A DNA stretch of 64,000 nt, from NCBI GenBank assembly GCA_902626725.1, contig CACOGI010000001.1, forward strand, positions 140,001-204,000. The letters are read 5' to 3'. Position 1 is the stretch's first letter. The number at the start of each line of letters is the position of its first letter. A program made the translations under genes and the position numbers. Below, in pieces: positions 1 to 64,000 of the stretch. Source of the DNA: an uncultured Pelagibacteraceae bacterium. Its GTDB lineage: Bacteria > Pseudomonadota > Alphaproteobacteria > Pelagibacterales > Pelagibacteraceae. Below the pieces are notes generated by a model, which did not search any database, was not told the origin of the DNA, and worked only from the letters and a program-made list of their open reading frames with translations.

Positions 1-284
<284 letters not shown>

Positions 285-305
285 ATGCACTGAAAAAAAT
301 TTTTA

Positions 306-1655
306 TTATTGATACAAATAAAAAAAACCTTCAAATAATTTTTTTATCTTAATTTTATTAAATTTTTTATTGTATTTTGAAAAATTATTTTTTTTATCAA
401 CAAGATCTTTGGATCTAATTGGCTCATTCTTTTTTTGATGTAATCTACTTTGACTAAAATAATTTATTCCTTTTCTTAAAAAGGTTTTTAAATTCTTAAT
501 TGCTAAATCTGTTTTTTTTAAATCGAAATCAGTTTTATCAATATTTATTTTTTTAATTTCATTTAAAATATTATTAGATGCTAAATTTTCAGACATCTTA
601 AAACGAATTTTAAATAATTTATTATTAAACTTTTTTATTTTTTTATGTGAGCCACTATTTAAAAATTTGGTCAACAATTTTTTATTATTAATTTTTTTTG
701 AAATAAGAGTAGGAATATTTTTTCTCACCCCTTTTGGCAAATTTTTACCTCTGTTAAACGGTGCATAAGTTATTACGGGTTTTTTTAAACCAAAAGCTTC
801 AAGGCCAGTTTGACATCCGTTTTGTATAACTGCTGAGGATCCTTTTATCCACGGAACTATATACCCTGAATTATCAATTATTATATTTTTTTTATTTTTT
901 AAAGAGCTTTTATATTTGTCGACATTTTCTACTGGGTGAGGTCTTAAAACAATTTTGTATCCTTTCAAATTTTCATCTAAATACAAAAGGAGCTCGATAA
1001 ATTTTTCATGCATTAATTTATCCTCCCTAAAAAAATTCATTTCATTCTTGATGTCTTTTTCTGTTTTAATGTAATCCCTTATTCTTTTTGTTTTAATCTG
1101 TTTCCTTATATCAATAAGAGAATTTCCATAAACAAAGTTCGTAGTGACCAAAATATAATTACCAAACCTTTTCTTGATTTTTTTTATCTCGTTTCCATAG
1201 CACAATGAAATTTTTTTACTCCACAAATCAATACGCGGAGATCCAGTTATAACAAATTTTGAAGAATAATTCTTATATTTTTTTTTCCAAGAAATAAAAT
1301 CGAACTTTCCCCAACAAAAAACTTTTTTAACTTTTGAGATATTTAGTTTTGAAGATCTAAGTTTTAAAAAATTTGAATAATCTTCAAAAACAAGCCCCCC
1401 CTCTTCATCGATAGAAAATATTTCATGCGAATTGTTTTTAAGGAAGTCCAAAAAAGATGTTTTCGCTTTGGCAATTGAATTTTCAATAATTATACTGCGT
1501 TTTATTAATTTTTTTTTAATAGCCCATTCAATTTGTGAGGCATTTCCAATGAAAACTCGATAGCCCTTCAACGCTGCTAATAAAGATAAAAGAAATCTGG
1601 CTTCTAAATCCCTTTTTTTAATTTCAATTCTGATGACTAAATTTTTTTTCTTCAT
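306..1655 (-). CDS. Surface carbohydrate biosynthesis / glycerophosphotransferase-like protein
   Basis: ORF 306..1706 with probable internal start MKKKNLVIRIEIKKRDLEAR; motifs VLRPHPVE and QNGCQTGLEAFGLKKPVITYAPF resemble surface-carbohydrate transferases. Confidence 0.6.
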   Translation of the reverse strand: MKKKNLVIRIEIKKRDLEARFLLSLLAALKGYRVFIGNASQIEWAIKKKLIKRSIIIENSIAKAKTSFLDFLKNNSHEIFSIDEEGGLVFEDYSNFLKLRSSKLNISKVKKVFCWGKFDFISWKKKYKNYSSKFVITGSPRIDLWSKKISLCYGNEIKKIKKRFGNYILVTTNFVYGNSLIDIRKQIKTKRIRDYIKTEKDIKNEMNFFREDKLMHEKFIELLLYLDENLKGYKIVLRPHPVENVDKYKSSLKNKKNIIIDNSGYIVPWIKGSSAVIQNGCQTGLEAFGLKKPVITYAPFNRGKNLPKGVRKNIPTLISKKINNKKLLTKFLNSGSHKKIKKFNNKLFKIRFKMSENLASNNILNEIKKINIDKTDFDLKKTDLAIKNLKTFLRKGINYFSQSRLHQKKNEPIRSKDLVDKKNNFSKYNKKFNKIKIKKLFEGFFYLYQ

Positions 1656-1765
1656 AAAAAAATACTTTTGTTTTGATAAAACTAATAATATAAGTATATG
1701 CAACAAGCGTTTCTATTATATTAAATGAACAAATTAAAATCATTTTTTACAAAAATCAACTTAAG

Positions 1766-2908
1766 ATGATTGATTTTCTTAAAAAAATAACACTAAATAA
1801 ATTAAAGGTATCTTTTTACACTTTTTATTATTCTTTATTGAATCAAGACACAAAGTATCCAAAATATTTAACGAAATTTGAAAATGATATTTCTAAATAC
1901 TTCAATAAAAAATTTGCTATCACCTTTTCAAATGGAACTACTGCATGTAAGGCAGCATTGTATTCAATTGGTTTAAAAAAAGACTCAAAGATACTTTTGT
2001 CCAGAATTACATTTCCCTCAATAATATCAGCAATTCTTTTAACAGGGTGTAAACCAATTTTTATGAGTTTTGATAAAAATCTTCAGTTTATTTTACCAGA
2101 TAGGGAAACAATTTTAAGCTGTAAGTATTTTTTAATAACGCACGCTTATGGATATCCTGTCGATAGGGAAATTGTCGAAAAGATAAAAGAAATTAATCCA
2201 AAAATTAAAATTATTGAAGATATAAGTCATTCGCAAGGTGCTAAATCAGGAAATAACCAGGTTGGATCTTTAGGTGACGTAGCGTTTATGAGCATGCAAG
2301 GGAATAAAGCGATATCAGCAGGAGAAGGAGGGTTAGTGCTCACTGACTCTGCAAAAATAAAGGAAAAAATTACATACTTATCACACTTGAACAAAAAAAA
2401 CCCTATTGACGAAAAGTTAGAAAATTTAACAAAAATAGGATTTATTGGTAAAGGTAGAATGAATCCACTTGGAGCTATTAAGGCATCATATAAGTTAAAA
2501 GAACTTGATGAAAGAAATAAGAAAATAAGAAATAAATTTAAAATTATTTATAACCATCTTGATAACAACAAAAGCATTAAACTACCAAATGTAGTTGATT
2601 TTGATAAACTTGGTGGATTTTTTTATGGATTACCTTTTTTTGTTGAAAGCGAAAAAATATTAAAAAAATTGAGCAAAAACTTCGTAATATCTAAATATGA
2701 CTGGCTTGCTCTTGATTTGAGTGAAAACTTTAATAATCCCGAGAAATTTTTAAATCTAATATACTCAGCACATATAGAATTGGAGGAGTTATTGACAAAA
2801 CCTAACGACGATAGACGGTACTTGTATTTTTTTTCATTAGAGCATTTAATTAATACTTCTGAAAAAGATATTAATGATAAAATGCAAAAATTTTTCAATG
2901 ATTTATAA
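1766..2908 (+). CDS. DegT/DnrJ/EryC1/StrS family PLP-dependent aminotransferase
   Basis: FSNGTTACKAAL, EDISHSQGAK and NKAISAGEGG (PLP-lysine region with Lys retained). Confidence 0.85.
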   Translation: MIDFLKKITLNKLKVSFYTFYYSLLNQDTKYPKYLTKFENDISKYFNKKFAITFSNGTTACKAALYSIGLKKDSKILLSRITFPSIISAILLTGCKPIFMSFDKNLQFILPDRETILSCKYFLITHAYGYPVDREIVEKIKEINPKIKIIEDISHSQGAKSGNNQVGSLGDVAFMSMQGNKAISAGEGGLVLTDSAKIKEKITYLSHLNKKNPIDEKLENLTKIGFIGKGRMNPLGAIKASYKLKELDERNKKIRNKFKIIYNHLDNNKSIKLPNVVDFDKLGGFFYGLPFFVESEKILKKLSKNFVISKYDWLALDLSENFNNPEKFLNLIYSAHIELEELLTKPNDDRRYLYFFSLEHLINTSEKDINDKMQKFFNDL

Positions 2909-4253
2909 CTTCCATAAAAAAAAAACCTTACTTCAATTTAAAAAAAAATTTGTTTTTGACTATATTATTATTGGCGCTGGGCCTGCAGGGATAATATGTT
3001 GTAACGAGTTAAAAAAAAAAAACCCTTTAAAAAAAATTTTACTTGTTGAAAGGTCTGATTTTTCCAAAAACGAACTTCCTAAGAAACAAAATAATTTTGT
3101 AAAAAGTAAAAATATAACTATTAAACCAGACTCAAGATATTTTGGTATCGGTGGATCATCAAATGTTTGGGGGGGTATAAAAACATATTTCGATGATATT
3201 GAACTTTTGAATAAAGAAAATAATAAAAATTTGTGGCCACTGAAATTCGGAGAATTGATTAAAATTTATAAAAAACTTAAAAAATACGATTTAGATGTCC
3301 ATAAAACTAAAAGAAATTTTTCGAGCTCTCTTCTTGAAAGAAAATTTATTTACAGAAAAAGACCATTAAACTTCAAAAATAAATTAGTTTTAAGAAATAT
3401 TGATGTTGCTATTAATTGTAAAATTGAAAATATTTGTATGGAAAAAGATAGTTATTGCCAAGTCAAAAATGTTAAAATTTTTGGAAAAAAAATTATACTT
3501 TCAACTGGAACATTAGAAACTATAAAGATAATTTTAAAATCTGTTAAAAAAAAATCTTTGAAATGTAACAAAAAAGTTTTAGGCAGGTATTTTATGAACC
3601 ATCCTAAAATTACTCTCAAAAATTTCAGATTAAATAAAAATGTTAATGCAAAAAAGTTTATAGAAAAAAAAGAAAATAAATATCTTGTATCGTATATTGG
3701 TTTGAGTCTTCCCAAAAAAATTCAAATGAAATATAATTTATACAATTCGTATATAAAAATCTTGAAGCATGAGCCTAGAAAGTTCAACCTAATTCGTAAA
3801 ATAAGATATAAATTATTTAATGAAAAAAAATTTGATCTTCAATTATTTTGTGAAATGGAGCCCGTCTATGGAAATAGAGTTTTTTTAGATACAAAGGAAA
3901 ATTTAGTGGTTGATTATAGATTGTCAAAGAAAGATACTGATACTTTAAATACTTTAGCTTTATTCTTTAAAAGTTATTTAACGAAAGACGATCATAAAAA
4001 ACTAAAAAAAAATATAAATAGAAAAAATTTTGCACACAAGCTTTTAGATGCATCTCATCATTGTGGAGGTACAAGCTTTTCTCACAACAAGAAAAATGCT
4101 TTTGTAGATAAAAACTTAAGAGTGATTGGCGAAAAAAATTTATACATTTGCTCTGCATCTGTTTTTCCAACCTCAGGTAGCGCTAACCCCACAGCAACCA
4201 TCGGTGCACTTTCATTCAGATTAGCAAATCATCTATCTAAAAATGAAAAATAA
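2874..4253 (+). CDS. GMC-family FAD-dependent oxidoreductase
   Basis: N-terminal dinucleotide fold YIIIGAGPAGIICC, GGSSNVWGG, C-terminal HHCGGTSFS...NPTATIGALSFRLANHL. Start may be 2901 rather than 2874. Confidence 0.8.
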   Translation: MIKCKNFSMIYNFHKKKTLLQFKKKFVFDYIIIGAGPAGIICCNELKKKNPLKKILLVERSDFSKNELPKKQNNFVKSKNITIKPDSRYFGIGGSSNVWGGIKTYFDDIELLNKENNKNLWPLKFGELIKIYKKLKKYDLDVHKTKRNFSSSLLERKFIYRKRPLNFKNKLVLRNIDVAINCKIENICMEKDSYCQVKNVKIFGKKIILSTGTLETIKIILKSVKKKSLKCNKKVLGRYFMNHPKITLKNFRLNKNVNAKKFIEKKENKYLVSYIGLSLPKKIQMKYNLYNSYIKILKHEPRKFNLIRKIRYKLFNEKKFDLQLFCEMEPVYGNRVFLDTKENLVVDYRLSKKDTDTLNTLALFFKSYLTKDDHKKLKKNINRKNFAHKLLDASHHCGGTSFSHNKKNAFVDKNLRVIGEKNLYICSASVFPTSGSANPTATIGALSFRLANHLSKNEK

Positions 4254-5004
4254 GATAAAAAAATTGTTTTTATATATAAAGGAATTTGGATTTTTAAGTA
4301 TTTTAAAATTTATTTTTTTTTATCAAAAAAAAAAGATAATAAAAATAAATTTCAAAAAGAGTAATTTTTATATTCGTCCTAATTTTATTGACTTGAGGCA
4401 ATCCTATCAAAATTTATTTGAGGAATATGATGAGCTTAAAGATTTAATAAAAAGTGATTTTTCTGGCATTATATTAGATGTGGGAGGATTTATAGGATCA
4501 TCGAGTTTGAAGCTTTTAACGTTGTTTCCAAATGCAAAAATTATTGCAATAGAACCTGATAAAGAAAATTTTGAATTAATGAAGATAAATTTAGGAAACA
4601 AAAAAAATATTAAGATATTAAATTATGCTTTATCTTCCGAAAATTTAAAAAATGTTCATTTATATGATAGGGGTACAGGAGATTGGGGTTACACCACAAT
4701 CGATAATTTAAATAGCGGACCAAAAAAAAAATTATTAGTACAAACTATTAATATAAAAGAAATAAAAAAAATTTTTGTAAATCATGGAAAAATTGATTTA
4801 ATGAAAATAGATATAAACGGAGGAGAGAAAGAAATCTTGGAAAAATGTCAAGATGACTTAAAAATGATTGATGTAATTTATATTGAATTACATGAACGTA
4901 TAGTATCTGGCTCTTTAAATTTATTTAGAGAATTTACTAAAAACGAAAAAAGAAAATTGATAGAAATAAGGAAAAATAGGACATACATATCTTTAAAAGT
5001 TTAA
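4243..5004 (+). CDS. FkbM family methyltransferase
   Basis: IILDVGGFIGSSSL, IAIEPDKENFELM, LMKIDINGGEKEIL motifs. Confidence 0.75.
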   Translation: MKNKIKKLFLYIKEFGFLSILKFIFFYQKKKIIKINFKKSNFYIRPNFIDLRQSYQNLFEEYDELKDLIKSDFSGIILDVGGFIGSSSLKLLTLFPNAKIIAIEPDKENFELMKINLGNKKNIKILNYALSSENLKNVHLYDRGTGDWGYTTIDNLNSGPKKKLLVQTINIKEIKKIFVNHGKIDLMKIDINGGEKEILEKCQDDLKMIDVIYIELHERIVSGSLNLFREFTKNEKRKLIEIRKNRTYISLKV

Positions 5005-5760
5005 TTTTGGAGGTTTGTAATTAAAATAACTTATTTCTTCGGAAAACATTTCTTGAATAATTTCAATAGTCTGTAAAGTTTGTTTTACTGAATCATTTTT
5101 TATCTTAAATTTAGGAAAATTTGAGGTTTCAGGATAACTAAATTTTTTCAAAATTTTATTGAAATCTTGATTTAGGTTTTCATATTTTATTATATAGTCG
5201 ACACATATTTTTCCATTAATTTCATAATAATTTCTACTATCTAATCCTTTGAATGTATCCCTAAAATTACTATCACTGTAAAGTTTTTTAACAAATCTTT
5301 CAAATCCAATTTCTTTTTGATCAAACCATTTGTAGAACGACTCAATCCTTTCCCAAGGATTTCTTACAACACAAAATTTAAAAAAATTATTCCATTCGTA
5401 ATTAAAATATTTCTTAATTTCAGTTGCGTAAGCATTTTGAGGTTGTATTGCAAATTTTTTGCCAAAACTCTTTTTATTCGAGCCCTCAACGAATTCTCTA
5501 AAATTCTTACTTAAAATAGCATTCTTAATAGCACTTAAAGATGGATTTTTTAGGGAATTAAAAATCATCTTTTTTGAGAACTTAAGAGGCGTCGTTTTAT
5601 TGTTGTCAACTAAACTCCCAATATGAAAATCATCTGCCTCACGTAACTTTGATAAATGAACTTCTATTGAAGTACCTGCTGTTTTAGGATTATGTATAAA
5701 TATAAATTTTTTTTTATAATTTATAATCATTAAAAAACTAAAAGTTGTAATTTTAAACAA
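4993..5760 (-). CDS. Sulfotransferase family protein
   Basis: PAPS-binding-like FIHNPKTAGTSIEVHL and VVRNPWERIESFYKWF. Confidence 0.8.
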   Translation of the reverse strand: MFKITTFSFLMIINYKKKFIFIHNPKTAGTSIEVHLSKLREADDFHIGSLVDNNKTTPLKFSKKMIFNSLKNPSLSAIKNAILSKNFREFVEGSNKKSFGKKFAIQPQNAYATEIKKYFNYEWNNFFKFCVVRNPWERIESFYKWFDQKEIGFERFVKKLYSDSNFRDTFKGLDSRNYYEINGKICVDYIIKYENLNQDFNKILKKFSYPETSNFPKFKIKNDSVKQTLQTIEIIQEMFSEEISYFNYKPPKLNF

Positions 5761-5778
5761 TTAAACTATTAATTTAGA

Positions 5779-7599
5779 ATGTCAAAAAATTTAAACATTT
5801 TAACAATTTATGAATATCATAATTCGTCAGCTTGTATTTCTCAAAATGGTAAAATTATGGCAGCTTTTAATGAAGATAGATTTGTAAAAAAAAAAAATGA
5901 AGTTTCTTTTCCATTAAACTCAATAAAAGCATGTCTAAAAAAAGCAAAATTAAAACCCAAAGATATAAATTTCTTTGGAATAGTAAATGATAAAAATAGT
6001 TTAAAAAACAAAAATTCAATTTTAAATTTTTTGTTCAAAAGACAGTCTAGGTATAGCGTTTCTGATTGGAAAAAAGAAAATGAGCTTTATTGGAAACCAA
6101 CATTACTTGAAAATAAAAAAAAATTATCTTTTTTTAAATCAATGGGTGGAAAAAAAAAAATTGCTAAAGACCATCACTTAGAAACAAAATATTATGATGA
6201 TAATAAAAATTTTAATAAATTAAAAAAAGATTTTTTTGAAAAAAAAATTAAATTTATAAAAAAACTTGGATTTAATGAAAATACTATTGTATTTATTCCT
6301 CATTATATTACTCATCATTATCATGCATTTTATTCATCTCCAAACAGATATTATAAAAACTCGTTGATTATTCATTGTGAAGGCGATGGTGGCAAATATA
6401 ATCACGCCATATCCAAACCATCAGAAAAATCTGGAATAAAATTTTTAAACGGTACAAATAAATTTAATTTAGGAAGACTTTATCAATGGACAACCTTAAA
6501 TTTAAATATGTTGCCTTATCACGACGAATATAAAGTAATGGGATTAGCCCCATATTCCAAAATAGATAAAAAAAACCCACTCTATTTAAAATTTTCTAAA
6601 TATTTCTCTTTGAATAAAAAAAAATTTTTAATTGAATTAAAAAAAAAACCAAAAGATTTATATTTTGAATTTAGAAAATTCATAATTAATCAAAGATTTG
6701 ATAAAGTTGCAGCGATACTCCAAGATTTTTTAGAGACAAAGCTTATTGAATTGTTCAGTTATATTTATAAAAAAAAAAAAATTAAAAATTTTTATTATGG
6801 TGGTGGCGTGGCTATGAATGTAAAAGCAAACTTGGCAATAAATAAAAAATTACCTAAGATAAATAGTTTTTTTGTTCCATTGTCTCCTGCTGATGAAACC
6901 AATGTGTTTGGTGCTAATTATTACTTGATGGAAAAATTCTTCATCAGAAATGGTACAAGTTTAAGAAATATAAAAAGCTTAAATAGTGTTTATTTGGGAA
7001 ATAGTTACAATTTCGACGAAAAAAAATACAAAAAGAGTAAAAATTATAAAATAGAAAAAGTAAATCACAAAAAAATAGCCAAACTTCTAGCTTCAGGAAA
7101 AATTATTGGAAGATTCACAGGTAGAGCTGAATTTGGCCAAAGAGCTCTGGGCAATCGATCTATTTTAGCTTCGATTTCATATCCGAATATAGTTGATAAA
7201 ATAAATCAAAAAATAAAATCTAGAGATTTTTGGATGCCATTTGCACTAACTATTTTAGACATAGAGAAAAAATACTTTTATAAAAATAGTTTTATCAATC
7301 CCTTTTACATGACATCATGTTTTGATTTGAAAAAAAAGTATAAAAAAAATTTTATTAATGTAATTCATCCAGCAGATCAGACAGCGAGACCACAAATTCT
7401 TAAAAAATTCAATAATCCGTCTTATTACGATTTAATAATGAAAGTTAAAAAAACTTCAGGTATTGGTGCAGTGCTAAACACCTCTTTCAATGTACATGGA
7501 AAGACTATTGTTGAAAACCCCTCTGATGCAATCAAGGTCTTAAGAGAGACTAATTTAGATGGATTAATAATTGATAATTTTTTTGTAGAAAAAAAATAA
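5779..7599 (+). CDS. Carbamoyltransferase (NodU/CmcH family)
   Basis: HHYHAFYSSP, GGGVAMNVKANLAI, GRFTGRAEFGQRALGNRSILA, ASFNVHGKTIVENP-like C-terminus. Confidence 0.92.
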   Translation: MSKNLNILTIYEYHNSSACISQNGKIMAAFNEDRFVKKKNEVSFPLNSIKACLKKAKLKPKDINFFGIVNDKNSLKNKNSILNFLFKRQSRYSVSDWKKENELYWKPTLLENKKKLSFFKSMGGKKKIAKDHHLETKYYDDNKNFNKLKKDFFEKKIKFIKKLGFNENTIVFIPHYITHHYHAFYSSPNRYYKNSLIIHCEGDGGKYNHAISKPSEKSGIKFLNGTNKFNLGRLYQWTTLNLNMLPYHDEYKVMGLAPYSKIDKKNPLYLKFSKYFSLNKKKFLIELKKKPKDLYFEFRKFIINQRFDKVAAILQDFLETKLIELFSYIYKKKKIKNFYYGGGVAMNVKANLAINKKLPKINSFFVPLSPADETNVFGANYYLMEKFFIRNGTSLRNIKSLNSVYLGNSYNFDEKKYKKSKNYKIEKVNHKKIAKLLASGKIIGRFTGRAEFGQRALGNRSILASISYPNIVDKINQKIKSRDFWMPFALTILDIEKKYFYKNSFINPFYMTSCFDLKKKYKKNFINVIHPADQTARPQILKKFNNPSYYDLIMKVKKTSGIGAVLNTSFNVHGKTIVENPSDAIKVLRETNLDGLIIDNFFVEKK

Positions 7600-7605
7600 T
7601 TCAAT

Positions 7606-8775
7606 TTATTTGATATACTTTTTTAAAACTTTAATCATAAGTTTTGAAAAAAAAAGTATTCCTTCTCTATTATAATAACCGTATCTTTTGTGTAAAAATA
7701 ATTCCTTTTTTGGAAATTTTATTTCAAAATTATGCAATTTAATTTTTTGGTTTTTACTTATATCTTTAAGGTATTTAATCTCTGGTAAATCTGATAATTT
7801 GTAGCCCAAATCATGTTTTCTATAATTTTTATAATTATTAAAACTTTTTGAATAATGGTAGGAAACAAGATTCCTACAAATTACAAGTTTGGTTTTATTT
7901 TTTTTTGACTCATTTTTCCATTTTAACAATATATTTTTGAACACTTTCCAGTGATAAGGATAATTTTTAAGATTTACTGGATATTTTTTTTCTAAATTTC
8001 TAATATCATTAATATAATTAAACTCTCGTAATTTATTACCTGTAACAATAAAATCATCTATTTTTGAGAAAATAAAAAAATTATCATATAAAAATTTTCT
8101 AAAGTAAAATTTTTTCAAGTATTTCTTGTGAATTATTTTATTATTTTCATCTAAATAAATTAGATCATTTTTATGATAAGGCTTAACTTTTCTTTTTAAA
8201 AATTTTAAACTTTTAAAATTAAATGGTCTTTGTGTGAAAATATTGTTTTTTAAACTTTCATGAATAGTAATGTTTCGTCTAGGATGATTTGAGTTAAAAA
8301 TATAAATTATATATTTTGGTTTAAATTTTTTCATAAACTTCTTATAAAATCGATAAAAGTGGATTGTTGAATAATTTTTTATAAAACAAAAAATTAATTC
8401 AACATCTTTGTCTTTAAATTCCTCGTTTAAAAATTTTTGAATTGAATGAGAATATCCAAAATCTAGGCCAGCAAAATAGGTATCTCCAAAAATAATTATT
8501 TTAGTCTTATTATTTTTTGACGTATAATTTTTATTGTCTAAAACTCCTAAGTTATTTAATTTAATTTTGGTTTCTTTTCCTAGGGTATATCTATGATAAT
8601 AATAAAGTTTTGAATTACTTTTTTGTTTCCAACCTATAGCATCATCCTTCACACATAAATTATTGTCATTAAATTCATTTTTATAAAGAATTTTTGGAAA
8701 AAAAATTATTATTATTGCTTCAAACAACACATATAAAATAAAAGTTATTAATATAATTTTAAAAAAAATAAGCAT
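7606..8775 (-). CDS. Membrane-anchored SGNH/GDSL hydrolase-like protein
   Basis: N-terminal TM segment; IIIFGDTYFAGLDFGYSHSIQKFL resembles a divergent block I; family call tentative. Confidence 0.4.
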   Translation of the reverse strand: MLIFFKIILITFILYVLFEAIIIIFFPKILYKNEFNDNNLCVKDDAIGWKQKSNSKLYYYHRYTLGKETKIKLNNLGVLDNKNYTSKNNKTKIIIFGDTYFAGLDFGYSHSIQKFLNEEFKDKDVELIFCFIKNYSTIHFYRFYKKFMKKFKPKYIIYIFNSNHPRRNITIHESLKNNIFTQRPFNFKSLKFLKRKVKPYHKNDLIYLDENNKIIHKKYLKKFYFRKFLYDNFFIFSKIDDFIVTGNKLREFNYINDIRNLEKKYPVNLKNYPYHWKVFKNILLKWKNESKKNKTKLVICRNLVSYHYSKSFNNYKNYRKHDLGYKLSDLPEIKYLKDISKNQKIKLHNFEIKFPKKELFLHKRYGYYNREGILFFSKLMIKVLKKYIK

Positions 8776-8783
8776 ATTATTTA

Positions 8784-9479
8784 CTAGATAAATAGTTTAC
8801 TTTCATCACCCTGGTTAAATAACAAGTCTAGAACCGATAATCCAGGAACATAATCTATTTTTTCTCTTTTAAAAAATTGGCTATATTTTCTTATTTCGTA
8901 TTTTGGATATATTAATTCAATCTCATTTTTTTTAAAAACTTTTGGTTCATTGTATGCTTTTGAGCCTAAAAAGGATAAATAAGTTTTACAATTTCTTGAT
9001 TTGAGAATATCTAAAATATAGTCTAATTTTTTTAAATTTTTATCATTTGAAATATCAGAACTTTTAATTAAGGTAGTTTTACAATTAATAATTTCTAAAA
9101 AAAAATTCAAAAAATATAAGTTTAGATCTAACAAATTTTTTTTTATACCAAAATTATAGCTTAATATTTCAAAGTATTTTTCAAAATAAGGAGTTTTGTA
9201 GTAAACTTTTCTGATTTCTTTCAAAAAAGATTGATCATTACTTAATTTACATTGATTTATCAATAAATTATTATTTTTTTCAGATAATTTTAATTTTAAG
9301 TTTTTAATTTTTGGTTTTTTTATGTGAGATCTAAAATTTGATGATATTTGCCAATTTTTATTATGATTTGATTTTTTGACATCATCTAAAATTACGAATT
9401 CATCACAATTTTTGATAATCTCAAAAAAACCTTGCCAAGGAAGAAAGTGTGGTTGACATATTCCAACAATTTTTCTCAT
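8784..9479 (-). CDS. WbqC family protein
   Basis: MRKIVGICQPHFLPWQGFFEIIKNCDEFVILDDVKKSNHNKNWQ is characteristic of WbqC-like proteins. Confidence 0.85.
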   Translation of the reverse strand: MRKIVGICQPHFLPWQGFFEIIKNCDEFVILDDVKKSNHNKNWQISSNFRSHIKKPKIKNLKLKLSEKNNNLLINQCKLSNDQSFLKEIRKVYYKTPYFEKYFEILSYNFGIKKNLLDLNLYFLNFFLEIINCKTTLIKSSDISNDKNLKKLDYILDILKSRNCKTYLSFLGSKAYNEPKVFKKNEIELIYPKYEIRKYSQFFKREKIDYVPGLSVLDLLFNQGDESKLFI

Positions 9480-9480
9480 T

Positions 9481-10239
9481 TTAATTATACTTCAAAATAT
9501 TTTTTTTAAATTTTTTTATATTATTCAATTTTTCTTTTTTGTAGTTTTTTTTATCTGTTTTAGAGAATTTCTTTAGTATTTCTAGTTTATCTATACTTTT
9601 ATTTCTGACAAAAATCTTTTTCACTCTAATCAAGTCTTCCATATTATCTATACTACAATTATAAAAATAAAAATTATTTTTTTTAATTTCCTGGTAGTGA
9701 ATCTTGAACTTTTTTCTATTAACAAAGCAAAAATTTTCTATATGTTCCAAATATTTTTTATCATTAGTCAATCTATTTATCTTTTCTAATATTTTTTTTT
9801 TAAATATAACTGCACTTAATCCAAAAGGTATAGAATTAGAAAAAGCATATGTGCTCACATCATAATTTCCTTGAATTGTTTCCCTTAAGCTCTTTCGAAT
9901 AATTTTTTTTGATACGAATGGATTATCAGCGTTTAATCTTAGCAAAAAATCGTAATCAAAATTTTTTGAGGCTTTGATTAGTCGATCCAGAACGTTATTT
10001 TTTTTTCCAAAAAAAACACTTATTGAGTTTTTTTTTGCTATTTGCGCTATTTTTCTTTTATTTTTGTCTAAATTAGGTGATGCGATGATCAATCGATCAA
10101 TGAATTCAAAACTTTTTATATTTAAAATGAGATTTTCAAGGACAGTTTTGTTGTTGATTTTTTTGAATATTTTACCGTTTAACCTTTTCGAGTCTGATCT
10201 GCACAAAATTACAGCAAGAATTCTTTTTTTAAAAACCAT
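9481..10239 (-). CDS. SpsF/NeuA-like cytidylyltransferase
   Basis: ILAVILCRSDSKRLNGKIFKKINNKTVLE...LIIASP...RLNADNPFV nucleotidyltransferase motifs. Confidence 0.8.
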   Translation of the reverse strand: MVFKKRILAVILCRSDSKRLNGKIFKKINNKTVLENLILNIKSFEFIDRLIIASPNLDKNKRKIAQIAKKNSISVFFGKKNNVLDRLIKASKNFDYDFLLRLNADNPFVSKKIIRKSLRETIQGNYDVSTYAFSNSIPFGLSAVIFKKKILEKINRLTNDKKYLEHIENFCFVNRKKFKIHYQEIKKNNFYFYNCSIDNMEDLIRVKKIFVRNKSIDKLEILKKFSKTDKKNYKKEKLNNIKKFKKNILKYN

Positions 10240-11957
10240 TATTGATCGTCCAAATCAATAAAATCATCGCAATTATTAATTATAGATTTGTTGTGACTTA
10301 TTATAATAATTGTTTTATTAGATATTTGCATAATTGTTTTAAGTAAGTTGTTTTCAGTAGTTTTATCTAAACCAGCTGTCGCTTCATCAAATATTATAAT
10401 TTCTTTATCGTAATAAAGACATCTTGCAACACCTATTCTTTGTCTTTGTCCACCTGATATATTCATTCCATTTCCAGTTATAAAAAAATCTAATTTTAAT
10501 TTTTTTGAATTTACAAATGTTTCTAATTGAGAAAATTTTAGAGATTGTTTTAAGTTATCGTTTTTGATATTATTTTTCTCTTTATCTCCTAATATAATGT
10601 TATTTTTAATTGTTTCATCAAATATAAAAACTTTTTGAGGTACATATGAAAATTTGTTTCTCCAAGAAATTATATTATTAGATTTTAATTTAGATTTATC
10701 CATAACGATATTTCCTCTTTCAGGGACTATTAGACCAGAAATCAAATCAGCCAAAGTAGATTTGCCCACTCCAGATTTCCCTTTTATACCAAATATTGAA
10801 TTTTTTTTAATTTTCAAGTTTAAATTTTCAAATATATAATTTTCGCTAGAGGGATACTTAAAATAAATATTTTTTAAGATTATATATTTTTCGAATTTTA
10901 AATTTTTTTTACTATTCTTTTTTTTATCTATATCTCTATATTTTGTTGAGCTTAATTCACTTAAAATTAAATTAAAACTTGGAAATGAATTATTTATCTT
11001 ACTAATACCTGAGTAGATATTTTGAAAAGCTGGAAACAACCTTGAGCTTGCAACAACAAATACAGCTAAAGTAGATATTGTAGAAAAATTATTAGTTTTG
11101 TCTTCAAAGGTTAATAATATAAAAACAATAAACATTGAAACTATAACTATTTCGACTAGATACCTTGGAAGCGTAGTAATTAAAGATGATAATGATCTAT
11201 ATTTATAAAATTTGTCCAGAGAGTATTTAAGATTATTTATCGTAATTTTTTTGAGATTAAATAATTTTATTTCTTTTATCCCAAAAAGAGTTTCTTGAAC
11301 AATTTTGTATTTTCTAGCGTTTTCAAAAATTAATTTTATTCCTAAATATGACAGTTTTGACTTAAAAAATAAATATATTATTATATAACTTGCTGACAAA
11401 ATGATAAAAAGTAATGACGTTACTTTAAAACTATAGAGAAATAGAAAAATAATGATTATTAGTGTAGTAACAACTTTAGAGATTAACAAAAAAATTGGAA
11501 AAATTATGTTATTAATTACCGTGTGAGTTTCATTGATAATATTTTTTGTTAAATTTGGTAAATTTTCTTTTGTAAAAAAAAAATAATTTTTTCCTAAATA
11601 TTTTTGAAATAAAGCAGTAGATAAAAATGAAACATATGCGTTGGATCTTTTAGTGATAAAAGAAAATATGTATGCATTTAAAACATTAATTAATATGAAC
11701 GAAAAAATTATTATATAACCAAAAATTCTAAACAATTCATTTCTACTTTCTATTGAAAATAATTTTTTAATCGTATCTAATAAAATATTATTTTCATTCA
11801 AATCTGAAGATAGAGCTGAAAGAAAAGTACCTATAGCTGAAAGACCAAAAATTTCTAAAAAAGATGCAATTAATGTAAATATTAATATTAATTTAATATC
11901 ATGAGAATTTTTGAATTTATTTAATTCGTCAAATATGAAAAATATTTTTTTTAACAT
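10239..11957 (-). CDS. ABC transporter, fused permease/ATP-binding protein (PglK/MsbA-like flippase)
   Basis: N-terminal TM helices; Walker A GKSGVGKSTL, signature NISGGQRQRIGVARCL, Walker B IIIFDEATAGLD. Confidence 0.88.
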   Translation of the reverse strand: MLKKIFFIFDELNKFKNSHDIKLILIFTLIASFLEIFGLSAIGTFLSALSSDLNENNILLDTIKKLFSIESRNELFRIFGYIIIFSFILINVLNAYIFSFITKRSNAYVSFLSTALFQKYLGKNYFFFTKENLPNLTKNIINETHTVINNIIFPIFLLISKVVTTLIIIIFLFLYSFKVTSLLFIILSASYIIIYLFFKSKLSYLGIKLIFENARKYKIVQETLFGIKEIKLFNLKKITINNLKYSLDKFYKYRSLSSLITTLPRYLVEIVIVSMFIVFILLTFEDKTNNFSTISTLAVFVVASSRLFPAFQNIYSGISKINNSFPSFNLILSELSSTKYRDIDKKKNSKKNLKFEKYIILKNIYFKYPSSENYIFENLNLKIKKNSIFGIKGKSGVGKSTLADLISGLIVPERGNIVMDKSKLKSNNIISWRNKFSYVPQKVFIFDETIKNNIILGDKEKNNIKNDNLKQSLKFSQLETFVNSKKLKLDFFITGNGMNISGGQRQRIGVARCLYYDKEIIIFDEATAGLDKTTENNLLKTIMQISNKTIIIISHNKSIINNCDDFIDLDDQ

Positions 11958-12066
11958 TCCTGGATTTAATTATTCAATAATTGAGTTAAATTAAATGTAG
12001 ATTTTGACAAAACAAAGGTATAAAAGATCTATTTTTAAGGGATAAATTCATTTATCTCTTGATATT

Positions 12067-12933
12067 ATGAAATTAAAATCAAAAAAAAAAGTAAAATTTG
12101 GATCAAAAACCATTGGCGAGGGTGAGAAGATTCCTTTTATAGCAGAAATAGGCGTAAATCATCTTGGCAGTAAAAAAAAAGCTTTTGAATTAGTAGATGC
12201 TGCAATAGAGGGTGGTAGTGATTATCTTAAATTTCAGACATATATCGCAGCAGATAGATATGATAAAAAAAATCCTAGGTATAAGGAATTTACAAAACTT
12301 TTGACTGATTGGCAATTGACAAAAGAAGAAGAAAAAGAAGTTTGGAATTATGCCAAATCAAAAGGAGCAGAAGTATTTACATCTGTGTATGATTTAAATT
12401 CAATAAAGTTTGCTGAGGAATTAGGCACTATAGGATATAAAATTGCTGCTTTTGAGATGAATAACATGCCATTGTTAAAAGGCGTTATTGAAACTAAAAA
12501 GCCAATAATAATTTCATGTGGTATGACAAATTTTTTTGAAATAAAAAAACTGTGCGATTTTTTGAGCGAAAAAAATGTTAATTATATATTATTACACACA
12601 GTTTCATCTTACCCTCTTCAAGAAATACATAGTAACCTTCAAAAAATCAGAAACCTCATTGAACTTTTTGATTGTCCTATAGGACACTCAGACCATACAC
12701 CTGGTGTTTTAATACCACCATTAGCAGCAGCATGTGGAGCTCAGATTATAGAAAAGCATTTTACGATAAATCCTAAATACCGTTTATCAGATAATTTTTT
12801 TTCTGTTACAAAAGACCAGGTGAAGGAAATTAAATTTAGTTTGGAAAAAGTTTATCAAATTATATATTCACCTGATTTTGAAAAAAATAATCCAGAAAAA
12901 TATATGAAAGATTTCAAAAAAATTATTTCATGA
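12067..12933 (+). CDS. N-acetylneuraminate synthase family protein (NeuB/SpsE-like), apparently without SAF domain
   Basis: IAEIGVNHLGSKKKAFELVDAAIEGGSDYLKFQTY, HTVSSYPL, GHSDHTPG, IIEKHFTINP; ends at 288 aa. Confidence 0.9.
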   Translation: MKLKSKKKVKFGSKTIGEGEKIPFIAEIGVNHLGSKKKAFELVDAAIEGGSDYLKFQTYIAADRYDKKNPRYKEFTKLLTDWQLTKEEEKEVWNYAKSKGAEVFTSVYDLNSIKFAEELGTIGYKIAAFEMNNMPLLKGVIETKKPIIISCGMTNFFEIKKLCDFLSEKNVNYILLHTVSSYPLQEIHSNLQKIRNLIELFDCPIGHSDHTPGVLIPPLAAACGAQIIEKHFTINPKYRLSDNFFSVTKDQVKEIKFSLEKVYQIIYSPDFEKNNPEKYMKDFKKIIS

Positions 12934-13913
12934 AAACAATCTTTCTTCGGACTTCAGCTGGTGGAAAGCTTGGGTGGGGAAATCTTCATAGAGTCTTAAT
13001 TTTTTATGATTATTTTAAAAAAAAAAAATCCTTTAATATTCATTTATTTGTAAAAGGTAACAAAGATGTTTTTGATTTTTTAAAAAAAAAAAAAGTTAAA
13101 TTTTCGAAAATAAATAATTTTAATTTAAAAAAAGAAGAGTCAAAATTAAAAAAAATTGGTAAAGCAAATCTATCATTTATTGAAGTTTTAAATCCAACAT
13201 TAGGTTTGCAAAAAATTTATAAAGATAATTCAAAAAAACTTGTAGTTTTAGATGATATATTGAAGAGTAAATATATTTCAGAAATTTTATTTTCTTGTCA
13301 AACAAATAAAATTTCAATTAAAAAACGTATTAAACAAACAATTTATAATGATTTTAAGTACTTTCCATTAAGAGATAATTTTAATCCTTTTTTGAACAAA
13401 AAAAAAAGGATTAGGAAAAAAATATCTAAAGTAGTTGTTTTTTTAGGAGGAGGAAATTATAGAAGTATTTATTTAAAAGTTGCAAAAATTCTCAATAATA
13501 TGAATTTTAGAGTTGACTTTTTAGTTGGCAGCGAGAGATGTGGCGATATTAAAAGAAAAGTTGAAAGTTTAAATAAAAATTTTAATTTATTTATTAATTT
13601 GAAGAATATTCCCAAAAAAATTTTTGAGTCAGATTTAGTTATTTGTGGAGGTGGTTATACTAAAATTGAAACTGCTTATCTTAAAACACCTTTAATAAGT
13701 CTTAGCGTTCAAAAACATCAAAATAATCTCGCCAAAAATTTTAGAGCTCAATTTGGTATAGATTTTATTAGATTTAAGGGAAATTATGATCCTACTTTAA
13801 AAAAATTGATTATTAAACAAAACTTTAAAAAAAGGATGAGTATTAGCAACAAATTTTCTAGATATTTTTCTGTAAATGGTTTACACAGAATTATCAGAAA
13901 AACAATGCATTAA
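12930..13913 (+). CDS. SpsG/PseG-like protein
   Basis: 4-bp overlap with the NeuB-like gene; MKTIFLRTSAGGKLGWGNLHRVLIFYDYF and VICGGGYTKIETAYLKTPLISLSVQKHQ. Confidence 0.72.
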   Translation: MKTIFLRTSAGGKLGWGNLHRVLIFYDYFKKKKSFNIHLFVKGNKDVFDFLKKKKVKFSKINNFNLKKEESKLKKIGKANLSFIEVLNPTLGLQKIYKDNSKKLVVLDDILKSKYISEILFSCQTNKISIKKRIKQTIYNDFKYFPLRDNFNPFLNKKKRIRKKISKVVVFLGGGNYRSIYLKVAKILNNMNFRVDFLVGSERCGDIKRKVESLNKNFNLFINLKNIPKKIFESDLVICGGGYTKIETAYLKTPLISLSVQKHQNNLAKNFRAQFGIDFIRFKGNYDPTLKKLIIKQNFKKRMSISNKFSRYFSVNGLHRIIRKTMH

Positions 13914-13946
13914 CTTGTTTTAGAATTAAAATAAAGGATTTTTAAA

Positions 13947-14909
13947 ATGTATGGATTTAATGGCAGACTTTCAGAATTATTCCCATCGCAATTGATGGTT
14001 GATATAACCGAGGTATGTAATCTTGGCTGTATTCATTGTACCCATCCAGTATTTAAAACCTCGAAAGTATATGCAAAGTCTATGCTTGATCCAAAATTAA
14101 ATCAAAAAGCAGTAGACGAAATTGAGAAGCATGGAAAAAATTTAACTAAATATATAAGATATACAAGTAATGGAGAACCCTTAGTTCACCCAAAATCTTA
14201 TGAGATGATCCAGTATGCTGTTGATAATTCTGGAACCAAAGTAACATTAACTACGAATGGAACACTTTTAAATGAAAAAAAAATGACAAGATTGTTAGAC
14301 ACAGGTCTTCACATGATTGATATTAGCTTAGATGCATTTGAGGAAAATACCTATGAAAAAGTAAGAGTTGGTGGTGATCTTAAAATTACAAAAAAAAATG
14401 TTTTAAAAATAATCGATCTAAAAAAAAAGACTAATAGTAAAACAAAAATTATTGTAAGTTTTGTGGAACAAAAACAAAATTCAAATGAAATAGAAAATTT
14501 TAAAAAATTTTGGAGGGAAAATGGAGCTGATGAAGTTTTAATTAGAAAACTTCATACTAATAGCGGTGATAAAGTTGACCATTTAAAAAATGATACGAAA
14601 AAGGATGTAATACAAAAAAGAAAACCATGCTTATATCCATGGGAAAGAATTGTATTGACTGCAAAAGGTTTTTTGTCTTTTTGTCCAACCGATTGGTATG
14701 GTAAATCAGTAATAAACGATTATAGGAAAACTACAATTAAAGATTTATGGAACTGTGATTTTTATAAAGATTTAAGATCTCAGCATTTAAGTAATAATTT
14801 CACCAATAAATTTTGCATCCAATGTCCCGACTGGGCAAATACTAGTTGGCCAATGGATAAAAATAAAAGTTATGCTGATTTGGTGGAAAGACTACTTTAT
14901 GAGAACTAA
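13947..14909 (+). CDS. Radical SAM protein with C-terminal SPASM/Twitch-like Cys cluster
   Basis: CNLGCIHC (CX3CX2C) and C-terminal CLYPW...FCPTDW...FCIQCPDW. Confidence 0.88.
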   Translation: MYGFNGRLSELFPSQLMVDITEVCNLGCIHCTHPVFKTSKVYAKSMLDPKLNQKAVDEIEKHGKNLTKYIRYTSNGEPLVHPKSYEMIQYAVDNSGTKVTLTTNGTLLNEKKMTRLLDTGLHMIDISLDAFEENTYEKVRVGGDLKITKKNVLKIIDLKKKTNSKTKIIVSFVEQKQNSNEIENFKKFWRENGADEVLIRKLHTNSGDKVDHLKNDTKKDVIQKRKPCLYPWERIVLTAKGFLSFCPTDWYGKSVINDYRKTTIKDLWNCDFYKDLRSQHLSNNFTNKFCIQCPDWANTSWPMDKNKSYADLVERLLYEN

Positions 14910-15846
14910 AAAAATATTTGTGACAGGCGCAATGGGATTTATCGGCCTCCATTGGTGTAAAAAACTTTTAAGCGAAGGTCATAAAGTTTATGGTCTTGAT
15001 ATTAAAAATCACAATACTGAGATAAAAAAAAATAAAAATTTTTTTTTTTTCAGGGAATCCGTATTCAATTATGATTTAGTCAAACGACTTGTAAAAAAAA
15101 CTGATATAACTTGTCACTTTGCAGGAATTGCAAGCCCAAAGGAATATTTAATTAATACAACAAAAGTTATAAATCTTACAGTAAACCCATCTCTTAAAAT
15201 AGTTGATTATTGCAAGAAGTATAAAAAAAAACTTTTTTTTACATCAACATCAGAAATATATGGGAAGTCCAAAGAGGTACCTTTCTTAGAGGAAGGGAAT
15301 AGGTTGTTAGGTAGCACCAGTGTAAAGAGATGGTGTTACAGTACTTCAAAAGCACTTGTTGAACATTCAATTTTTGCAAATTTAAAAAAAAAATCTTCAT
15401 TCGTAATTTTTAGGTTGTTTAATGTTTACGGGCCTGGATTAGAAGGAAGGGTTGTCGACATCTTTATAAAAAATGCAATCAAAAATAAAAATTTAAATAT
15501 ATTTGGCAACGGTAGTCAAAAAAGGTGTTTTCTGTATATAGATGACTGTATTGAGATATTTTATGAAATATTTAAAAAAAAAAGTTTGCCAAACGAAGTT
15601 ATTAATATAGGAAATAATGTAAGTACCTCTGTACAAAACTTAGCAAAAAAAATTATAAAAATTTCAAACTCAAATTCAAAAATAGTTAGACAATCAAAAA
15701 GAAAGATAAGCCAGATGAAATCAAAAGGTTATGAGGACATTTTACTAAGAGTGCCATCTCTTCAAAAACTACATAAAATGGTTAGTTATAGACCTAAATA
15801 TAATTTACAGAATGGTTTAAAAAAATATTTAAATTCTATTAAATAA
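14899..15846 (+). CDS. NAD-dependent epimerase/dehydratase (extended SDR)
   Basis: KKIFVTGAMGFIGLHWCKKLL, TSTSEIYG, YSTSK. ORF-track start 14872 extended; MRTKK start at 14899 preferred. Confidence 0.82.
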   Translation: MRTKKIFVTGAMGFIGLHWCKKLLSEGHKVYGLDIKNHNTEIKKNKNFFFFRESVFNYDLVKRLVKKTDITCHFAGIASPKEYLINTTKVINLTVNPSLKIVDYCKKYKKKLFFTSTSEIYGKSKEVPFLEEGNRLLGSTSVKRWCYSTSKALVEHSIFANLKKKSSFVIFRLFNVYGPGLEGRVVDIFIKNAIKNKNLNIFGNGSQKRCFLYIDDCIEIFYEIFKKKSLPNEVINIGNNVSTSVQNLAKKIIKISNSNSKIVRQSKRKISQMKSKGYEDILLRVPSLQKLHKMVSYRPKYNLQNGLKKYLNSIK

Positions 15847-15849
15847 AAG

Positions 15850-17010
15850 ATGAAAAATAATCAGAATTTTTATTATGGAAAACACTATATAGACTCAAAA
15901 GATATAAATAATGTAACGAAAAGTCTAAAATCATTTTTGAGTCAAGGACCACAATTAATTAATTTTGAAAAGAAAGTAGCAAAATATTTTGGTTCAAAAT
16001 ATTGTGTCGCAGTTTCAAGCGCAACTGCAGCACTGCATATATCGATAACAGCAATGAATTTAAAAAAAAATTCAAAAAGCTATACAAGTAATATGACATT
16101 TGTTGCAACGACCAATGCATGTTTATATAATAATTTAAAGATAGATTTGATAGATATTAATTTAGATAACTTTAATATTAACTTGGATCAACTTGAAGCT
16201 AAATTAAAAAAATTATCCCCAAAAGAGAAAAAAAAAAAGAAATTAATAATTCCAGTTCATTTTGGAGGCTTATCTGTAGATATGAAAAGGATTCATGATT
16301 TAAAAAAAAAATATAATTGTTACGTCTTAGAGGATGCATCTCAATCTATGGGAGCTACATTTCACAAAAAATATGTTGGAAGTTGTAAATTTAGCGATAT
16401 TGCTGTTTTTAGTTTGCATCCTGTAAAGTCTATTACTACAGGAGAGGGCGGATTAATATTGACTAATAACAAAAAATTTTATGAAAAATTATTACTCTTA
16501 AGATCTCATGGTCTTGAAAAAAGTAAAAAAAATCACTGGCAGAATAATATGTTGTTTTTAGGATATAACTATAAAATTACAGATTTTCAATGTGCCTTAG
16601 GTATATCACAATTATCCAAATTAAAAGGTTTTATATCTAAAAGAAATAAGATTGCCGTTTTTTATAAAGAAAAACTAAAGAGTTTAAATATTAATTTTCA
16701 AAATTTTGATAAATCTAGATATACTAATGCATATCATTACTTTATAATAAGTTTTGTAAAAGAAGTTTCCAACAAAAAGAATAAACTTTTTCTAAATTTA
16801 TTAAAAAAAAAAGGGATTTACTTAGGAAAACAATATTTACCAATTCATATGCATAATTTTTATAAAAAAAAAATTAGTAATAAATTTGTTAACTCCGAAA
16901 AATACTTTAAGCAGTCTTATCAGTTACCCATTTATCCAAGTCTCTCTAAAAGAAATCTTGAATATATTTGCGATAACATAATTTCCGCATCAAAAAAGTT
17001 GAATATGTGA
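15850..17010 (+). CDS. DegT/DnrJ/EryC1/StrS aminotransferase
   Basis: VAVSSATAALHISITAM, LEDASQSMGAT, FSLHPVKSITTGEGGLI (PLP Lys present). Confidence 0.92.
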   Translation: MKNNQNFYYGKHYIDSKDINNVTKSLKSFLSQGPQLINFEKKVAKYFGSKYCVAVSSATAALHISITAMNLKKNSKSYTSNMTFVATTNACLYNNLKIDLIDINLDNFNINLDQLEAKLKKLSPKEKKKKKLIIPVHFGGLSVDMKRIHDLKKKYNCYVLEDASQSMGATFHKKYVGSCKFSDIAVFSLHPVKSITTGEGGLILTNNKKFYEKLLLLRSHGLEKSKKNHWQNNMLFLGYNYKITDFQCALGISQLSKLKGFISKRNKIAVFYKEKLKSLNINFQNFDKSRYTNAYHYFIISFVKEVSNKKNKLFLNLLKKKGIYLGKQYLPIHMHNFYKKKISNKFVNSEKYFKQSYQLPIYPSLSKRNLEYICDNIISASKKLNM

Positions 17011-17016
17011 TTGATG

Positions 17017-17691
17017 TTATTTTTTTGCAATAAAGTAAAAACCGCTAGTTTGCAAAATATTTGTTTTATCACTTAAAAATTTATCAATTAAAATATGTAT
17101 TGATATTTTTTCAAAAATTCTCTTCCAATATCCACCAAATAACATGTTAAAAATTGTTGAAATTTTTCCTCTAACTGGAAATATTTCAACACTATCAAAA
17201 TCCTTTAAAAGATAGCTTAAACCATCTTTTGAAAATCTATAAAAATCGTTAAATTTAGAATCTTTTGGTGCGTGATAATTATATAAAAATGGGACATATC
17301 CAAAAAATTTCCCATTTTTTTCCAACAAATTTTTAATATTTTTAACTGCCTCAAAAGGGTCATAGCAGTGTTCTAAAACAGCAAGACATACTATTACATC
17401 ATATTTTGTATTTATTGAATTACTTAAATTTTTTTCACATATATCTGCTTGGATGTCTGGATAATTTTCAAATTGGTTTATATCCAACGTGTCTTTAATT
17501 TTATTTTCTAAATCTTTATGAAAGTGTCTTAATGATTTTCCTATATCTAATATTTTTTGATTTTTAGATATATTTTCAAAAACATATTTTCTAAAATCTT
17601 TATTGTTTTTGATATAATATAAATTTACTTTTGTTTTATTTAATATTTCTTTAATTTCAAAGTTATTTTTATCTGGATCATTTATTTTCAT
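17017..17691 (-). CDS. Class I SAM-dependent methyltransferase
   Basis: VCLAVLEHCYDPFEAVKNIKNLLEKNGKFFGYVPF. Confidence 0.75.
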   Translation of the reverse strand: MKINDPDKNNFEIKEILNKTKVNLYYIKNNKDFRKYVFENISKNQKILDIGKSLRHFHKDLENKIKDTLDINQFENYPDIQADICEKNLSNSINTKYDVIVCLAVLEHCYDPFEAVKNIKNLLEKNGKFFGYVPFLYNYHAPKDSKFNDFYRFSKDGLSYLLKDFDSVEIFPVRGKISTIFNMLFGGYWKRIFEKISIHILIDKFLSDKTNILQTSGFYFIAKK

Positions 17692-17749
17692 AATATTATT
17701 AATATCACTTATATATAAGGTATACTAATTAAAATATAATTCTTAAAAT

Positions 17750-19189
17750 ATGAAAAATCATTTTGATTTTGTTGTTATTGGAAGTGGCCCAGCAGGTTCA
17801 ATAATTTCAAAATTTCTTTCAGAGCAAAAATATCAAATTGCCTTAATAGATAGGGCATCAGATAAATACAAAGGTAAAAAAAACTTTATATTTAATCCAT
17901 ATGTTAATAATTGTCCTAGCCATTACACACCATCATTTAGTGACCAACTAGGAGGCAATTCAGCTTTATGGCACAAAAAAATTTATTTAATATCAAAAGA
18001 AGAGGTTACAAATGGGAAGTGGTCTATAAAATATTCTGAGATATTCAAATACTCAAATATTCTAGCTAAGAAATTAGGAATTAAACACAATGAATTAATT
18101 TATAATAATAATAAAAAAAAAAAATTATTTAAATACTCACAATCTAAAAGAGCAGAGTTTTCAAACATTTATAATTTTTTGGATTTGAAGAATAAACAAA
18201 ATATAAAAACATTCAAAAATTCAAGTCCTATAAAATTATTTTTTAAAAATAAAAATAGAATTAAGAGTGTGAGAATATTAAATATGGAAAACAGAAGTGT
18301 TAAAACACTTGTTGTTAAAAAAGGATTAATATTTTGTGCTGGAGGACTTGGTAATACTTTTTTATTAAAAAATTTAACGCCAGGTCTTGATAAAAAAACT
18401 GGCAATTTTTTATGTGACCACCCTCATATTCAAATAGTTAAACTTAATTCAAGATTAGCAAGTTCTTTCAAAAAAATTTCTAAAGTGTTTCTTTTTCATA
18501 AAAATAAAAAAAATACTGAAAAAAAAAGAGAATTAAATATATATACGAATATCAAAAATTATTTTGCTGGTATTCAATTATCTACAAATATTGATCCATC
18601 ACTTATTTTAAGTAGAATATATCTAAAAACTAGTTTTTTTAATTTTTTTGGATATCCAATAAGGTTTATTGGTAAAATTATAAAAATTTTAATTTTTTTC
18701 GTAAATATTTTTTTTAAAATTTATTATAAGATCTTCGATATAATTGGTGTTAATGGGAAATATTCTTTTGAATTTTTTTTCTCTCAACAAAAAAATCCTA
18801 AAAACAACCTCAAACTTAATAGAGATAATAAGGATTTATTTGGATTAAATAAAATTGATATTAATTGGTCAATAAGCAAGAAAGATTTGAATATTTATAA
18901 TAGGATAATAAATGAATTTCTTAATAGCTCAAAAAAATTAAAAAATAAAAAATTTACGTTAAAAAAAATAGATCAACAAGTATATGTTGGTTTGCATCCG
19001 AGTTGTTCAAACTCTTTTGGAAAAGATAAAAAATTTTTAGTTGATGAAAACTTAAAAATAAAAAAATTTTCTAACTTGTTTATTTGTGGTTCAGATGTTT
19101 TTCCATCCAATGGTTTTACCAATCCAACTTGGACTATTATGACATTAGGTACTAGACTTTCCTACCATTTAAGAAAAAAATTTAAGTGA
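17750..19189 (+). CDS. GMC-family oxidoreductase
   Basis: FVVIGSGPAGSIIS, GGNSALWHKK, LHPSCSNSFG...GSDVFPSNGFTNPTWTIMTL. Confidence 0.8.
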   Translation: MKNHFDFVVIGSGPAGSIISKFLSEQKYQIALIDRASDKYKGKKNFIFNPYVNNCPSHYTPSFSDQLGGNSALWHKKIYLISKEEVTNGKWSIKYSEIFKYSNILAKKLGIKHNELIYNNNKKKKLFKYSQSKRAEFSNIYNFLDLKNKQNIKTFKNSSPIKLFFKNKNRIKSVRILNMENRSVKTLVVKKGLIFCAGGLGNTFLLKNLTPGLDKKTGNFLCDHPHIQIVKLNSRLASSFKKISKVFLFHKNKKNTEKKRELNIYTNIKNYFAGIQLSTNIDPSLILSRIYLKTSFFNFFGYPIRFIGKIIKILIFFVNIFFKIYYKIFDIIGVNGKYSFEFFFSQQKNPKNNLKLNRDNKDLFGLNKIDINWSISKKDLNIYNRIINEFLNSSKKLKNKKFTLKKIDQQVYVGLHPSCSNSFGKDKKFLVDENLKIKKFSNLFICGSDVFPSNGFTNPTWTIMTLGTRLSYHLRKKFK

Positions 19190-19951
19190 TTAAAATTTTT
19201 GATTAATAAAAAATTTTAATTTTCTATAGATTTTACTATAAATATTTGGTTGTTTAAAATCATCAATTTTTCTCTCAATATAGTCAGTATCATCTCTTAC
19301 ACCAAAATATACTTTAGGTTTGATTGGAGAATAATAATATAGTGCTATAGAGTTCCTAAAAACATTTTCAGGGCAATTCACAGGATCTGGATGACCATGA
19401 AAAGAAATATCATTAGTCGAAAAAATTACAGTTTTATTAAAAATGGGTATTATTTTTTTTTCACAAGTTTTTACATCTTTGGACCAAAGCTCTAAATGTC
19501 CACCCCATTTATCATCCCATTTTTTATTTAGATAAACTAATAAATTTAATTTTCTATAAAGTTTTAATCTTTTGTTCCAATTAAAATCTGCATGAATTTT
19601 TAAAAAACCACCTTTAACAGTTGAGTGTATTCCTCCACCTACTAATTCTGGATCTGGTAGGATAATTTCCTCTCCAGTAAAACTTTTGAGCCAATTTAAA
19701 AATTTAATACTATAGGCCTCATCAATGAGTTTTTTAATATTGGGAGGGAAATCCTTATAATTGTTTGAGTATCTTTTTTTTTGAGATCCATAAAATTTTT
19801 TTTCTCCTTGCCATTTTTGAAAATTATTAACTTCATTTGAACATTTTTCTAAAAATGAATTTTCCCATAAATCATTTATTTCGATGTGAGAAAAAGGAAA
19901 ATTATTCAAATATTCATCTTGATGAATTGTTTTATATTCTAAATACTCCAT
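19190..19951 (-). CDS. 2OG-Fe(II) oxygenase (prolyl 4-hydroxylase-like)
   Basis: GGFLKIHADFNWN (HxD), GGHLELWS, TNDISFHGHPDPVNCPENVFRNSIALYYY. Confidence 0.8.
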   Translation of the reverse strand: MEYLEYKTIHQDEYLNNFPFSHIEINDLWENSFLEKCSNEVNNFQKWQGEKKFYGSQKKRYSNNYKDFPPNIKKLIDEAYSIKFLNWLKSFTGEEIILPDPELVGGGIHSTVKGGFLKIHADFNWNKRLKLYRKLNLLVYLNKKWDDKWGGHLELWSKDVKTCEKKIIPIFNKTVIFSTNDISFHGHPDPVNCPENVFRNSIALYYYSPIKPKVYFGVRDDTDYIERKIDDFKQPNIYSKIYRKLKFFINQKF

Positions 19952-20015
19952 ATCTAAAATTATAATTGAAGAAAAAATTTAAACAATAACATTGTTTATT
20001 GTACAGTAAGGTGAT

Positions 20016-20948
20016 TTGAAAAAAAAAATATTAGATCAGTTTGTTTATGGGATGGGGAGTTTTTTTAATATATTTAACTCTGAACATAAAAAATGTTTTG
20101 ACTACGTTATCAAAAGCAATATAAAAATACATTCCTCAATTTACTATTCCGGCTCAGCTTTTTTTCTAAGAAAATTTACAACAAATAATGAGAGAAAAAA
20201 TCTTAATTTAATTATAAAAATAGCTGGTTATAATTTTGATCAATTTAGATTTGAATTGGATCAAAGTATAAAAGAATTTGGTATTGATAATCTTTATGGC
20301 ATACAATTCTGGGATGAAGTCCCTCTAAATATTGATAAAAAAATTAACTACAATGAACTAGATAAAATAATCCAATTTTTGGAAACACTTAAAAATAAGA
20401 ATTTTTTAAAAAAGATTTTTTTACAAATAAGACCAAATCAATTTAGGCTTTCAGAAACAAATCTTTTGAACTTCTTTGATGGCTTTGCTTTTTATGCATA
20501 TCCTAATGAAGCTCAATTAGATAGAGATAATTATGATTACATGAATGAAAATAAAAAAATTTTTTTACAACTTCAGTTTTTTGGAGGAAGATATAAAGAA
20601 AACTTGAGAGATAGTTTTTTAAGAGAAAAAAATAGTTTAGACAAAGAAACAGAATGGATTAAAAAATGTACAAAATATTCCTTAGGAAATTTTGGTTTTA
20701 ATTCACTTTTTGTGGGATCTACAAGAAAATTAAAAAGACTAGAGATTCTCACAAATATTTTGAAAGAAAGTGAATTTAATATGACTAAAAATACATCTTT
20801 TTCAGATAATTGTACAATAATTGATAAAAGAGATTACAACATAAAAAGCCATAAAAAAAACTTTAAAGTTCTCACTAGTAAAACTTACTTGTTCAAACAA
20901 TATTTAATTAGATTTATCAAATTTATAATAAATTTTAAAAAAGATTAA
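20016..20948 (+). CDS. Divergent aldo/keto reductase-like protein
   Basis: TTG start; IDNLYGIQFWDEVP and FDGFAFYAYPNEAQLD resemble AKR-like proteins of Sps-type clusters; weak. Confidence 0.4.
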   Translation: MKKKILDQFVYGMGSFFNIFNSEHKKCFDYVIKSNIKIHSSIYYSGSAFFLRKFTTNNERKNLNLIIKIAGYNFDQFRFELDQSIKEFGIDNLYGIQFWDEVPLNIDKKINYNELDKIIQFLETLKNKNFLKKIFLQIRPNQFRLSETNLLNFFDGFAFYAYPNEAQLDRDNYDYMNENKKIFLQLQFFGGRYKENLRDSFLREKNSLDKETEWIKKCTKYSLGNFGFNSLFVGSTRKLKRLEILTNILKESEFNMTKNTSFSDNCTIIDKRDYNIKSHKKNFKVLTSKTYLFKQYLIRFIKFIINFKKD

Positions 20949-21751
20949 AAAAATATTATTTTATCATCCCTTAATTCAGGATTATTTGGCATATCTAAAT
21001 TATGAGGTAGTTCAAAATTTTGTGATTGATAATTTTTTTTATTATTAGCAGTATAAGAAAAAGTAATTTCTAATTGAGTGGGGTATTTTTTATCTTTAAT
21101 CGGGCCACAATTATTTACATGACAGTGAACTATAGTCAGATTAAAATTGTTAATAAATTCTTTTATTTTTTCAATATGTAAATCAATATCGTGAAATTCA
21201 ATAATACATCCTGTTAAATAATTTTGATATGACAGAAGTTGATTTAAAATTCTATACTCAGATCCCTCAATATCTATCTTAATGAAATTATCTCTAATTT
21301 TATCTTTTTTTTGAAAAATTTGATCTAGATCTGTTACTTTTAGCTTATATATACTTGCATGTTCAAGACTGTCTGGTGAGATCATGTAATATTTCAAGGT
21401 ACATTCTTTATTTTTAAGAAATTTTTTTAACTTAAAAAATTTTGAAATATAGAAAAAAAATTTTTTTTTAAAACGTAATAATTCAACAAAACTGATAACT
21501 ATGTTTTTAAACCAAAAATAGTTACTTATTGAATGGTCATACATAAAAATTTTGAATGGTTTATTTTGAGATTTTTTTAATTTATAAATATGATTTTCAA
21601 ACTCCCAACTTAATCCAATTCCAAAACTATAAAAAAAAGTTGCTTCATCTATATTTTTTAAATTAAGCAAATAGCCCCCATCATTTTTATCACCAATTCT
21701 TTGGAGCTCAATATCTTGAGAGGGTTTGAATATTTTATTTAAGTAAAACAT
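20945..21751 (-). CDS. FkbM-like methyltransferase domain protein
   Basis: LQRIGDKNDGGYLL and NFIKIDIEGSEYRIL. Confidence 0.6.
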   Translation of the reverse strand: MFYLNKIFKPSQDIELQRIGDKNDGGYLLNLKNIDEATFFYSFGIGLSWEFENHIYKLKKSQNKPFKIFMYDHSISNYFWFKNIVISFVELLRFKKKFFFYISKFFKLKKFLKNKECTLKYYMISPDSLEHASIYKLKVTDLDQIFQKKDKIRDNFIKIDIEGSEYRILNQLLSYQNYLTGCIIEFHDIDLHIEKIKEFINNFNLTIVHCHVNNCGPIKDKKYPTQLEITFSYTANNKKNYQSQNFELPHNLDMPNNPELRDDKIIFF

Positions 21752-22634
21752 TTTTTTTTATTTTATTTTTTGGTAATAACATAGCAAATTCTTTTTTTAA
21801 AATTGGAACACCTTCAATGATTGGGTAGATTAAACTTGAAGTTTTTGAATATACATAATTTGAATTAATCAAATTTATTGATTTTTTTGTGATTGGCTCA
21901 ACCATAATAGGACATTTAATTTTTTTCTTATTTAGACTTATTATATAAATAGAGCTCTTATTTTTAAAACTTAAAAAATTTTTCATTGGGATCTTTTTGT
22001 ATTTAAAATTTTTTTTAATTAAAATTTTTTCTAATTTTTGCGTATAGCCATATTTTTTCATTCTCTGCTTTTGCTTAATATCTGCTAATTTATAATCAGG
22101 TTCTATTAAAACTAAACCCCTTGAACTTACTCTTGATAATTCTTTGATAATTTGTTCCTCCTCACCGTTATTTGGTTCAATTGCATGCATAGTTACTGAA
22201 ATCTCAAAAGAATTATCTTTAAAAGGTATATTTTTGAGTGTTGCACACACAAAGTTGAGATTTTTGTTCTTTAAATTAAAATATTTAATTCCAGCTAAGA
22301 TTCTATTAAAACTAAAATCCAATCCATAAACTTTAGTATTTTTGATACCTTTTTTAAGTAAATTTGTATTAGTTAATTCTCCACATCCACAGTCTAGTAA
22401 GTAGGATAATTTTCCAAAATTTTCATTGATAACCTTAATAATTTCCTCACTAAATGATCGATATGCTTGCCTTTTTTTCTCCCAATCTCTAATGTAATTT
22501 CCTGCTTGCAAATCGTATGCAAAATTAATTATTTTCGTTTTGTCTAATTTGCTAAATTTTTTAAGCGATAATTGGAAATTTGTTTTCTTTTTGGATTTGA
22601 GCTTATTAAGCAGTTTTATTAAACTATGATTCAT
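21735..22634 (-). CDS. SAM-dependent methyltransferase with C-terminal Trm112-like segment
   Basis: LLDCGCGELTNTNLLK, VYGLDFSFNRIL; C-terminus IKCPIMVEPI...SSLIYPIIEGVPILKKEFA. Confidence 0.7.
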   Translation of the reverse strand: MNHSLIKLLNKLKSKKKTNFQLSLKKFSKLDKTKIINFAYDLQAGNYIRDWEKKRQAYRSFSEEIIKVINENFGKLSYLLDCGCGELTNTNLLKKGIKNTKVYGLDFSFNRILAGIKYFNLKNKNLNFVCATLKNIPFKDNSFEISVTMHAIEPNNGEEEQIIKELSRVSSRGLVLIEPDYKLADIKQKQRMKKYGYTQKLEKILIKKNFKYKKIPMKNFLSFKNKSSIYIISLNKKKIKCPIMVEPITKKSINLINSNYVYSKTSSLIYPIIEGVPILKKEFAMLLPKNKIKKNVLLK

Positions 22635-22672
22635 TAAATGTTTAAAATTTTATATAGTAAATAGTAATTTAA

Positions 22673-23779
22673 ATGAAGGAAAAATTTAAAGAAATAGTAT
22701 ATATATCTGAGCTGAATCTACCTAATATTTCTGCTCAGTCAATTCAAACCCTTAAAATGTGTTCAGCTTTTGCTTTTCAAAAAAAAACTAAGCTAATAGT
22801 TTTTTATACTAAAAAAAATTTTAATTTTTATAAAAGAAACTTTCTTTTAAATAATAATTTTGAGATAAAAGGTATTTTTAGAGAGCCCAAAAAACATAGT
22901 TTAATAACTAGATTATTTTTTTTTTTCAAACTTATTAAATTATTGAGAAAAAAAAAAAAGACTCTCTTTATTACAAGAAGCGTTTTTGTTAGTTCTTTAT
23001 TTGCATTATTTGGATTAAAAAATATTTTAGAAATTCATATAGAAAACTATGGATTAACAAGACTTTTTTTTAATCTTAAGATGTTCATAATTAAATCAAA
23101 AAATCAAAAATTTATTTTAATTTCAAAAAAATTAAATGATGTTTTTAAATTTAATAATAAAGATTTTATTGTTTTAGATGATGCATCAGATTTTGAAAGT
23201 TTTAACTTTACTTCAAAAAAAGCAACAAAAAAAAGGTCTTGTGTTTATACAGGAAGCTTTTTTAAAGGAAAAGGTTTTGAAATGATTTTTGAAATTTCAA
23301 AAAAAATGCAAAACACAAATTTTTTTCTTTATGGGAACGATAAATTTCTTCCATCAGCCCAAAAAGAAAATATGCCTAAAAATATTTTTTTATGTGGTCA
23401 TGTTTCTTACAGTAAAATACCGCAAGTATTATCTGAACATAAAATTTGTTTAATGCCTTATTCCAAAAAGGTATTTATTGACTCTGGAAAAATTAATAAT
23501 GAAAAATATATTTCACCTTTAAAATTATTTGATTATTTATCGTCAGGAAAAATACTAATAGCATCAAATTTACCCTCATATAATCATATTCTCAAAAATA
23601 AAAAAAATTGTTTTTTAGTTGAACCAGATAAAATTGATGCATGGGTGAAAACAATTAATTATGTGATTAATAATTACGGTAAGTTAAATAATATTAGAAA
23701 GGAAGCAAGACAAACAGCTAGATTATATAATTGGAATAAAAGAGCACAGAATATAATTACTTTTGCTAATTCTCTATGA
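22673..23779 (+). CDS. Glycosyltransferase family 4 / group 1
   Basis: SCVYTGSFFKGKGFEMI...ISPLKLFDYLSSGKILIASNLP. Confidence 0.8.
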   Translation: MKEKFKEIVYISELNLPNISAQSIQTLKMCSAFAFQKKTKLIVFYTKKNFNFYKRNFLLNNNFEIKGIFREPKKHSLITRLFFFFKLIKLLRKKKKTLFITRSVFVSSLFALFGLKNILEIHIENYGLTRLFFNLKMFIIKSKNQKFILISKKLNDVFKFNNKDFIVLDDASDFESFNFTSKKATKKRSCVYTGSFFKGKGFEMIFEISKKMQNTNFFLYGNDKFLPSAQKENMPKNIFLCGHVSYSKIPQVLSEHKICLMPYSKKVFIDSGKINNEKYISPLKLFDYLSSGKILIASNLPSYNHILKNKKNCFLVEPDKIDAWVKTINYVINNYGKLNNIRKEARQTARLYNWNKRAQNIITFANSL

Positions 23780-24918
23780 AAAAAAAAATTTATTATTGGG
23801 GACCATTTTTAGATAATGTCGCAACTATTAAAGCAATTTTGAACTCTGCCTATTCAATAAATAGATACTCCAATTTTTTTGAATCATCGATAATTAATGC
23901 TGTTGGAGAATGGGATGAAATAGATCTAGATAAAAAAAAAAAGCATTTAAATTTCATTAGTTTCAATGAAAAAATATATAAAAAATTACCAAGATACGGT
24001 TTTTATTTTAGTAGAATTTCCTATTTGATAATATTTTTTAAGTCCTTTTTGCCTTTAAGAAATTTGATTTTAAAAGATAAGCCAGATTTTTTAATAATAC
24101 ACTTAATAGTTTCACTTCCACTGATACTTTTTAAATTATTTAATTTTGAAACAAAATTATGTTTAAGAATTTCTGGAAAACCAAAATTAAATTTTATAAG
24201 AAAAATAATTTGGAAATTTTCATCAGATAAAATACATTTAGTTTTTTGTCCAACTCAAGAAACTAGAGAAATTTTAATAAAAGAAAAAATTTTTAATAGT
24301 AAAATTTTAGTTTTACACGATCCTATTATTGATCAAAAAGTCTTAACAAGAAAAAAAAAAGAAAAAATTTTTAACAACAATAATTTTAAAAAAGATAATA
24401 TTATTATGCTTGGTAGGCTTACTAAACAAAAAAATTATCCACTAATTATAAATATATTTCAATCTTTATTAAAATCAAATCCAGGCATATGTCTTAATAT
24501 TTTTGGAAAAGGTGAATTAAAAAATTATTTGTTAAAATTAATTAAAAAAAAAGGCTTGGAAAAAAATATTATTTTTCACGGTCATACAGATAATGTTTAT
24601 AAATATTTAAAGGCCAGTAAAATTTTTTTATTAACATCACTATGGGAAGATCCAGGATTTGTTTTAATTGAAGCAGGTTATTGTGATACTTTAATTGTTT
24701 CAAGTAATTGTCCCAGCGGACCTAAAGAATTTTGTGATGGCAATTCAGGGTTTTTGTTTGATAATAATTCAGAAGTATCTTTGCTTGAAACATTAAAATT
24801 AGCACTGCATACAAATGAAAAAGAAAAAAAATTAAAAATTATAAATGCAAAAAAAAAGATAAGATCATTTAGTATATTCTATCACTTCCAAACTTTAGAA
24901 AAATATTTACTAAACTAA
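23776..24918 (+). CDS. Glycosyltransferase group 1
   Basis: IIMLGRLTKQKNYPLII...LTSLWEDPGFVLIEAGYCDTLIVSSNCPSGPKE. Confidence 0.88.
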   Translation: MKKKIYYWGPFLDNVATIKAILNSAYSINRYSNFFESSIINAVGEWDEIDLDKKKKHLNFISFNEKIYKKLPRYGFYFSRISYLIIFFKSFLPLRNLILKDKPDFLIIHLIVSLPLILFKLFNFETKLCLRISGKPKLNFIRKIIWKFSSDKIHLVFCPTQETREILIKEKIFNSKILVLHDPIIDQKVLTRKKKEKIFNNNNFKKDNIIMLGRLTKQKNYPLIINIFQSLLKSNPGICLNIFGKGELKNYLLKLIKKKGLEKNIIFHGHTDNVYKYLKASKIFLLTSLWEDPGFVLIEAGYCDTLIVSSNCPSGPKEFCDGNSGFLFDNNSEVSLLETLKLALHTNEKEKKLKIINAKKKIRSFSIFYHFQTLEKYLLN

Positions 24919-24950
24919 AAATTATAAATGTTGAAAATAATAAACTTATA

Positions 24951-26066
24951 ATGGCAAAACAAAATAAACAATTATCAAACTTAGTAATTTTTACTCCAAA
25001 TATTGATCATGGTGGAGTAGAAAAAAATTTATTTTTACTTTCAAATTTTCTAAGCAAAAGATTTACTAATATAAGTCTAATTACATTTAATCACACTGAT
25101 AAAAAGTATTTTGATAAAAAAATTAATTTTATTACTCCAAATATTTTAGGTAATTTTAAAAACAGAATATTAAAAAATTTTGTTTGTACAATATTATTAA
25201 CAAAGTTAATTCTTTCTAGAAAAAAGACATTAATTTTATCATTTAATTCAAACTTGTATGCAACCTTTTTGGCGAAAATATTTAGAACAAAAATAATCAT
25301 TAGAATAAATGCTTCACATAAATTATGGGCAACAAATTTTTTTAAAAAAAAAATATTTGAATTTTTCTTTAAGCTACCAGATGCGGTAATTGTAAATTCA
25401 ATTGATTTAAAAAAAGAAATAGACAAAAAATTTAAAATTAATTCTAAATGTATTCTTAATCCATTAAATAAAAAAAAAATTTTAAAAATAAAAAAAAATA
25501 ATCTTAAACTTTTTAACGTCAACAGAAAAGTTTTTAAAATTCTTTTTTTGGGGAGACTTGTAGATCAAAAAGACCCTTTTACTTTTTTAGAAAGTATTAA
25601 AAGAATAGAAAAAAAATTTAAATTTAAAGCACTTATAGTTGGAAGCGGATATATGAAAAAAAATATTTTAAAATATATAAAGGAAAATTCACTTGAAAAA
25701 AAGATTAAGCAAATTGATTTTACTTCAAAAGGAATTCAATATCTAAATCAGTGTGATCTTTTTGTTCTAACATCTAAGTTTGAGGGTTTGCCAAATGTTC
25801 TATTAGAAGCTCAATTTTTAAAAAAATATATTATTTCGTCTAATTGTCCAACAGGCCCAAGAGAAATTCTTTTAGGTGGAAAAGCAGGTGATTTGATCAA
25901 GATAAACGACCCAGAATTATTCTCAAAAAAAATAATTAATTATTATTTAAATAGAAAAAATAAAATCTACAAAAGGAAAATTCAATTAGGTTTTAAAAGT
26001 TTATATAGATATGATTTTAAAACTAATTGTGAAAAATATTATAATTTAATTAACAAAACATTCTAA
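24951..26066 (+). CDS. Glycosyltransferase group 1
   Basis: ILFLGRLVDQKDPFTFLES...LTSKFEGLPNVLLEAQFLKKYIISSNCPTGPREIL. Confidence 0.9.
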   Translation: MAKQNKQLSNLVIFTPNIDHGGVEKNLFLLSNFLSKRFTNISLITFNHTDKKYFDKKINFITPNILGNFKNRILKNFVCTILLTKLILSRKKTLILSFNSNLYATFLAKIFRTKIIIRINASHKLWATNFFKKKIFEFFFKLPDAVIVNSIDLKKEIDKKFKINSKCILNPLNKKKILKIKKNNLKLFNVNRKVFKILFLGRLVDQKDPFTFLESIKRIEKKFKFKALIVGSGYMKKNILKYIKENSLEKKIKQIDFTSKGIQYLNQCDLFVLTSKFEGLPNVLLEAQFLKKYIISSNCPTGPREILLGGKAGDLIKINDPELFSKKIINYYLNRKNKIYKRKIQLGFKSLYRYDFKTNCEKYYNLINKTF

Positions 26067-26070
26067 TTTT

Positions 26071-27168
26071 ATGAAGAAAAGAAATCTTGTATTTTTTCTA
26101 CCTAATTTTGCTGCTGGAGGAGCAGGAAATTCAATTGTTAATATTTGTAAAAATCTTAATAAAAAGAAGTATAATATTTTTATTTTATCATTAAAAAAAA
26201 ACTTTTATAAACATGAATTATATAAATATTGTAAAGAAATTAGAGAAATAGATAGATCAAGCACCATATTTTCATTAAATAAAATAGACAATTACCTAAA
26301 AAAATTTGACAAAAAGAATACCTTAATAATTTCAAATATTAATTATGCAAACTCATTATTTGTACTTTATTTTAAAATATTAAAACATTTTAAGCTTATT
26401 GTAATTGAACGAACACCCTATCAAGAACTCAGTATTTACTATAATTTTATAGATTTTTACAAAAAGTTAATAATAAAAATCATAATTAAGTTCTTTTATA
26501 AATCAGCGGATGCCCTGATAGCAAACTCAAGGAAAACTGCTAATGATTACAGAAGAAAAATCAACAATAATTGTTTTTATGTTTATCCATTATCTTTTAA
26601 GTCAAAAATAAATATTAAAAAAAAAAATAAAATTAACAATCAACTAAAAATTTTAACGATTGCAAGGCTATCTAGAGAAAAAAGAATCGAGGATCAAATT
26701 TATGCTTTAAAAAAAATAGGAAATATAAAATACAAATTAACTATTGTTGGTGATGGATATTTAAAAGAATTTTTAAATAATTTAATAAGAAAATTTAATG
26801 TGAAAGCGAAAATAGTAAATTATTCGGATAAAAATAAAATTAAATATTTAAAAAAATCTAACTTATATATTTGTTCCTCAGATTTTGAGGGTTTTCCTAA
26901 TACTGTTATTGATGCGATAAATTATGGTTTACCTGTAATTTCTTCAAATAACCATGGTGGAATAAATGAAATACTATTAAATGGATATGGTGGAACTTTT
27001 TATAAAACAAGAGATATAAATGATCTCGCTAATAAAATAAAAAATGTTGATAAATATTATAAAAAAGAGCTAAAAAAGAATATAACTGCTAAAAAAAAAT
27101 TGAATAGATTTTCAGAGTTGAATATTAAAAAATATGAAAAAATATTTGATAGAGTTTTAATCAAATAA
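26071..27168 (+). CDS. Glycosyltransferase group 1
   Basis: FAAGGAGNSIVNI, LTIARLSREKRIEDQI, CSSDFEGFPNTVIDAINYGLPVISSNNHGG. Confidence 0.9.
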   Translation: MKKRNLVFFLPNFAAGGAGNSIVNICKNLNKKKYNIFILSLKKNFYKHELYKYCKEIREIDRSSTIFSLNKIDNYLKKFDKKNTLIISNINYANSLFVLYFKILKHFKLIVIERTPYQELSIYYNFIDFYKKLIIKIIIKFFYKSADALIANSRKTANDYRRKINNNCFYVYPLSFKSKINIKKKNKINNQLKILTIARLSREKRIEDQIYALKKIGNIKYKLTIVGDGYLKEFLNNLIRKFNVKAKIVNYSDKNKIKYLKKSNLYICSSDFEGFPNTVIDAINYGLPVISSNNHGGINEILLNGYGGTFYKTRDINDLANKIKNVDKYYKKELKKNITAKKKLNRFSELNIKKYEKIFDRVLIK

Positions 27169-28116
27169 ATGTTTATTATTTTTAAACCAATCAATAGTAT
27201 TTTTAATTGAAACTTCTAATTCTGTAAATTTAAAATTTTTAATTTTTTTTAAAATTTTTTTATTATTCCCATGTGTTTTGTATATATCTGCTAACTGTTT
27301 TTTTCTTCGAACCATTTTTGTTTTTGGTGTGAATTTGCCTATAAAGTTTACCACTTTTTTCAAACCAACAGGTTTATTAGAACAAATATTGTATAATTCG
27401 TGATTATTATTTTTGAGTTTTCTCAATTTTATGATTAAAGATATAACGTCTTTAATATATGTAAAATCTCTAAAATGATTTCCATTATTATTTAGATAAA
27501 ACTTCTTTTTCTTAAATGATGCATTTAGTAGTTTAAACATAAACATATCCGGTCTACCCCATTCACCGAAAACTGTAAAAAATCTAAGTCCAATCGATTT
27601 AAATTTATAAATTTCAAAAAAATTTTGAGCTATTTCTTCATTAAATTTCTTTGACAAACCATATATATTTTTAGGATAAATACTTTCCTTTTCAAGAAGA
27701 GGAAATTTTTTACTATCTCCATAAACTGAGCTAGAGGACGCATAAAAAAATTTTTTAATTTTAAAATTTTTTGCTACAGTTATTAGATTACTAAAGCCTG
27801 AAACATTAGTATCTATGTAAACTGAAGGATTTTCCATGGAATATCTTACCCCTGCTTGAGCTGCAAAATTATATACTTCATCAAATTTATAAGTTTTAAA
27901 AATTTTGATAATTTTTTCTTTTTCTAGCAAATCTATTTTGAAAAATTTGAAATTTTGATTTCTATTTAATATTTGAATCCTTTTTTTTTTTAATTTAATT
28001 GAGTAGTAATCACTATAATTATCAATACCTACTATTTTAAGATTTTTGTTTTTAGATAATTCTTTTGCAAAATTAAAAGCTATAAATCCTGCTATACCTG
28101 TGATAAGTATTTTCAT
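27157..28116 (-). CDS. NAD-dependent epimerase (UDP-glucuronate 4-epimerase-like)
   Basis: MKILITGIAGFIAFNFAKEL, YASSSSVYGDSK, FFTVFGEWGRPDMFMF. Track start 28152 appears over-extended. Confidence 0.85.
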   Translation of the reverse strand: MKILITGIAGFIAFNFAKELSKNKNLKIVGIDNYSDYYSIKLKKKRIQILNRNQNFKFFKIDLLEKEKIIKIFKTYKFDEVYNFAAQAGVRYSMENPSVYIDTNVSGFSNLITVAKNFKIKKFFYASSSSVYGDSKKFPLLEKESIYPKNIYGLSKKFNEEIAQNFFEIYKFKSIGLRFFTVFGEWGRPDMFMFKLLNASFKKKKFYLNNNGNHFRDFTYIKDVISLIIKLRKLKNNNHELYNICSNKPVGLKKVVNFIGKFTPKTKMVRRKKQLADIYKTHGNNKKILKKIKNFKFTELEVSIKNTIDWFKNNKHLFD

Positions 28117-28156
28117 TTTTGAAAATATATATATTAAATTTATACAAACCACAAAG

Positions 28157-29392
28157 ATGAATAATAAAATAAAACCTTGTGTAATTGGTCTTGGTTATGT
28201 GGGTTTGCCATTATTCCTAAGGCTTCAGACTAAGTATTTTTCTATTGGTTTTGATAATGATAAAAGTAGAATTAAGAATCTTCTTAAAAAAATTGACACA
28301 AATAAAGAATTTAAAAAACAAAATTTATTTTTAAAGAATAGGTCAATTTTTAGTTCAAATAAAAGCGTATTAAAAAAATCAAATTTTTTTATTGTTACTG
28401 TTCCAACTCCTGTTACAAAAAATAATAAACCAGACATTTCATTCCTTAAAAACGCATCAATTTTGATAGCAAAAAATTTGAAAAAAGGTGATATAATAAT
28501 CTTTGAATCTACAGTTTATCCAAGCACGACCAATTTTCTTATAAAGCATTATTTGAATAAATTTTCAAATTTAATTGAGGGGGTACATTATTTTGTTGGC
28601 TATAGCCCAGAAAGAGTAAATCCTGGTGATGGAAAGCATACAATTTCAAAAATAAAAAAAATTTTGGCTATCCCAGGAAATTCTCAGATAAAAAAAAAGG
28701 TTAAATCAGTTTACAAGCATGTATCAAAAAAATTGATTTTAACAAATTCTATTGAGTCGGCTGAAACAGCAAAAGTCATTGAGAATATTCAAAGAGACTT
28801 AAATATTGCATTTATAAATGAAATATTACTTTTTACAGATAAAATGAAATATAATTTTAATGAAATTTTAAGACTGGCATCATCTAAATGGAATTTTTTA
28901 AATTTTAAACCAGGTTTGGTAGGAGGACATTGTTTGCCAGTGGATCCACATTATTTAAATTACATAGCTCGATTAAATAAAATGAAACTAAGAACTCTTA
29001 TAGCAGGAAGAGATGTAAATAATTCTATGCAAAAATTTGTTTCAAGAAAGATTGAGGAAAAAATTATACTAATCCGAAAAGAAAAAAAAATCGAACCAAA
29101 AGTTTTAATATGTGGACTTACATATAAAAAGAATGTTTCAGATGTACGAAATTCTTTATCTTTGAAAATTTTTGTTAATTTAAGAAAAAAATATAAAAAT
29201 ATTTTTGGTTACGATAACGTCTGTGAGGATAAAATTTCATCGAAATTTAAGATCCAAAGAAATATTGAAATGATAAAAGATAGCTTTGATTTAGTTGTTT
29301 TTTTAGTTGATCACAAAAAGAATAAATCGTTATATGATTATTTTAAAAGACAAAAAAAAATTATTATAGATCCCTTGAAACTTTATAAATAA
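28157..29392 (+). CDS. Nucleotide sugar dehydrogenase (TviB/WbpA/WbpO-like)
   Basis: CVIGLGYVGLPLFLRL, VPTPVTKNNKPDISF, ESTVYPSTT, GYSPERVNPGD, KPGLVGGHCLPVDPHYL. Track start 28046 is upstream of the motif start. Confidence 0.93.
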   Translation: MNNKIKPCVIGLGYVGLPLFLRLQTKYFSIGFDNDKSRIKNLLKKIDTNKEFKKQNLFLKNRSIFSSNKSVLKKSNFFIVTVPTPVTKNNKPDISFLKNASILIAKNLKKGDIIIFESTVYPSTTNFLIKHYLNKFSNLIEGVHYFVGYSPERVNPGDGKHTISKIKKILAIPGNSQIKKKVKSVYKHVSKKLILTNSIESAETAKVIENIQRDLNIAFINEILLFTDKMKYNFNEILRLASSKWNFLNFKPGLVGGHCLPVDPHYLNYIARLNKMKLRTLIAGRDVNNSMQKFVSRKIEEKIILIRKEKKIEPKVLICGLTYKKNVSDVRNSLSLKIFVNLRKKYKNIFGYDNVCEDKISSKFKIQRNIEMIKDSFDLVVFLVDHKKNKSLYDYFKRQKKIIIDPLKLYK

Positions 29393-30148
29393 GTGAAAAT
29401 AAATAAAAAACCTTTTTTCTCAATCATAACTGTTACTAGAAATAGTGAAAAATTTATTGAAAGAAATATTAGAAGCTTAAAAAATCAAACCTTCAAAAAT
29501 TTTGAGCATATTATAATTGATGGTGACTCAAAAGACAGAACATCACAAATAATAAAAAAATATAGAGAGAATGTTGATTATTTTATCTCAAAAAAAGATA
29601 AAAATATGTGGCAAGCAATAAATAAGGGTATAAGAGTTGCCAAAGGTGAAGTTATAGGAATTCTAAATTCAGATGATATTTTTTATAAAGATGGATTGAA
29701 AATAGCAAGAAAGTACTTTGTCAATCAACGTTTAGATTGTTTGTTTGCTTCTGTCCAGAAAACAAAAGTTCATCATGGTTTTGATTTAAGTAAAATTAAT
29801 TATAAATTTAATATATTTCCATCTCATTCAGTAGGGTTTTTTTTAAAAAAAAAAATTTATGATAAAATTGGGATGTATGACGATAATCTAAAATATTGTG
29901 CAGATTATGACCTGATATATAGATTATCTAAAAAAAATTTTAAAATTGGAAAAACCTCTAAAAGAGAAATTGTCGGAAAATTTTACCCAGGAGGTATTTC
30001 CGAAAATTTAAACTTTGTTTCAAATATGTTTTATCAGTCAAAAGTAAGAATTAAGAATAAACAAAATATATTTTATGTAATTTCTTTATCAATATTAACT
30101 ATTATTTATAAATACTTATTAAATATATTTAGATTTAAAAAAAATTAA
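29393..30148 (+). CDS. Glycosyltransferase family 2
   Basis: GTG start; FFSIITVTRNSEKFIERNIRSLKNQTFKNFEHIIIDGDSKDRT, LNSDDIFYKDG. Confidence 0.92.
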   Translation: MKINKKPFFSIITVTRNSEKFIERNIRSLKNQTFKNFEHIIIDGDSKDRTSQIIKKYRENVDYFISKKDKNMWQAINKGIRVAKGEVIGILNSDDIFYKDGLKIARKYFVNQRLDCLFASVQKTKVHHGFDLSKINYKFNIFPSHSVGFFLKKKIYDKIGMYDDNLKYCADYDLIYRLSKKNFKIGKTSKREIVGKFYPGGISENLNFVSNMFYQSKVRIKNKQNIFYVISLSILTIIYKYLLNIFRFKKN

Positions 30149-30167
30149 TTATAAACTATAAAACAAT

Positions 30168-30812
30168 ATGTCGATTCAGAGTTTTTTAGAGAACAAAATT
30201 AAGCACAATCGATATCTTGTAAAAAAATTAAAAAATCTAGCTAAATATTTTGGTTTTAATTTAGAGTATTGGCATAGATATGCATCTTATAAATTGATTA
30301 AAAAAGATATAAGTTTTTTAGAATTTGAAAATTTAGATGTTTTAGAAATTTCAGCTGGAGAATATTGGAAAGAAAATTATAAGTTTAAATCTTTTGATCA
30401 AATGAATTTTCCAGAGCATGATATATGTAAAAATGCTTATGGTGAAAAAAAATATGATCTGATCATAGCAGACAATGTTTGGGAACACTTAAAATATCCT
30501 TACAGAGCTACAAAAAATGTTTTTAACATGCTAAAGGAAGATGGATATTTTTTAGTTATTACACCTTTTCTGATAAGGGTTCACGAAGTTCCAATAGATT
30601 GTACAAGATGGACAGAGGATGGATTGAAGTATTTTTTAAATGAAAATGGATTTAATTTAGACAAAATTTTTACTAATTCTTGGGGAAACAAAAAATGTGC
30701 CAAATCAGATATTAGAGAAGATTCAACATGGACAAGAATTGGTATTTATAAAGACATGACTAATAATAAAACTTTTCCACTTCAAGTTTGGGCTTTAGCT
30801 AAAAAAAATTGA
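30168..30812 (+). CDS. SAM-dependent methyltransferase
   Basis: VLEISAGEYWKENY...LIIADNVWEHLKYPYRATKNVFNMLKEDGYFLVITPF. Confidence 0.8.
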   Translation: MSIQSFLENKIKHNRYLVKKLKNLAKYFGFNLEYWHRYASYKLIKKDISFLEFENLDVLEISAGEYWKENYKFKSFDQMNFPEHDICKNAYGEKKYDLIIADNVWEHLKYPYRATKNVFNMLKEDGYFLVITPFLIRVHEVPIDCTRWTEDGLKYFLNENGFNLDKIFTNSWGNKKCAKSDIREDSTWTRIGIYKDMTNNKTFPLQVWALAKKN

Positions 30813-31579
30813 TGGAAAAGAATAAAAAGTTAATTTCAATTATTATTCCATATTATAAAAAAAAATTTTTTATTTCTAAAACAATTAAATCTATATTAAA
30901 TCAATCTCATAAAAATTTTGAGATTATAATTATTTATGATGACAATGATAAGTCAGAATTAAATTATTTAAAAAAAATAGTAAGAGGTGATAAAAGATTT
31001 AAAATTTTGATTAATAAAAAAAATTTAGGTGTATCAAAATCGAGAAATAAAGGAATAAAAAAAAGTAAAGGTAAATACATTGCATTTATTGATAGTGACG
31101 ATATATGGAAAAAAGAAAAGTTGAAGATACAGCTTCGATTTATGGAAAAAAATAATTATATGATTTCACACACTAATTACGAAATTATTAATAAGATTGA
31201 TAAATTGATAGGTTGCATGCCTATTAAAAAATCACTTGATTACAATGATTTAATTTACTCCTGTGATATTGGTTTATCTACTGTGATGATAAATAGTAAA
31301 ATAAAATCTATAATAAAATTCCCTGACATAACCACTAAAGAAGATTATATATTGTGGTTAAGTCTTTCAAAAAAGTTCAAAATATATGGGATTCAAAAAA
31401 ATCTTACTTTATGGAGAAAAGGCGATACGTCCTTTAAATATATTATTAGAAAATTTAAAGATGCCTTTTCAGTTTATTCAAAGTACGAAAAATTCAATTT
31501 TCTAAAATCAATATTTTTTGTTTTACTTCTGTCAATTAACTTTTTAAAAAAAAGCATAATTCAAAAACTAAATAGATGA
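30809..31579 (+). CDS. Glycosyltransferase family 2
   Basis: ISIIIPYYKKKFFISKTIKSILNQSHKNFEIIIIYD, AFIDSDDIW. Confidence 0.92.
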   Translation: MMEKNKKLISIIIPYYKKKFFISKTIKSILNQSHKNFEIIIIYDDNDKSELNYLKKIVRGDKRFKILINKKNLGVSKSRNKGIKKSKGKYIAFIDSDDIWKKEKLKIQLRFMEKNNYMISHTNYEIINKIDKLIGCMPIKKSLDYNDLIYSCDIGLSTVMINSKIKSIIKFPDITTKEDYILWLSLSKKFKIYGIQKNLTLWRKGDTSFKYIIRKFKDAFSVYSKYEKFNFLKSIFFVLLLSINFLKKSIIQKLNR

Positions 31580-32592
31580 TTAACTTCTTATCTTTTTTTG
31601 TTATTCATTTTTTTATAAATAAAATTTGTTTAAAAACAAATTGCTTAATTGATAAAAAGGATACATCTGATCATAAGAAAAAAATAACAACTGAGGATAA
31701 AACACCTTTATCTGGAGGCCTTGTTTTTATTATATTTTTTTCTTTTGTTATCCCTCATGAAAATTATATATTATTAACATCTTTAGTCCTACTTTATTTC
31801 ATAGGAATACTTTCAGATATAAATTATCTTTCATCCCCCTCTAAAAGAATAATTCTTCAGAGTTTGTTAGTTTTGAGTTTTATATTAACCAGCGATCTTA
31901 CAATCAAAACACTTTCAGTAGATATACTAGATAAATTATTAGATTTTAAGGTTATAAAAATTTTATTTATCTTAGCTTGTTTTTTAGTTTTGATTAATGG
32001 TTTCAATTTTTTGGATGGTATCAATACGTTAGTAGTAGGTAATTTTTTAATATGTTTATTATCAATCTATTATGTTTCAATCGAATTTGATCTTTCTTTA
32101 AATTTTAATATTATAGAAAAATTAATAATCATTTTATCAATAATTTTCATATTTAATTTTTTTGGAAAATCTTTTTTAGGTGATTCAGGAACATACTCAA
32201 TAAGTCTCCTTATCGGTTTTATTTGTATAAATTTTGTTTATATAAATAATCCTGTCGTATCACCATATTTTATTGCATCTTTATTATGGTACCCTGCAAT
32301 AGAAAATTTATTTTCAATCATAAGAAGATATTTTTCTAAAAGTAAAATTTCAAAAGCAGATAATAATCATTTACATCATTATTTGTATTTAAGTTTAAAA
32401 AAGACAAGATTTTTAGAAAATCATTTATTTTTAAATACATTTACAGGTTTACTGGTAAATATTTATATGATTTTGTCGGCTTATATTTCGTTAATAAATT
32501 TTAGCCACACTAAAACATTATTAATAATTATATTATTTAATATATGTCTATATTTAATTATTTATTTTTTAATAGATAAAAAAACTCTTTAA
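31576..32592 (+). CDS. MraY/WecA-like undecaprenyl-phosphate sugar-1-phosphate transferase
   Basis: TPLSGGLVFI, GFNFLDGINTLVVG, FLGDSGTYSISLLIGF and multiple TM segments. Confidence 0.85.
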   Translation: MINFLSFFVIHFFINKICLKTNCLIDKKDTSDHKKKITTEDKTPLSGGLVFIIFFSFVIPHENYILLTSLVLLYFIGILSDINYLSSPSKRIILQSLLVLSFILTSDLTIKTLSVDILDKLLDFKVIKILFILACFLVLINGFNFLDGINTLVVGNFLICLLSIYYVSIEFDLSLNFNIIEKLIIILSIIFIFNFFGKSFLGDSGTYSISLLIGFICINFVYINNPVVSPYFIASLLWYPAIENLFSIIRRYFSKSKISKADNNHLHHYLYLSLKKTRFLENHLFLNTFTGLLVNIYMILSAYISLINFSHTKTLLIIILFNICLYLIIYFLIDKKTL

Positions 32593-32615
32593 GCTAAAAA
32601 AAAATTCAAATTAAT

Positions 32616-33290
32616 TTAATTTTTTTTCCAAAAAAATAATTTTATCATAGAAAGTAAAATTAAAAATCCATCTTTAAAAGCATTTACTTTTTTTTTACCA
32701 CCAATTCTTTTTCTTTCATAAGAGTTTGTGGAGATAATTTTAAGACCAAATTTTTTTGCTTTAATTGGTAGTTCTACACAAAAACCAAAATCTTTTTGAC
32801 TTAATTCTAAATTTTTAGTTTTTTCTGTGTTACCTAAAACAAAAGTGTAAAGGATATCAGAGATAGGTAATAAAAAAAAAATTTTTCCAAAAAAAGAAAA
32901 AACTTTATTACCTATAAAAGTTATTATTGTATCGTCTTCACTTCCAGCATTTTTTTCATACCTGCTTCCAAACACTAAATCATTATGATTTATCTCAGCC
33001 AGGGTTAACATTTTTTCTAATTCTGCGGGGTTGAATGAGCCGTCAGCATTAAAAATACAAAAATATTTTGAGGTCACATTATGAATTCCTTCTATAAGAG
33101 CATTTCCATAGCCACGATGCGACTGGTAAATTAATTTGCAATTGAAATTTTGGATAGCCTCTATGGTTTCGGTGTCCTCTTTTTCCAAAATGACAAAGAT
33201 TTTTAAGTTGAATTTATCCAATTCTTTTAAAACACTTGGGAGAGATTCTTTCTCATTTTTGGCGGGTATTATTAGTGTAAGATTATCCAT
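32616..33290 (-). CDS. GT2 glycosyltransferase, DPM1-like
   Basis: LTLIIPAKNEKESLPSVLKEL, RGYGNALIEGI, FNADGSFNP, VFGSRYEKNAGSEDD. Confidence 0.85.
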   Translation of the reverse strand: MDNLTLIIPAKNEKESLPSVLKELDKFNLKIFVILEKEDTETIEAIQNFNCKLIYQSHRGYGNALIEGIHNVTSKYFCIFNADGSFNPAELEKMLTLAEINHNDLVFGSRYEKNAGSEDDTIITFIGNKVFSFFGKIFFLLPISDILYTFVLGNTEKTKNLELSQKDFGFCVELPIKAKKFGLKIISTNSYERKRIGGKKKVNAFKDGFLILLSMIKLFFWKKN

Positions 33291-33387
33291 AAATTATAGA
33301 ATTATTTGATACAATTTTTGTGTATAAATATTATAAACCTTTAACAACTATTTTTTAAATATCAAATTATAATTATAATAAAATATC

Positions 33388-35064
33388 ATGAATTTAATAA
33401 TCTTTTTAACTTCATACTTTATAATAATTTTATCTATATTTGGTTATAGTTTAGCATTGCACGATATTTTAAAAAAAAAAATTAATTTAGAATTTGAGTT
33501 TAATTTTCTTGGTAGCATATTTTTTTTAATTTTTTTATCTTTTCTTACACATTTATTTTTCAAACATAATTTTTTGCACAATCTTGTTATTTTATTTGCT
33601 GGTATATCGTTATTTCTATTTTTCTTTAAAAAATATAAAAAATTAGTGAAAGACTATTCTAAGATTTTATCTTTAATTTTTATTATATTAATTCTAGCAC
33701 TATTATCGGCTAAAACACATGATGACTTTCCTTATTACCATTTTCCCTACACTTTTTATTTAACTCAAGAAAATCTGATAATTGGCATAGGAAATTTAAA
33801 TCATGGATTTAGAACTCTTTCATCAATTTTTTATTTAAACTCATTATTTTATTTACCGCTAATAGAATACTTTTCATTCAATATTGGACAAATATTATTG
33901 TTAGGTGCCTCGAATTTAATTTTAATTTTTAAATTAAAAAATGATTTTAAATATAAAAGATATGATTATATATTTTTATTAACACTTTTATCATTTTTAT
34001 TTATAAATTCATTTTTCTATAGATTATCCGAACATGGCACTGATCGTACTGCACAAATTTTAATTCTAATCTTATTTGTTGAAATATTGAATTTATTTAG
34101 AGAAAATATTGTATTAAAAATTTTTTTTTCCAAAGTATTTATTTTGCTTGGAATTATAATATCTTTAAAAGCATTTTATGTACTTTACCTCATAATTCTA
34201 ATTCCAATTTTTTATATTATCTTAAATAAAAATCTCAAAAATTTATTTAATGACTTATTTGGTAATTTTTATTTTTATATTTTTTTATCAGTCGGGCTTT
34301 TTCTTATGATGAATAATATTTTTAATTCTGGTTGTATTTTATATCCAGTGAGCTTTACATGTATCTCTCAATTCGATTGGTCACTTTATAAAGAAGCACA
34401 ACAAATGAATAACTGGTATGAACAATGGTCCAAAGCAGGTGCTACTCCAAATTTTCGTGTAGAGGACCCTGAGAATTATATAAAGGGTTTTAATTGGGTT
34501 AATAATTGGATCGAACTTTATTTTTTTAATAAAGTAACTGACTTTTTACTAGGTGTTTTGCTTTTAATTATTATTGTTTTTGCAATTTTATATTCCAAAA
34601 AAAGAAATAATTTAAAGATAGATAAAAAGGTTTGGATTGTTTATTCAATTTTAATATTTCTATTTTTTGAGTGGTTTTATAATCATCCTAGCTTGAGATA
34701 TGGGGGTTATAGTTTAATAGTTTTAATTACACTCATTCCTTTTAGTATATATTTTTCAAGATATATCTCAAAAAAGAATTTAAAGAAAAAAGTTGTTTTT
34801 TTAATATTATTATCTTTAGTTATATTCTCAGGCAGAAATTTAAATAGAATTTACAATGAAATTCATAAATATGATTATCAATTCATTTTAAATCCTACTT
34901 ATAAAGTAGATGATAATCATTTTAGAATAGATATTCTTATTCAAGATTTGAAAAAACATCATGAAAATTGCAATAAAGATACTTTGACTTTTTGTAAAGA
35001 TTACAAAGGAATATATATAAATAGGAAATTTTCTTATTATTATTTAATGAAAAAAAATGATTAA
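33388..35064 (+). CDS. Multi-pass membrane protein, possible GT-C glycosyltransferase or polymerase
   Basis: ~10 or more hydrophobic segments; early loop KTHDDFPYYHFPY; flanked by DPM1-like GT2. Confidence 0.5.
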   Translation: MNLIIFLTSYFIIILSIFGYSLALHDILKKKINLEFEFNFLGSIFFLIFLSFLTHLFFKHNFLHNLVILFAGISLFLFFFKKYKKLVKDYSKILSLIFIILILALLSAKTHDDFPYYHFPYTFYLTQENLIIGIGNLNHGFRTLSSIFYLNSLFYLPLIEYFSFNIGQILLLGASNLILIFKLKNDFKYKRYDYIFLLTLLSFLFINSFFYRLSEHGTDRTAQILILILFVEILNLFRENIVLKIFFSKVFILLGIIISLKAFYVLYLIILIPIFYIILNKNLKNLFNDLFGNFYFYIFLSVGLFLMMNNIFNSGCILYPVSFTCISQFDWSLYKEAQQMNNWYEQWSKAGATPNFRVEDPENYIKGFNWVNNWIELYFFNKVTDFLLGVLLLIIIVFAILYSKKRNNLKIDKKVWIVYSILIFLFFEWFYNHPSLRYGGYSLIVLITLIPFSIYFSRYISKKNLKKKVVFLILLSLVIFSGRNLNRIYNEIHKYDYQFILNPTYKVDDNHFRIDILIQDLKKHHENCNKDTLTFCKDYKGIYINRKFSYYYLMKKND

Positions 35065-35785
35065 TTTTTTCGCAACACATTTATTGGGTTTTTTTGATTT
35101 TTTTCATAAAAAAAAGATTATTAAAAAGTTAAAAAATATCATTAATCAAACAATTCTTGAAAATGTATTCGATATTGGTGGTCATAAAGGTGAAACCCTT
35201 GATTTATTATTAAAAAATTTTGAAATAAATAATATTTATTCTTTTGAACCGTCAAATTTAAGTTTTGAAATTCTTTCACAAAAATCAATATTGCTAAAAA
35301 AAAAATATAGTAAGACAAATATTTTTTTAGAAAATGCTGCCGTAGGAGAGACAAGTAAAAATATTGATTTTAATTTTCTAAATGAAACATCTTCTTCGAC
35401 AATAAAATCATTAAATATTGACTCTAAATATTATAAAAAAAAGGAAAATTTTTTTGGAAAATTAGTTAATAAGAAAATTAAAATCAAACAAATTGAATTT
35501 AATGAATATCTCAGTCAAAAAGATATTAAAAAAATCGATTTATTAAAAATTGATACTGAAGGTTATGAGTTTGAAGTTTTAAAAGGGTTAAAAGAACAGA
35601 TATCTAACATTTCAATAATTCTTTTTGAACATCATTATGACAATATGATCATCAAAAATTACACTTTTAGTGATATACATAAACTTCTAGTTAATAAAAG
35701 TTTTGAGCGCGTCTTTAAAATTAAAATGCCATTTAGAAAAAGTTTTGAGTATATTTATGTAAAAAAATTAAGTAAAAAGATTTAA
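35057..35785 (+). CDS. FkbM family methyltransferase
   Basis: [50 protein letters not shown]. Confidence 0.85.
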
Positions 35786-35787
35786 AG

Positions 35788-36822
35788 ATGAAAAATAAAA
35801 TAGCTTTAATTTTTGGCGTAACTGGACAAGATGGGTCATATCTAGCTGAAATATTATTAAAAAAAAAATACGTCGTTCATGGTGTAAAAAGAAGATCATC
35901 TAGTATAAATACTTTTAGAGTAGACCATATTTATCAAGATCCACATGAAAAAAATTATAGGTTTCGATTACATTACGGTGACATAACTGACTCTTCCTCA
36001 GTTTCAAGTATAATAAAAAAAGTTAAGCCAGACGAAATATATAATTTAGCTGCACAATCACATGTTGCGGTTTCATTCGAAGTTCCAGAATATACCGCAA
36101 ATGCTGATGCCCTAGGTGCTTTAAGAATACTTGAGGCAATAAAGTTTCACAAACTTGAAAAGAAAACAAAATTTTACCAGGCCGGAACATCAGAAATGTA
36201 TGGAAAGGTTCAATCAAAACCACAAAATGAAAAGACTCCATTTTATCCTCTAAGCCCTTATGGTGTTGCAAAATTATATGCTCATTGGATAGTTAAAAAC
36301 TATCGTGAGGCATATAGAATATACGCATGTAATGGAATTTTATTTAATCACGAAAGTCCGAGGCGTGGTGAAACATTTGTTACAAAAAAAATAATTGCAG
36401 CATTGTGTAAAATAAAAGAAAAAAAACAGAAAAAATTATTTTTAGGAAATCTTAATGCAAAAAGAGACTGGGGCCATGCAAGAGATTATTGCTATGCAAT
36501 GTGGAAAATTTTACAACAAAAAAAGCCAGATGATTATGTTATTGCTACAGGCAAACAGTATTCAATTAAAGAATTCATTAATCTAACAGCAAAAAAATTA
36601 GATTTAAAAATAAAATGGAGAGGAAAGGGGCTTAAAGAAAAAGCATACGACAGCAAAGGGTTTCCAATAATTGAATGTGATAAAAATTACTTTAGGCCAT
36701 TGGATGTAAATACTTTATTAGGAGATGCCAAAAAGGCACGAAATAAACTTAAATGGAAACCTACTGAAAATGTTAGTTCTTTGATAGATGAAATGATTGA
36801 AGCTGAATATCAGAATTTCTAA
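35788..36822 (+). CDS. gmd: GDP-mannose 4,6-dehydratase
   Basis: [78 protein letters not shown]. Confidence 0.97.
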
Positions 36823-37757
36823 TGGGATTAAAAAAAAATACAAAAATTTTTTTAGCAGGTCACAATGGTATGGTTGGATCTGCAATTTTAAAAAAATTAC
36901 GTGAAAGTGGTTTTAAAAATGTTATCTTAAGAAGTCGAAAACAATTAAATCTTTTAAATCAATCTAAAACACTAGCCTTCTTAAAAAAGAATAAACCAAA
37001 GTATGTTATTATAGCAGCAGCTAGAGTTGGTGGGATAGTAGCTAATATTAATTTTAAAAGTCAATTTCTATATGAGAATTTACAAATTCAAAATAACTTA
37101 ATACATGGTTCATACTTAGCTGGTGTAAAAAATTTATTTTTGTTAGGATCAAGTTGTATTTATCCAAAACATTGCAAACAACCAATGAAAGAAGATTACT
37201 TATTGAGTGGAAAGTTAGAGGAAAGTAATGATGCTTATGCACTTGCAAAAATAGCAGGGGTCAAAATGTGTGAATATTACAGTAAAATTTATAATTTAAA
37301 TTTTAAAAGTTTAATGCCACCAAATTTATATGGTCCAAATGATAATTATGATCTTAATAATTCACATTTTTATCCTGCACTTATAAAAAAAATTCATAAC
37401 GCAAAAGTAAAAAATAAAAAAAAATTAACAATTTGGGGAACAGGAAAAGCTAAAAGGGAGTTAATGTTTGTTGATAACTTTGCTGATGCGGTAATTTTTT
37501 TTATGAATAAAAAGATAAAAGAACCGTTTTTAAATATCGGAACTGGCAAGGATTACATGATAAAATGGTATGCGAAATTTATAATGAAAAAGCTTAACGT
37601 AAATCTTAAGATCGTTTATGACAAATCAAAACCCGATGGCATGCCTAAAAAATGTTTAAACATTGATAAAGCAAAAAAATATGGCTGGAAACCAAGTAAT
37701 AATTTTCATGAAGCTTTCAAAATAACTTACCGTAATTTTTTAGAAAAAATTAAATAA
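36822..37757 (+). CDS. fcl: GDP-L-fucose synthase
   Basis: FLAGHNGMVGSAI, AAARVGGIVANI, GSSCIYPKHCKQPMKEDYLLSGKLE, YALAKIAG. Confidence 0.95.
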   Translation: MGLKKNTKIFLAGHNGMVGSAILKKLRESGFKNVILRSRKQLNLLNQSKTLAFLKKNKPKYVIIAAARVGGIVANINFKSQFLYENLQIQNNLIHGSYLAGVKNLFLLGSSCIYPKHCKQPMKEDYLLSGKLEESNDAYALAKIAGVKMCEYYSKIYNLNFKSLMPPNLYGPNDNYDLNNSHFYPALIKKIHNAKVKNKKKLTIWGTGKAKRELMFVDNFADAVIFFMNKKIKEPFLNIGTGKDYMIKWYAKFIMKKLNVNLKIVYDKSKPDGMPKKCLNIDKAKKYGWKPSNNFHEAFKITYRNFLEKIK

Positions 37758-38994
37758 AAGTCCTTCCAAAATTTATAAGCAACAGAAAAAGATAAAACGA
37801 ATAAATATTTTTTACTAACTGTGAATTGATAATTTTTTCTATTTGAAAGTTAAAATTAAAGAATAAAAAAAATAGAATTATAAGAAGTGGATCAAAATAT
37901 TTATGATATATCGAAAATTGTGGATTAGAAATAATCAAAACAAAAAATAGCAAGACATTGTTAAAATCTAATTTAAAAATATTTGTAATAAATAGAAATG
38001 ATAAAAATGTAATACAAAAAAATAAGTATGAATTATCAAATAAGAGATAAGAAATTTTAAAGAAAATTCCACCTCCGGTGTAATTAATCGAATAATCGAA
38101 AAAATATAATAATAAAAAAAATATGACAGTTGAAAAATATAAGTGTTTTATTTTAAAATTTTTTTTAAAAAAAGTTACTGATAGTTGATTATAAATGAAT
38201 GGTAGCATGTAAAAGAATATTAAAGTCGATATTATAAATATTTTATTTGATGGATTTAGTCCATCAATAGCACTTAAATGACTTACTACTTTTATAGAGA
38301 GAAAATTTATGTCAAAATAAAATAAATATATAATCATTGGTAGGGACAAGAAGATATTCATTAGAAAAATAGCTATTAGCTTTTGGGAAATATTAAAAAT
38401 TTTGAAATAGTAGAAAAAATAATATAAGAAAAAAACTGAAAAGTTAGGACTAAAATATGCAGAGAGTACAAGAAATAAATTACTATAAATACAATTTTTA
38501 TAGCTATGATTTTTTTTAAAATTTAAAAAAAAGTAAATTGAAAATACGAATATCAATAAACCAATTAACCTACTATCCGGCCAAATTGCTGTAGATCTAA
38601 TTGAAGGTGAAATAAAAAAAACACAGCAAATTAAAAAGATAATTTTTTTATCAATATTAGGAAATTTTAATATTAGGCATTTATAAATCATTAAAATTAA
38701 TAATGGCAAAATATTTAAGTGAATAAATCTAATTACATCTATTTCGATTCCTAAAACACTTAAAAAAGATAGAAGCATCATTAAAAGTGGTGAGTGTCTG
38801 TCACCAAAATCGTTATAACTTAAAAATGTTGCTATAAAATCGTTTTTAAAACTTTCAATGAGTTTGATTCTTAAGATTGTAAAATCATCATATGCACCTC
38901 CAGAGGTGTTCTCTCCAAAATAAAAACCAATTAACAAAGAAAAATAAAGTACTAAAGCAATTAATGTTTTATTTGTGTTATCTGAAAGATGCAT
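37750..38994 (-). CDS. Multi-pass membrane protein, GT-C-like
   Basis: Many hydrophobic helices; early loop GGAYDDFTILRI...FGDRHSPLL; family not firmly identified. Confidence 0.45.
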   Translation of the reverse strand: MHLSDNTNKTLIALVLYFSLLIGFYFGENTSGGAYDDFTILRIKLIESFKNDFIATFLSYNDFGDRHSPLLMMLLSFLSVLGIEIDVIRFIHLNILPLLILMIYKCLILKFPNIDKKIIFLICCVFFISPSIRSTAIWPDSRLIGLLIFVFSIYFFLNFKKNHSYKNCIYSNLFLVLSAYFSPNFSVFFLYYFFYYFKIFNISQKLIAIFLMNIFLSLPMIIYLFYFDINFLSIKVVSHLSAIDGLNPSNKIFIISTLIFFYMLPFIYNQLSVTFFKKNFKIKHLYFSTVIFFLLLYFFDYSINYTGGGIFFKISYLLFDNSYLFFCITFLSFLFITNIFKLDFNNVLLFFVLIISNPQFSIYHKYFDPLLIILFFLFFNFNFQIEKIINSQLVKNIYSFYLFLLLINFGRTFI

Positions 38995-39031
38995 GTAAGT
39001 AATAATAATAGTTAATTACGAAAATCTTTAA

Positions 39032-40267
39032 ATGAAGTCAAAAAAAAAATTTTTACACAATATTTTGCTACCAAAAAAAGAAAATTATTTTTATCCATTA
39101 TCAGACGATAATCTAAGCAAAGATGACTTAAATGCTGGTATTAAAGTTTTAAAATCTAAGAAAATTACAATGGGTGACCAAACTAGTTTATTTGAAAAAA
39201 TTTTTGCAAAAAAATTTAATTCCCAATATGCTTTAATGGTTAACTCAGGTTCATCAGCAAACTTACTGTCAGTGTTTGCATCATGTAACCCAATGAGAAA
39301 AAATAGATTCAAGAGAGGAGACCATGCGATAATTCAATCGTTGTGTTGGCCAACTTCTTTGTGGCCATTAGTTCAGGCAGGATTAAAAATAAATTTTGTA
39401 GATGTCGATCCGAAAACTTTAAATGTAAGAGCTGATGAGGTTATTAATATGATTACAAAAAAAACAAAAGTTATTTTAATAATCAATGTTTTGGGATTAT
39501 CTACTGATATTAAAAAAATAAGAAGATTTTGTAATTTAAAGAAAATAATTTTGATAGAAGATAATTGTGAAGCTCTTGGAGCAAAATTTGATAAAAAATA
39601 TTTAGGAACTTTTGGAGATTTTTCAACTTTCTCCTTTTTTTATTCACATCAAATAACGTCTGGAGAAGGTGGCATGATAATGTGTAAAAATAAAGAAGAT
39701 TTCGAAATTCTTAAATCTTTAAGGTCGCATGGTTGGTCTAGAGATAAAAAAATTGCAAACAAATATCCAAACTTAGACCCAAGATACATTTTTATTAACT
39801 CTGGCTTTAATTTGAGGCCAACTGATATTCAAGCTGCAATTGGGATAAGTCAATTTCAAAAATTAGAAAAATTTAAAAAAACAAGAGTTGATAATAGAAA
39901 TAGAATTATTAAAAGTCTCAAAAGTAACCCTAAGTGGAATGATCAATTTTATTTTATAAAAGTTCCAAAAAAAACTTTACCTAGCTATATGGTTCTACCT
40001 ATTATGATGAATTCTTTTTATGCTAATAAGAAAAAAGAATTTATAAATTATATTGAGTCTAAAGGTCTTCAAACAAGACCAATTATAAGTGGTAATTTTA
40101 CAAAACAACCTTCATCAAAATTATATAAATTAAATAAAGCAAAAAAATTTCCTGGTGCTGACGAAGTACAAAAACTTGGATTTGTCATTGGTCTTCCATC
40201 AAAGAAAATTGAAAAAAAAAAAATTGATTTTATTACTAAAGTTCTTTTATCTATTGATACTTTTTAG
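39032..40267 (+). CDS. DegT-fold ColD/RfbH-like dehydratase (GDP-4-keto-6-deoxymannose 3-dehydratase-like)
   Basis: ALMVNSGSSANLLSVF, LIEDNCEALGAKF, SFFYSHQITSGEGG (His in place of PLP Lys), RPIISGNF; strong resemblance to ColD motifs from memory. Confidence 0.82.
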   Translation: MKSKKKFLHNILLPKKENYFYPLSDDNLSKDDLNAGIKVLKSKKITMGDQTSLFEKIFAKKFNSQYALMVNSGSSANLLSVFASCNPMRKNRFKRGDHAIIQSLCWPTSLWPLVQAGLKINFVDVDPKTLNVRADEVINMITKKTKVILIINVLGLSTDIKKIRRFCNLKKIILIEDNCEALGAKFDKKYLGTFGDFSTFSFFYSHQITSGEGGMIMCKNKEDFEILKSLRSHGWSRDKKIANKYPNLDPRYIFINSGFNLRPTDIQAAIGISQFQKLEKFKKTRVDNRNRIIKSLKSNPKWNDQFYFIKVPKKTLPSYMVLPIMMNSFYANKKKEFINYIESKGLQTRPIISGNFTKQPSSKLYKLNKAKKFPGADEVQKLGFVIGLPSKKIEKKKIDFITKVLLSIDTF

Positions 40268-40930
40268 ATATTGACTAAAAAAATAAATTAATATTTTTAG
40301 TCCATCTGTAAAAGCTTTAACTTTTTTTTTATCCGCAAATCTTTTTCGTTCAACACACGGTAGTGTTGCATATTTCAATTTTGATAATTTAGCTTTAAAA
40401 GGTATTTCAACACATAAGCAATAATCATTAGAATTCAGTTTCATATTTTTTAAACTGTCAGTTTTTGCAAAAATATAAGTAAAAAGTAAATCTGAAATTT
40501 TTAAGCGCATAAAAATATTTCCAAGTAAGGTGAACCCAAAATTTCCAATTCTTGTTATTAAATCATCATCATAACTGTGTGCACTCTTTTCATATCTTGA
40601 TCCAAAGATTAAATCCAATTTTTCATTCACAAGTTTCTCTTTCATTTGATAGATATATTTTGGATCTGTAGATCCGTCTGCATAGAAGATACAAGAGTAT
40701 TTTGTTTTTACACGATTAATTCCTTCAACTATTGCATTACCGTATCCTCTCTTAGATTGAAATAATACATCACAATCATAATCGTTAGTTGCTTTAAAAG
40801 TATCTTCGTCTTCTTCTCGAATTACTACTAAGATTTTTACAGATAGTTGCATCTTTTTAATTTCATTTAAAACCATTGGAAGCGCATTAGGCTCATTCTT
40901 TGCGGGTATTATTAGTGTAATTTCTTCCAT
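40247..40930 (-). CDS. GT2 glycosyltransferase, DPM1-like (paralog of 32616..33290)
   Basis: ITLIIPAKNEPNALPMVLNEI, RGYGNAIVEGI, FYADGSTDP, IFGSRYEKSAHSYDD. Confidence 0.85.
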   Translation of the reverse strand: MEEITLIIPAKNEPNALPMVLNEIKKMQLSVKILVVIREEDEDTFKATNDYDCDVLFQSKRGYGNAIVEGINRVKTKYSCIFYADGSTDPKYIYQMKEKLVNEKLDLIFGSRYEKSAHSYDDDLITRIGNFGFTLLGNIFMRLKISDLLFTYIFAKTDSLKNMKLNSNDYCLCVEIPFKAKLSKLKYATLPCVERKRFADKKKVKAFTDGLKILIYFFSQYLKSINR

Positions 40931-41011
40931 TAGATTTATGCTAGATTAATTAAAATTAATAATTTTACTAATTATTTACAATTATTATATATTTGTATAA
41001 ACAATTTTGAA

Positions 41012-41902
41012 ATGAAAAAAATATTAGTTGTTACAGGTGGCGCTGGTTTTGTGGGTTCTAATTTAATAGAATTTTTAATTAAAAAAACAAATTTTAAAGT
41101 GATCAGCTTAGACGATTATTCATCAGGAACAAAAAAAAATCATTTAAGACATAAAAGAGTTAAGTATTTAAGAGGACATACAAAAGATATCAATAAAATT
41201 CTAAATAAATTTAGTTCAAAAATTAATACGATTTTTCATTTTGGAGAATTTTCAAGAATATATGAGAGCTTTAATCAGATGAACAATTGTATTCAGTCAA
41301 ATACCATTGGTACCAATGCAGTATTTAACTTTTGTTTAAAAAACAAAATTAAACTTATTTACTCAGCAACATCCGCCACTTTAGGAAACAAAGGTAAAGA
41401 TAAAAACTTATCCCCATACGCTTTTACAAAGTCAAAAAATATAGAATTCTTAGAAAATTTAAAAAAATGGTTTAATTTTAGATATGATGTAATTTTTTTT
41501 TACAATGTTTATGGCCCAAGACAAATTTGCAAAGGAAGAATGGCCACTGTAATTGGTATTTTTGAAGATTTTTATTTGAGAAAAAAAGCCTTACCGGTTG
41601 TAAGACCTGGGAGCCAAACAAGACGATTCACTCACATACAGGATACAATTGAAATATGCTATAAAGCTTGGAGGAAGAATAAGTGTAAATACTATAGTAT
41701 TTCGAGTAGGGAAAGCTTTTCTATTTTAAATGTTGCTAAATTATTTGAATCAAAAATAAAACTTTTACCTAAAAGAAAAGGTGAGAGGTATGCGTCAGCC
41801 CTAACTAGTATGAGTTTATCTAACAAAGTTTATAAAAATTTCGGCAAGATTAGATTAAGAAACTACATAGCAAATTTCCTTAAAAACAATAAAAAAAAGT
41901 AA
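41012..41902 (+). CDS. NAD-dependent epimerase/dehydratase (extended SDR)
   Basis: ILVVTGGAGFVGSNLIEFLI, SATSATLG, YAFTK, YNVYGPRQ, RRFTHIQDT. Confidence 0.88.
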   Translation: MKKILVVTGGAGFVGSNLIEFLIKKTNFKVISLDDYSSGTKKNHLRHKRVKYLRGHTKDINKILNKFSSKINTIFHFGEFSRIYESFNQMNNCIQSNTIGTNAVFNFCLKNKIKLIYSATSATLGNKGKDKNLSPYAFTKSKNIEFLENLKKWFNFRYDVIFFYNVYGPRQICKGRMATVIGIFEDFYLRKKALPVVRPGSQTRRFTHIQDTIEICYKAWRKNKCKYYSISSRESFSILNVAKLFESKIKLLPKRKGERYASALTSMSLSNKVYKNFGKIRLRNYIANFLKNNKKK

Positions 41903-41923
41903 AATATTACTTACAAAAGGTAG

Positions 41924-41951
41924 TTTACATTTAATTTGATTTAGGTATAAC
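41924..41951 (+). promoter_or_regulatory. Putative sigma70-type promoter for the detached 5S rRNA gene
   Basis: TTTACA (41924-41929), 16-nt spacer, TATAAC (41946-41951), ending ~5 nt upstream of the inferred 5S 5' end. Confidence 0.5.
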
Positions 41952-41956
41952 TCTAG

Positions 41957-42072
41957 CGCCGGTGATTATTGCGAAAGTGTTATACCCGATCCCATTCCGA
42001 ACTCGGAAGTCAAGCCTTTCTGCGCTGATGGTACTTTGTCTTAAGATATGGGAGAGTAAGTCGTCGCCGGCT
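41957..42072 (+). rRNA. rrf: 5S ribosomal RNA
   Basis: Conserved core CCCGATCCCATTCCGAACTCGGAAGTCAAG; terminal helix GCCGG (41958-41962)/CCGGC (42067-42071). Confidence 0.95.
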
Positions 42073-42089
42073 TTAAAAATTTATTGGTT

Positions 42090-42215
42090 ATGAAAATTAA
42101 AAGTTCACTTAAATCTGTAAAAAAAAGAGATCTTAACTCAAAGTTAGTTAGAAGACGAGGCAGAGTTTATATAATTAATAAAACTAATCCAAAATTTAAA
42201 GCCAGACAAAAATAA
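42090..42215 (+). CDS. rpmJ: 50S ribosomal protein L36
   Basis: Translated by eye: [41 protein letters not shown] (41 aa); absent from supplied ORF track because of size. Confidence 0.93.
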
Positions 42216-42220
42216 TTTTT

Positions 42221-42331
42221 ATGGATAATGAGAACCATAAAAATACCTGGAATAACTTTACAAAATTTGTGTTGTGGGGAACTGTCGCTGTTGTGCTAAT
42301 TCTTGTATTAATGGCAATATTCTTGTTGTAG
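42221..42331 (+). CDS. aa3-type cytochrome c oxidase subunit IV-like small protein
   Basis: Translated by eye: MDNENHKNTWNNFTKFVLWGTVAVVLILVLMAIFLL (36 aa); single TM with WGTVAVVLILVLMAIFLL. Confidence 0.72.
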   Translation: MDNENHKNTWNNFTKFVLWGTVAVVLILVLMAIFLL

Positions 42332-42339
42332 GTTCAATC

Positions 42340-43428
42340 ATGAAAATAGTTTCTGCAACTGAGGAAAAAAATTTTGAAAAAAGAGTTGCTATTACACCTG
42401 AAACAGCAAAAAAATATATTTCAATTGGTATGGATGTATCTTTACCAAAAAATTATGGTTCACATTTAGGTTTTGATGATGATGAATATAAATCTTTAGG
42501 GGTGAAATTAGCTGAAAATGAAAAAGATTTATTTGATCAATGTGATGTAATTGTTCAATTAAATTTACCCTCAGATGATAAACTTACATATTTGAAAGAA
42601 AATCAAAATTTAATTGGTGTTTTAAATCCATACTCTAATAAAGAAAAATTAGACGCACTTATAAAAAAAAAGATTAACAGCTTTTCTTTAGATTTATTGC
42701 CACGAATAACAAGAGCACAATCAATGGATATCCTCTCATCTCAAGCTAATTTAGCTGGATATAAAGCAGTGATAGAATCATTTGCACATTTTGAAAAAGC
42801 AATCCCAATGATGATGACCGCTGCAGGTACTGTCCCAGCAGCAAAAGTATTAGTTGTAGGTGCTGGTGTTGCAGGTTTACAAGCTATAGCAACAGCTAAA
42901 AGAATGGGTGCAATTGTTTATGCTACAGATGTTAGAATGGCCTCTAAAGAACAAGTAGAAAGTCTGGGGGGTAAGTTCTTAACTGTTGAAGGTTCAGAAA
43001 ATCTTGAAACAGAGGGAGGTTATGCAAAAGAGGCTTCAGAGGATTTTAAAAAAAAACAAGAAGATTTACTGAGTGAAACGCTTAAAAAAATTGATATTGT
43101 AATTTGTACAGCTTTGATACCTGGAAAAAAAGCACCATTAATTATAAAAGAAAATATGATAAAAAATATGCATCCCGGATCAGTAATTTATGATTTAGCT
43201 GCTATTCAGGGAGGAAACGCTGCATTTACTGAAGTAGATAAAGTAATTGAAAAAGACGGTATTAAAATTTTAGGAGAAAGGAATATTCTTAACAGACTTC
43301 CAATCTCTGCCTCTTCTTTATACGCAAAAAATGTATTTAATTTTGTTTCAAATTTACTAGATAAAGAAAATAATAAAATTAATATTAATTTAGAAGATGA
43401 AATTATTGAAAAAACACTATTAAAATAG
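42340..43428 (+). CDS. pntAA: NAD(P) transhydrogenase subunit alpha part 1
   Basis: MKIVSATEEKNFEKRVAITPETAKKY, VVGAGVAGLQAIATAKRMGAIV. Track start 42274 extends into the upstream small ORF. Confidence 0.95.
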   Translation: MKIVSATEEKNFEKRVAITPETAKKYISIGMDVSLPKNYGSHLGFDDDEYKSLGVKLAENEKDLFDQCDVIVQLNLPSDDKLTYLKENQNLIGVLNPYSNKEKLDALIKKKINSFSLDLLPRITRAQSMDILSSQANLAGYKAVIESFAHFEKAIPMMMTAAGTVPAAKVLVVGAGVAGLQAIATAKRMGAIVYATDVRMASKEQVESLGGKFLTVEGSENLETEGGYAKEASEDFKKKQEDLLSETLKKIDIVICTALIPGKKAPLIIKENMIKNMHPGSVIYDLAAIQGGNAAFTEVDKVIEKDGIKILGERNILNRLPISASSLYAKNVFNFVSNLLDKENNKININLEDEIIEKTLLK

Positions 43429-43432
43429 ACAT

Positions 43433-43741
43433 ATGGAAATAGATCCTTTTATATTTAGACTAAGCATATTTATACTTTCTATATTTGTGGGCTACTATGT
43501 TGTTTGGAGCGTAACACCATCATTGCACACACCTTTAATGTCTGTTACTAATGCAATCTCATCAGTGATTATTGTTGGGGCAATTATTGCTGGATTAGCA
43601 GGTGACACCGAAAGTGTTTTTAATACATCAAGCATCTTTGGATTTTTAGCTATTTCATTAGCGGCAATTAATATCTTTGGTGGGTTTTTAGTAACTCAAA
43701 GGATGCTTGCAATGTACAAAAAAAAGAAGAAAGACAAATAA
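43433..43741 (+). CDS. pntAB: NAD(P) transhydrogenase subunit alpha part 2
   Basis: SVTPSLHTPLMSVTNAISSVIIVGAI; gene order. Confidence 0.94.
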   Translation: MEIDPFIFRLSIFILSIFVGYYVVWSVTPSLHTPLMSVTNAISSVIIVGAIIAGLAGDTESVFNTSSIFGFLAISLAAINIFGGFLVTQRMLAMYKKKKKDK

Positions 43742-45138
43742 TGATTTCTGCAAATTTATCTGCTGTTTTTTATTTAATTTCAGGAGTATTATTTATCTTG
43801 GCATTAAGAGGTCTATCTTCTCCAGAAACATCAAGACAGGGAAATTTCTTTGGAATAATGGGAATGGTTATTGCTATTTCAGTAACATTTTTATCAATAG
43901 GAAATTTTTCTACAGGTTTTATTTTTGTTTTGATTTTTCTATTAATCGGTGGCTTAGTAGGTGCATTTATTGCTTATAAAATACCAATGACAGCTATGCC
44001 AGAACTCGTTGCGGGTTTTCATAGTTTGGTTGGTCTTGCCGCAGTTTTTGTTGCAATTTCTGCATTTTTAAATCCTTCAGCTTTTGGCCTAGGCTTTCCA
44101 GGAAATATTAAGCTCGCAAGTTTGATTGAAATGTCAATAGGAGCTGCTATAGGAGCAATAACTTTTTCAGGTTCAGTCATAGCCTTTTTAAAACTTCAGG
44201 GTATTATGTCAGGATCCCCAATAACCTTTAAGGGTCAACATGCCTTAAATGCTTTAATATTAATTTCTATAGTAATTTTAATATATTTATTGTGTTCAAC
44301 ACAATCATCGAACGTGTTCTGGATATTATTAGCCATTTCATTCATTGTAGGTTTTCTTTTAATTATCCCTATTGGCGGTGCAGATATGCCAGTTGTTATT
44401 TCTATGCTTAACTCTTATTCTGGTTGGGCTGCAGCTGGAATTGGATTTACTTTAGAAAATACAGCATTGATAATTACCGGAGCATTAGTTGGTTCGTCTG
44501 GTGCAATTTTATCTTACATAATGTGCAAAGGTATGAACCGATCATTCTTTAACGTTATTTTAGGAGGATTTGGTGCCACAGAACAATCCTCAAGCTCCCA
44601 AAATAAAGAACAAAGACCAGTTAAAAATGGTAATGCTGATGATGCAGCTTTTTTAATGAAAAATGCCTCATCTGTAATAATAGTTCCAGGATATGGGATG
44701 GCTGTTGCTCAAGCACAACATGCACTCAGAGAAATGGTTGATACTTTAAAAAAAAATGGAATCAAGGTTTCTTATGCAATTCATCCAGTAGCGGGTAGAA
44801 TGCCCGGGCATATGAATGTTTTGTTAGCTGAGGCCAATGTACCATACGATGAAGTTTTTGAATTAGAGGAAATAAATAATGATTTTGCAAATGCCGATGT
44901 TGCATTTGTAATAGGAGCAAATGATGTTACTAACCCTGTTGCAAAAACTGATCCTCAAAGTCCTATTTATGGAATGCCAGTTTTGGATGTTGAAAAATGT
45001 AAATCTGTTTTATTTGTAAAAAGAAGTTTATCACCAGGTTATGCTGGTATAGATAATGAGTTATTTTATCGAGAAAATACTCTTATGTTATTTGCAGATG
45101 CAAAAAAAATGACAGAAGATATCACAAAAAATCTATAG
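43741..45138 (+). CDS. pntB: NAD(P) transhydrogenase subunit beta
   Basis: GGADMPVVISMLNSYSGWAAAGIGFTL, VPGYGMAVAQAQHAL, HPVAGRMPGHMNVLLAEANVPYD. Confidence 0.97.
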   Translation: MISANLSAVFYLISGVLFILALRGLSSPETSRQGNFFGIMGMVIAISVTFLSIGNFSTGFIFVLIFLLIGGLVGAFIAYKIPMTAMPELVAGFHSLVGLAAVFVAISAFLNPSAFGLGFPGNIKLASLIEMSIGAAIGAITFSGSVIAFLKLQGIMSGSPITFKGQHALNALILISIVILIYLLCSTQSSNVFWILLAISFIVGFLLIIPIGGADMPVVISMLNSYSGWAAAGIGFTLENTALIITGALVGSSGAILSYIMCKGMNRSFFNVILGGFGATEQSSSSQNKEQRPVKNGNADDAAFLMKNASSVIIVPGYGMAVAQAQHALREMVDTLKKNGIKVSYAIHPVAGRMPGHMNVLLAEANVPYDEVFELEEINNDFANADVAFVIGANDVTNPVAKTDPQSPIYGMPVLDVEKCKSVLFVKRSLSPGYAGIDNELFYRENTLMLFADAKKMTEDITKNL

Positions 45139-45146
45139 GTAGTTAT

Positions 45147-45845
45147 TTGAAAACTAAAATCTTTTGTGACATTGCTGAATTAGATCAAATCAAAAAATTT
45201 AACAAAAAAAAAATTGTTAAAGGCTTTACTACAAATCCAAGTTTAATGAGAAAAGCTGGTGCAAATGACTATAAGTCTTATTCCAAAAAAATTTTGAAAA
45301 TATGTAAAAATAAACCAGTCTCACTTGAAGTTTTCGCAGATGATTACCTAGAAATGAAAAAACAAGCATTACAAATAAATACTTGGGCTAAAAATGTGTA
45401 TGTTAAAATTCCAGTATCAAATTCAAAAGGAAAATTTATGGGAAAAATTATCAAGGAACTTAATAATAAAAATATAAAACTTAATATCACAGCTGTTTAT
45501 AGCGCTCTTCAGACAAAAAAAATATTAGGAGTAATAAATAAGAAATCAAAGGTAATTATATCTATATTTGCTGGAAGAGCAGGAGATACAGGAAAAGATC
45601 CTGTTCCAGAATTTAAGAAAAGTATTTCTTTTGCTAAAAAATTCAAAAACGTAGAAATACTTTGGGCTAGCGTGAGAGAACCCTATAATTATTTACAGGC
45701 AAAACAACTTGGTTGTCATATTATAACAATTCCACCATCTACTATTTTAAAAATAGAGAATTTTGGTAAAACATTTGATCAACTCACAAAAGAAACTGTT
45801 AAAGGTTTTTTAGCTGATAGTAAAAAATCTCAATTTAAAATTTGA
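45147..45845 (+). CDS. Transaldolase / fructose-6-phosphate aldolase-like protein
   Basis: TTG start; KGFTTNPSLMRKAG, VYVKIPVSN, LNITAVYSALQ, SIFAGRAGDTG. Confidence 0.85.
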   Translation: MKTKIFCDIAELDQIKKFNKKKIVKGFTTNPSLMRKAGANDYKSYSKKILKICKNKPVSLEVFADDYLEMKKQALQINTWAKNVYVKIPVSNSKGKFMGKIIKELNNKNIKLNITAVYSALQTKKILGVINKKSKVIISIFAGRAGDTGKDPVPEFKKSISFAKKFKNVEILWASVREPYNYLQAKQLGCHIITIPPSTILKIENFGKTFDQLTKETVKGFLADSKKSQFKI

Positions 45846-45850
45846 AAAAT

Positions 45851-45927
<77 letters not shown>

Positions 45928-45933
45928 ATATTC

Positions 45934-46140
45934 TTAAATTCTGTTTTTAAGTTTGTTTAACTTTTTAACTCTTTTAATGTTTTCTTGAAGAATTCTTTTT
46001 TTCTTTTCCGAAGGTTTTTCATAAGTATTTTTTAATTTTATCACCTTAAAAAAACCATCTCTTTGAAGCTTTCTTTTTAAAACTCTTAAAGCTTGTTCGA
46101 CATTATTATCTTTTACTTCTATTTTAATAACTACCTCCAA
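45934..46140 (-). CDS. rpsU: 30S ribosomal protein S21
   Basis: VEQALRVLKRKLQRDGFFKVIKLKNTYEKPSEKKKR. Confidence 0.94.
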   Translation of the reverse strand: MEVVIKIEVKDNNVEQALRVLKRKLQRDGFFKVIKLKNTYEKPSEKKKRILQENIKRVKKLNKLKNRI

Positions 46141-46191
46141 AAAAGTGAGTAAGTAGCACTTTTATATTTTTATGTCTATTAGTTTTAATCA

Positions 46192-46773
46192 TTAATTACT
46201 ATCCTGTTGAGATTTTTGTTGTTTTTCTCTTTCTTTTTTTTCTCTCTTAATTCTTCTTTCAGCCTTTTCAATGGCTTCTATTAAATCTTTTTGTGTAAAG
46301 AGATTAAGGGCCACTGGGTCTTTAGGACTTAAATTATTGTAATTCCAATAACTCTTATTTCTTATTGAGGTTACAGAGTTTCTTGTAATACCCACTAACT
46401 TTGCAATCTGCGAGTCTTTAAGAATGTTATGTTGCTTAACTAACCAAAGAGCAGAATCGGGCTTGTCTTGTCTTTTAGATAAAGGAACGTACTTTTTAAT
46501 TTTTTTTTCACTATTTGAAATTTCAATATCTGTACTTTTAATTTGCAATGGTCTACTTTCATCTTTTGATGAAAGATCAATTTCATCTCTTGACAATTGC
46601 CCAGATATAATTGGATTATAAGCTTTTATTCCTTTAGCAACTTCGCCATCAGCAATACCTTGCACTTCAACTTCGTGAAGCTTACAAAAATCTGCAATTT
46701 GTTTGAATGTTAAAGTAGTATTTTCAACTAACCAAACAGCAGTTGCCATTGGCATTAAGGGAGCATCTGACAT
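46192..46773 (-). CDS. trcR: DUF1013 / TrcR-like cell-cycle transcriptional regulator
   Basis: MPMATAVWLVENTTLTFKQIADFCKLHEVEVQGIADGE and downstream HTH-like segment. Confidence 0.85.
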   Translation of the reverse strand: MSDAPLMPMATAVWLVENTTLTFKQIADFCKLHEVEVQGIADGEVAKGIKAYNPIISGQLSRDEIDLSSKDESRPLQIKSTDIEISNSEKKIKKYVPLSKRQDKPDSALWLVKQHNILKDSQIAKLVGITRNSVTSIRNKSYWNYNNLSPKDPVALNLFTQKDLIEAIEKAERRIKREKKEREKQQKSQQDSN

Positions 46774-47004
46774 TTAATTTTTTTTATCTGATTTAAAGTT
46801 TTGAAATTTTTTATTAAATTTACTTATTCTACCTTTATCCATCAATTTCTGTTTTCCACCAGTCCAAGCTGAATGGGATATTGGATCAATTTCTAACTTT
46901 AAAGTCTCCCCTTCTTTTCCCCAAGTCGATTTAGTTTCAAACTGGCTACCATCGGTCATTTCTACTTTTATCTTGTGATAATTAGGATGAATATTTTTTT
47001 TCAT
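46774..47004 (-). CDS. rpmE: 50S ribosomal protein L31
   Basis: [50 protein letters not shown]. Confidence 0.93.
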
Positions 47005-47039
47005 GACCAGCTTTATAACAAAAGAATTTTTTAAAACAA

Positions 47040-47780
47040 TTAAAAGTTACTAAGTTTTTCAATTAATTTAACGTTAATATTAGTACTAGAAGCAATAATC
47101 TTAATATTCTTATAAGTTGAAAGATTTATATCATTAATATTTCCACCTGCTTCCTTAACTAAAACAATTCCAGCAGCTATATCCCAAATATTTAAATCAT
47201 TCTGGAAATATCCGTCATATCTTCCTGATGCCACGTATGCCATGTCTAAAGCAGCGCATCCAGATTTTCTATAGGGAAGATCTAATTCTTTTTCGATCCT
47301 ACCTCCAGTAGCAAATAAACAATTATTAATATCATTTTTTTTTGAGACTCTAACTCTTTGGTTATTAAAATAAGCTCCATTATTTTTTTCTGCATAAAAC
47401 ATTTCATTTTTAATAGGATCAAAAACTATTCCAGAAATTATTTCTTCATTAGATTTAAGTGCTATAGAAATTGCAAAATGTGGTATACCATGTAAAAAGT
47501 TAACAGTGCCGTCTATAGGGTCAATTATCCAGGTATTTTTTTTGTCCTTATTTACCTCAATACCATTTTCTTCACTTATTATTGAATAGTGAGGCTTGGC
47601 TTTTTTTAATTCTTCAATAATTATTTTTTCAGTTTTTATATCTGAGTTCGTAACAAAATCAGATGGTCCTTTTTTAGAAACCTGTAGTTTTTCAATTTCA
47701 CCGAAGTCTCTAATTAAAATTTTTGAAGCTTTCTCACAAGCTTTGATCATTACATTTAGATTTGCTGAAATTGAATTCAT
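47040..47780 (-). CDS. suhB: Inositol monophosphatase family protein
   Basis: [45 protein letters not shown]. Confidence 0.93.
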
Positions 47781-47784
47781 GAAA

Positions 47785-48345
47785 CTAAACTTTTTTTATA
47801 TATTCAAGATTTCGAGTATCAACTATTATCTCATCTCCAGCTTCAACAAAGGGTGGAACTTGAATATTTAAACCATTACATAGAGTTGCTGGTTTATAAG
47901 ATGAAGAAACTGTTTGACCCTTTAAAGCTGCATCTGTTGTCTCTATTTTGCATGTGACTTGATTTGGCAAATCAACTGAAATAGCTGAGTCATTATAAAA
48001 GTTGATAGATACTTGTAAGTTTTCACTAAGCAATTTACCTTTTTCACCAATAATATCTTTTCTGATTTCTATTTGTTCAAATGATTTAGGCTCCATAAAA
48101 AAATAATTATTTTCGTCTTCATATAAAAAGTTGTAATTAGCTTCTTCTAACGAAGCTTTTTCTACAGTTTCGCTTGATCTAAATCGTTCGTTTAGTTTGG
48201 TATTTTTATTTAAACTCTTCATTTCAACCTGGGCAAAAGCACCACCTTTACCTGGTTTTACATGTTGTGTTTTAAGTACTATCCACAAATCATTATTATG
48301 TTCTAAAAGCATACCCACTCTTATTTCACCAGCATTAATTTTCAT
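47785..48345 (-). CDS. efp: Elongation factor P
   Basis: VKPGKGGAFAQVEMKSL, NERFRSSETVEKA, VPPFVEAGDEIIVDTR. Confidence 0.95.
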   Translation of the reverse strand: MKINAGEIRVGMLLEHNNDLWIVLKTQHVKPGKGGAFAQVEMKSLNKNTKLNERFRSSETVEKASLEEANYNFLYEDENNYFFMEPKSFEQIEIRKDIIGEKGKLLSENLQVSINFYNDSAISVDLPNQVTCKIETTDAALKGQTVSSSYKPATLCNGLNIQVPPFVEAGDEIIVDTRNLEYIKKV

Positions 48346-48956
48346 TTTAATTTATTTATTGCTTCGATTGGTTTTAGTTTTTTATTTTTCCAAATGTAGC
48401 CTGAGATAGCTAAAAAGTTGGCTTTATTCAATAGAAGTTTTTTATAATTTTCTGAATTAATACCCCCAATAACAACAATGGGAGTTTTTGTGATCTTTCT
48501 AGCTTTTTTAAGTAAATTTATTGATGCTTTATATTTTACTATTTTAGTTTTTGAGGAATTGAAAGCCCCGAAAGCCAAATAGTTTGCTTTATTTTTTATA
48601 GCTATTCTTGCTAATCTTATAGAATTATGACAAGTAATTCCTATTATCTTATTTCCAATTAATTTTCTTGCTTTAGAAATACTCATATCTTTTTGACCCA
48701 AATGACAACCATCAGCACCTAATTTTTTTGCAAGGTGAACATCATCATTTATTAAAAATTTGACATTAAATTTTTTACATATTCTTTTTATCTTTCTTCC
48801 AATAACTAATTTTTTTTTTAAACTTCCATGCTTAAGTCTAAGTTGAAAAAAACTCACTTTTTTTTGTTTTAAAACTTCAATTAGTTCAGTATGGAAAGAG
48901 TTATTAATCTTTGTTGGTGAGATGAGGTAGATAAATTTTTTTCTGTTAAATTTCAA
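48342..48956 (-). CDS. thiE: Thiamine phosphate synthase-like
   Basis: FFQLRLKH, FLINDDVHLAKKLGADGCHLGQKD, IGITCHN, VVIGGINSEN. Confidence 0.82.
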   Translation of the reverse strand: MKFNRKKFIYLISPTKINNSFHTELIEVLKQKKVSFFQLRLKHGSLKKKLVIGRKIKRICKKFNVKFLINDDVHLAKKLGADGCHLGQKDMSISKARKLIGNKIIGITCHNSIRLARIAIKNKANYLAFGAFNSSKTKIVKYKASINLLKKARKITKTPIVVIGGINSENYKKLLLNKANFLAISGYIWKNKKLKPIEAINKLK

Positions 48957-49953
48957 GATCTTTAGACCATTTTCCTTGAGCAGCTAAAGTATTCATTTTA
49001 GCTCGGTGGTTAAAAATCTTCTGAGTCCCCTCGATATTTTGAATATTTTGTGACCAAAATTTTAAGGCGCTTTGTTGAAGAGCTCTTCCGTAGGAAAAGC
49101 TCATTATAAAATTAGTATCATTATACTTATTTATTAAATCTAAATTTTCTGTTGCTTCTATTTCAGATTGACCTCCAGACAAAAAAGCAACTCCGGGAAC
49201 TTCTGACGGAACAGAATTTTTCAGACATTTTAAAGTCAATTTTGCAACCTCATCATTGGAAATTTGTTCTTTAGATTTATTTCCTGCTAATATCATATTT
49301 GGCTTAAGTATGATTCCCTTTAAATCAACTTTATGAATAATTAACTCTTCAAAACATTTTTTTATAACTTCAGATGTCTTTTCGTAACATTCTTTTGCAG
49401 AATGTTCTCCATCCATCAAAACTTCAGGTTCCACTATTGGAACCATTTTACATTCTTGTACTAATGCTGAATATCTTGCTAATGCATGTGCATTAGCATG
49501 TATCGAAAGTCTGCTTGGGTAATTTTTGGATATACTGTAGACTCCTCTCCATTTTGTAAATTTTGCACCGAGTTTATAATATTCTTTAAGTCTTTCTCTT
49601 AATCCATCCAAGCCTTCAGTTATTTTTTCATCTGCAGAGCCTGCTAAGGTTTTGGCGCCTGTATCAACTTTGATTCCTGGGGCACTTCCCATTTTTGTAA
49701 TTAATTCTGGTATAGTATTTTTTTTCGAGGAAACTTGTTTTATTGTTTCATCATACAAAATTACTCCTCCGATACATTCAGTCATACCTGACGCACTGAA
49801 TAACGTTTCTCTAAACAACAATCTATTTTCTGGAGTTGATGGAACTTTTACGGCATCTAATCTTTTGGTCATCGTTCCGGTGCTTTCATCTGCAGCAAGA
49901 ATACCTTTTCCATTTTCTAAAATTCTAATCGCTATATTATTTAATTCAGACAT
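48946..49953 (-). CDS. fba: Class I fructose-bisphosphate aldolase
   Basis: GILAADESTGTMTKRL, FTKWRGVYSI, VPIVEPEVLMDGEHSAKECYE, GVAFLSGGQSE. Confidence 0.95.
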   Translation of the reverse strand: MSELNNIAIRILENGKGILAADESTGTMTKRLDAVKVPSTPENRLLFRETLFSASGMTECIGGVILYDETIKQVSSKKNTIPELITKMGSAPGIKVDTGAKTLAGSADEKITEGLDGLRERLKEYYKLGAKFTKWRGVYSISKNYPSRLSIHANAHALARYSALVQECKMVPIVEPEVLMDGEHSAKECYEKTSEVIKKCFEELIIHKVDLKGIILKPNMILAGNKSKEQISNDEVAKLTLKCLKNSVPSEVPGVAFLSGGQSEIEATENLDLINKYNDTNFIMSFSYGRALQQSALKFWSQNIQNIEGTQKIFNHRAKMNTLAAQGKWSKDLEI

Positions 49954-49954
49954 A

Positions 49955-51133
49955 TTAATTTAAGGCTTTTATACCAGGTAGTTCTTTTCCTTCAAGATAT
50001 TCTAAAAATGCTCCACCAGCAGTTGAAACGAAGTTAAAATTTTTTAAAGTTTCGATTTGATTTATAACAGCTATTGTATCTCCACCTCCTATAACAGAGT
50101 AAACAGATTTATTTTTATTCTTTCTAATAATTGCTTTTGCTATTTCATAACTGCCGTTAGCAAAATTAGAATTTTCAAAATAACCTGCTGGACCATTCCA
50201 CAAAACAGTTTCACTACTTTCAATAATGTTTGTTATTTTATTTATAGTTTTTGGTCCTATATCTAAAATATAATCATCATCTTTAACTTCATTAAGCTCT
50301 TTTACTTCTGAAGTACCCTCTAGATTTTTTCCAACCAGAACATCTTCTGGAAAAGTAATCTTACATGAATAATTTTTGGAATTTTCAAATATTTGTTTTA
50401 TAATTTCCTCACAATTTTCCTCTTTTATTGATTTACCTATTTTATTTCCTTTAAAACTAATAATATTATTGGCCATCCCCCCAACAATTATTATATTATC
50501 AAATCTTGGTAGAAGATTTTTTATTATACCAATTTTTGTTGAAATTTTTGATCCTCCAATGATACAAGTAATCGGCTTTTTAATTTCAGTAGTTACTTTC
50601 TTTAAAGCATTTATTTCTGATTCTAATTGTAATCCTGCAAAAGATGGAAGAAATTCTGTAATTTTACTTATTGATGAGTGAGATCTGTGTGAACAAGAAA
50701 ATGCGTCGTTAACATATAAATCAGCTAACCCAGCTAAATGTTTTGCAAAAGAAGTATCGTTTTCCTCTTCTTCTTTGTAAAATCTAATATTTTCTAAAAA
50801 GATTATTTGATCATTTGGATTTTTAAATAAATCCTGTTTTTTTAATTTAAAAATATCATCATCAATTAATTTAATTTTTTGATTTATTTTTTTTTCTAAA
50901 CTTCTGCAGATTGGTTTTAGAGAAAGATTTTTATCTATTTTACCTTTTGGACGTCCAATATGGGAGACTATTATAATTTTGGATCTTTTTTTAAGTAAAA
51001 AGTTGATTACAGGTAAAATCTTTTCAATTCTTGTTTCGTCGATTATAAGTCCATTATTTAATGGTACATTCAGATCTAATCTTAATAAAATTTTTTTTTG
51101 ATTAAGATTTTCTTGATCTTTAATATTTTTCAT
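49955..51133 (-). CDS. pgk: Phosphoglycerate kinase
   Basis: KILLRLDLNVPL, SHIGRPKG, FLENIRFYKEEE, GGSKISTKIGII, GGGDT. Likely start 51133 in a TAATG overlap with gap. Confidence 0.97.
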   Translation of the reverse strand: MKNIKDQENLNQKKILLRLDLNVPLNNGLIIDETRIEKILPVINFLLKKRSKIIIVSHIGRPKGKIDKNLSLKPICRSLEKKINQKIKLIDDDIFKLKKQDLFKNPNDQIIFLENIRFYKEEEENDTSFAKHLAGLADLYVNDAFSCSHRSHSSISKITEFLPSFAGLQLESEINALKKVTTEIKKPITCIIGGSKISTKIGIIKNLLPRFDNIIIVGGMANNIISFKGNKIGKSIKEENCEEIIKQIFENSKNYSCKITFPEDVLVGKNLEGTSEVKELNEVKDDDYILDIGPKTINKITNIIESSETVLWNGPAGYFENSNFANGSYEIAKAIIRKNKNKSVYSVIGGGDTIAVINQIETLKNFNFVSTAGGAFLEYLEGKELPGIKALN

Positions 51134-52134
51134 TAAGAAATTTCGTGAAGATATTCTACTATATCGCACATTCTATTTGAAAAACCCCATTCATTATCAT
51201 ACCAAGCAGAAATTTTACCCATGTTTTTTCCAACTACATTTGTTAAGTTTGCATCAACGATTGATGATGAAGAATTATGATTAAAGTCAATTGAAACTAG
51301 TTTTTCTTTTGTGATTTCAAGAATCTTATTTTTTTTACTAAATTTTTGAAATGCCAAATTTATTTTTTCAACACTTAATTCTTTTTTTGTGCAAAAAACA
51401 AGCTCAATTAATGAAACATTAGGAGTTGGAACCCTCATTGCTACACCTTCTAATTTTCCTTTTAGCGAGGGTATAATTTCACTAATTGCTTTAGATGCGC
51501 CAGTTGAGGTTGGCACAATTGATTGGCTTGCAGACCGAGCTCTTCTTAGGTCTTTATGAGAATTATCTAAAATTCTTTGATCACTCGTGAAAGCATGAAT
51601 TGTTGTCATAAAACCCTTCTCAATTTCAAAATTTTCATGCAACACATGAGCTACTGGTGCAAGACAATTAGTTGTGCATGATGCAGCAGAAATAATCTTA
51701 TCATCTTTTTTTAATGTTGACTCATTGACACCAAATACAACTGTTTTATCTGCATTTTTACAAGGCGCTGACACAATAACTTTTTTTGCTCCATTTTTAA
51801 TATGTGGTTTTAATTTATCTTTTGAATTAAATTTACCTGTGCATTCAAAAACATAATCCACACCATATTTTTTCCAATTTATATTATTAAGATCTGTTTC
51901 TTGAGTGAAAGAAATTTTATTTTTGTTAATAATAAGGTGCTTATTATCAAAACTAACATCTGCTCCAAATTTTCCATGAATTGAGTCATATTTTAATAAA
52001 GTTGAACAAATTTCAGAATTTGTTCTATTATTTATATGTTTTATCTCAATATTCTTATTGCCATTTTCAATAATAGATCGAACTATCATTCTTCCTATTC
52101 TACCCATTCCATTTATTCCAATTTTTATTTTCAT
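51133..52134 (-). CDS. gap: Type I glyceraldehyde-3-phosphate dehydrogenase
   Basis: [46 protein letters not shown]. Confidence 0.97.
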
Positions 52135-54074
52135 AATTTTTCTTTAATCTTTTCAATTATGTTTTCCGAATTTAAATTAAAGTAGTCATAAATTTTCTTG
52201 TAAGGAGCACTTTTGCCAAAATCGTCAATTCCAAAATTTAATCCATTTTTACCTGTATATTTTTTCCAAAAATTTGTTTCTGACGCTTCTATCGATACGA
52301 CGAGTCTAGTTTCACTTAAAATTTTGTTCTTATAATCTTCACTTTGCTGATCAAATAATTCATGACAGGGCATTGATATTATTTTTGAATAAATACCATC
52401 TGTGGCTAATTTATGTCCTACATCACTTGCTAAACTAGTTTCGGATCCAGTTGCTATGATTGTAACACTTATATTATCACCTGTTCTTAAAATTTCATAA
52501 GCACCTAAGGAGGTTTCATTTTTGGAAGTATCTTTTAATCTAACAGGATCAATTCCTTGTCTAGTTAAAGCTATTACACTTGGTGTACTTTTACTTTCAA
52601 GAGCTAATTGCCAACATTCAAAAGTTTCAATTGTATCCGAAGGTCTAAAAACATTTAAATTTGGAATTGATCTTAAACTCGCTAATTGTTCAATAGGTTG
52701 ATGAGTTGGGCCATCTTCACCTAAGCCAATAGAGTCATGTGTAAAAACATATATTACTCTTTGCTTCATCATTGCTGCTAGTCGGATAGAGGGTTTACAA
52801 TAGTCACTAAATATTAAAAAAGTTCCACCATATGGAATTAAATTACTGTGTAAGGCAATTCCATTCATTATTCCGCACATTGCATGTTCTCGAACTCCAT
52901 AATGAATGTAGTTTCCTGAAAAATTACCTGGTTTAATTATTTTATGATATTTGGTTTTTGTATTATTTGATCCAGCTAAGTCGGCTGAACCACCAATCAT
53001 ATTAGGTAATTTAGCCACAATATCTAAAAATATTTCAGATGATTTTCTTGTAGCCAGTGGTTTTAAATCTTTTAAATAATCATTTTTTGCTTTTTCAATT
53101 GAACTTTTTAATGAGTTTAAATTTTTAAAATTAGAAAAAATTTTTTTGTATTTAAACTCATGTTTTTTTGCCTTTTTTCTTGCTACATCTCCAATTTTTC
53201 TCCATTCTTTTAATAATTCATCTGGTATCTTAAAGGGTTCATGATTCCATTTTAGTCTTTTTCTAACGAGCTTAATTTCATCTTCTCCTAAAGGACTACC
53301 ATGCGACGAAGCTTTACCACCTTTGTTCGGAGATCCGTAGCCAATTGTTGTTTTACAAGAAATTGCAACAGGCCTCTTAGACGATTGCGCTTTTTTTAGT
53401 GTTTTCTTTATTTCTTTATAATCGTGACCATTAATTTTTAGATAATTCCAACCATAGCTTTTAAACCTTTTTTCATGATTGTCTGAAACAGCCAAACTAG
53501 TTGGTCCATCAATTGATATGGAGTTGTTATCAAAAAGGAGAATAAGATTTTTTAATTTTAAATGTCCAGCTAAACTTAATGCTTCGTGACTTATTCCCTC
53601 CATTAAACATCCATCACCTGCTAGAACATAAGTTTTGTGATTGATAATTTTTTTTCCTAATCTTTTTTTTAAAATTTCTTCTGAAATTGCAAAACCAACC
53701 GCATTAGATATACCTTGACCCAATGGTCCAGTGGTAGTTTCAATTCCTGTACTTGGATGATATTCTGGATGCCCAGCACAAATAGAATTTAATTGTCTAA
53801 AGTTTTGAATATCATTTAAAGATATACATTTATAACCGGTTAGATGAAGAAGACTGTAAAGCAACATGGATCCATGACCCGCTGAAAGAACAAAACGATC
53901 TCTATTAATCCAATCTGGATTTTTTGGATTAAAATTTAAAAAATCTTTAAAGAGAACTGTAGCTACATCAGCCATACCCATTGGCATTCCAGGATGTCCA
54001 GAATTAGCTTTTTGAACAGCATCGATGGACAAAAATCTAATACAATTAGCTAAATCTCTATATAGTTTGTTCAA
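52131..54074 (-). CDS. tkt: Transketolase
   Basis: [61 protein letters not shown]. Confidence 0.97.
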
Positions 54075-54129
54075 AAAATTATCCTGTCTAGACTAAGAAG
54101 ATTCTATTTAATAATATAATAATATATAT

Positions 54130-54453
54130 ATGAATTCTGTGATCGAAAAAGAAAAAAAATTAAATTTAGCGTTAACAAAATTAAAAAACTTAAATCTTAG
54201 AAATCCAGATATTAAAAAAAACATAGAAAACTTAAACTCTCAAAAAAATCAATTAGAAATTGAAAAACAAGAATTAGAGGAAAAATATAAAACTTTAACA
54301 GAAGAATATAATAATTTAAGTGAGAAATTAGACCAATTCCAAAGTCAGGAGAAAATTGAGGAAAAAAAACAATTAGAATTTTCTGAAAAAATTGATGAAT
54401 TAAATCAAGAAACAGATACTTTATTAGATGAGTTAGATAAATGGCAAACGTAA
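54130..54453 (+). CDS. Small coiled-coil protein (DUF4164-like)
   Basis: Glu/Lys-rich heptad-like protein directly upstream of zapA. Confidence 0.6.
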   Translation: MNSVIEKEKKLNLALTKLKNLNLRNPDIKKNIENLNSQKNQLEIEKQELEEKYKTLTEEYNNLSEKLDQFQSQEKIEEKKQLEFSEKIDELNQETDTLLDELDKWQT

Positions 54454-54884
54454 GTATTAAGTTTAATGGTAAAGAATTTTTATTATCCTGTGAAGATGGG
54501 CAAGAGGAACATTTGGAAGAGTTATTAATACAAATAAATCAAAAATTTAATAGTTTAAAAAATGATCTTGGAAATCTTGGAGAAAATAAGCTTTTGTTGA
54601 TTACTGCAGTAAAAGTAATGGATGAATATTTTGAAACAAAAAAAAAAGTTGATCAAAAAAAAGAAGAATTAAAAAATCTTTCTAATAAATTTAAAGAATT
54701 AAGATCATTGATATATGAATATCGTGATAAAAAAGAGAGTGAGATAAATGAATTAAATGAAAATCACAATAAATTAAAAGATGAAATTGAGGTTAATCAA
54801 AGAAATTATGAAAAACTAATTGGTGAAGCAGCTGATGAAATTTCGAATTTTGTCAAAAAAGCAAATTTAGAAAATCTATCTTAA
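54441..54884 (+). CDS. zapA: Cell division protein ZapA
   Basis: ANVSIKFNGKEFLLSCEDGQEEHLEELLIQINQKF, LLITAVKVMDEYFE. Confidence 0.8.
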   Translation: MANVSIKFNGKEFLLSCEDGQEEHLEELLIQINQKFNSLKNDLGNLGENKLLLITAVKVMDEYFETKKKVDQKKEELKNLSNKFKELRSLIYEYRDKKESEINELNENHNKLKDEIEVNQRNYEKLIGEAADEISNFVKKANLENLS

Positions 54885-54893
54885 TAAATTCCA

Positions 54894-55424
54894 GTGAATA
54901 AATCCCAAATTAGAAAAAAAATACTAAAAGCTAGAAAACAAAATAATTTAAAAAACTTAAATATAAGTTTTGAAAAGATTTCTAAAATCCTAAAAAAAAC
55001 AAAAACTATTGGAAAAACGATTGGTGGGTATTATCCGTACAATTATGAGATAGACACAATTGAAATCTTGAAGATATTTGAGAAAAAGAAATATAATATT
55101 TCACTTCCTAAAATAAAAAAGAACTCTCAAATGAACTTTTTTTACTGGTCAACGAAAGATCCTCTTATAATTAATGATTATGGAATACCTGAGCCAATTT
55201 CAAAAAAAGTTGTCTATCCAAATATTTTATTAGTACCACTTGTTGCCTTTGACAAACATCTAAATAGAATTGGTTATGGTGGAGGTTTTTACGACAGATA
55301 TATTAATAAAATAAAAAAAAATAAAAAGATATTAACAATTGGTTTAGCTTTCTCTTTTCAAAAAGTAAAAAAAGTACCAATAAATAGTAATGATATTAAG
55401 TTAGATTTTATTATAACCAATTAA
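54894..55424 (+). CDS. 5-formyltetrahydrofolate cyclo-ligase
   Basis: GTG start; LVPLVAFDKHLNRIGYGGGFYDRYI. Confidence 0.92.
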   Translation: MNKSQIRKKILKARKQNNLKNLNISFEKISKILKKTKTIGKTIGGYYPYNYEIDTIEILKIFEKKKYNISLPKIKKNSQMNFFYWSTKDPLIINDYGIPEPISKKVVYPNILLVPLVAFDKHLNRIGYGGGFYDRYINKIKKNKKILTIGLAFSFQKVKKVPINSNDIKLDFIITN

Positions 55425-55432
55425 AAAATTAA

Positions 55433-56236
55433 ATGAAAATATTATTTTTAGGAGATGTTGTTGGAAGTGCAGGATGCTCAAAAATAACTAATAATCTTTT
55501 GGATCAAATAAAGATCAATAAAATTGATTTTGTGATTGTAAATGCTGAAAATGCAGCTGAAAGCGGAGTGGGTCTTACAAAGAAAATCTGTGAAGACTTT
55601 TTTAGATGTGGAGTTAATGTAATTACAACTGGTAATCACGTATGGGATCAAAAAGACATAATGAAATTTATAGATAAAGAAAACCGATTATTGCGCCCAA
55701 AAAATTTATTTGAACCCTCGCCTGGAAAAGGTTTTGGTATATTTACAACATCATCGAATATAAAGATAGGCGTTCTAAATCTTATGGGAAATGTTTTTAT
55801 GAAAAAATGTGATGATGTTTTCAAAGCTTCTGAAGAATTTGTGAATGAATTTAAATTAAAAAAGGATTATGATTTTTTAATTGTGGATTTTCATGGAGAA
55901 ATAACAAGTGAAAAAAATGCAATTGGACATTTCTTTGATGGTAAAGCTACACTAGTGGTTGGCACACATACACATATTCCTACAAATGATGCTAGAGTTT
56001 TAAAAAGTGGTACAGCTTATCAAACAGATGCTGGAATGTGTGGTGATTATGATTCAGTAATTGGTATGAATAAAGATAATTCATTAAACAGATTTATGAA
56101 AAAAGACTCAGTTAAACATTTTCCCGCCAAAGGTGAAGCTACTTTAAGCGGTGTTATTGTTGATTGTAATATAGAAACCGGTTTAGCAACATCTATTAAG
56201 AGTTACATTTATGGAGGCCAATTAAAAAGCATTTAA
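55433..56236 (+). CDS. YmdB-like metallophosphoesterase
   Basis: MKILFLGDVVGSAG, VNAENAAESGVGLT, VITTGNHVWDQKDI, VGTHTHIPTNDARVL. Confidence 0.93.
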   Translation: MKILFLGDVVGSAGCSKITNNLLDQIKINKIDFVIVNAENAAESGVGLTKKICEDFFRCGVNVITTGNHVWDQKDIMKFIDKENRLLRPKNLFEPSPGKGFGIFTTSSNIKIGVLNLMGNVFMKKCDDVFKASEEFVNEFKLKKDYDFLIVDFHGEITSEKNAIGHFFDGKATLVVGTHTHIPTNDARVLKSGTAYQTDAGMCGDYDSVIGMNKDNSLNRFMKKDSVKHFPAKGEATLSGVIVDCNIETGLATSIKSYIYGGQLKSI

Positions 56237-56239
56237 TCT

Positions 56240-56962
56240 ATGGCAGGACATTCACACTGGGCTGGTATAAAACATAAAAAAGGTAAAGCTGATAAGCAAA
56301 GGTCTAAGATTTTTTCAAAGCTTTCTAAAGAAATAACTGTTGCAGCAAAACTTGGAGATAAAGATCCAGGAATGAATCCACGGTTAAGATCTGCAATTCA
56401 AGCAGCACGTTCAGCAAATATGCCGAAAGATAATATAGAGAGAGCTATTGATAAATCATCTATCAACACTGAGTCGAATTTTGAAAATTTAAGATATGAG
56501 GGTTTTGGACCTGAAAGAGTGGCAGTTATAGTCGAAACATTAACTGATAATAAAAATAGGACTGCTTCAAATATCAGGACAATTTTTCAAAAAGCCGGAG
56601 GTAGTCTTGGAACACAAGGCTCTGCCTCACATAATTTTAATCAACTTGGAATAATCAAAATTGACAAAAAAGAGATTTCCGATGAACGAATTTTTGAACT
56701 TGCAATTGAGGCAGGTGCAGATGAATGTAAAACAAACGATGATTTTCATGAAATTCAATGTGCTGTTTCTGAAATCTATAATGTTAAAAAAGAATTAGAA
56801 AAGGAAATAAGTAATTTTATATCAACGGAAATTGAGTGGATCTCGCTTAATAGCATTGAAATTTCAAAAGAAAAAAGCGAGGATTTGATTAATTTTTTTT
56901 ACACATTAGAAGAGAATGACGATGTACAAAATATTTTTTCAAATGCCAAATTTATAAAATAA
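56240..56962 (+). CDS. yebC: YebC/PmpR family protein
   Basis: MAGHSHWAGIKHKKGKADKQRSKIFSKLSKEITVAAK. Confidence 0.97.
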   Translation: MAGHSHWAGIKHKKGKADKQRSKIFSKLSKEITVAAKLGDKDPGMNPRLRSAIQAARSANMPKDNIERAIDKSSINTESNFENLRYEGFGPERVAVIVETLTDNKNRTASNIRTIFQKAGGSLGTQGSASHNFNQLGIIKIDKKEISDERIFELAIEAGADECKTNDDFHEIQCAVSEIYNVKKELEKEISNFISTEIEWISLNSIEISKEKSEDLINFFYTLEENDDVQNIFSNAKFIK

Positions 56963-56965
56963 ACT

Positions 56966-57460
56966 ATGTTAATTATTGGAATAGACCCTGGTATATCTGG
57001 ATCAATTTGTTTCTTGAAAGATGGGAAAATCATCGATGTTATTGAAATGCCCACAATGGCAGAAGGAAAAAAAAATAAAAGACAAGTCAATGGTTCTCAA
57101 ATTTATAATGAATTTTTAAAAAAATTGAATGAATTTAAAAATCAAGAGATCAGAGTAATAATCGAACAAGTTTCTGCAATGCCTGGTCAAGGCGTTACAA
57201 GTATGTTTAATTTTGGCCAGTCTTTTGGGATATTAAAAGGAATTTGCTCAGCCATGCGATTACCTATGTATTTTGTTAGACCAACTAAGTGGAAAAAATA
57301 TTTTAATTTGATAAATTCTGAAAAAGACGCAAGTAGAACAAAAGCAATAGAAATATTTCCTTATTTTTCGTCACAATTAGCAAAAAAAAAAGATTCTAAT
57401 AAGGCTGACGCTATTTTGATTGCAAGTTTTTATTATGAAACTTACAAAAATGAGGATTGA
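56966..57460 (+). CDS. ruvC: RuvC-like Holliday junction resolvase, phage-type
   Basis: LIIGIDPGISGSICFL, IIEQVSAMPGQGVTSMFNFGQSFGILKGI, VRPTKWKKYF, KADAILIASFY; motifs resemble phage-associated RuvC-like proteins more than classical RuvC. Confidence 0.8.
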   Translation: MLIIGIDPGISGSICFLKDGKIIDVIEMPTMAEGKKNKRQVNGSQIYNEFLKKLNEFKNQEIRVIIEQVSAMPGQGVTSMFNFGQSFGILKGICSAMRLPMYFVRPTKWKKYFNLINSEKDASRTKAIEIFPYFSSQLAKKKDSNKADAILIASFYYETYKNED

Positions 57461-57512
57461 TGGATAAAAAATTAAGACAAAATCATGACACATTTAAGTG
57501 TGAGAAGGTGCT

Positions 57513-58187
57513 ATGGAAGCAGATATATCAACTCAGGCAGTAGGACTAGCCTCAAGCGCCGATTTTTCTTTAATGAATTTATTTATTCGTGCTGATATAA
57601 TTGTAAAATCAGTAATCATATTATTAATAGTTTGCTCAATTTATTCTTGGGCGGTCATTATAGAAAAATTTAGATTATTTAAAAAAATAAATGAATCTTC
57701 TGATGAATTTGAAAAAAAGTTTTGGAATTCTAAATCTGCTGAATCTATGTATAACAATCTTCCAGCAAGCACTGAGGATCCGATGGCGTTAGTATTTAAA
57801 GAAGCTATGCAAAGTTTATTAAAAAGAAAATCAAAATCAGATTTAAATGCAAGAATGACCACAATGTTAGAAACTGGAATTGAAAGACAAATGTCAAAAA
57901 TTAGTAAGGGTTTTACTTTTTTGGCAACTGTCGGTTCTACCGCTCCATTTATTGGTTTGTTTGGAACAGTTTGGGGTATAATGAATTCTTTCCAGTCAAT
58001 TGCAATTTCAAGAAATACTAGTTTAGCAATAGTTGCACCTGGTATTGCAGAGGCACTTTTTGCAACTGCATTAGGATTGTTAGCAGCCATACCAGCTGTA
58101 ATTGCTTATAACAAATTTAATAACGATTCAATTAAGTATTCTCAAAAATTAGAAAATTTTTCAAAAAGATTTTTAACAATTATTTAA
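57513..58187 (+). CDS. tolQ: Tol-Pal system protein TolQ
   Basis: ATVGSTAPFIGLFGTVWGIMNSFQSI, IAEALFATALGLLAAIPAVIAYN. Confidence 0.96.
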   Translation: MEADISTQAVGLASSADFSLMNLFIRADIIVKSVIILLIVCSIYSWAVIIEKFRLFKKINESSDEFEKKFWNSKSAESMYNNLPASTEDPMALVFKEAMQSLLKRKSKSDLNARMTTMLETGIERQMSKISKGFTFLATVGSTAPFIGLFGTVWGIMNSFQSIAISRNTSLAIVAPGIAEALFATALGLLAAIPAVIAYNKFNNDSIKYSQKLENFSKRFLTII

Positions 58188-58188
58188 G

Positions 58189-58605
58189 ATGGCTTTTAAA
58201 TTAAATCGTTCATCAAAAGAACCAATGAGCGAAATAAATGTGACTCCATTTGTTGATGTGATGTTGGTTCTTCTGATTATATTCATGGTTACTGCTCCTT
58301 TACTTACTGTAGGTGTACAAGTTGATTTGCCCGAAAGTTCAGCTGATTCTCTTCCTGAGGAAACAGAGCCTCTTACTTTATCAATTAATTCAAAAGGAGA
58401 AATTTTTATTCAAGAGTCCAAGGTAGAATATGAAAAAATTATAGCAAAAGTTTTAGCTGTTTCAAAGAATAGAACAGATACAAGGATTTATGTGAGAGGA
58501 GATAAGACAATTAATTATGGTAGAGTACTAGAGATTATGGGTCTTTTATCAGGCTCTGGTTTTACAAAAGTAGCATTGATATCAGAGCCTTACAAAGAAA
58601 GGTAA
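58189..58605 (+). CDS. tolR: Tol-Pal system protein TolR
   Basis: MSEINVTPFVDVMLVLLIIFMVTAPLL. Confidence 0.96.
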   Translation: MAFKLNRSSKEPMSEINVTPFVDVMLVLLIIFMVTAPLLTVGVQVDLPESSADSLPEETEPLTLSINSKGEIFIQESKVEYEKIIAKVLAVSKNRTDTRIYVRGDKTINYGRVLEIMGLLSGSGFTKVALISEPYKER

Positions 58606-58612
58606 ATTTACG

Positions 58613-59422
58613 ATGAGTAGAAGTATTATAATCTCTTCTATATTACACGCACTATTGATAATGATTACAGCAATGAGTTTGCCTTTTTTAGCAAAAAAAC
58701 CAATTGATCTTCCACCAATAGTTTCGATTGAATTAATTCAAATAACTGACAAAACAAATATTCCATTTGCGCCAAAAGCAAAAAAAACAATTGAGAAAAT
58801 AAAAGAAAAAGAAAAAAAACTAGTTTCAGAGCAAGCACCACCAAAAAAAATAAAAAAAATTAAGCCAGACTCAGTTCCGATGCCTGATGATGAGGTTAAA
58901 AAATTAGAAAAACCAAAAGAAGATAAACAGAATCCAGAAAAAATTGATGAGGAAATTAAGCAAGTGTCTGAATTTGAAAAAGATGAATTATTTGATCCAA
59001 ATAATATAGCTGCATTAATTGACAAATCTAAAGAGGAAGTTGCAGAAACAACTAAAAAAACAAATAAAGTGACTCAGGACCAAGAGAGAAGTGTTGAGAA
59101 TGTTGGATTGTCTTTAAGTGAGGAAGATGCCTTAAAAGCACAAATTTTTGGTTGTTGGAGTATTCCATTGGGATTACCATACAATGAGAATTTATTAGTA
59201 AGGATCAAACTAAAGTTAAAACCAGATGGAAGCATAATTAGTTCCGAAATTTTAGATCATGCAAGGATGAATAAACCGGGACAGGGTTTTTATAAAGTTT
59301 TGGCAGAAAGTGCGTTAAGAGCGATAAAACTCTGCCAACCTTTAAGAGTTCCGTCTACCGGATATGAGAGATGGAAAGATTTACAATTAAATTTTGATGC
59401 AAGAGAGATGCTAGAAGGATAA
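58613..59422 (+). CDS. tolA: TolA-like energy-transduction protein
   Basis: N-terminal TM, Lys/Pro/Glu-rich middle, C-terminal FGCWSIPLGLPYNENLLVRIKLKLKPDGSI; position between tolR and tolB. Confidence 0.85.
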   Translation: MSRSIIISSILHALLIMITAMSLPFLAKKPIDLPPIVSIELIQITDKTNIPFAPKAKKTIEKIKEKEKKLVSEQAPPKKIKKIKPDSVPMPDDEVKKLEKPKEDKQNPEKIDEEIKQVSEFEKDELFDPNNIAALIDKSKEEVAETTKKTNKVTQDQERSVENVGLSLSEEDALKAQIFGCWSIPLGLPYNENLLVRIKLKLKPDGSIISSEILDHARMNKPGQGFYKVLAESALRAIKLCQPLRVPSTGYERWKDLQLNFDAREMLEG

Positions 59423-59430
59423 TATAAATT

Positions 59431-60771
59431 ATGATAAAAAAAATATTTTTAATCCTAATAATTTTTTTCCCATTCAATTCTTATGGATTAATTAAAGTTG
59501 ATATCACAAGAGGTAATTTAAACCCTCTTCCTTTAGCAGTCTCACCTTTAGCAATTGATGATAATTCTAAAAAAGAATTTGAAAAAATTTTGGATAAGAA
59601 AAATATTGGATCAGAAATATCAACAATTGTGGAAAAAAATTTAAAAACTTCTGGTTTATTTAATCCTTTAAATAAAGAAGCTTTTTTACAGAAACCTGAC
59701 ATAGCAAATTTAAAACCTAGATTTGAGGATTGGCAACTAATTAAAGCTCAGGCATTAATTACCGGTAAAGTAAGTTATGTAGATGAAAAATTAAGAGTTG
59801 AATTTAGGTTGTGGGATATTTTGGCTGGTAGAGAAATGATGGCGTTAGCATTTACAACCGTACCAACAAATTGGCGAAGAGTTGGACACATAATTTCTGA
59901 CAAAGTTTATGAAAGATTGACAGGTGAAAAAGGTTATTTTGATACAAGAATAATTTATGTAGCTGAGGAAGGTCCAAAAACACAAAGAGTTAAAAAATTA
60001 GCAATAATGGATCAAGATGGATTTAATAACAAATTTTTGACTCTTGGTAATGAATTAGTTTTAACTCCAAGATTTAATAGAACAAGTCAGATGGTTACAT
60101 ATTTATCTTATTTTAGAAATCTTCCTCGAGTTTATTTGCTTGATATAGAAACGGGAACTCAAGAGGTTGTTGGAGATTTTCCAGGAATGACATTTGCACC
60201 AAGATTTTCTCCTGATGGAAAAAAAATTATAATGAGTTTTGCTAAAGATGGAAACTCAGATATTTATACAATGGATTTAGAAAGTAGAGTCGTTGATCGA
60301 ATCACAAACCATCCTTCAATAGATACTTCACCCTCTTACTCTCCTGATGGAAAGTATATCTCCTTTAATTCTGACAGAAGTGGTTATCAACAAATATATG
60401 TGATGGATAGTAATGGAAAAAATGTGAAAAGAATTTCTTTTGGAAACGGACTTTATGGCACTCCTGTATGGTCTCCAAGAGGAGATTTAATCGCTTTTAC
60501 AAAATTACATAAAGGTAAATTTTATATTGGTGTAATGAGAACTGATGGATCAGGTGAAAGACTATTAACAGAAAATTTTTATCAGGAGGCACCATCGTGG
60601 TCACCAAATGGAAGAGTTTTAATTTTTTATAGAGAAACAAAAACTGATGATAAGGGAGAGGGATTTTCTGCAAAATTATGGTCAATTGACCTTACGGGCT
60701 ATAATGAGCGTCAAGTAAAGACTCCAACAGATGCCTCAGACCCATCTTGGTCATCTTTATTAAGTAATTAG
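59431..60771 (+). CDS. tolB: Tol-Pal system beta-propeller protein TolB
   Basis: Repeated SPDGKKI / YSPDGKYISFNSDRSGYQQIYVMD / WSPRGDLIAF propeller motifs. Confidence 0.97.
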   Translation: MIKKIFLILIIFFPFNSYGLIKVDITRGNLNPLPLAVSPLAIDDNSKKEFEKILDKKNIGSEISTIVEKNLKTSGLFNPLNKEAFLQKPDIANLKPRFEDWQLIKAQALITGKVSYVDEKLRVEFRLWDILAGREMMALAFTTVPTNWRRVGHIISDKVYERLTGEKGYFDTRIIYVAEEGPKTQRVKKLAIMDQDGFNNKFLTLGNELVLTPRFNRTSQMVTYLSYFRNLPRVYLLDIETGTQEVVGDFPGMTFAPRFSPDGKKIIMSFAKDGNSDIYTMDLESRVVDRITNHPSIDTSPSYSPDGKYISFNSDRSGYQQIYVMDSNGKNVKRISFGNGLYGTPVWSPRGDLIAFTKLHKGKFYIGVMRTDGSGERLLTENFYQEAPSWSPNGRVLIFYRETKTDDKGEGFSAKLWSIDLTGYNERQVKTPTDASDPSWSSLLSN

Positions 60772-60852
60772 ATAAATTATCTTGATTTTTAGACTTGAAA
60801 CCTCTATTGAATTGTGGAAGATTAAAGCTAAGCAAATTGATCAAGGAGTTTT

Positions 60853-61332
60853 ATGAATTTTAACAAAGTTTTAAAAAATGCAATTTTAGTTTTCGTTGCA
60901 TGTTTAGCACTTTCTGCTTGTGCAACTAAAAAAGCAGGAACAGGTCAAATGCAGGGTGATGTTTATACCGGCACAGACTCTGTTGAATATTTAGCATCAG
61001 GTGTGCCTGATAGAGTTTTTTTCGCAACAAATGAGTCAGTCTTAACTACTGCATCTAGAGAAACATTAAGAAAACAAGCAGCATGGTTAAGAAAAAATTC
61101 TAAAGTTACAATAGTTTTAGAAGGTCATGCGGATGAGAGAGGTACCAGGGAATATAACTTAGCTTTAGGCGAAAGAAGAGCTAACGCAGCAAAAGATTAT
61201 TTAATGACCTATGGTATTTCATCAGATAGGATTTCTGTTTTAAGTTATGGAAAAGAAAGACCTGTAGACTCAGCATCTAATCCATTATCATGGTCTAAAA
61301 ATAGAAGATCAGTAACAGTAAAAGCTAATTAA
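60853..61332 (+). CDS. pal: Peptidoglycan-associated lipoprotein Pal
   Basis: Lipobox LSACA, OmpA-like EGHADERGTREYNLALGERRANAAKDYL. Confidence 0.97.
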   Translation: MNFNKVLKNAILVFVACLALSACATKKAGTGQMQGDVYTGTDSVEYLASGVPDRVFFATNESVLTTASRETLRKQAAWLRKNSKVTIVLEGHADERGTREYNLALGERRANAAKDYLMTYGISSDRISVLSYGKERPVDSASNPLSWSKNRRSVTVKAN

Positions 61333-61350
61333 TAAATTTTCAATTATTTA

Positions 61351-61389
61351 AAGACCCCAAAGAACTTTGTTCTATGGGGTCTTTTTTTT
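61351..61389 (+). terminator. Rho-independent terminator after pal
   Basis: AAAGACCCCAAAGAAC-TTT-GTTCTATGGGGTCTTTTTTTT: inverted repeat followed by T-tract. Confidence 0.85.
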
Positions 61390-61417
61390 GCCATCATTAT
61401 CTATACTACTAAACAAA

Positions 61418-62407
61418 ATGTTAATTAAAAAAAATTTTATTTATTTTGGTTTATTGATAATTTTAAGTTTATTAATAAATTTAAAAACCAAAGCTGATAA
61501 TCATAATATTTATGAAGTTTTAGAGTTAATTCAAAAAGATTTAAAAACTTTAGAAAAAGCAGTTTATTCTCAAGCTACTAACTCTACAGACAGCCTAAAG
61601 ATAAGTACAAGCCTTGAAACAAATTCAGAGGATGTATTAACAAGACATTTATTAAAACTTTCGGATATTGAGACACAATTTCAAGCCCTTACAAATAAAT
61701 TTGAAGAGATAAATTTTAAATTGGATAAATTATCTAACAGATTGTCCAAAGTTCAAGCAGACAATCAAATTAGATTTCAAGATTTAGAAAATTCTAAATT
61801 ACAACAAGATCCATCAAACAAAATATCAAAAAAATCTAGTAAATCAAAATATGAATTATTACCGGGAAGTTCTCAACCTCAGGATTTAGGATCTATTTCT
61901 TATAAAGATAGTTCGACTGCAGAAATAACTCAAAAAATAGAGTCAATCGAAACAACTGCATCTATAGTAACTGAAAATTTTCAATCAGAGGAAAAAATTT
62001 TACCTGAAGTATCAGCAGAAAAACAATATGCGTTTGCAACAAGTTTTTTAAAAAATGGTGATTACCCAACTGCTGAAAGGGCATTTAGAGAGTTTGTTTT
62101 AGCTAATCCAGAACATGACTTAGCAGGTAACGCTCAGTACTGGTATGCAGAAACATTTAGAATAAGACAGCTATATACAGATGCAGCATCCGCTTACTTA
62201 GAGGGCTATCAAAAATATCCAAAAGGAGAAAAAGCACCTATAAATTTATTAAAGCTTGGTGTATCAATGGTTCAAATTGGAGAAAAAGATCAGGGTTGTA
62301 AAATGATTAATGGTGTTGAAAAACAATATCCAGAAGCAAACCAATCTGTAATTCAAAAAGCTAAATATGAGTCTCAAAAATTTGAATGTAGCAAACAAAA
62401 TTCCTAA
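61418..62407 (+). CDS. cpoB: Cell division coordinator CpoB / YbgF-like TPR protein
   Basis: C-terminal TPR AFATSFLKNGDYPTAERAFREFVLANPEHDLAGNAQYWYAET; track start 61367 lies inside the terminator, so ATG at 61418 preferred. Confidence 0.88.
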   Translation: MLIKKNFIYFGLLIILSLLINLKTKADNHNIYEVLELIQKDLKTLEKAVYSQATNSTDSLKISTSLETNSEDVLTRHLLKLSDIETQFQALTNKFEEINFKLDKLSNRLSKVQADNQIRFQDLENSKLQQDPSNKISKKSSKSKYELLPGSSQPQDLGSISYKDSSTAEITQKIESIETTASIVTENFQSEEKILPEVSAEKQYAFATSFLKNGDYPTAERAFREFVLANPEHDLAGNAQYWYAETFRIRQLYTDAASAYLEGYQKYPKGEKAPINLLKLGVSMVQIGEKDQGCKMINGVEKQYPEANQSVIQKAKYESQKFECSKQNS

Positions 62408-63395
62408 AATTTTAAAAGAAAAATTAAAAAATAAAAAGATTAATCAAATTTATAAAGAATTTGACCGAAGTTTAAATATTTCAGAAAATTTTATTGTTGG
62501 TATTTCTGGAGGTCCAGATAGCTTGGCTTTAGCTTTTCTAGCTAAAATTTTCTCAATTAAAAAAAATATTAAAGCAAAATTTTTTGTTGTAAATCATAAA
62601 TTAAGACCTGAATCGACTACAGAAGTAAAAGACGTACAAAAGATTTTAAAAAAACATTATATTGATTGTAAAATATTGAATTGGGAGGGAAAAAAACCAT
62701 CAAAAAATGTTCAATCTTTAGCTAGAAAGAAGAGATATCAGCTCTTATTTGCTGAAAGTGATAAGTTGAAGATAAAAAATATCTTAATAGGGCATCACCA
62801 GGACGACCTTTTAGAGAATTTTTTTATAAGAATCTTAAGAGGTAGTGGATTAAAAGGTCTAGTTTCGCTAGACAAAAAAAGCAAAGTTGATGATAAAATT
62901 CTATTGAGACCTTTAATTAATCAAAAAAAAAAGGATTTAGTTTTTATTGCAAAAAAAGTCTTTAATTTTTACATAAAAGATCCCTCTAACAAAGATGACA
63001 AATATCAAAGGATTGTAGTTAGAAAATTAATTAAAGAACTACAAAAAAATGGTTTAGATAAAAAGAAGTTTAACCTGACAATTAAAAATCTAAAATATTC
63101 AGATATGGTCATTAGTTTTTACGTTAAAGCTAATTTAAAAAAAAATAGTTTTTTTTCAAAATCCAGCAAAAAAATGATTTTAAAAAAAGAGTATTTTAAA
63201 CAACCTCACGAAGTAGTTTTTCGATCACTTTCAGAATCAATCAAGCTTATTGGGGGAAAATATTATTCAGCTAGAGGTAAAAAATTAGATAGAATTATTG
63301 AGAATATGGAAAATGGCAGTTTATCTAAGCAAACTATAGGTGGCTGCATTATAGAAAAGGTAAATCAAACAGTAATAATCTCAAAAGAACATTAA
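62367..63395 (+). CDS. tilS: tRNA(Ile)-lysidine synthase
   Basis: VGISGGPDSLALAFLA (PP-loop), VVNHKLRPES, IGHHQDDLLENFFIRILRGSGLKGL. Confidence 0.94.
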   Translation: MSLKNLNVANKIPKILKEKLKNKKINQIYKEFDRSLNISENFIVGISGGPDSLALAFLAKIFSIKKNIKAKFFVVNHKLRPESTTEVKDVQKILKKHYIDCKILNWEGKKPSKNVQSLARKKRYQLLFAESDKLKIKNILIGHHQDDLLENFFIRILRGSGLKGLVSLDKKSKVDDKILLRPLINQKKKDLVFIAKKVFNFYIKDPSNKDDKYQRIVVRKLIKELQKNGLDKKKFNLTIKNLKYSDMVISFYVKANLKKNSFFSKSSKKMILKKEYFKQPHEVVFRSLSESIKLIGGKYYSARGKKLDRIIENMENGSLSKQTIGGCIIEKVNQTVIISKEH

Positions 63396-63458
63396 ATTAT
63401 CTCAAGATTGACCTAAATTGCCACTTGTTTAATTTATAATAATTCTTATTTTATAGTT

Positions 63459-64000
63459 ATGAATATGAAAAATCTAGCAATGTGGGCAATAATAGTTTTT
63501 TTAACTATCGGCTTATATAATATGTTCAAAAATCCTCAACCAAACAGAGGTGGGGGAAGCCAAGTAATATTTTCTGAATTTTTAACCTCAGTTGATAATG
63601 GAGAAGTTTTAAAAGTAGAAATCCAAGGTAACAATATAAAAGGTGTTTATTCTAATGGAGATAGTTTTACAACATATTCACCAAATGATCCAAACCTAAT
63701 TGAAAAACTCTCAGAAAAAGGTGTGAGTATTTCAGCTGCACCTATTGAAGAAAAAATGCCATCGCTGTTTGGTGTTTTACTTTCGTGGTTTCCGATGCTT
63801 CTTTTGATTGCAGTTTGGATTTTCTTTATGAGACAAATGCAAGGAGGAAAAGGTGGAGCAATGGGTTTTGGAAGATCAAAAGCAAAAATGATGAACGAGT
63901 TAAAAGGTAAAGTAACTTTTAATGATGTTGCAGGTGTAGAAGAGGCAAAAGAAGAAGTTGAGGAAATTGTGGAGTTTTTAAAAGATCCAAAAAAATTTAG
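63459..64000 (+). CDS. ftsH: ATP-dependent zinc metalloprotease FtsH (N-terminal part, truncated by window)
   Basis: Translated by eye: MNMKNLAMWAIIVFLTIGLYNMFKN...MQGGKGGAMGFGRSKAKMMNELKGKVTFNDVAGVEEAKEEVEEIVEFLKDPKKF; not in ORF track. Confidence 0.93.
   Translation, partial: MNMKNLAMWAIIVFLTIGLYNMFKNPQPNRGGGSQVIFSEFLTSVDNGEVLKVEIQGNNIKGVYSNGDSFTTYSPNDPNLIEKLSEKGVSISAAPIEEKMPSLFGVLLSWFPMLLLIAVWIFFMRQMQGGKGGAMGFGRSKAKMMNELKGKVTFNDVAGVEEAKEEVEEIVEFLKDPKKF

What the first reader, a model, noticed from the sequence alone, without database searches (positions are those of the whole stretch)
39032..40267. ColD-like dehydratase with His in place of the catalytic PLP lysine, close to gmd/fcl
Seen: SFFYSHQITSGEGG aligns with FSLHPVKSITTGEGG of the window's own aminotransferase (15850..17010), placing His at the PLP-lysine position. 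Known: this substitution marks ColD (GDP-colitose pathway) and RfbH/E1 dehydratases. With Gmd at 35788 supplying GDP-4-keto-6-deoxymannose and an SDR at 41012, the island may make a 3,6-dideoxyhexose such as colitose. The SDR's role is inference.
Basis: partly seen in the sequence, partly recalled or inferred. Interest (0 to 1): 0.68.

Follow-up and report, generated by a model that had tools for sequence, protein, structure and literature searches.

The report
ColD-like sugar dehydratase in SAR11 island
A very common ocean bacterium (SAR11) carries, in its most variable surface-sugar gene island, an enzyme related to the one that removes an oxygen to make rare 3,6-dideoxy sugars such as colitose; the enzyme family is known, but this SAR11 branch has its own active-site signature and its exact final sugar is not settled.

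Summary
ORF 39032-40267 encodes a 411-aa sugar enzyme whose best solved relative is ColD (E 8e-68, about 33-35% identity). His206 sits exactly at ColD His188, the PLP-lysine position, and the other active-site invariants are kept; the [2Fe-2S] cysteines of RfbH/E1 are absent. It is not a ColD orthologue: it belongs to a separate, strongly supported 55-member clade found almost only in SAR11, marked by Gln where ColD has His189 (54 of 55). The gene lies at the 5S-rRNA end of SAR11 hypervariable region HVR2. Most likely it is an Fe-S-independent, PMP-dependent GDP-4-keto-6-deoxymannose 3-dehydratase fed by the Gmd at 35788. The likelier 4-keto-reductase is the adjacent Fcl homologue (36822), by phylogeny a GDP-fucose synthase, not ColC. 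Elsewhere in the clade a small SDR ("c2") takes that place. A polyprenyl-type GT2 and a GT-C-fold membrane protein flank the gene, suggesting transfer through a lipid carrier. L-colitose is plausible but unproven. Verdict: new variant of a known kind, moderate interest.

The parts
39032..40267 (+). ColD-like PMP-dependent nucleotide-sugar 3-dehydratase (411 aa)
   Evidence: best PDB match ColD by sequence and by predicted fold (pLDDT 93.6, pTM 0.91)
39647..39649 (+). codon of His206, equivalent of ColD His188 (PLP-lysine position)
39650..39652 (+). codon of Gln207, signature of the SAR11 clade (His189 in ColD)
   Evidence: Q in 54 of 55 clade members, H in 31 of 31 ColD-clade members
35788..36822 (+). 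gmd, GDP-mannose 4,6-dehydratase; likely source of the substrate
   Evidence: TIGR01472 531.7 bits over cut-off 415
36822..37757 (+). fcl, GDP-L-fucose synthase family epimerase/reductase; best candidate for the step after the dehydratase
   Evidence: K-12 Fcl S107, C109, Y136, K140, H179 kept; nests in SAR11 Fcl clade, not ColC clade; within 3 genes of the ColD-like gene in 7 of 8 close relatives
37750..38994 (-). membrane protein with GT-C-like fold, candidate polyprenyl-phosphate-sugar dependent glycosyltransferase
   Evidence: first 25 Foldseek matches all GT-C enzymes or relatives (STT3, PIG-M/U, PimE, PglB, PMT, ALG9), best E 4.6e-3, probability 1.00; no Pfam/NCBIfam match
40247..40930 (-). 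GT2 glycosyltransferase of polyprenyl-phosphate type, convergent with and overlapping the dehydratase gene by 21 bp
   Evidence: same place in relatives L073, L033, L034, L035
41012..41902 (+). extended SDR, near-core SAR11 gene; not a ColC homologue and not specifically linked to the dehydratase
286..41957 (.). HVR2 surface-polysaccharide island, bounded by 23S rRNA 3' end (1-285) and 5S rRNA (41958-42072)
   Evidence: described for HTCC1062 in PMC2217521

Best explanation
P0001 is an Fe-S-independent, vitamin-B6 dependent GDP-4-keto-6-deoxy-D-mannose 3-dehydratase that works like ColD. Gmd makes GDP-4-keto-6-deoxymannose from GDP-mannose (family-level assignment). P0001 in its PMP form makes a Schiff base with C4; His206 removes the proton and the C3 hydroxyl leaves; hydrolysis gives GDP-4-keto-3,6-dideoxymannose and PLP, and glutamate restores PMP (inferred from ColD). 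A 4-keto-reductase finishes the sugar. In this locus the only candidate that is homologous to ColC and physically linked is the Fcl at 36822, which would give GDP-L-colitose if it accepts the 3-deoxy substrate (inference). The flanking GT2 and GT-C proteins would put the sugar on a polyprenyl phosphate and move it to a surface glycan (inference from family and fold). Shown: homology, catalytic residues, predicted fold, linkage. Inferred: all activities and the end product. The confidence given is for the 3-dehydratase function on the Gmd product; for L-colitose as end product I put about 0.45.
For: ColD is the best PDB match by sequence and by fold (E1 next). ColD-clade invariants S57, W88, D159, S183, S187, H188, H215, R250 and R331 are all kept. 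Where RfbH-type enzymes have the cysteine motif RDxxxDCYCxPG...C, P0001 has RSHGWSRD without cysteines, as in ColD. A Gmd-family gene is within 3 genes in 20 of 55 clade members (24 of 30 in the ColD clade), in 5 of 8 of the window's subclade, and a Gmd-family protein occurs in most carrier genomes. An Fcl homologue is within 3 genes in 7 of 8 close relatives against 2 of 47 elsewhere in the clade (Fisher p 1e-6; relatedness not corrected). In E. coli O55 the colC and colD genes are adjacent and ColC is an Fcl homologue.
Against: P0001 lies outside the ColD clade and carries a clade-specific Gln207, so chemistry or substrate may differ. The window Fcl is a fucose synthase by phylogeny: the tree that holds it with ColC is rejected (AU p 0.010), and it is not of ColC type at seven of eight ColC-distinguishing positions. 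Its close relatives occur in genomes without any such dehydratase. Some carriers show no Gmd at E 1e-60, for example G032, 99% complete. No activity has been measured.
Confidence: 0.78

Rival explanations
1. Same 3-dehydratase, but the end product is another 3,6-dideoxyhexose: a reductase other than Fcl, encoded elsewhere in the unassembled third of this genome, reduces the 4-keto group without C5 epimerisation, giving a D-series sugar such as GDP-3,6-dideoxy-D-mannose, while gmd-fcl makes GDP-L-fucose on its own. (This rival shares the dehydratase function with the best explanation; its confidence is for the product.)
For: In other subclades a ~270 aa SDR (c2) is the immediate neighbour of the dehydratase in 24 of 47, and c2 co-occurs with it across genomes (22 of 30 c2 genomes carry it; Fisher p 8e-16, relatedness not corrected). 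In five carrier genomes fcl sits beside the SDR of the 41012 family, away from the dehydratase; in four of these c2 is next to the dehydratase. The window Fcl is a fucose synthase by phylogeny.
Against: No c2-family hit at E 1e-20 in the own genome (only weak hits around 1e-14), but the genome is only 66% complete. In the window's own subclade c2 is never adjacent and fcl nearly always is.
Confidence: 0.35
2. It is an RfbH/E1-type CDP-sugar 3-dehydrase with a [2Fe-2S] cluster and a separate reductase.
For: The closest NCBIfam model is RfbH (263.6 bits), and E1 is the second PDB family.
Against: Score is far below the RfbH cut-off of 423; cluster cysteines absent; ColD scores better in sequence and fold; NCBIfam scans of the island show no CDP-glucose 4,6-dehydratase above cut-off.
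Confidence: 0.02
3. It is an ordinary sugar aminotransferase (for example perosamine synthase) in spite of the His.
For: Same fold superfamily; Pfam DegT/DnrJ/EryC1.
Against: His at the lysine position in every homologue of the clade, so no internal aldimine can form; the clade lies with the His dehydratases.
Confidence: 0.04
4. The clade has changed chemistry (the Gln207 signature plus the C105 and C218 replacements mark a different substrate or a different elimination), or is not active.
For: Fixed or nearly fixed differences from the ColD clade: H189Q, S87C, T200C, V34T, T91S, E15D; carriers without Gmd.
Against: All other ColD-clade invariants kept over 55 diverse members; model confidence high; recurrent linkage with Gmd and SDRs.
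Confidence: 0.16

Closest known systems
ColD, GDP-4-keto-6-deoxy-D-mannose 3-dehydratase (E. coli O55, PDB 2GMS, 3B8X, 3GR9)
   Same: Fold, catalytic His, the ColD-clade invariants, no Fe-S cluster motif, gmd and an Fcl-family gene nearby
   Different: 33-35% identity; separate clade (AU p 7e-72 against joining); Gln for His189 and other fixed differences; N-terminal extension of about 17 residues; an Fcl-type rather than ColC-type neighbour
RfbH / E1, CDP-4-keto-6-deoxyglucose 3-dehydrase (PDB 3BCX)
   Same: His at the lysine position, PMP chemistry, GEGG loop
   Different: No [2Fe-2S] cysteines; His-Gly-Trp instead of Asp-Trp-Gly at the ColD His215 loop; GDP-sugar genes as neighbours
ColC, GDP-L-colitose synthase (E. 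coli O55, L184:5850-6773)
   Same: Window Fcl is its homologue (38%) with the same catalytic residues
   Different: Window Fcl nests in a SAR11 GDP-fucose synthase clade; the SDR at 41012 belongs to neither family
SAR11 hypervariable region 2 (PMC2217521)
   Same: Surface-sugar genes between 23S and 5S rRNA
   Different: The parts of that paper read here name no 3-dehydratase or colitose pathway; carriers of this clade are a minority of SAR11-order genomes (41 of 297)

Membership tests
ColD (GDP-4-keto-6-deoxymannose 3-dehydratase) | His in place of the PLP lysine | tested here: met
ColD (GDP-4-keto-6-deoxymannose 3-dehydratase) | No [2Fe-2S] cysteine motif | tested here: met
ColD (GDP-4-keto-6-deoxymannose 3-dehydratase) | Invariant active-site residues of the ColD clade | tested here: met
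   exception is His189, replaced by Gln207
ColD (GDP-4-keto-6-deoxymannose 3-dehydratase) | Falls inside the ColD clade | tested here: not met
   the clade as a whole may be sister to ColD (AU p 0.42)
ColD (GDP-4-keto-6-deoxymannose 3-dehydratase) | 3-dehydration of GDP-4-keto-6-deoxymannose | not testable with these tools
   needs enzyme assay
RfbH / E1 | Four [2Fe-2S] cysteines | tested here: not met
RfbH / E1 | NCBIfam RfbH cut-off (423 bits) | tested here: not met
   263.6 bits
ColC (window SDR 41012-41902) | Fcl/ColC-type epimerase-reductase family | tested here: not met
   other SDR family, near-core in SAR11
ColC (window fcl 36822-37757) | Falls inside the ColC clade | tested here: not met
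   (AU p 0.010)
GDP-L-fucose synthase (window fcl 36822-37757) | Catalytic Ser107, Cys109, Tyr136, Lys140, His179 (K-12 numbering; roles from general knowledge) | tested here: met
   NCBIfam 387.6 bits is under the strict cut-off of 500
GT-C glycosyltransferase (37750-38994) | GT-C fold | tested here: inconclusive
   top 25 matches all GT-C enzymes or relatives, but best E only 4.6e-3 and model pLDDT 76

The most novel reading that the evidence does not exclude
SAR11 has its own family of Fe-S-free 3-dehydratases (His-Gln signature) that acts as a common hub: swapping the neighbouring reductase (Fcl type here, c2 SDR elsewhere) would yield different GDP-3,6-dideoxyhexoses, some perhaps not yet described as GDP sugars, which linked GT2 and GT-C enzymes transfer through a polyprenyl phosphate carrier to the surface glycan encoded by HVR2.
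Probability: 0.3. Interest if true: 0.6.

Novelty: new variant of a known kind. Interest (0 to 1): 0.42.

Why it matters
3,6-Dideoxyhexoses are best known as strongly antigenic O-antigen sugars of enteric bacteria. Finding a lineage-specific branch of their key enzyme in many SAR11 genomes, in the region thought to shape phage and grazer recognition, gives a concrete, testable chemistry for SAR11 surface variation. The fixed His-to-Gln change next to the catalytic His also offers a natural probe of how these enzymes steer between dehydration and transamination.

Tried and rejected
The ColD/E1 papers PMC2533848 and PMC2782820 are not held, so ColD residue roles rest on deposited mutants and the review PMC8987622. 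A search for colitose with SAR11 found no paper. The SDR at 41012 as ColC was rejected. Fcl as a true ColC was rejected by phylogeny, though not as a functional stand-in. The neighbouring Gmd-like 326-aa protein of L046/L103 was considered as a GDP-6-deoxymannose reductase but is a Gmd paralogue. Phage origin was not supported: phage relatives are about 30-33% identical. The family TIGR01479 (mannose-1-phosphate guanylyltransferase/isomerase) was not found in the own genome, inconclusive at 66% completeness.

Full report
What was checked. The ORF at 39032-40267 (+) is real: 411 aa, ATG, stop at the stated end. phmmer against all PDB chains puts ColD first (2GMS, E 7.6e-68), E1/RfbH next (3BCX, 2e-48), and lysine aminotransferases well behind. 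Because ColD entries 2R0T and 3GR9 carry Lys, and 3B8X Asn, at position 188, the register is certain: P0001 His206 is ColD His188.

Kind of enzyme. An AlphaFold2 model (pLDDT 93.6, pTM 0.91) finds ColD entries at the top of the PDB by fold, then E1, then Lys aminotransferases. Over an alignment with 55 P0001-clade and 31 ColD-clade proteins, S57, W88, D159, S183, S187, H188, H215, R250 and R331 (ColD numbering) are shared. RfbH-type relatives in SAR11 and Bdellovibrionales show the cysteine motif RDxxxDCYCEPG...C at the place where P0001 has RSHGWSRD; P0001 has cysteines only at 85, 105, 167, 179 and 218. By the review PMC8987622 the Fe-S-free ColD branch releases its product by hydrolysis, without a reductase to regenerate the cofactor. 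The mechanism for P0001 is inferred from this.

Not ColD itself. A tree of 113 proteins places P0001 in a clade of 55 (SH-aLRT 100), all from Pelagibacterales except one contig binned as Parcubacteria (L082, G+C 0.289, possibly mis-binned); the ColD clade of 31, which holds E. coli O55 ColD and also some SAR11 proteins, is separate. Forcing P0001 into the ColD clade is rejected (AU p 7e-72), but the two clades may be sisters (p 0.42). The clade has Gln after the catalytic His in 54 of 55 members, where all 31 ColD-clade members have His, plus S87C, T200C, V34T, T91S and E15D.

Surroundings. The window begins in the 3' end of 23S rRNA (1-285) and has 5S rRNA at 41958-42072. The stretch between is therefore HVR2, the surface-sugar island described for HTCC1062 (PMC2217521). 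It holds nonulosonate-type genes, glycosyltransferases, a nucleotide-sugar dehydrogenase, and near the 5S end gmd, fcl, a membrane protein, the ColD-like gene, a GT2 and an SDR.

Which reductase. The SDR at 41012 is found in 171 of 297 genomes of the order. In 28 genomes it lies within 260 bp of fcl, and 23 of those carry no P0001-clade gene; in the five others the dehydratase is elsewhere. So gmd-fcl-SDR looks like a standing SAR11 arrangement into which the piece 37750-40930 has been placed in this genome. The window Fcl belongs to a SAR11 Fcl clade of 36 (SH-aLRT 99), mostly from loci without this dehydratase; the ColC clade of 14 (100) is apart, and holding the focal Fcls with ColC is rejected (AU p 0.010). 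At seven of eight ColC-distinguishing positions the window Fcl is not ColC-like, with catalytic residues common to both. Yet in the window's subclade of 8, fcl is within three genes in 7, against 2 of 47 in the rest (p 1e-6), while in the rest a ~270 aa SDR, c2, is the direct neighbour in 24 of 47, and 0 of 8 here. Across genomes c2 tracks the dehydratase (22 of 30 c2 genomes; Fisher p 8e-16), while fcl and the 41012 SDR do so only weakly (p 0.04 and 0.05). These tests ignore shared ancestry. The simplest reading is a partner swap: Fcl type here, c2 elsewhere.

Where the sugar may go. The GT2 at 40247-40930 resembles polyprenyl-phosphate glycosyltransferases (AglJ and PpgS models, below cut-off). 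The membrane protein at 37750-38994 has no family match, but its model (pLDDT 76) matches GT-C enzymes and relatives in all of the first 25 Foldseek hits (best E 4.6e-3). In L052 and L104 the order GT-C, dehydratase, c2, GT2 recurs with c2 in the reductase place. A lipid-carrier route is thus suggested, not shown.

Substrate. Gmd at 35788 passes its curated cut-off, and Gmd-family genes are common near clade members (20 of 55 within three genes) and in carrier genomes. A minority of carriers, such as G032 (99% complete), show none at E 1e-60, so other substrates cannot be excluded.

Conclusion. Observation confirmed; the dehydratase reading stands (0.78); the SDR assignment falls; colitose is plausible (about 0.45) through the adjacent Fcl. 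New variant of a known kind.

Noticed in passing
window 1-285 and 41958-42072: The island lies between the 3' end of 23S rRNA and 5S rRNA, so most of the window is SAR11 HVR2; a pntA sRNA (RF01810) is at 42217-42278.
   Followed up: yes
window 12067-17010: NeuB-like, PseG-like and PseC-like genes plus a radical SAM protein: a probable nonulosonic acid pathway, all below NCBIfam cut-offs.
   Followed up: partly
window 32616-35064: A second GT2 / large membrane protein pair (LIC_10190 family, above cut-off), divergent, resembling the pair around the dehydratase.
   Followed up: no
L073:5732-6963: In the nearest relative (80% identical dehydratase) the GT-C-like gene is split into two ORFs.
   Followed up: no
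L111 and L072:6800-9177: L111 has two ColD-like genes close together; L072 has a His-type dehydratase directly followed by a Lys-type aminotransferase.
   Followed up: no
L103:6014-9198 and L046:8558-9538: A shorter Gmd paralogue (326 aa) lies directly upstream of the dehydratase, in L103 with a true gmd downstream.
   Followed up: partly
L116, L131, L133, L134: Archaeal ColD-like relatives (Nitrosopelagicus, Natronorubrum, Heimdallarchaeum, Thorarchaeota) group outside the ColD and SAR11 clades.
   Followed up: no
phage records: Many cyanophages carry relatives of about 30% identity, one annotated as CDP-4-dehydro-6-deoxyglucose 3-dehydratase.
   Followed up: no
genome G032 (locus L052): Carries the dehydratase and c2 in a 99% complete genome with no Gmd hit at E 1e-60, so the substrate there is unclear.
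   Followed up: no
L082: A contig binned as Parcubacteria carries a SAR11-type copy (49% identity, G+C 0.289); probably mis-binned.
   Followed up: partly
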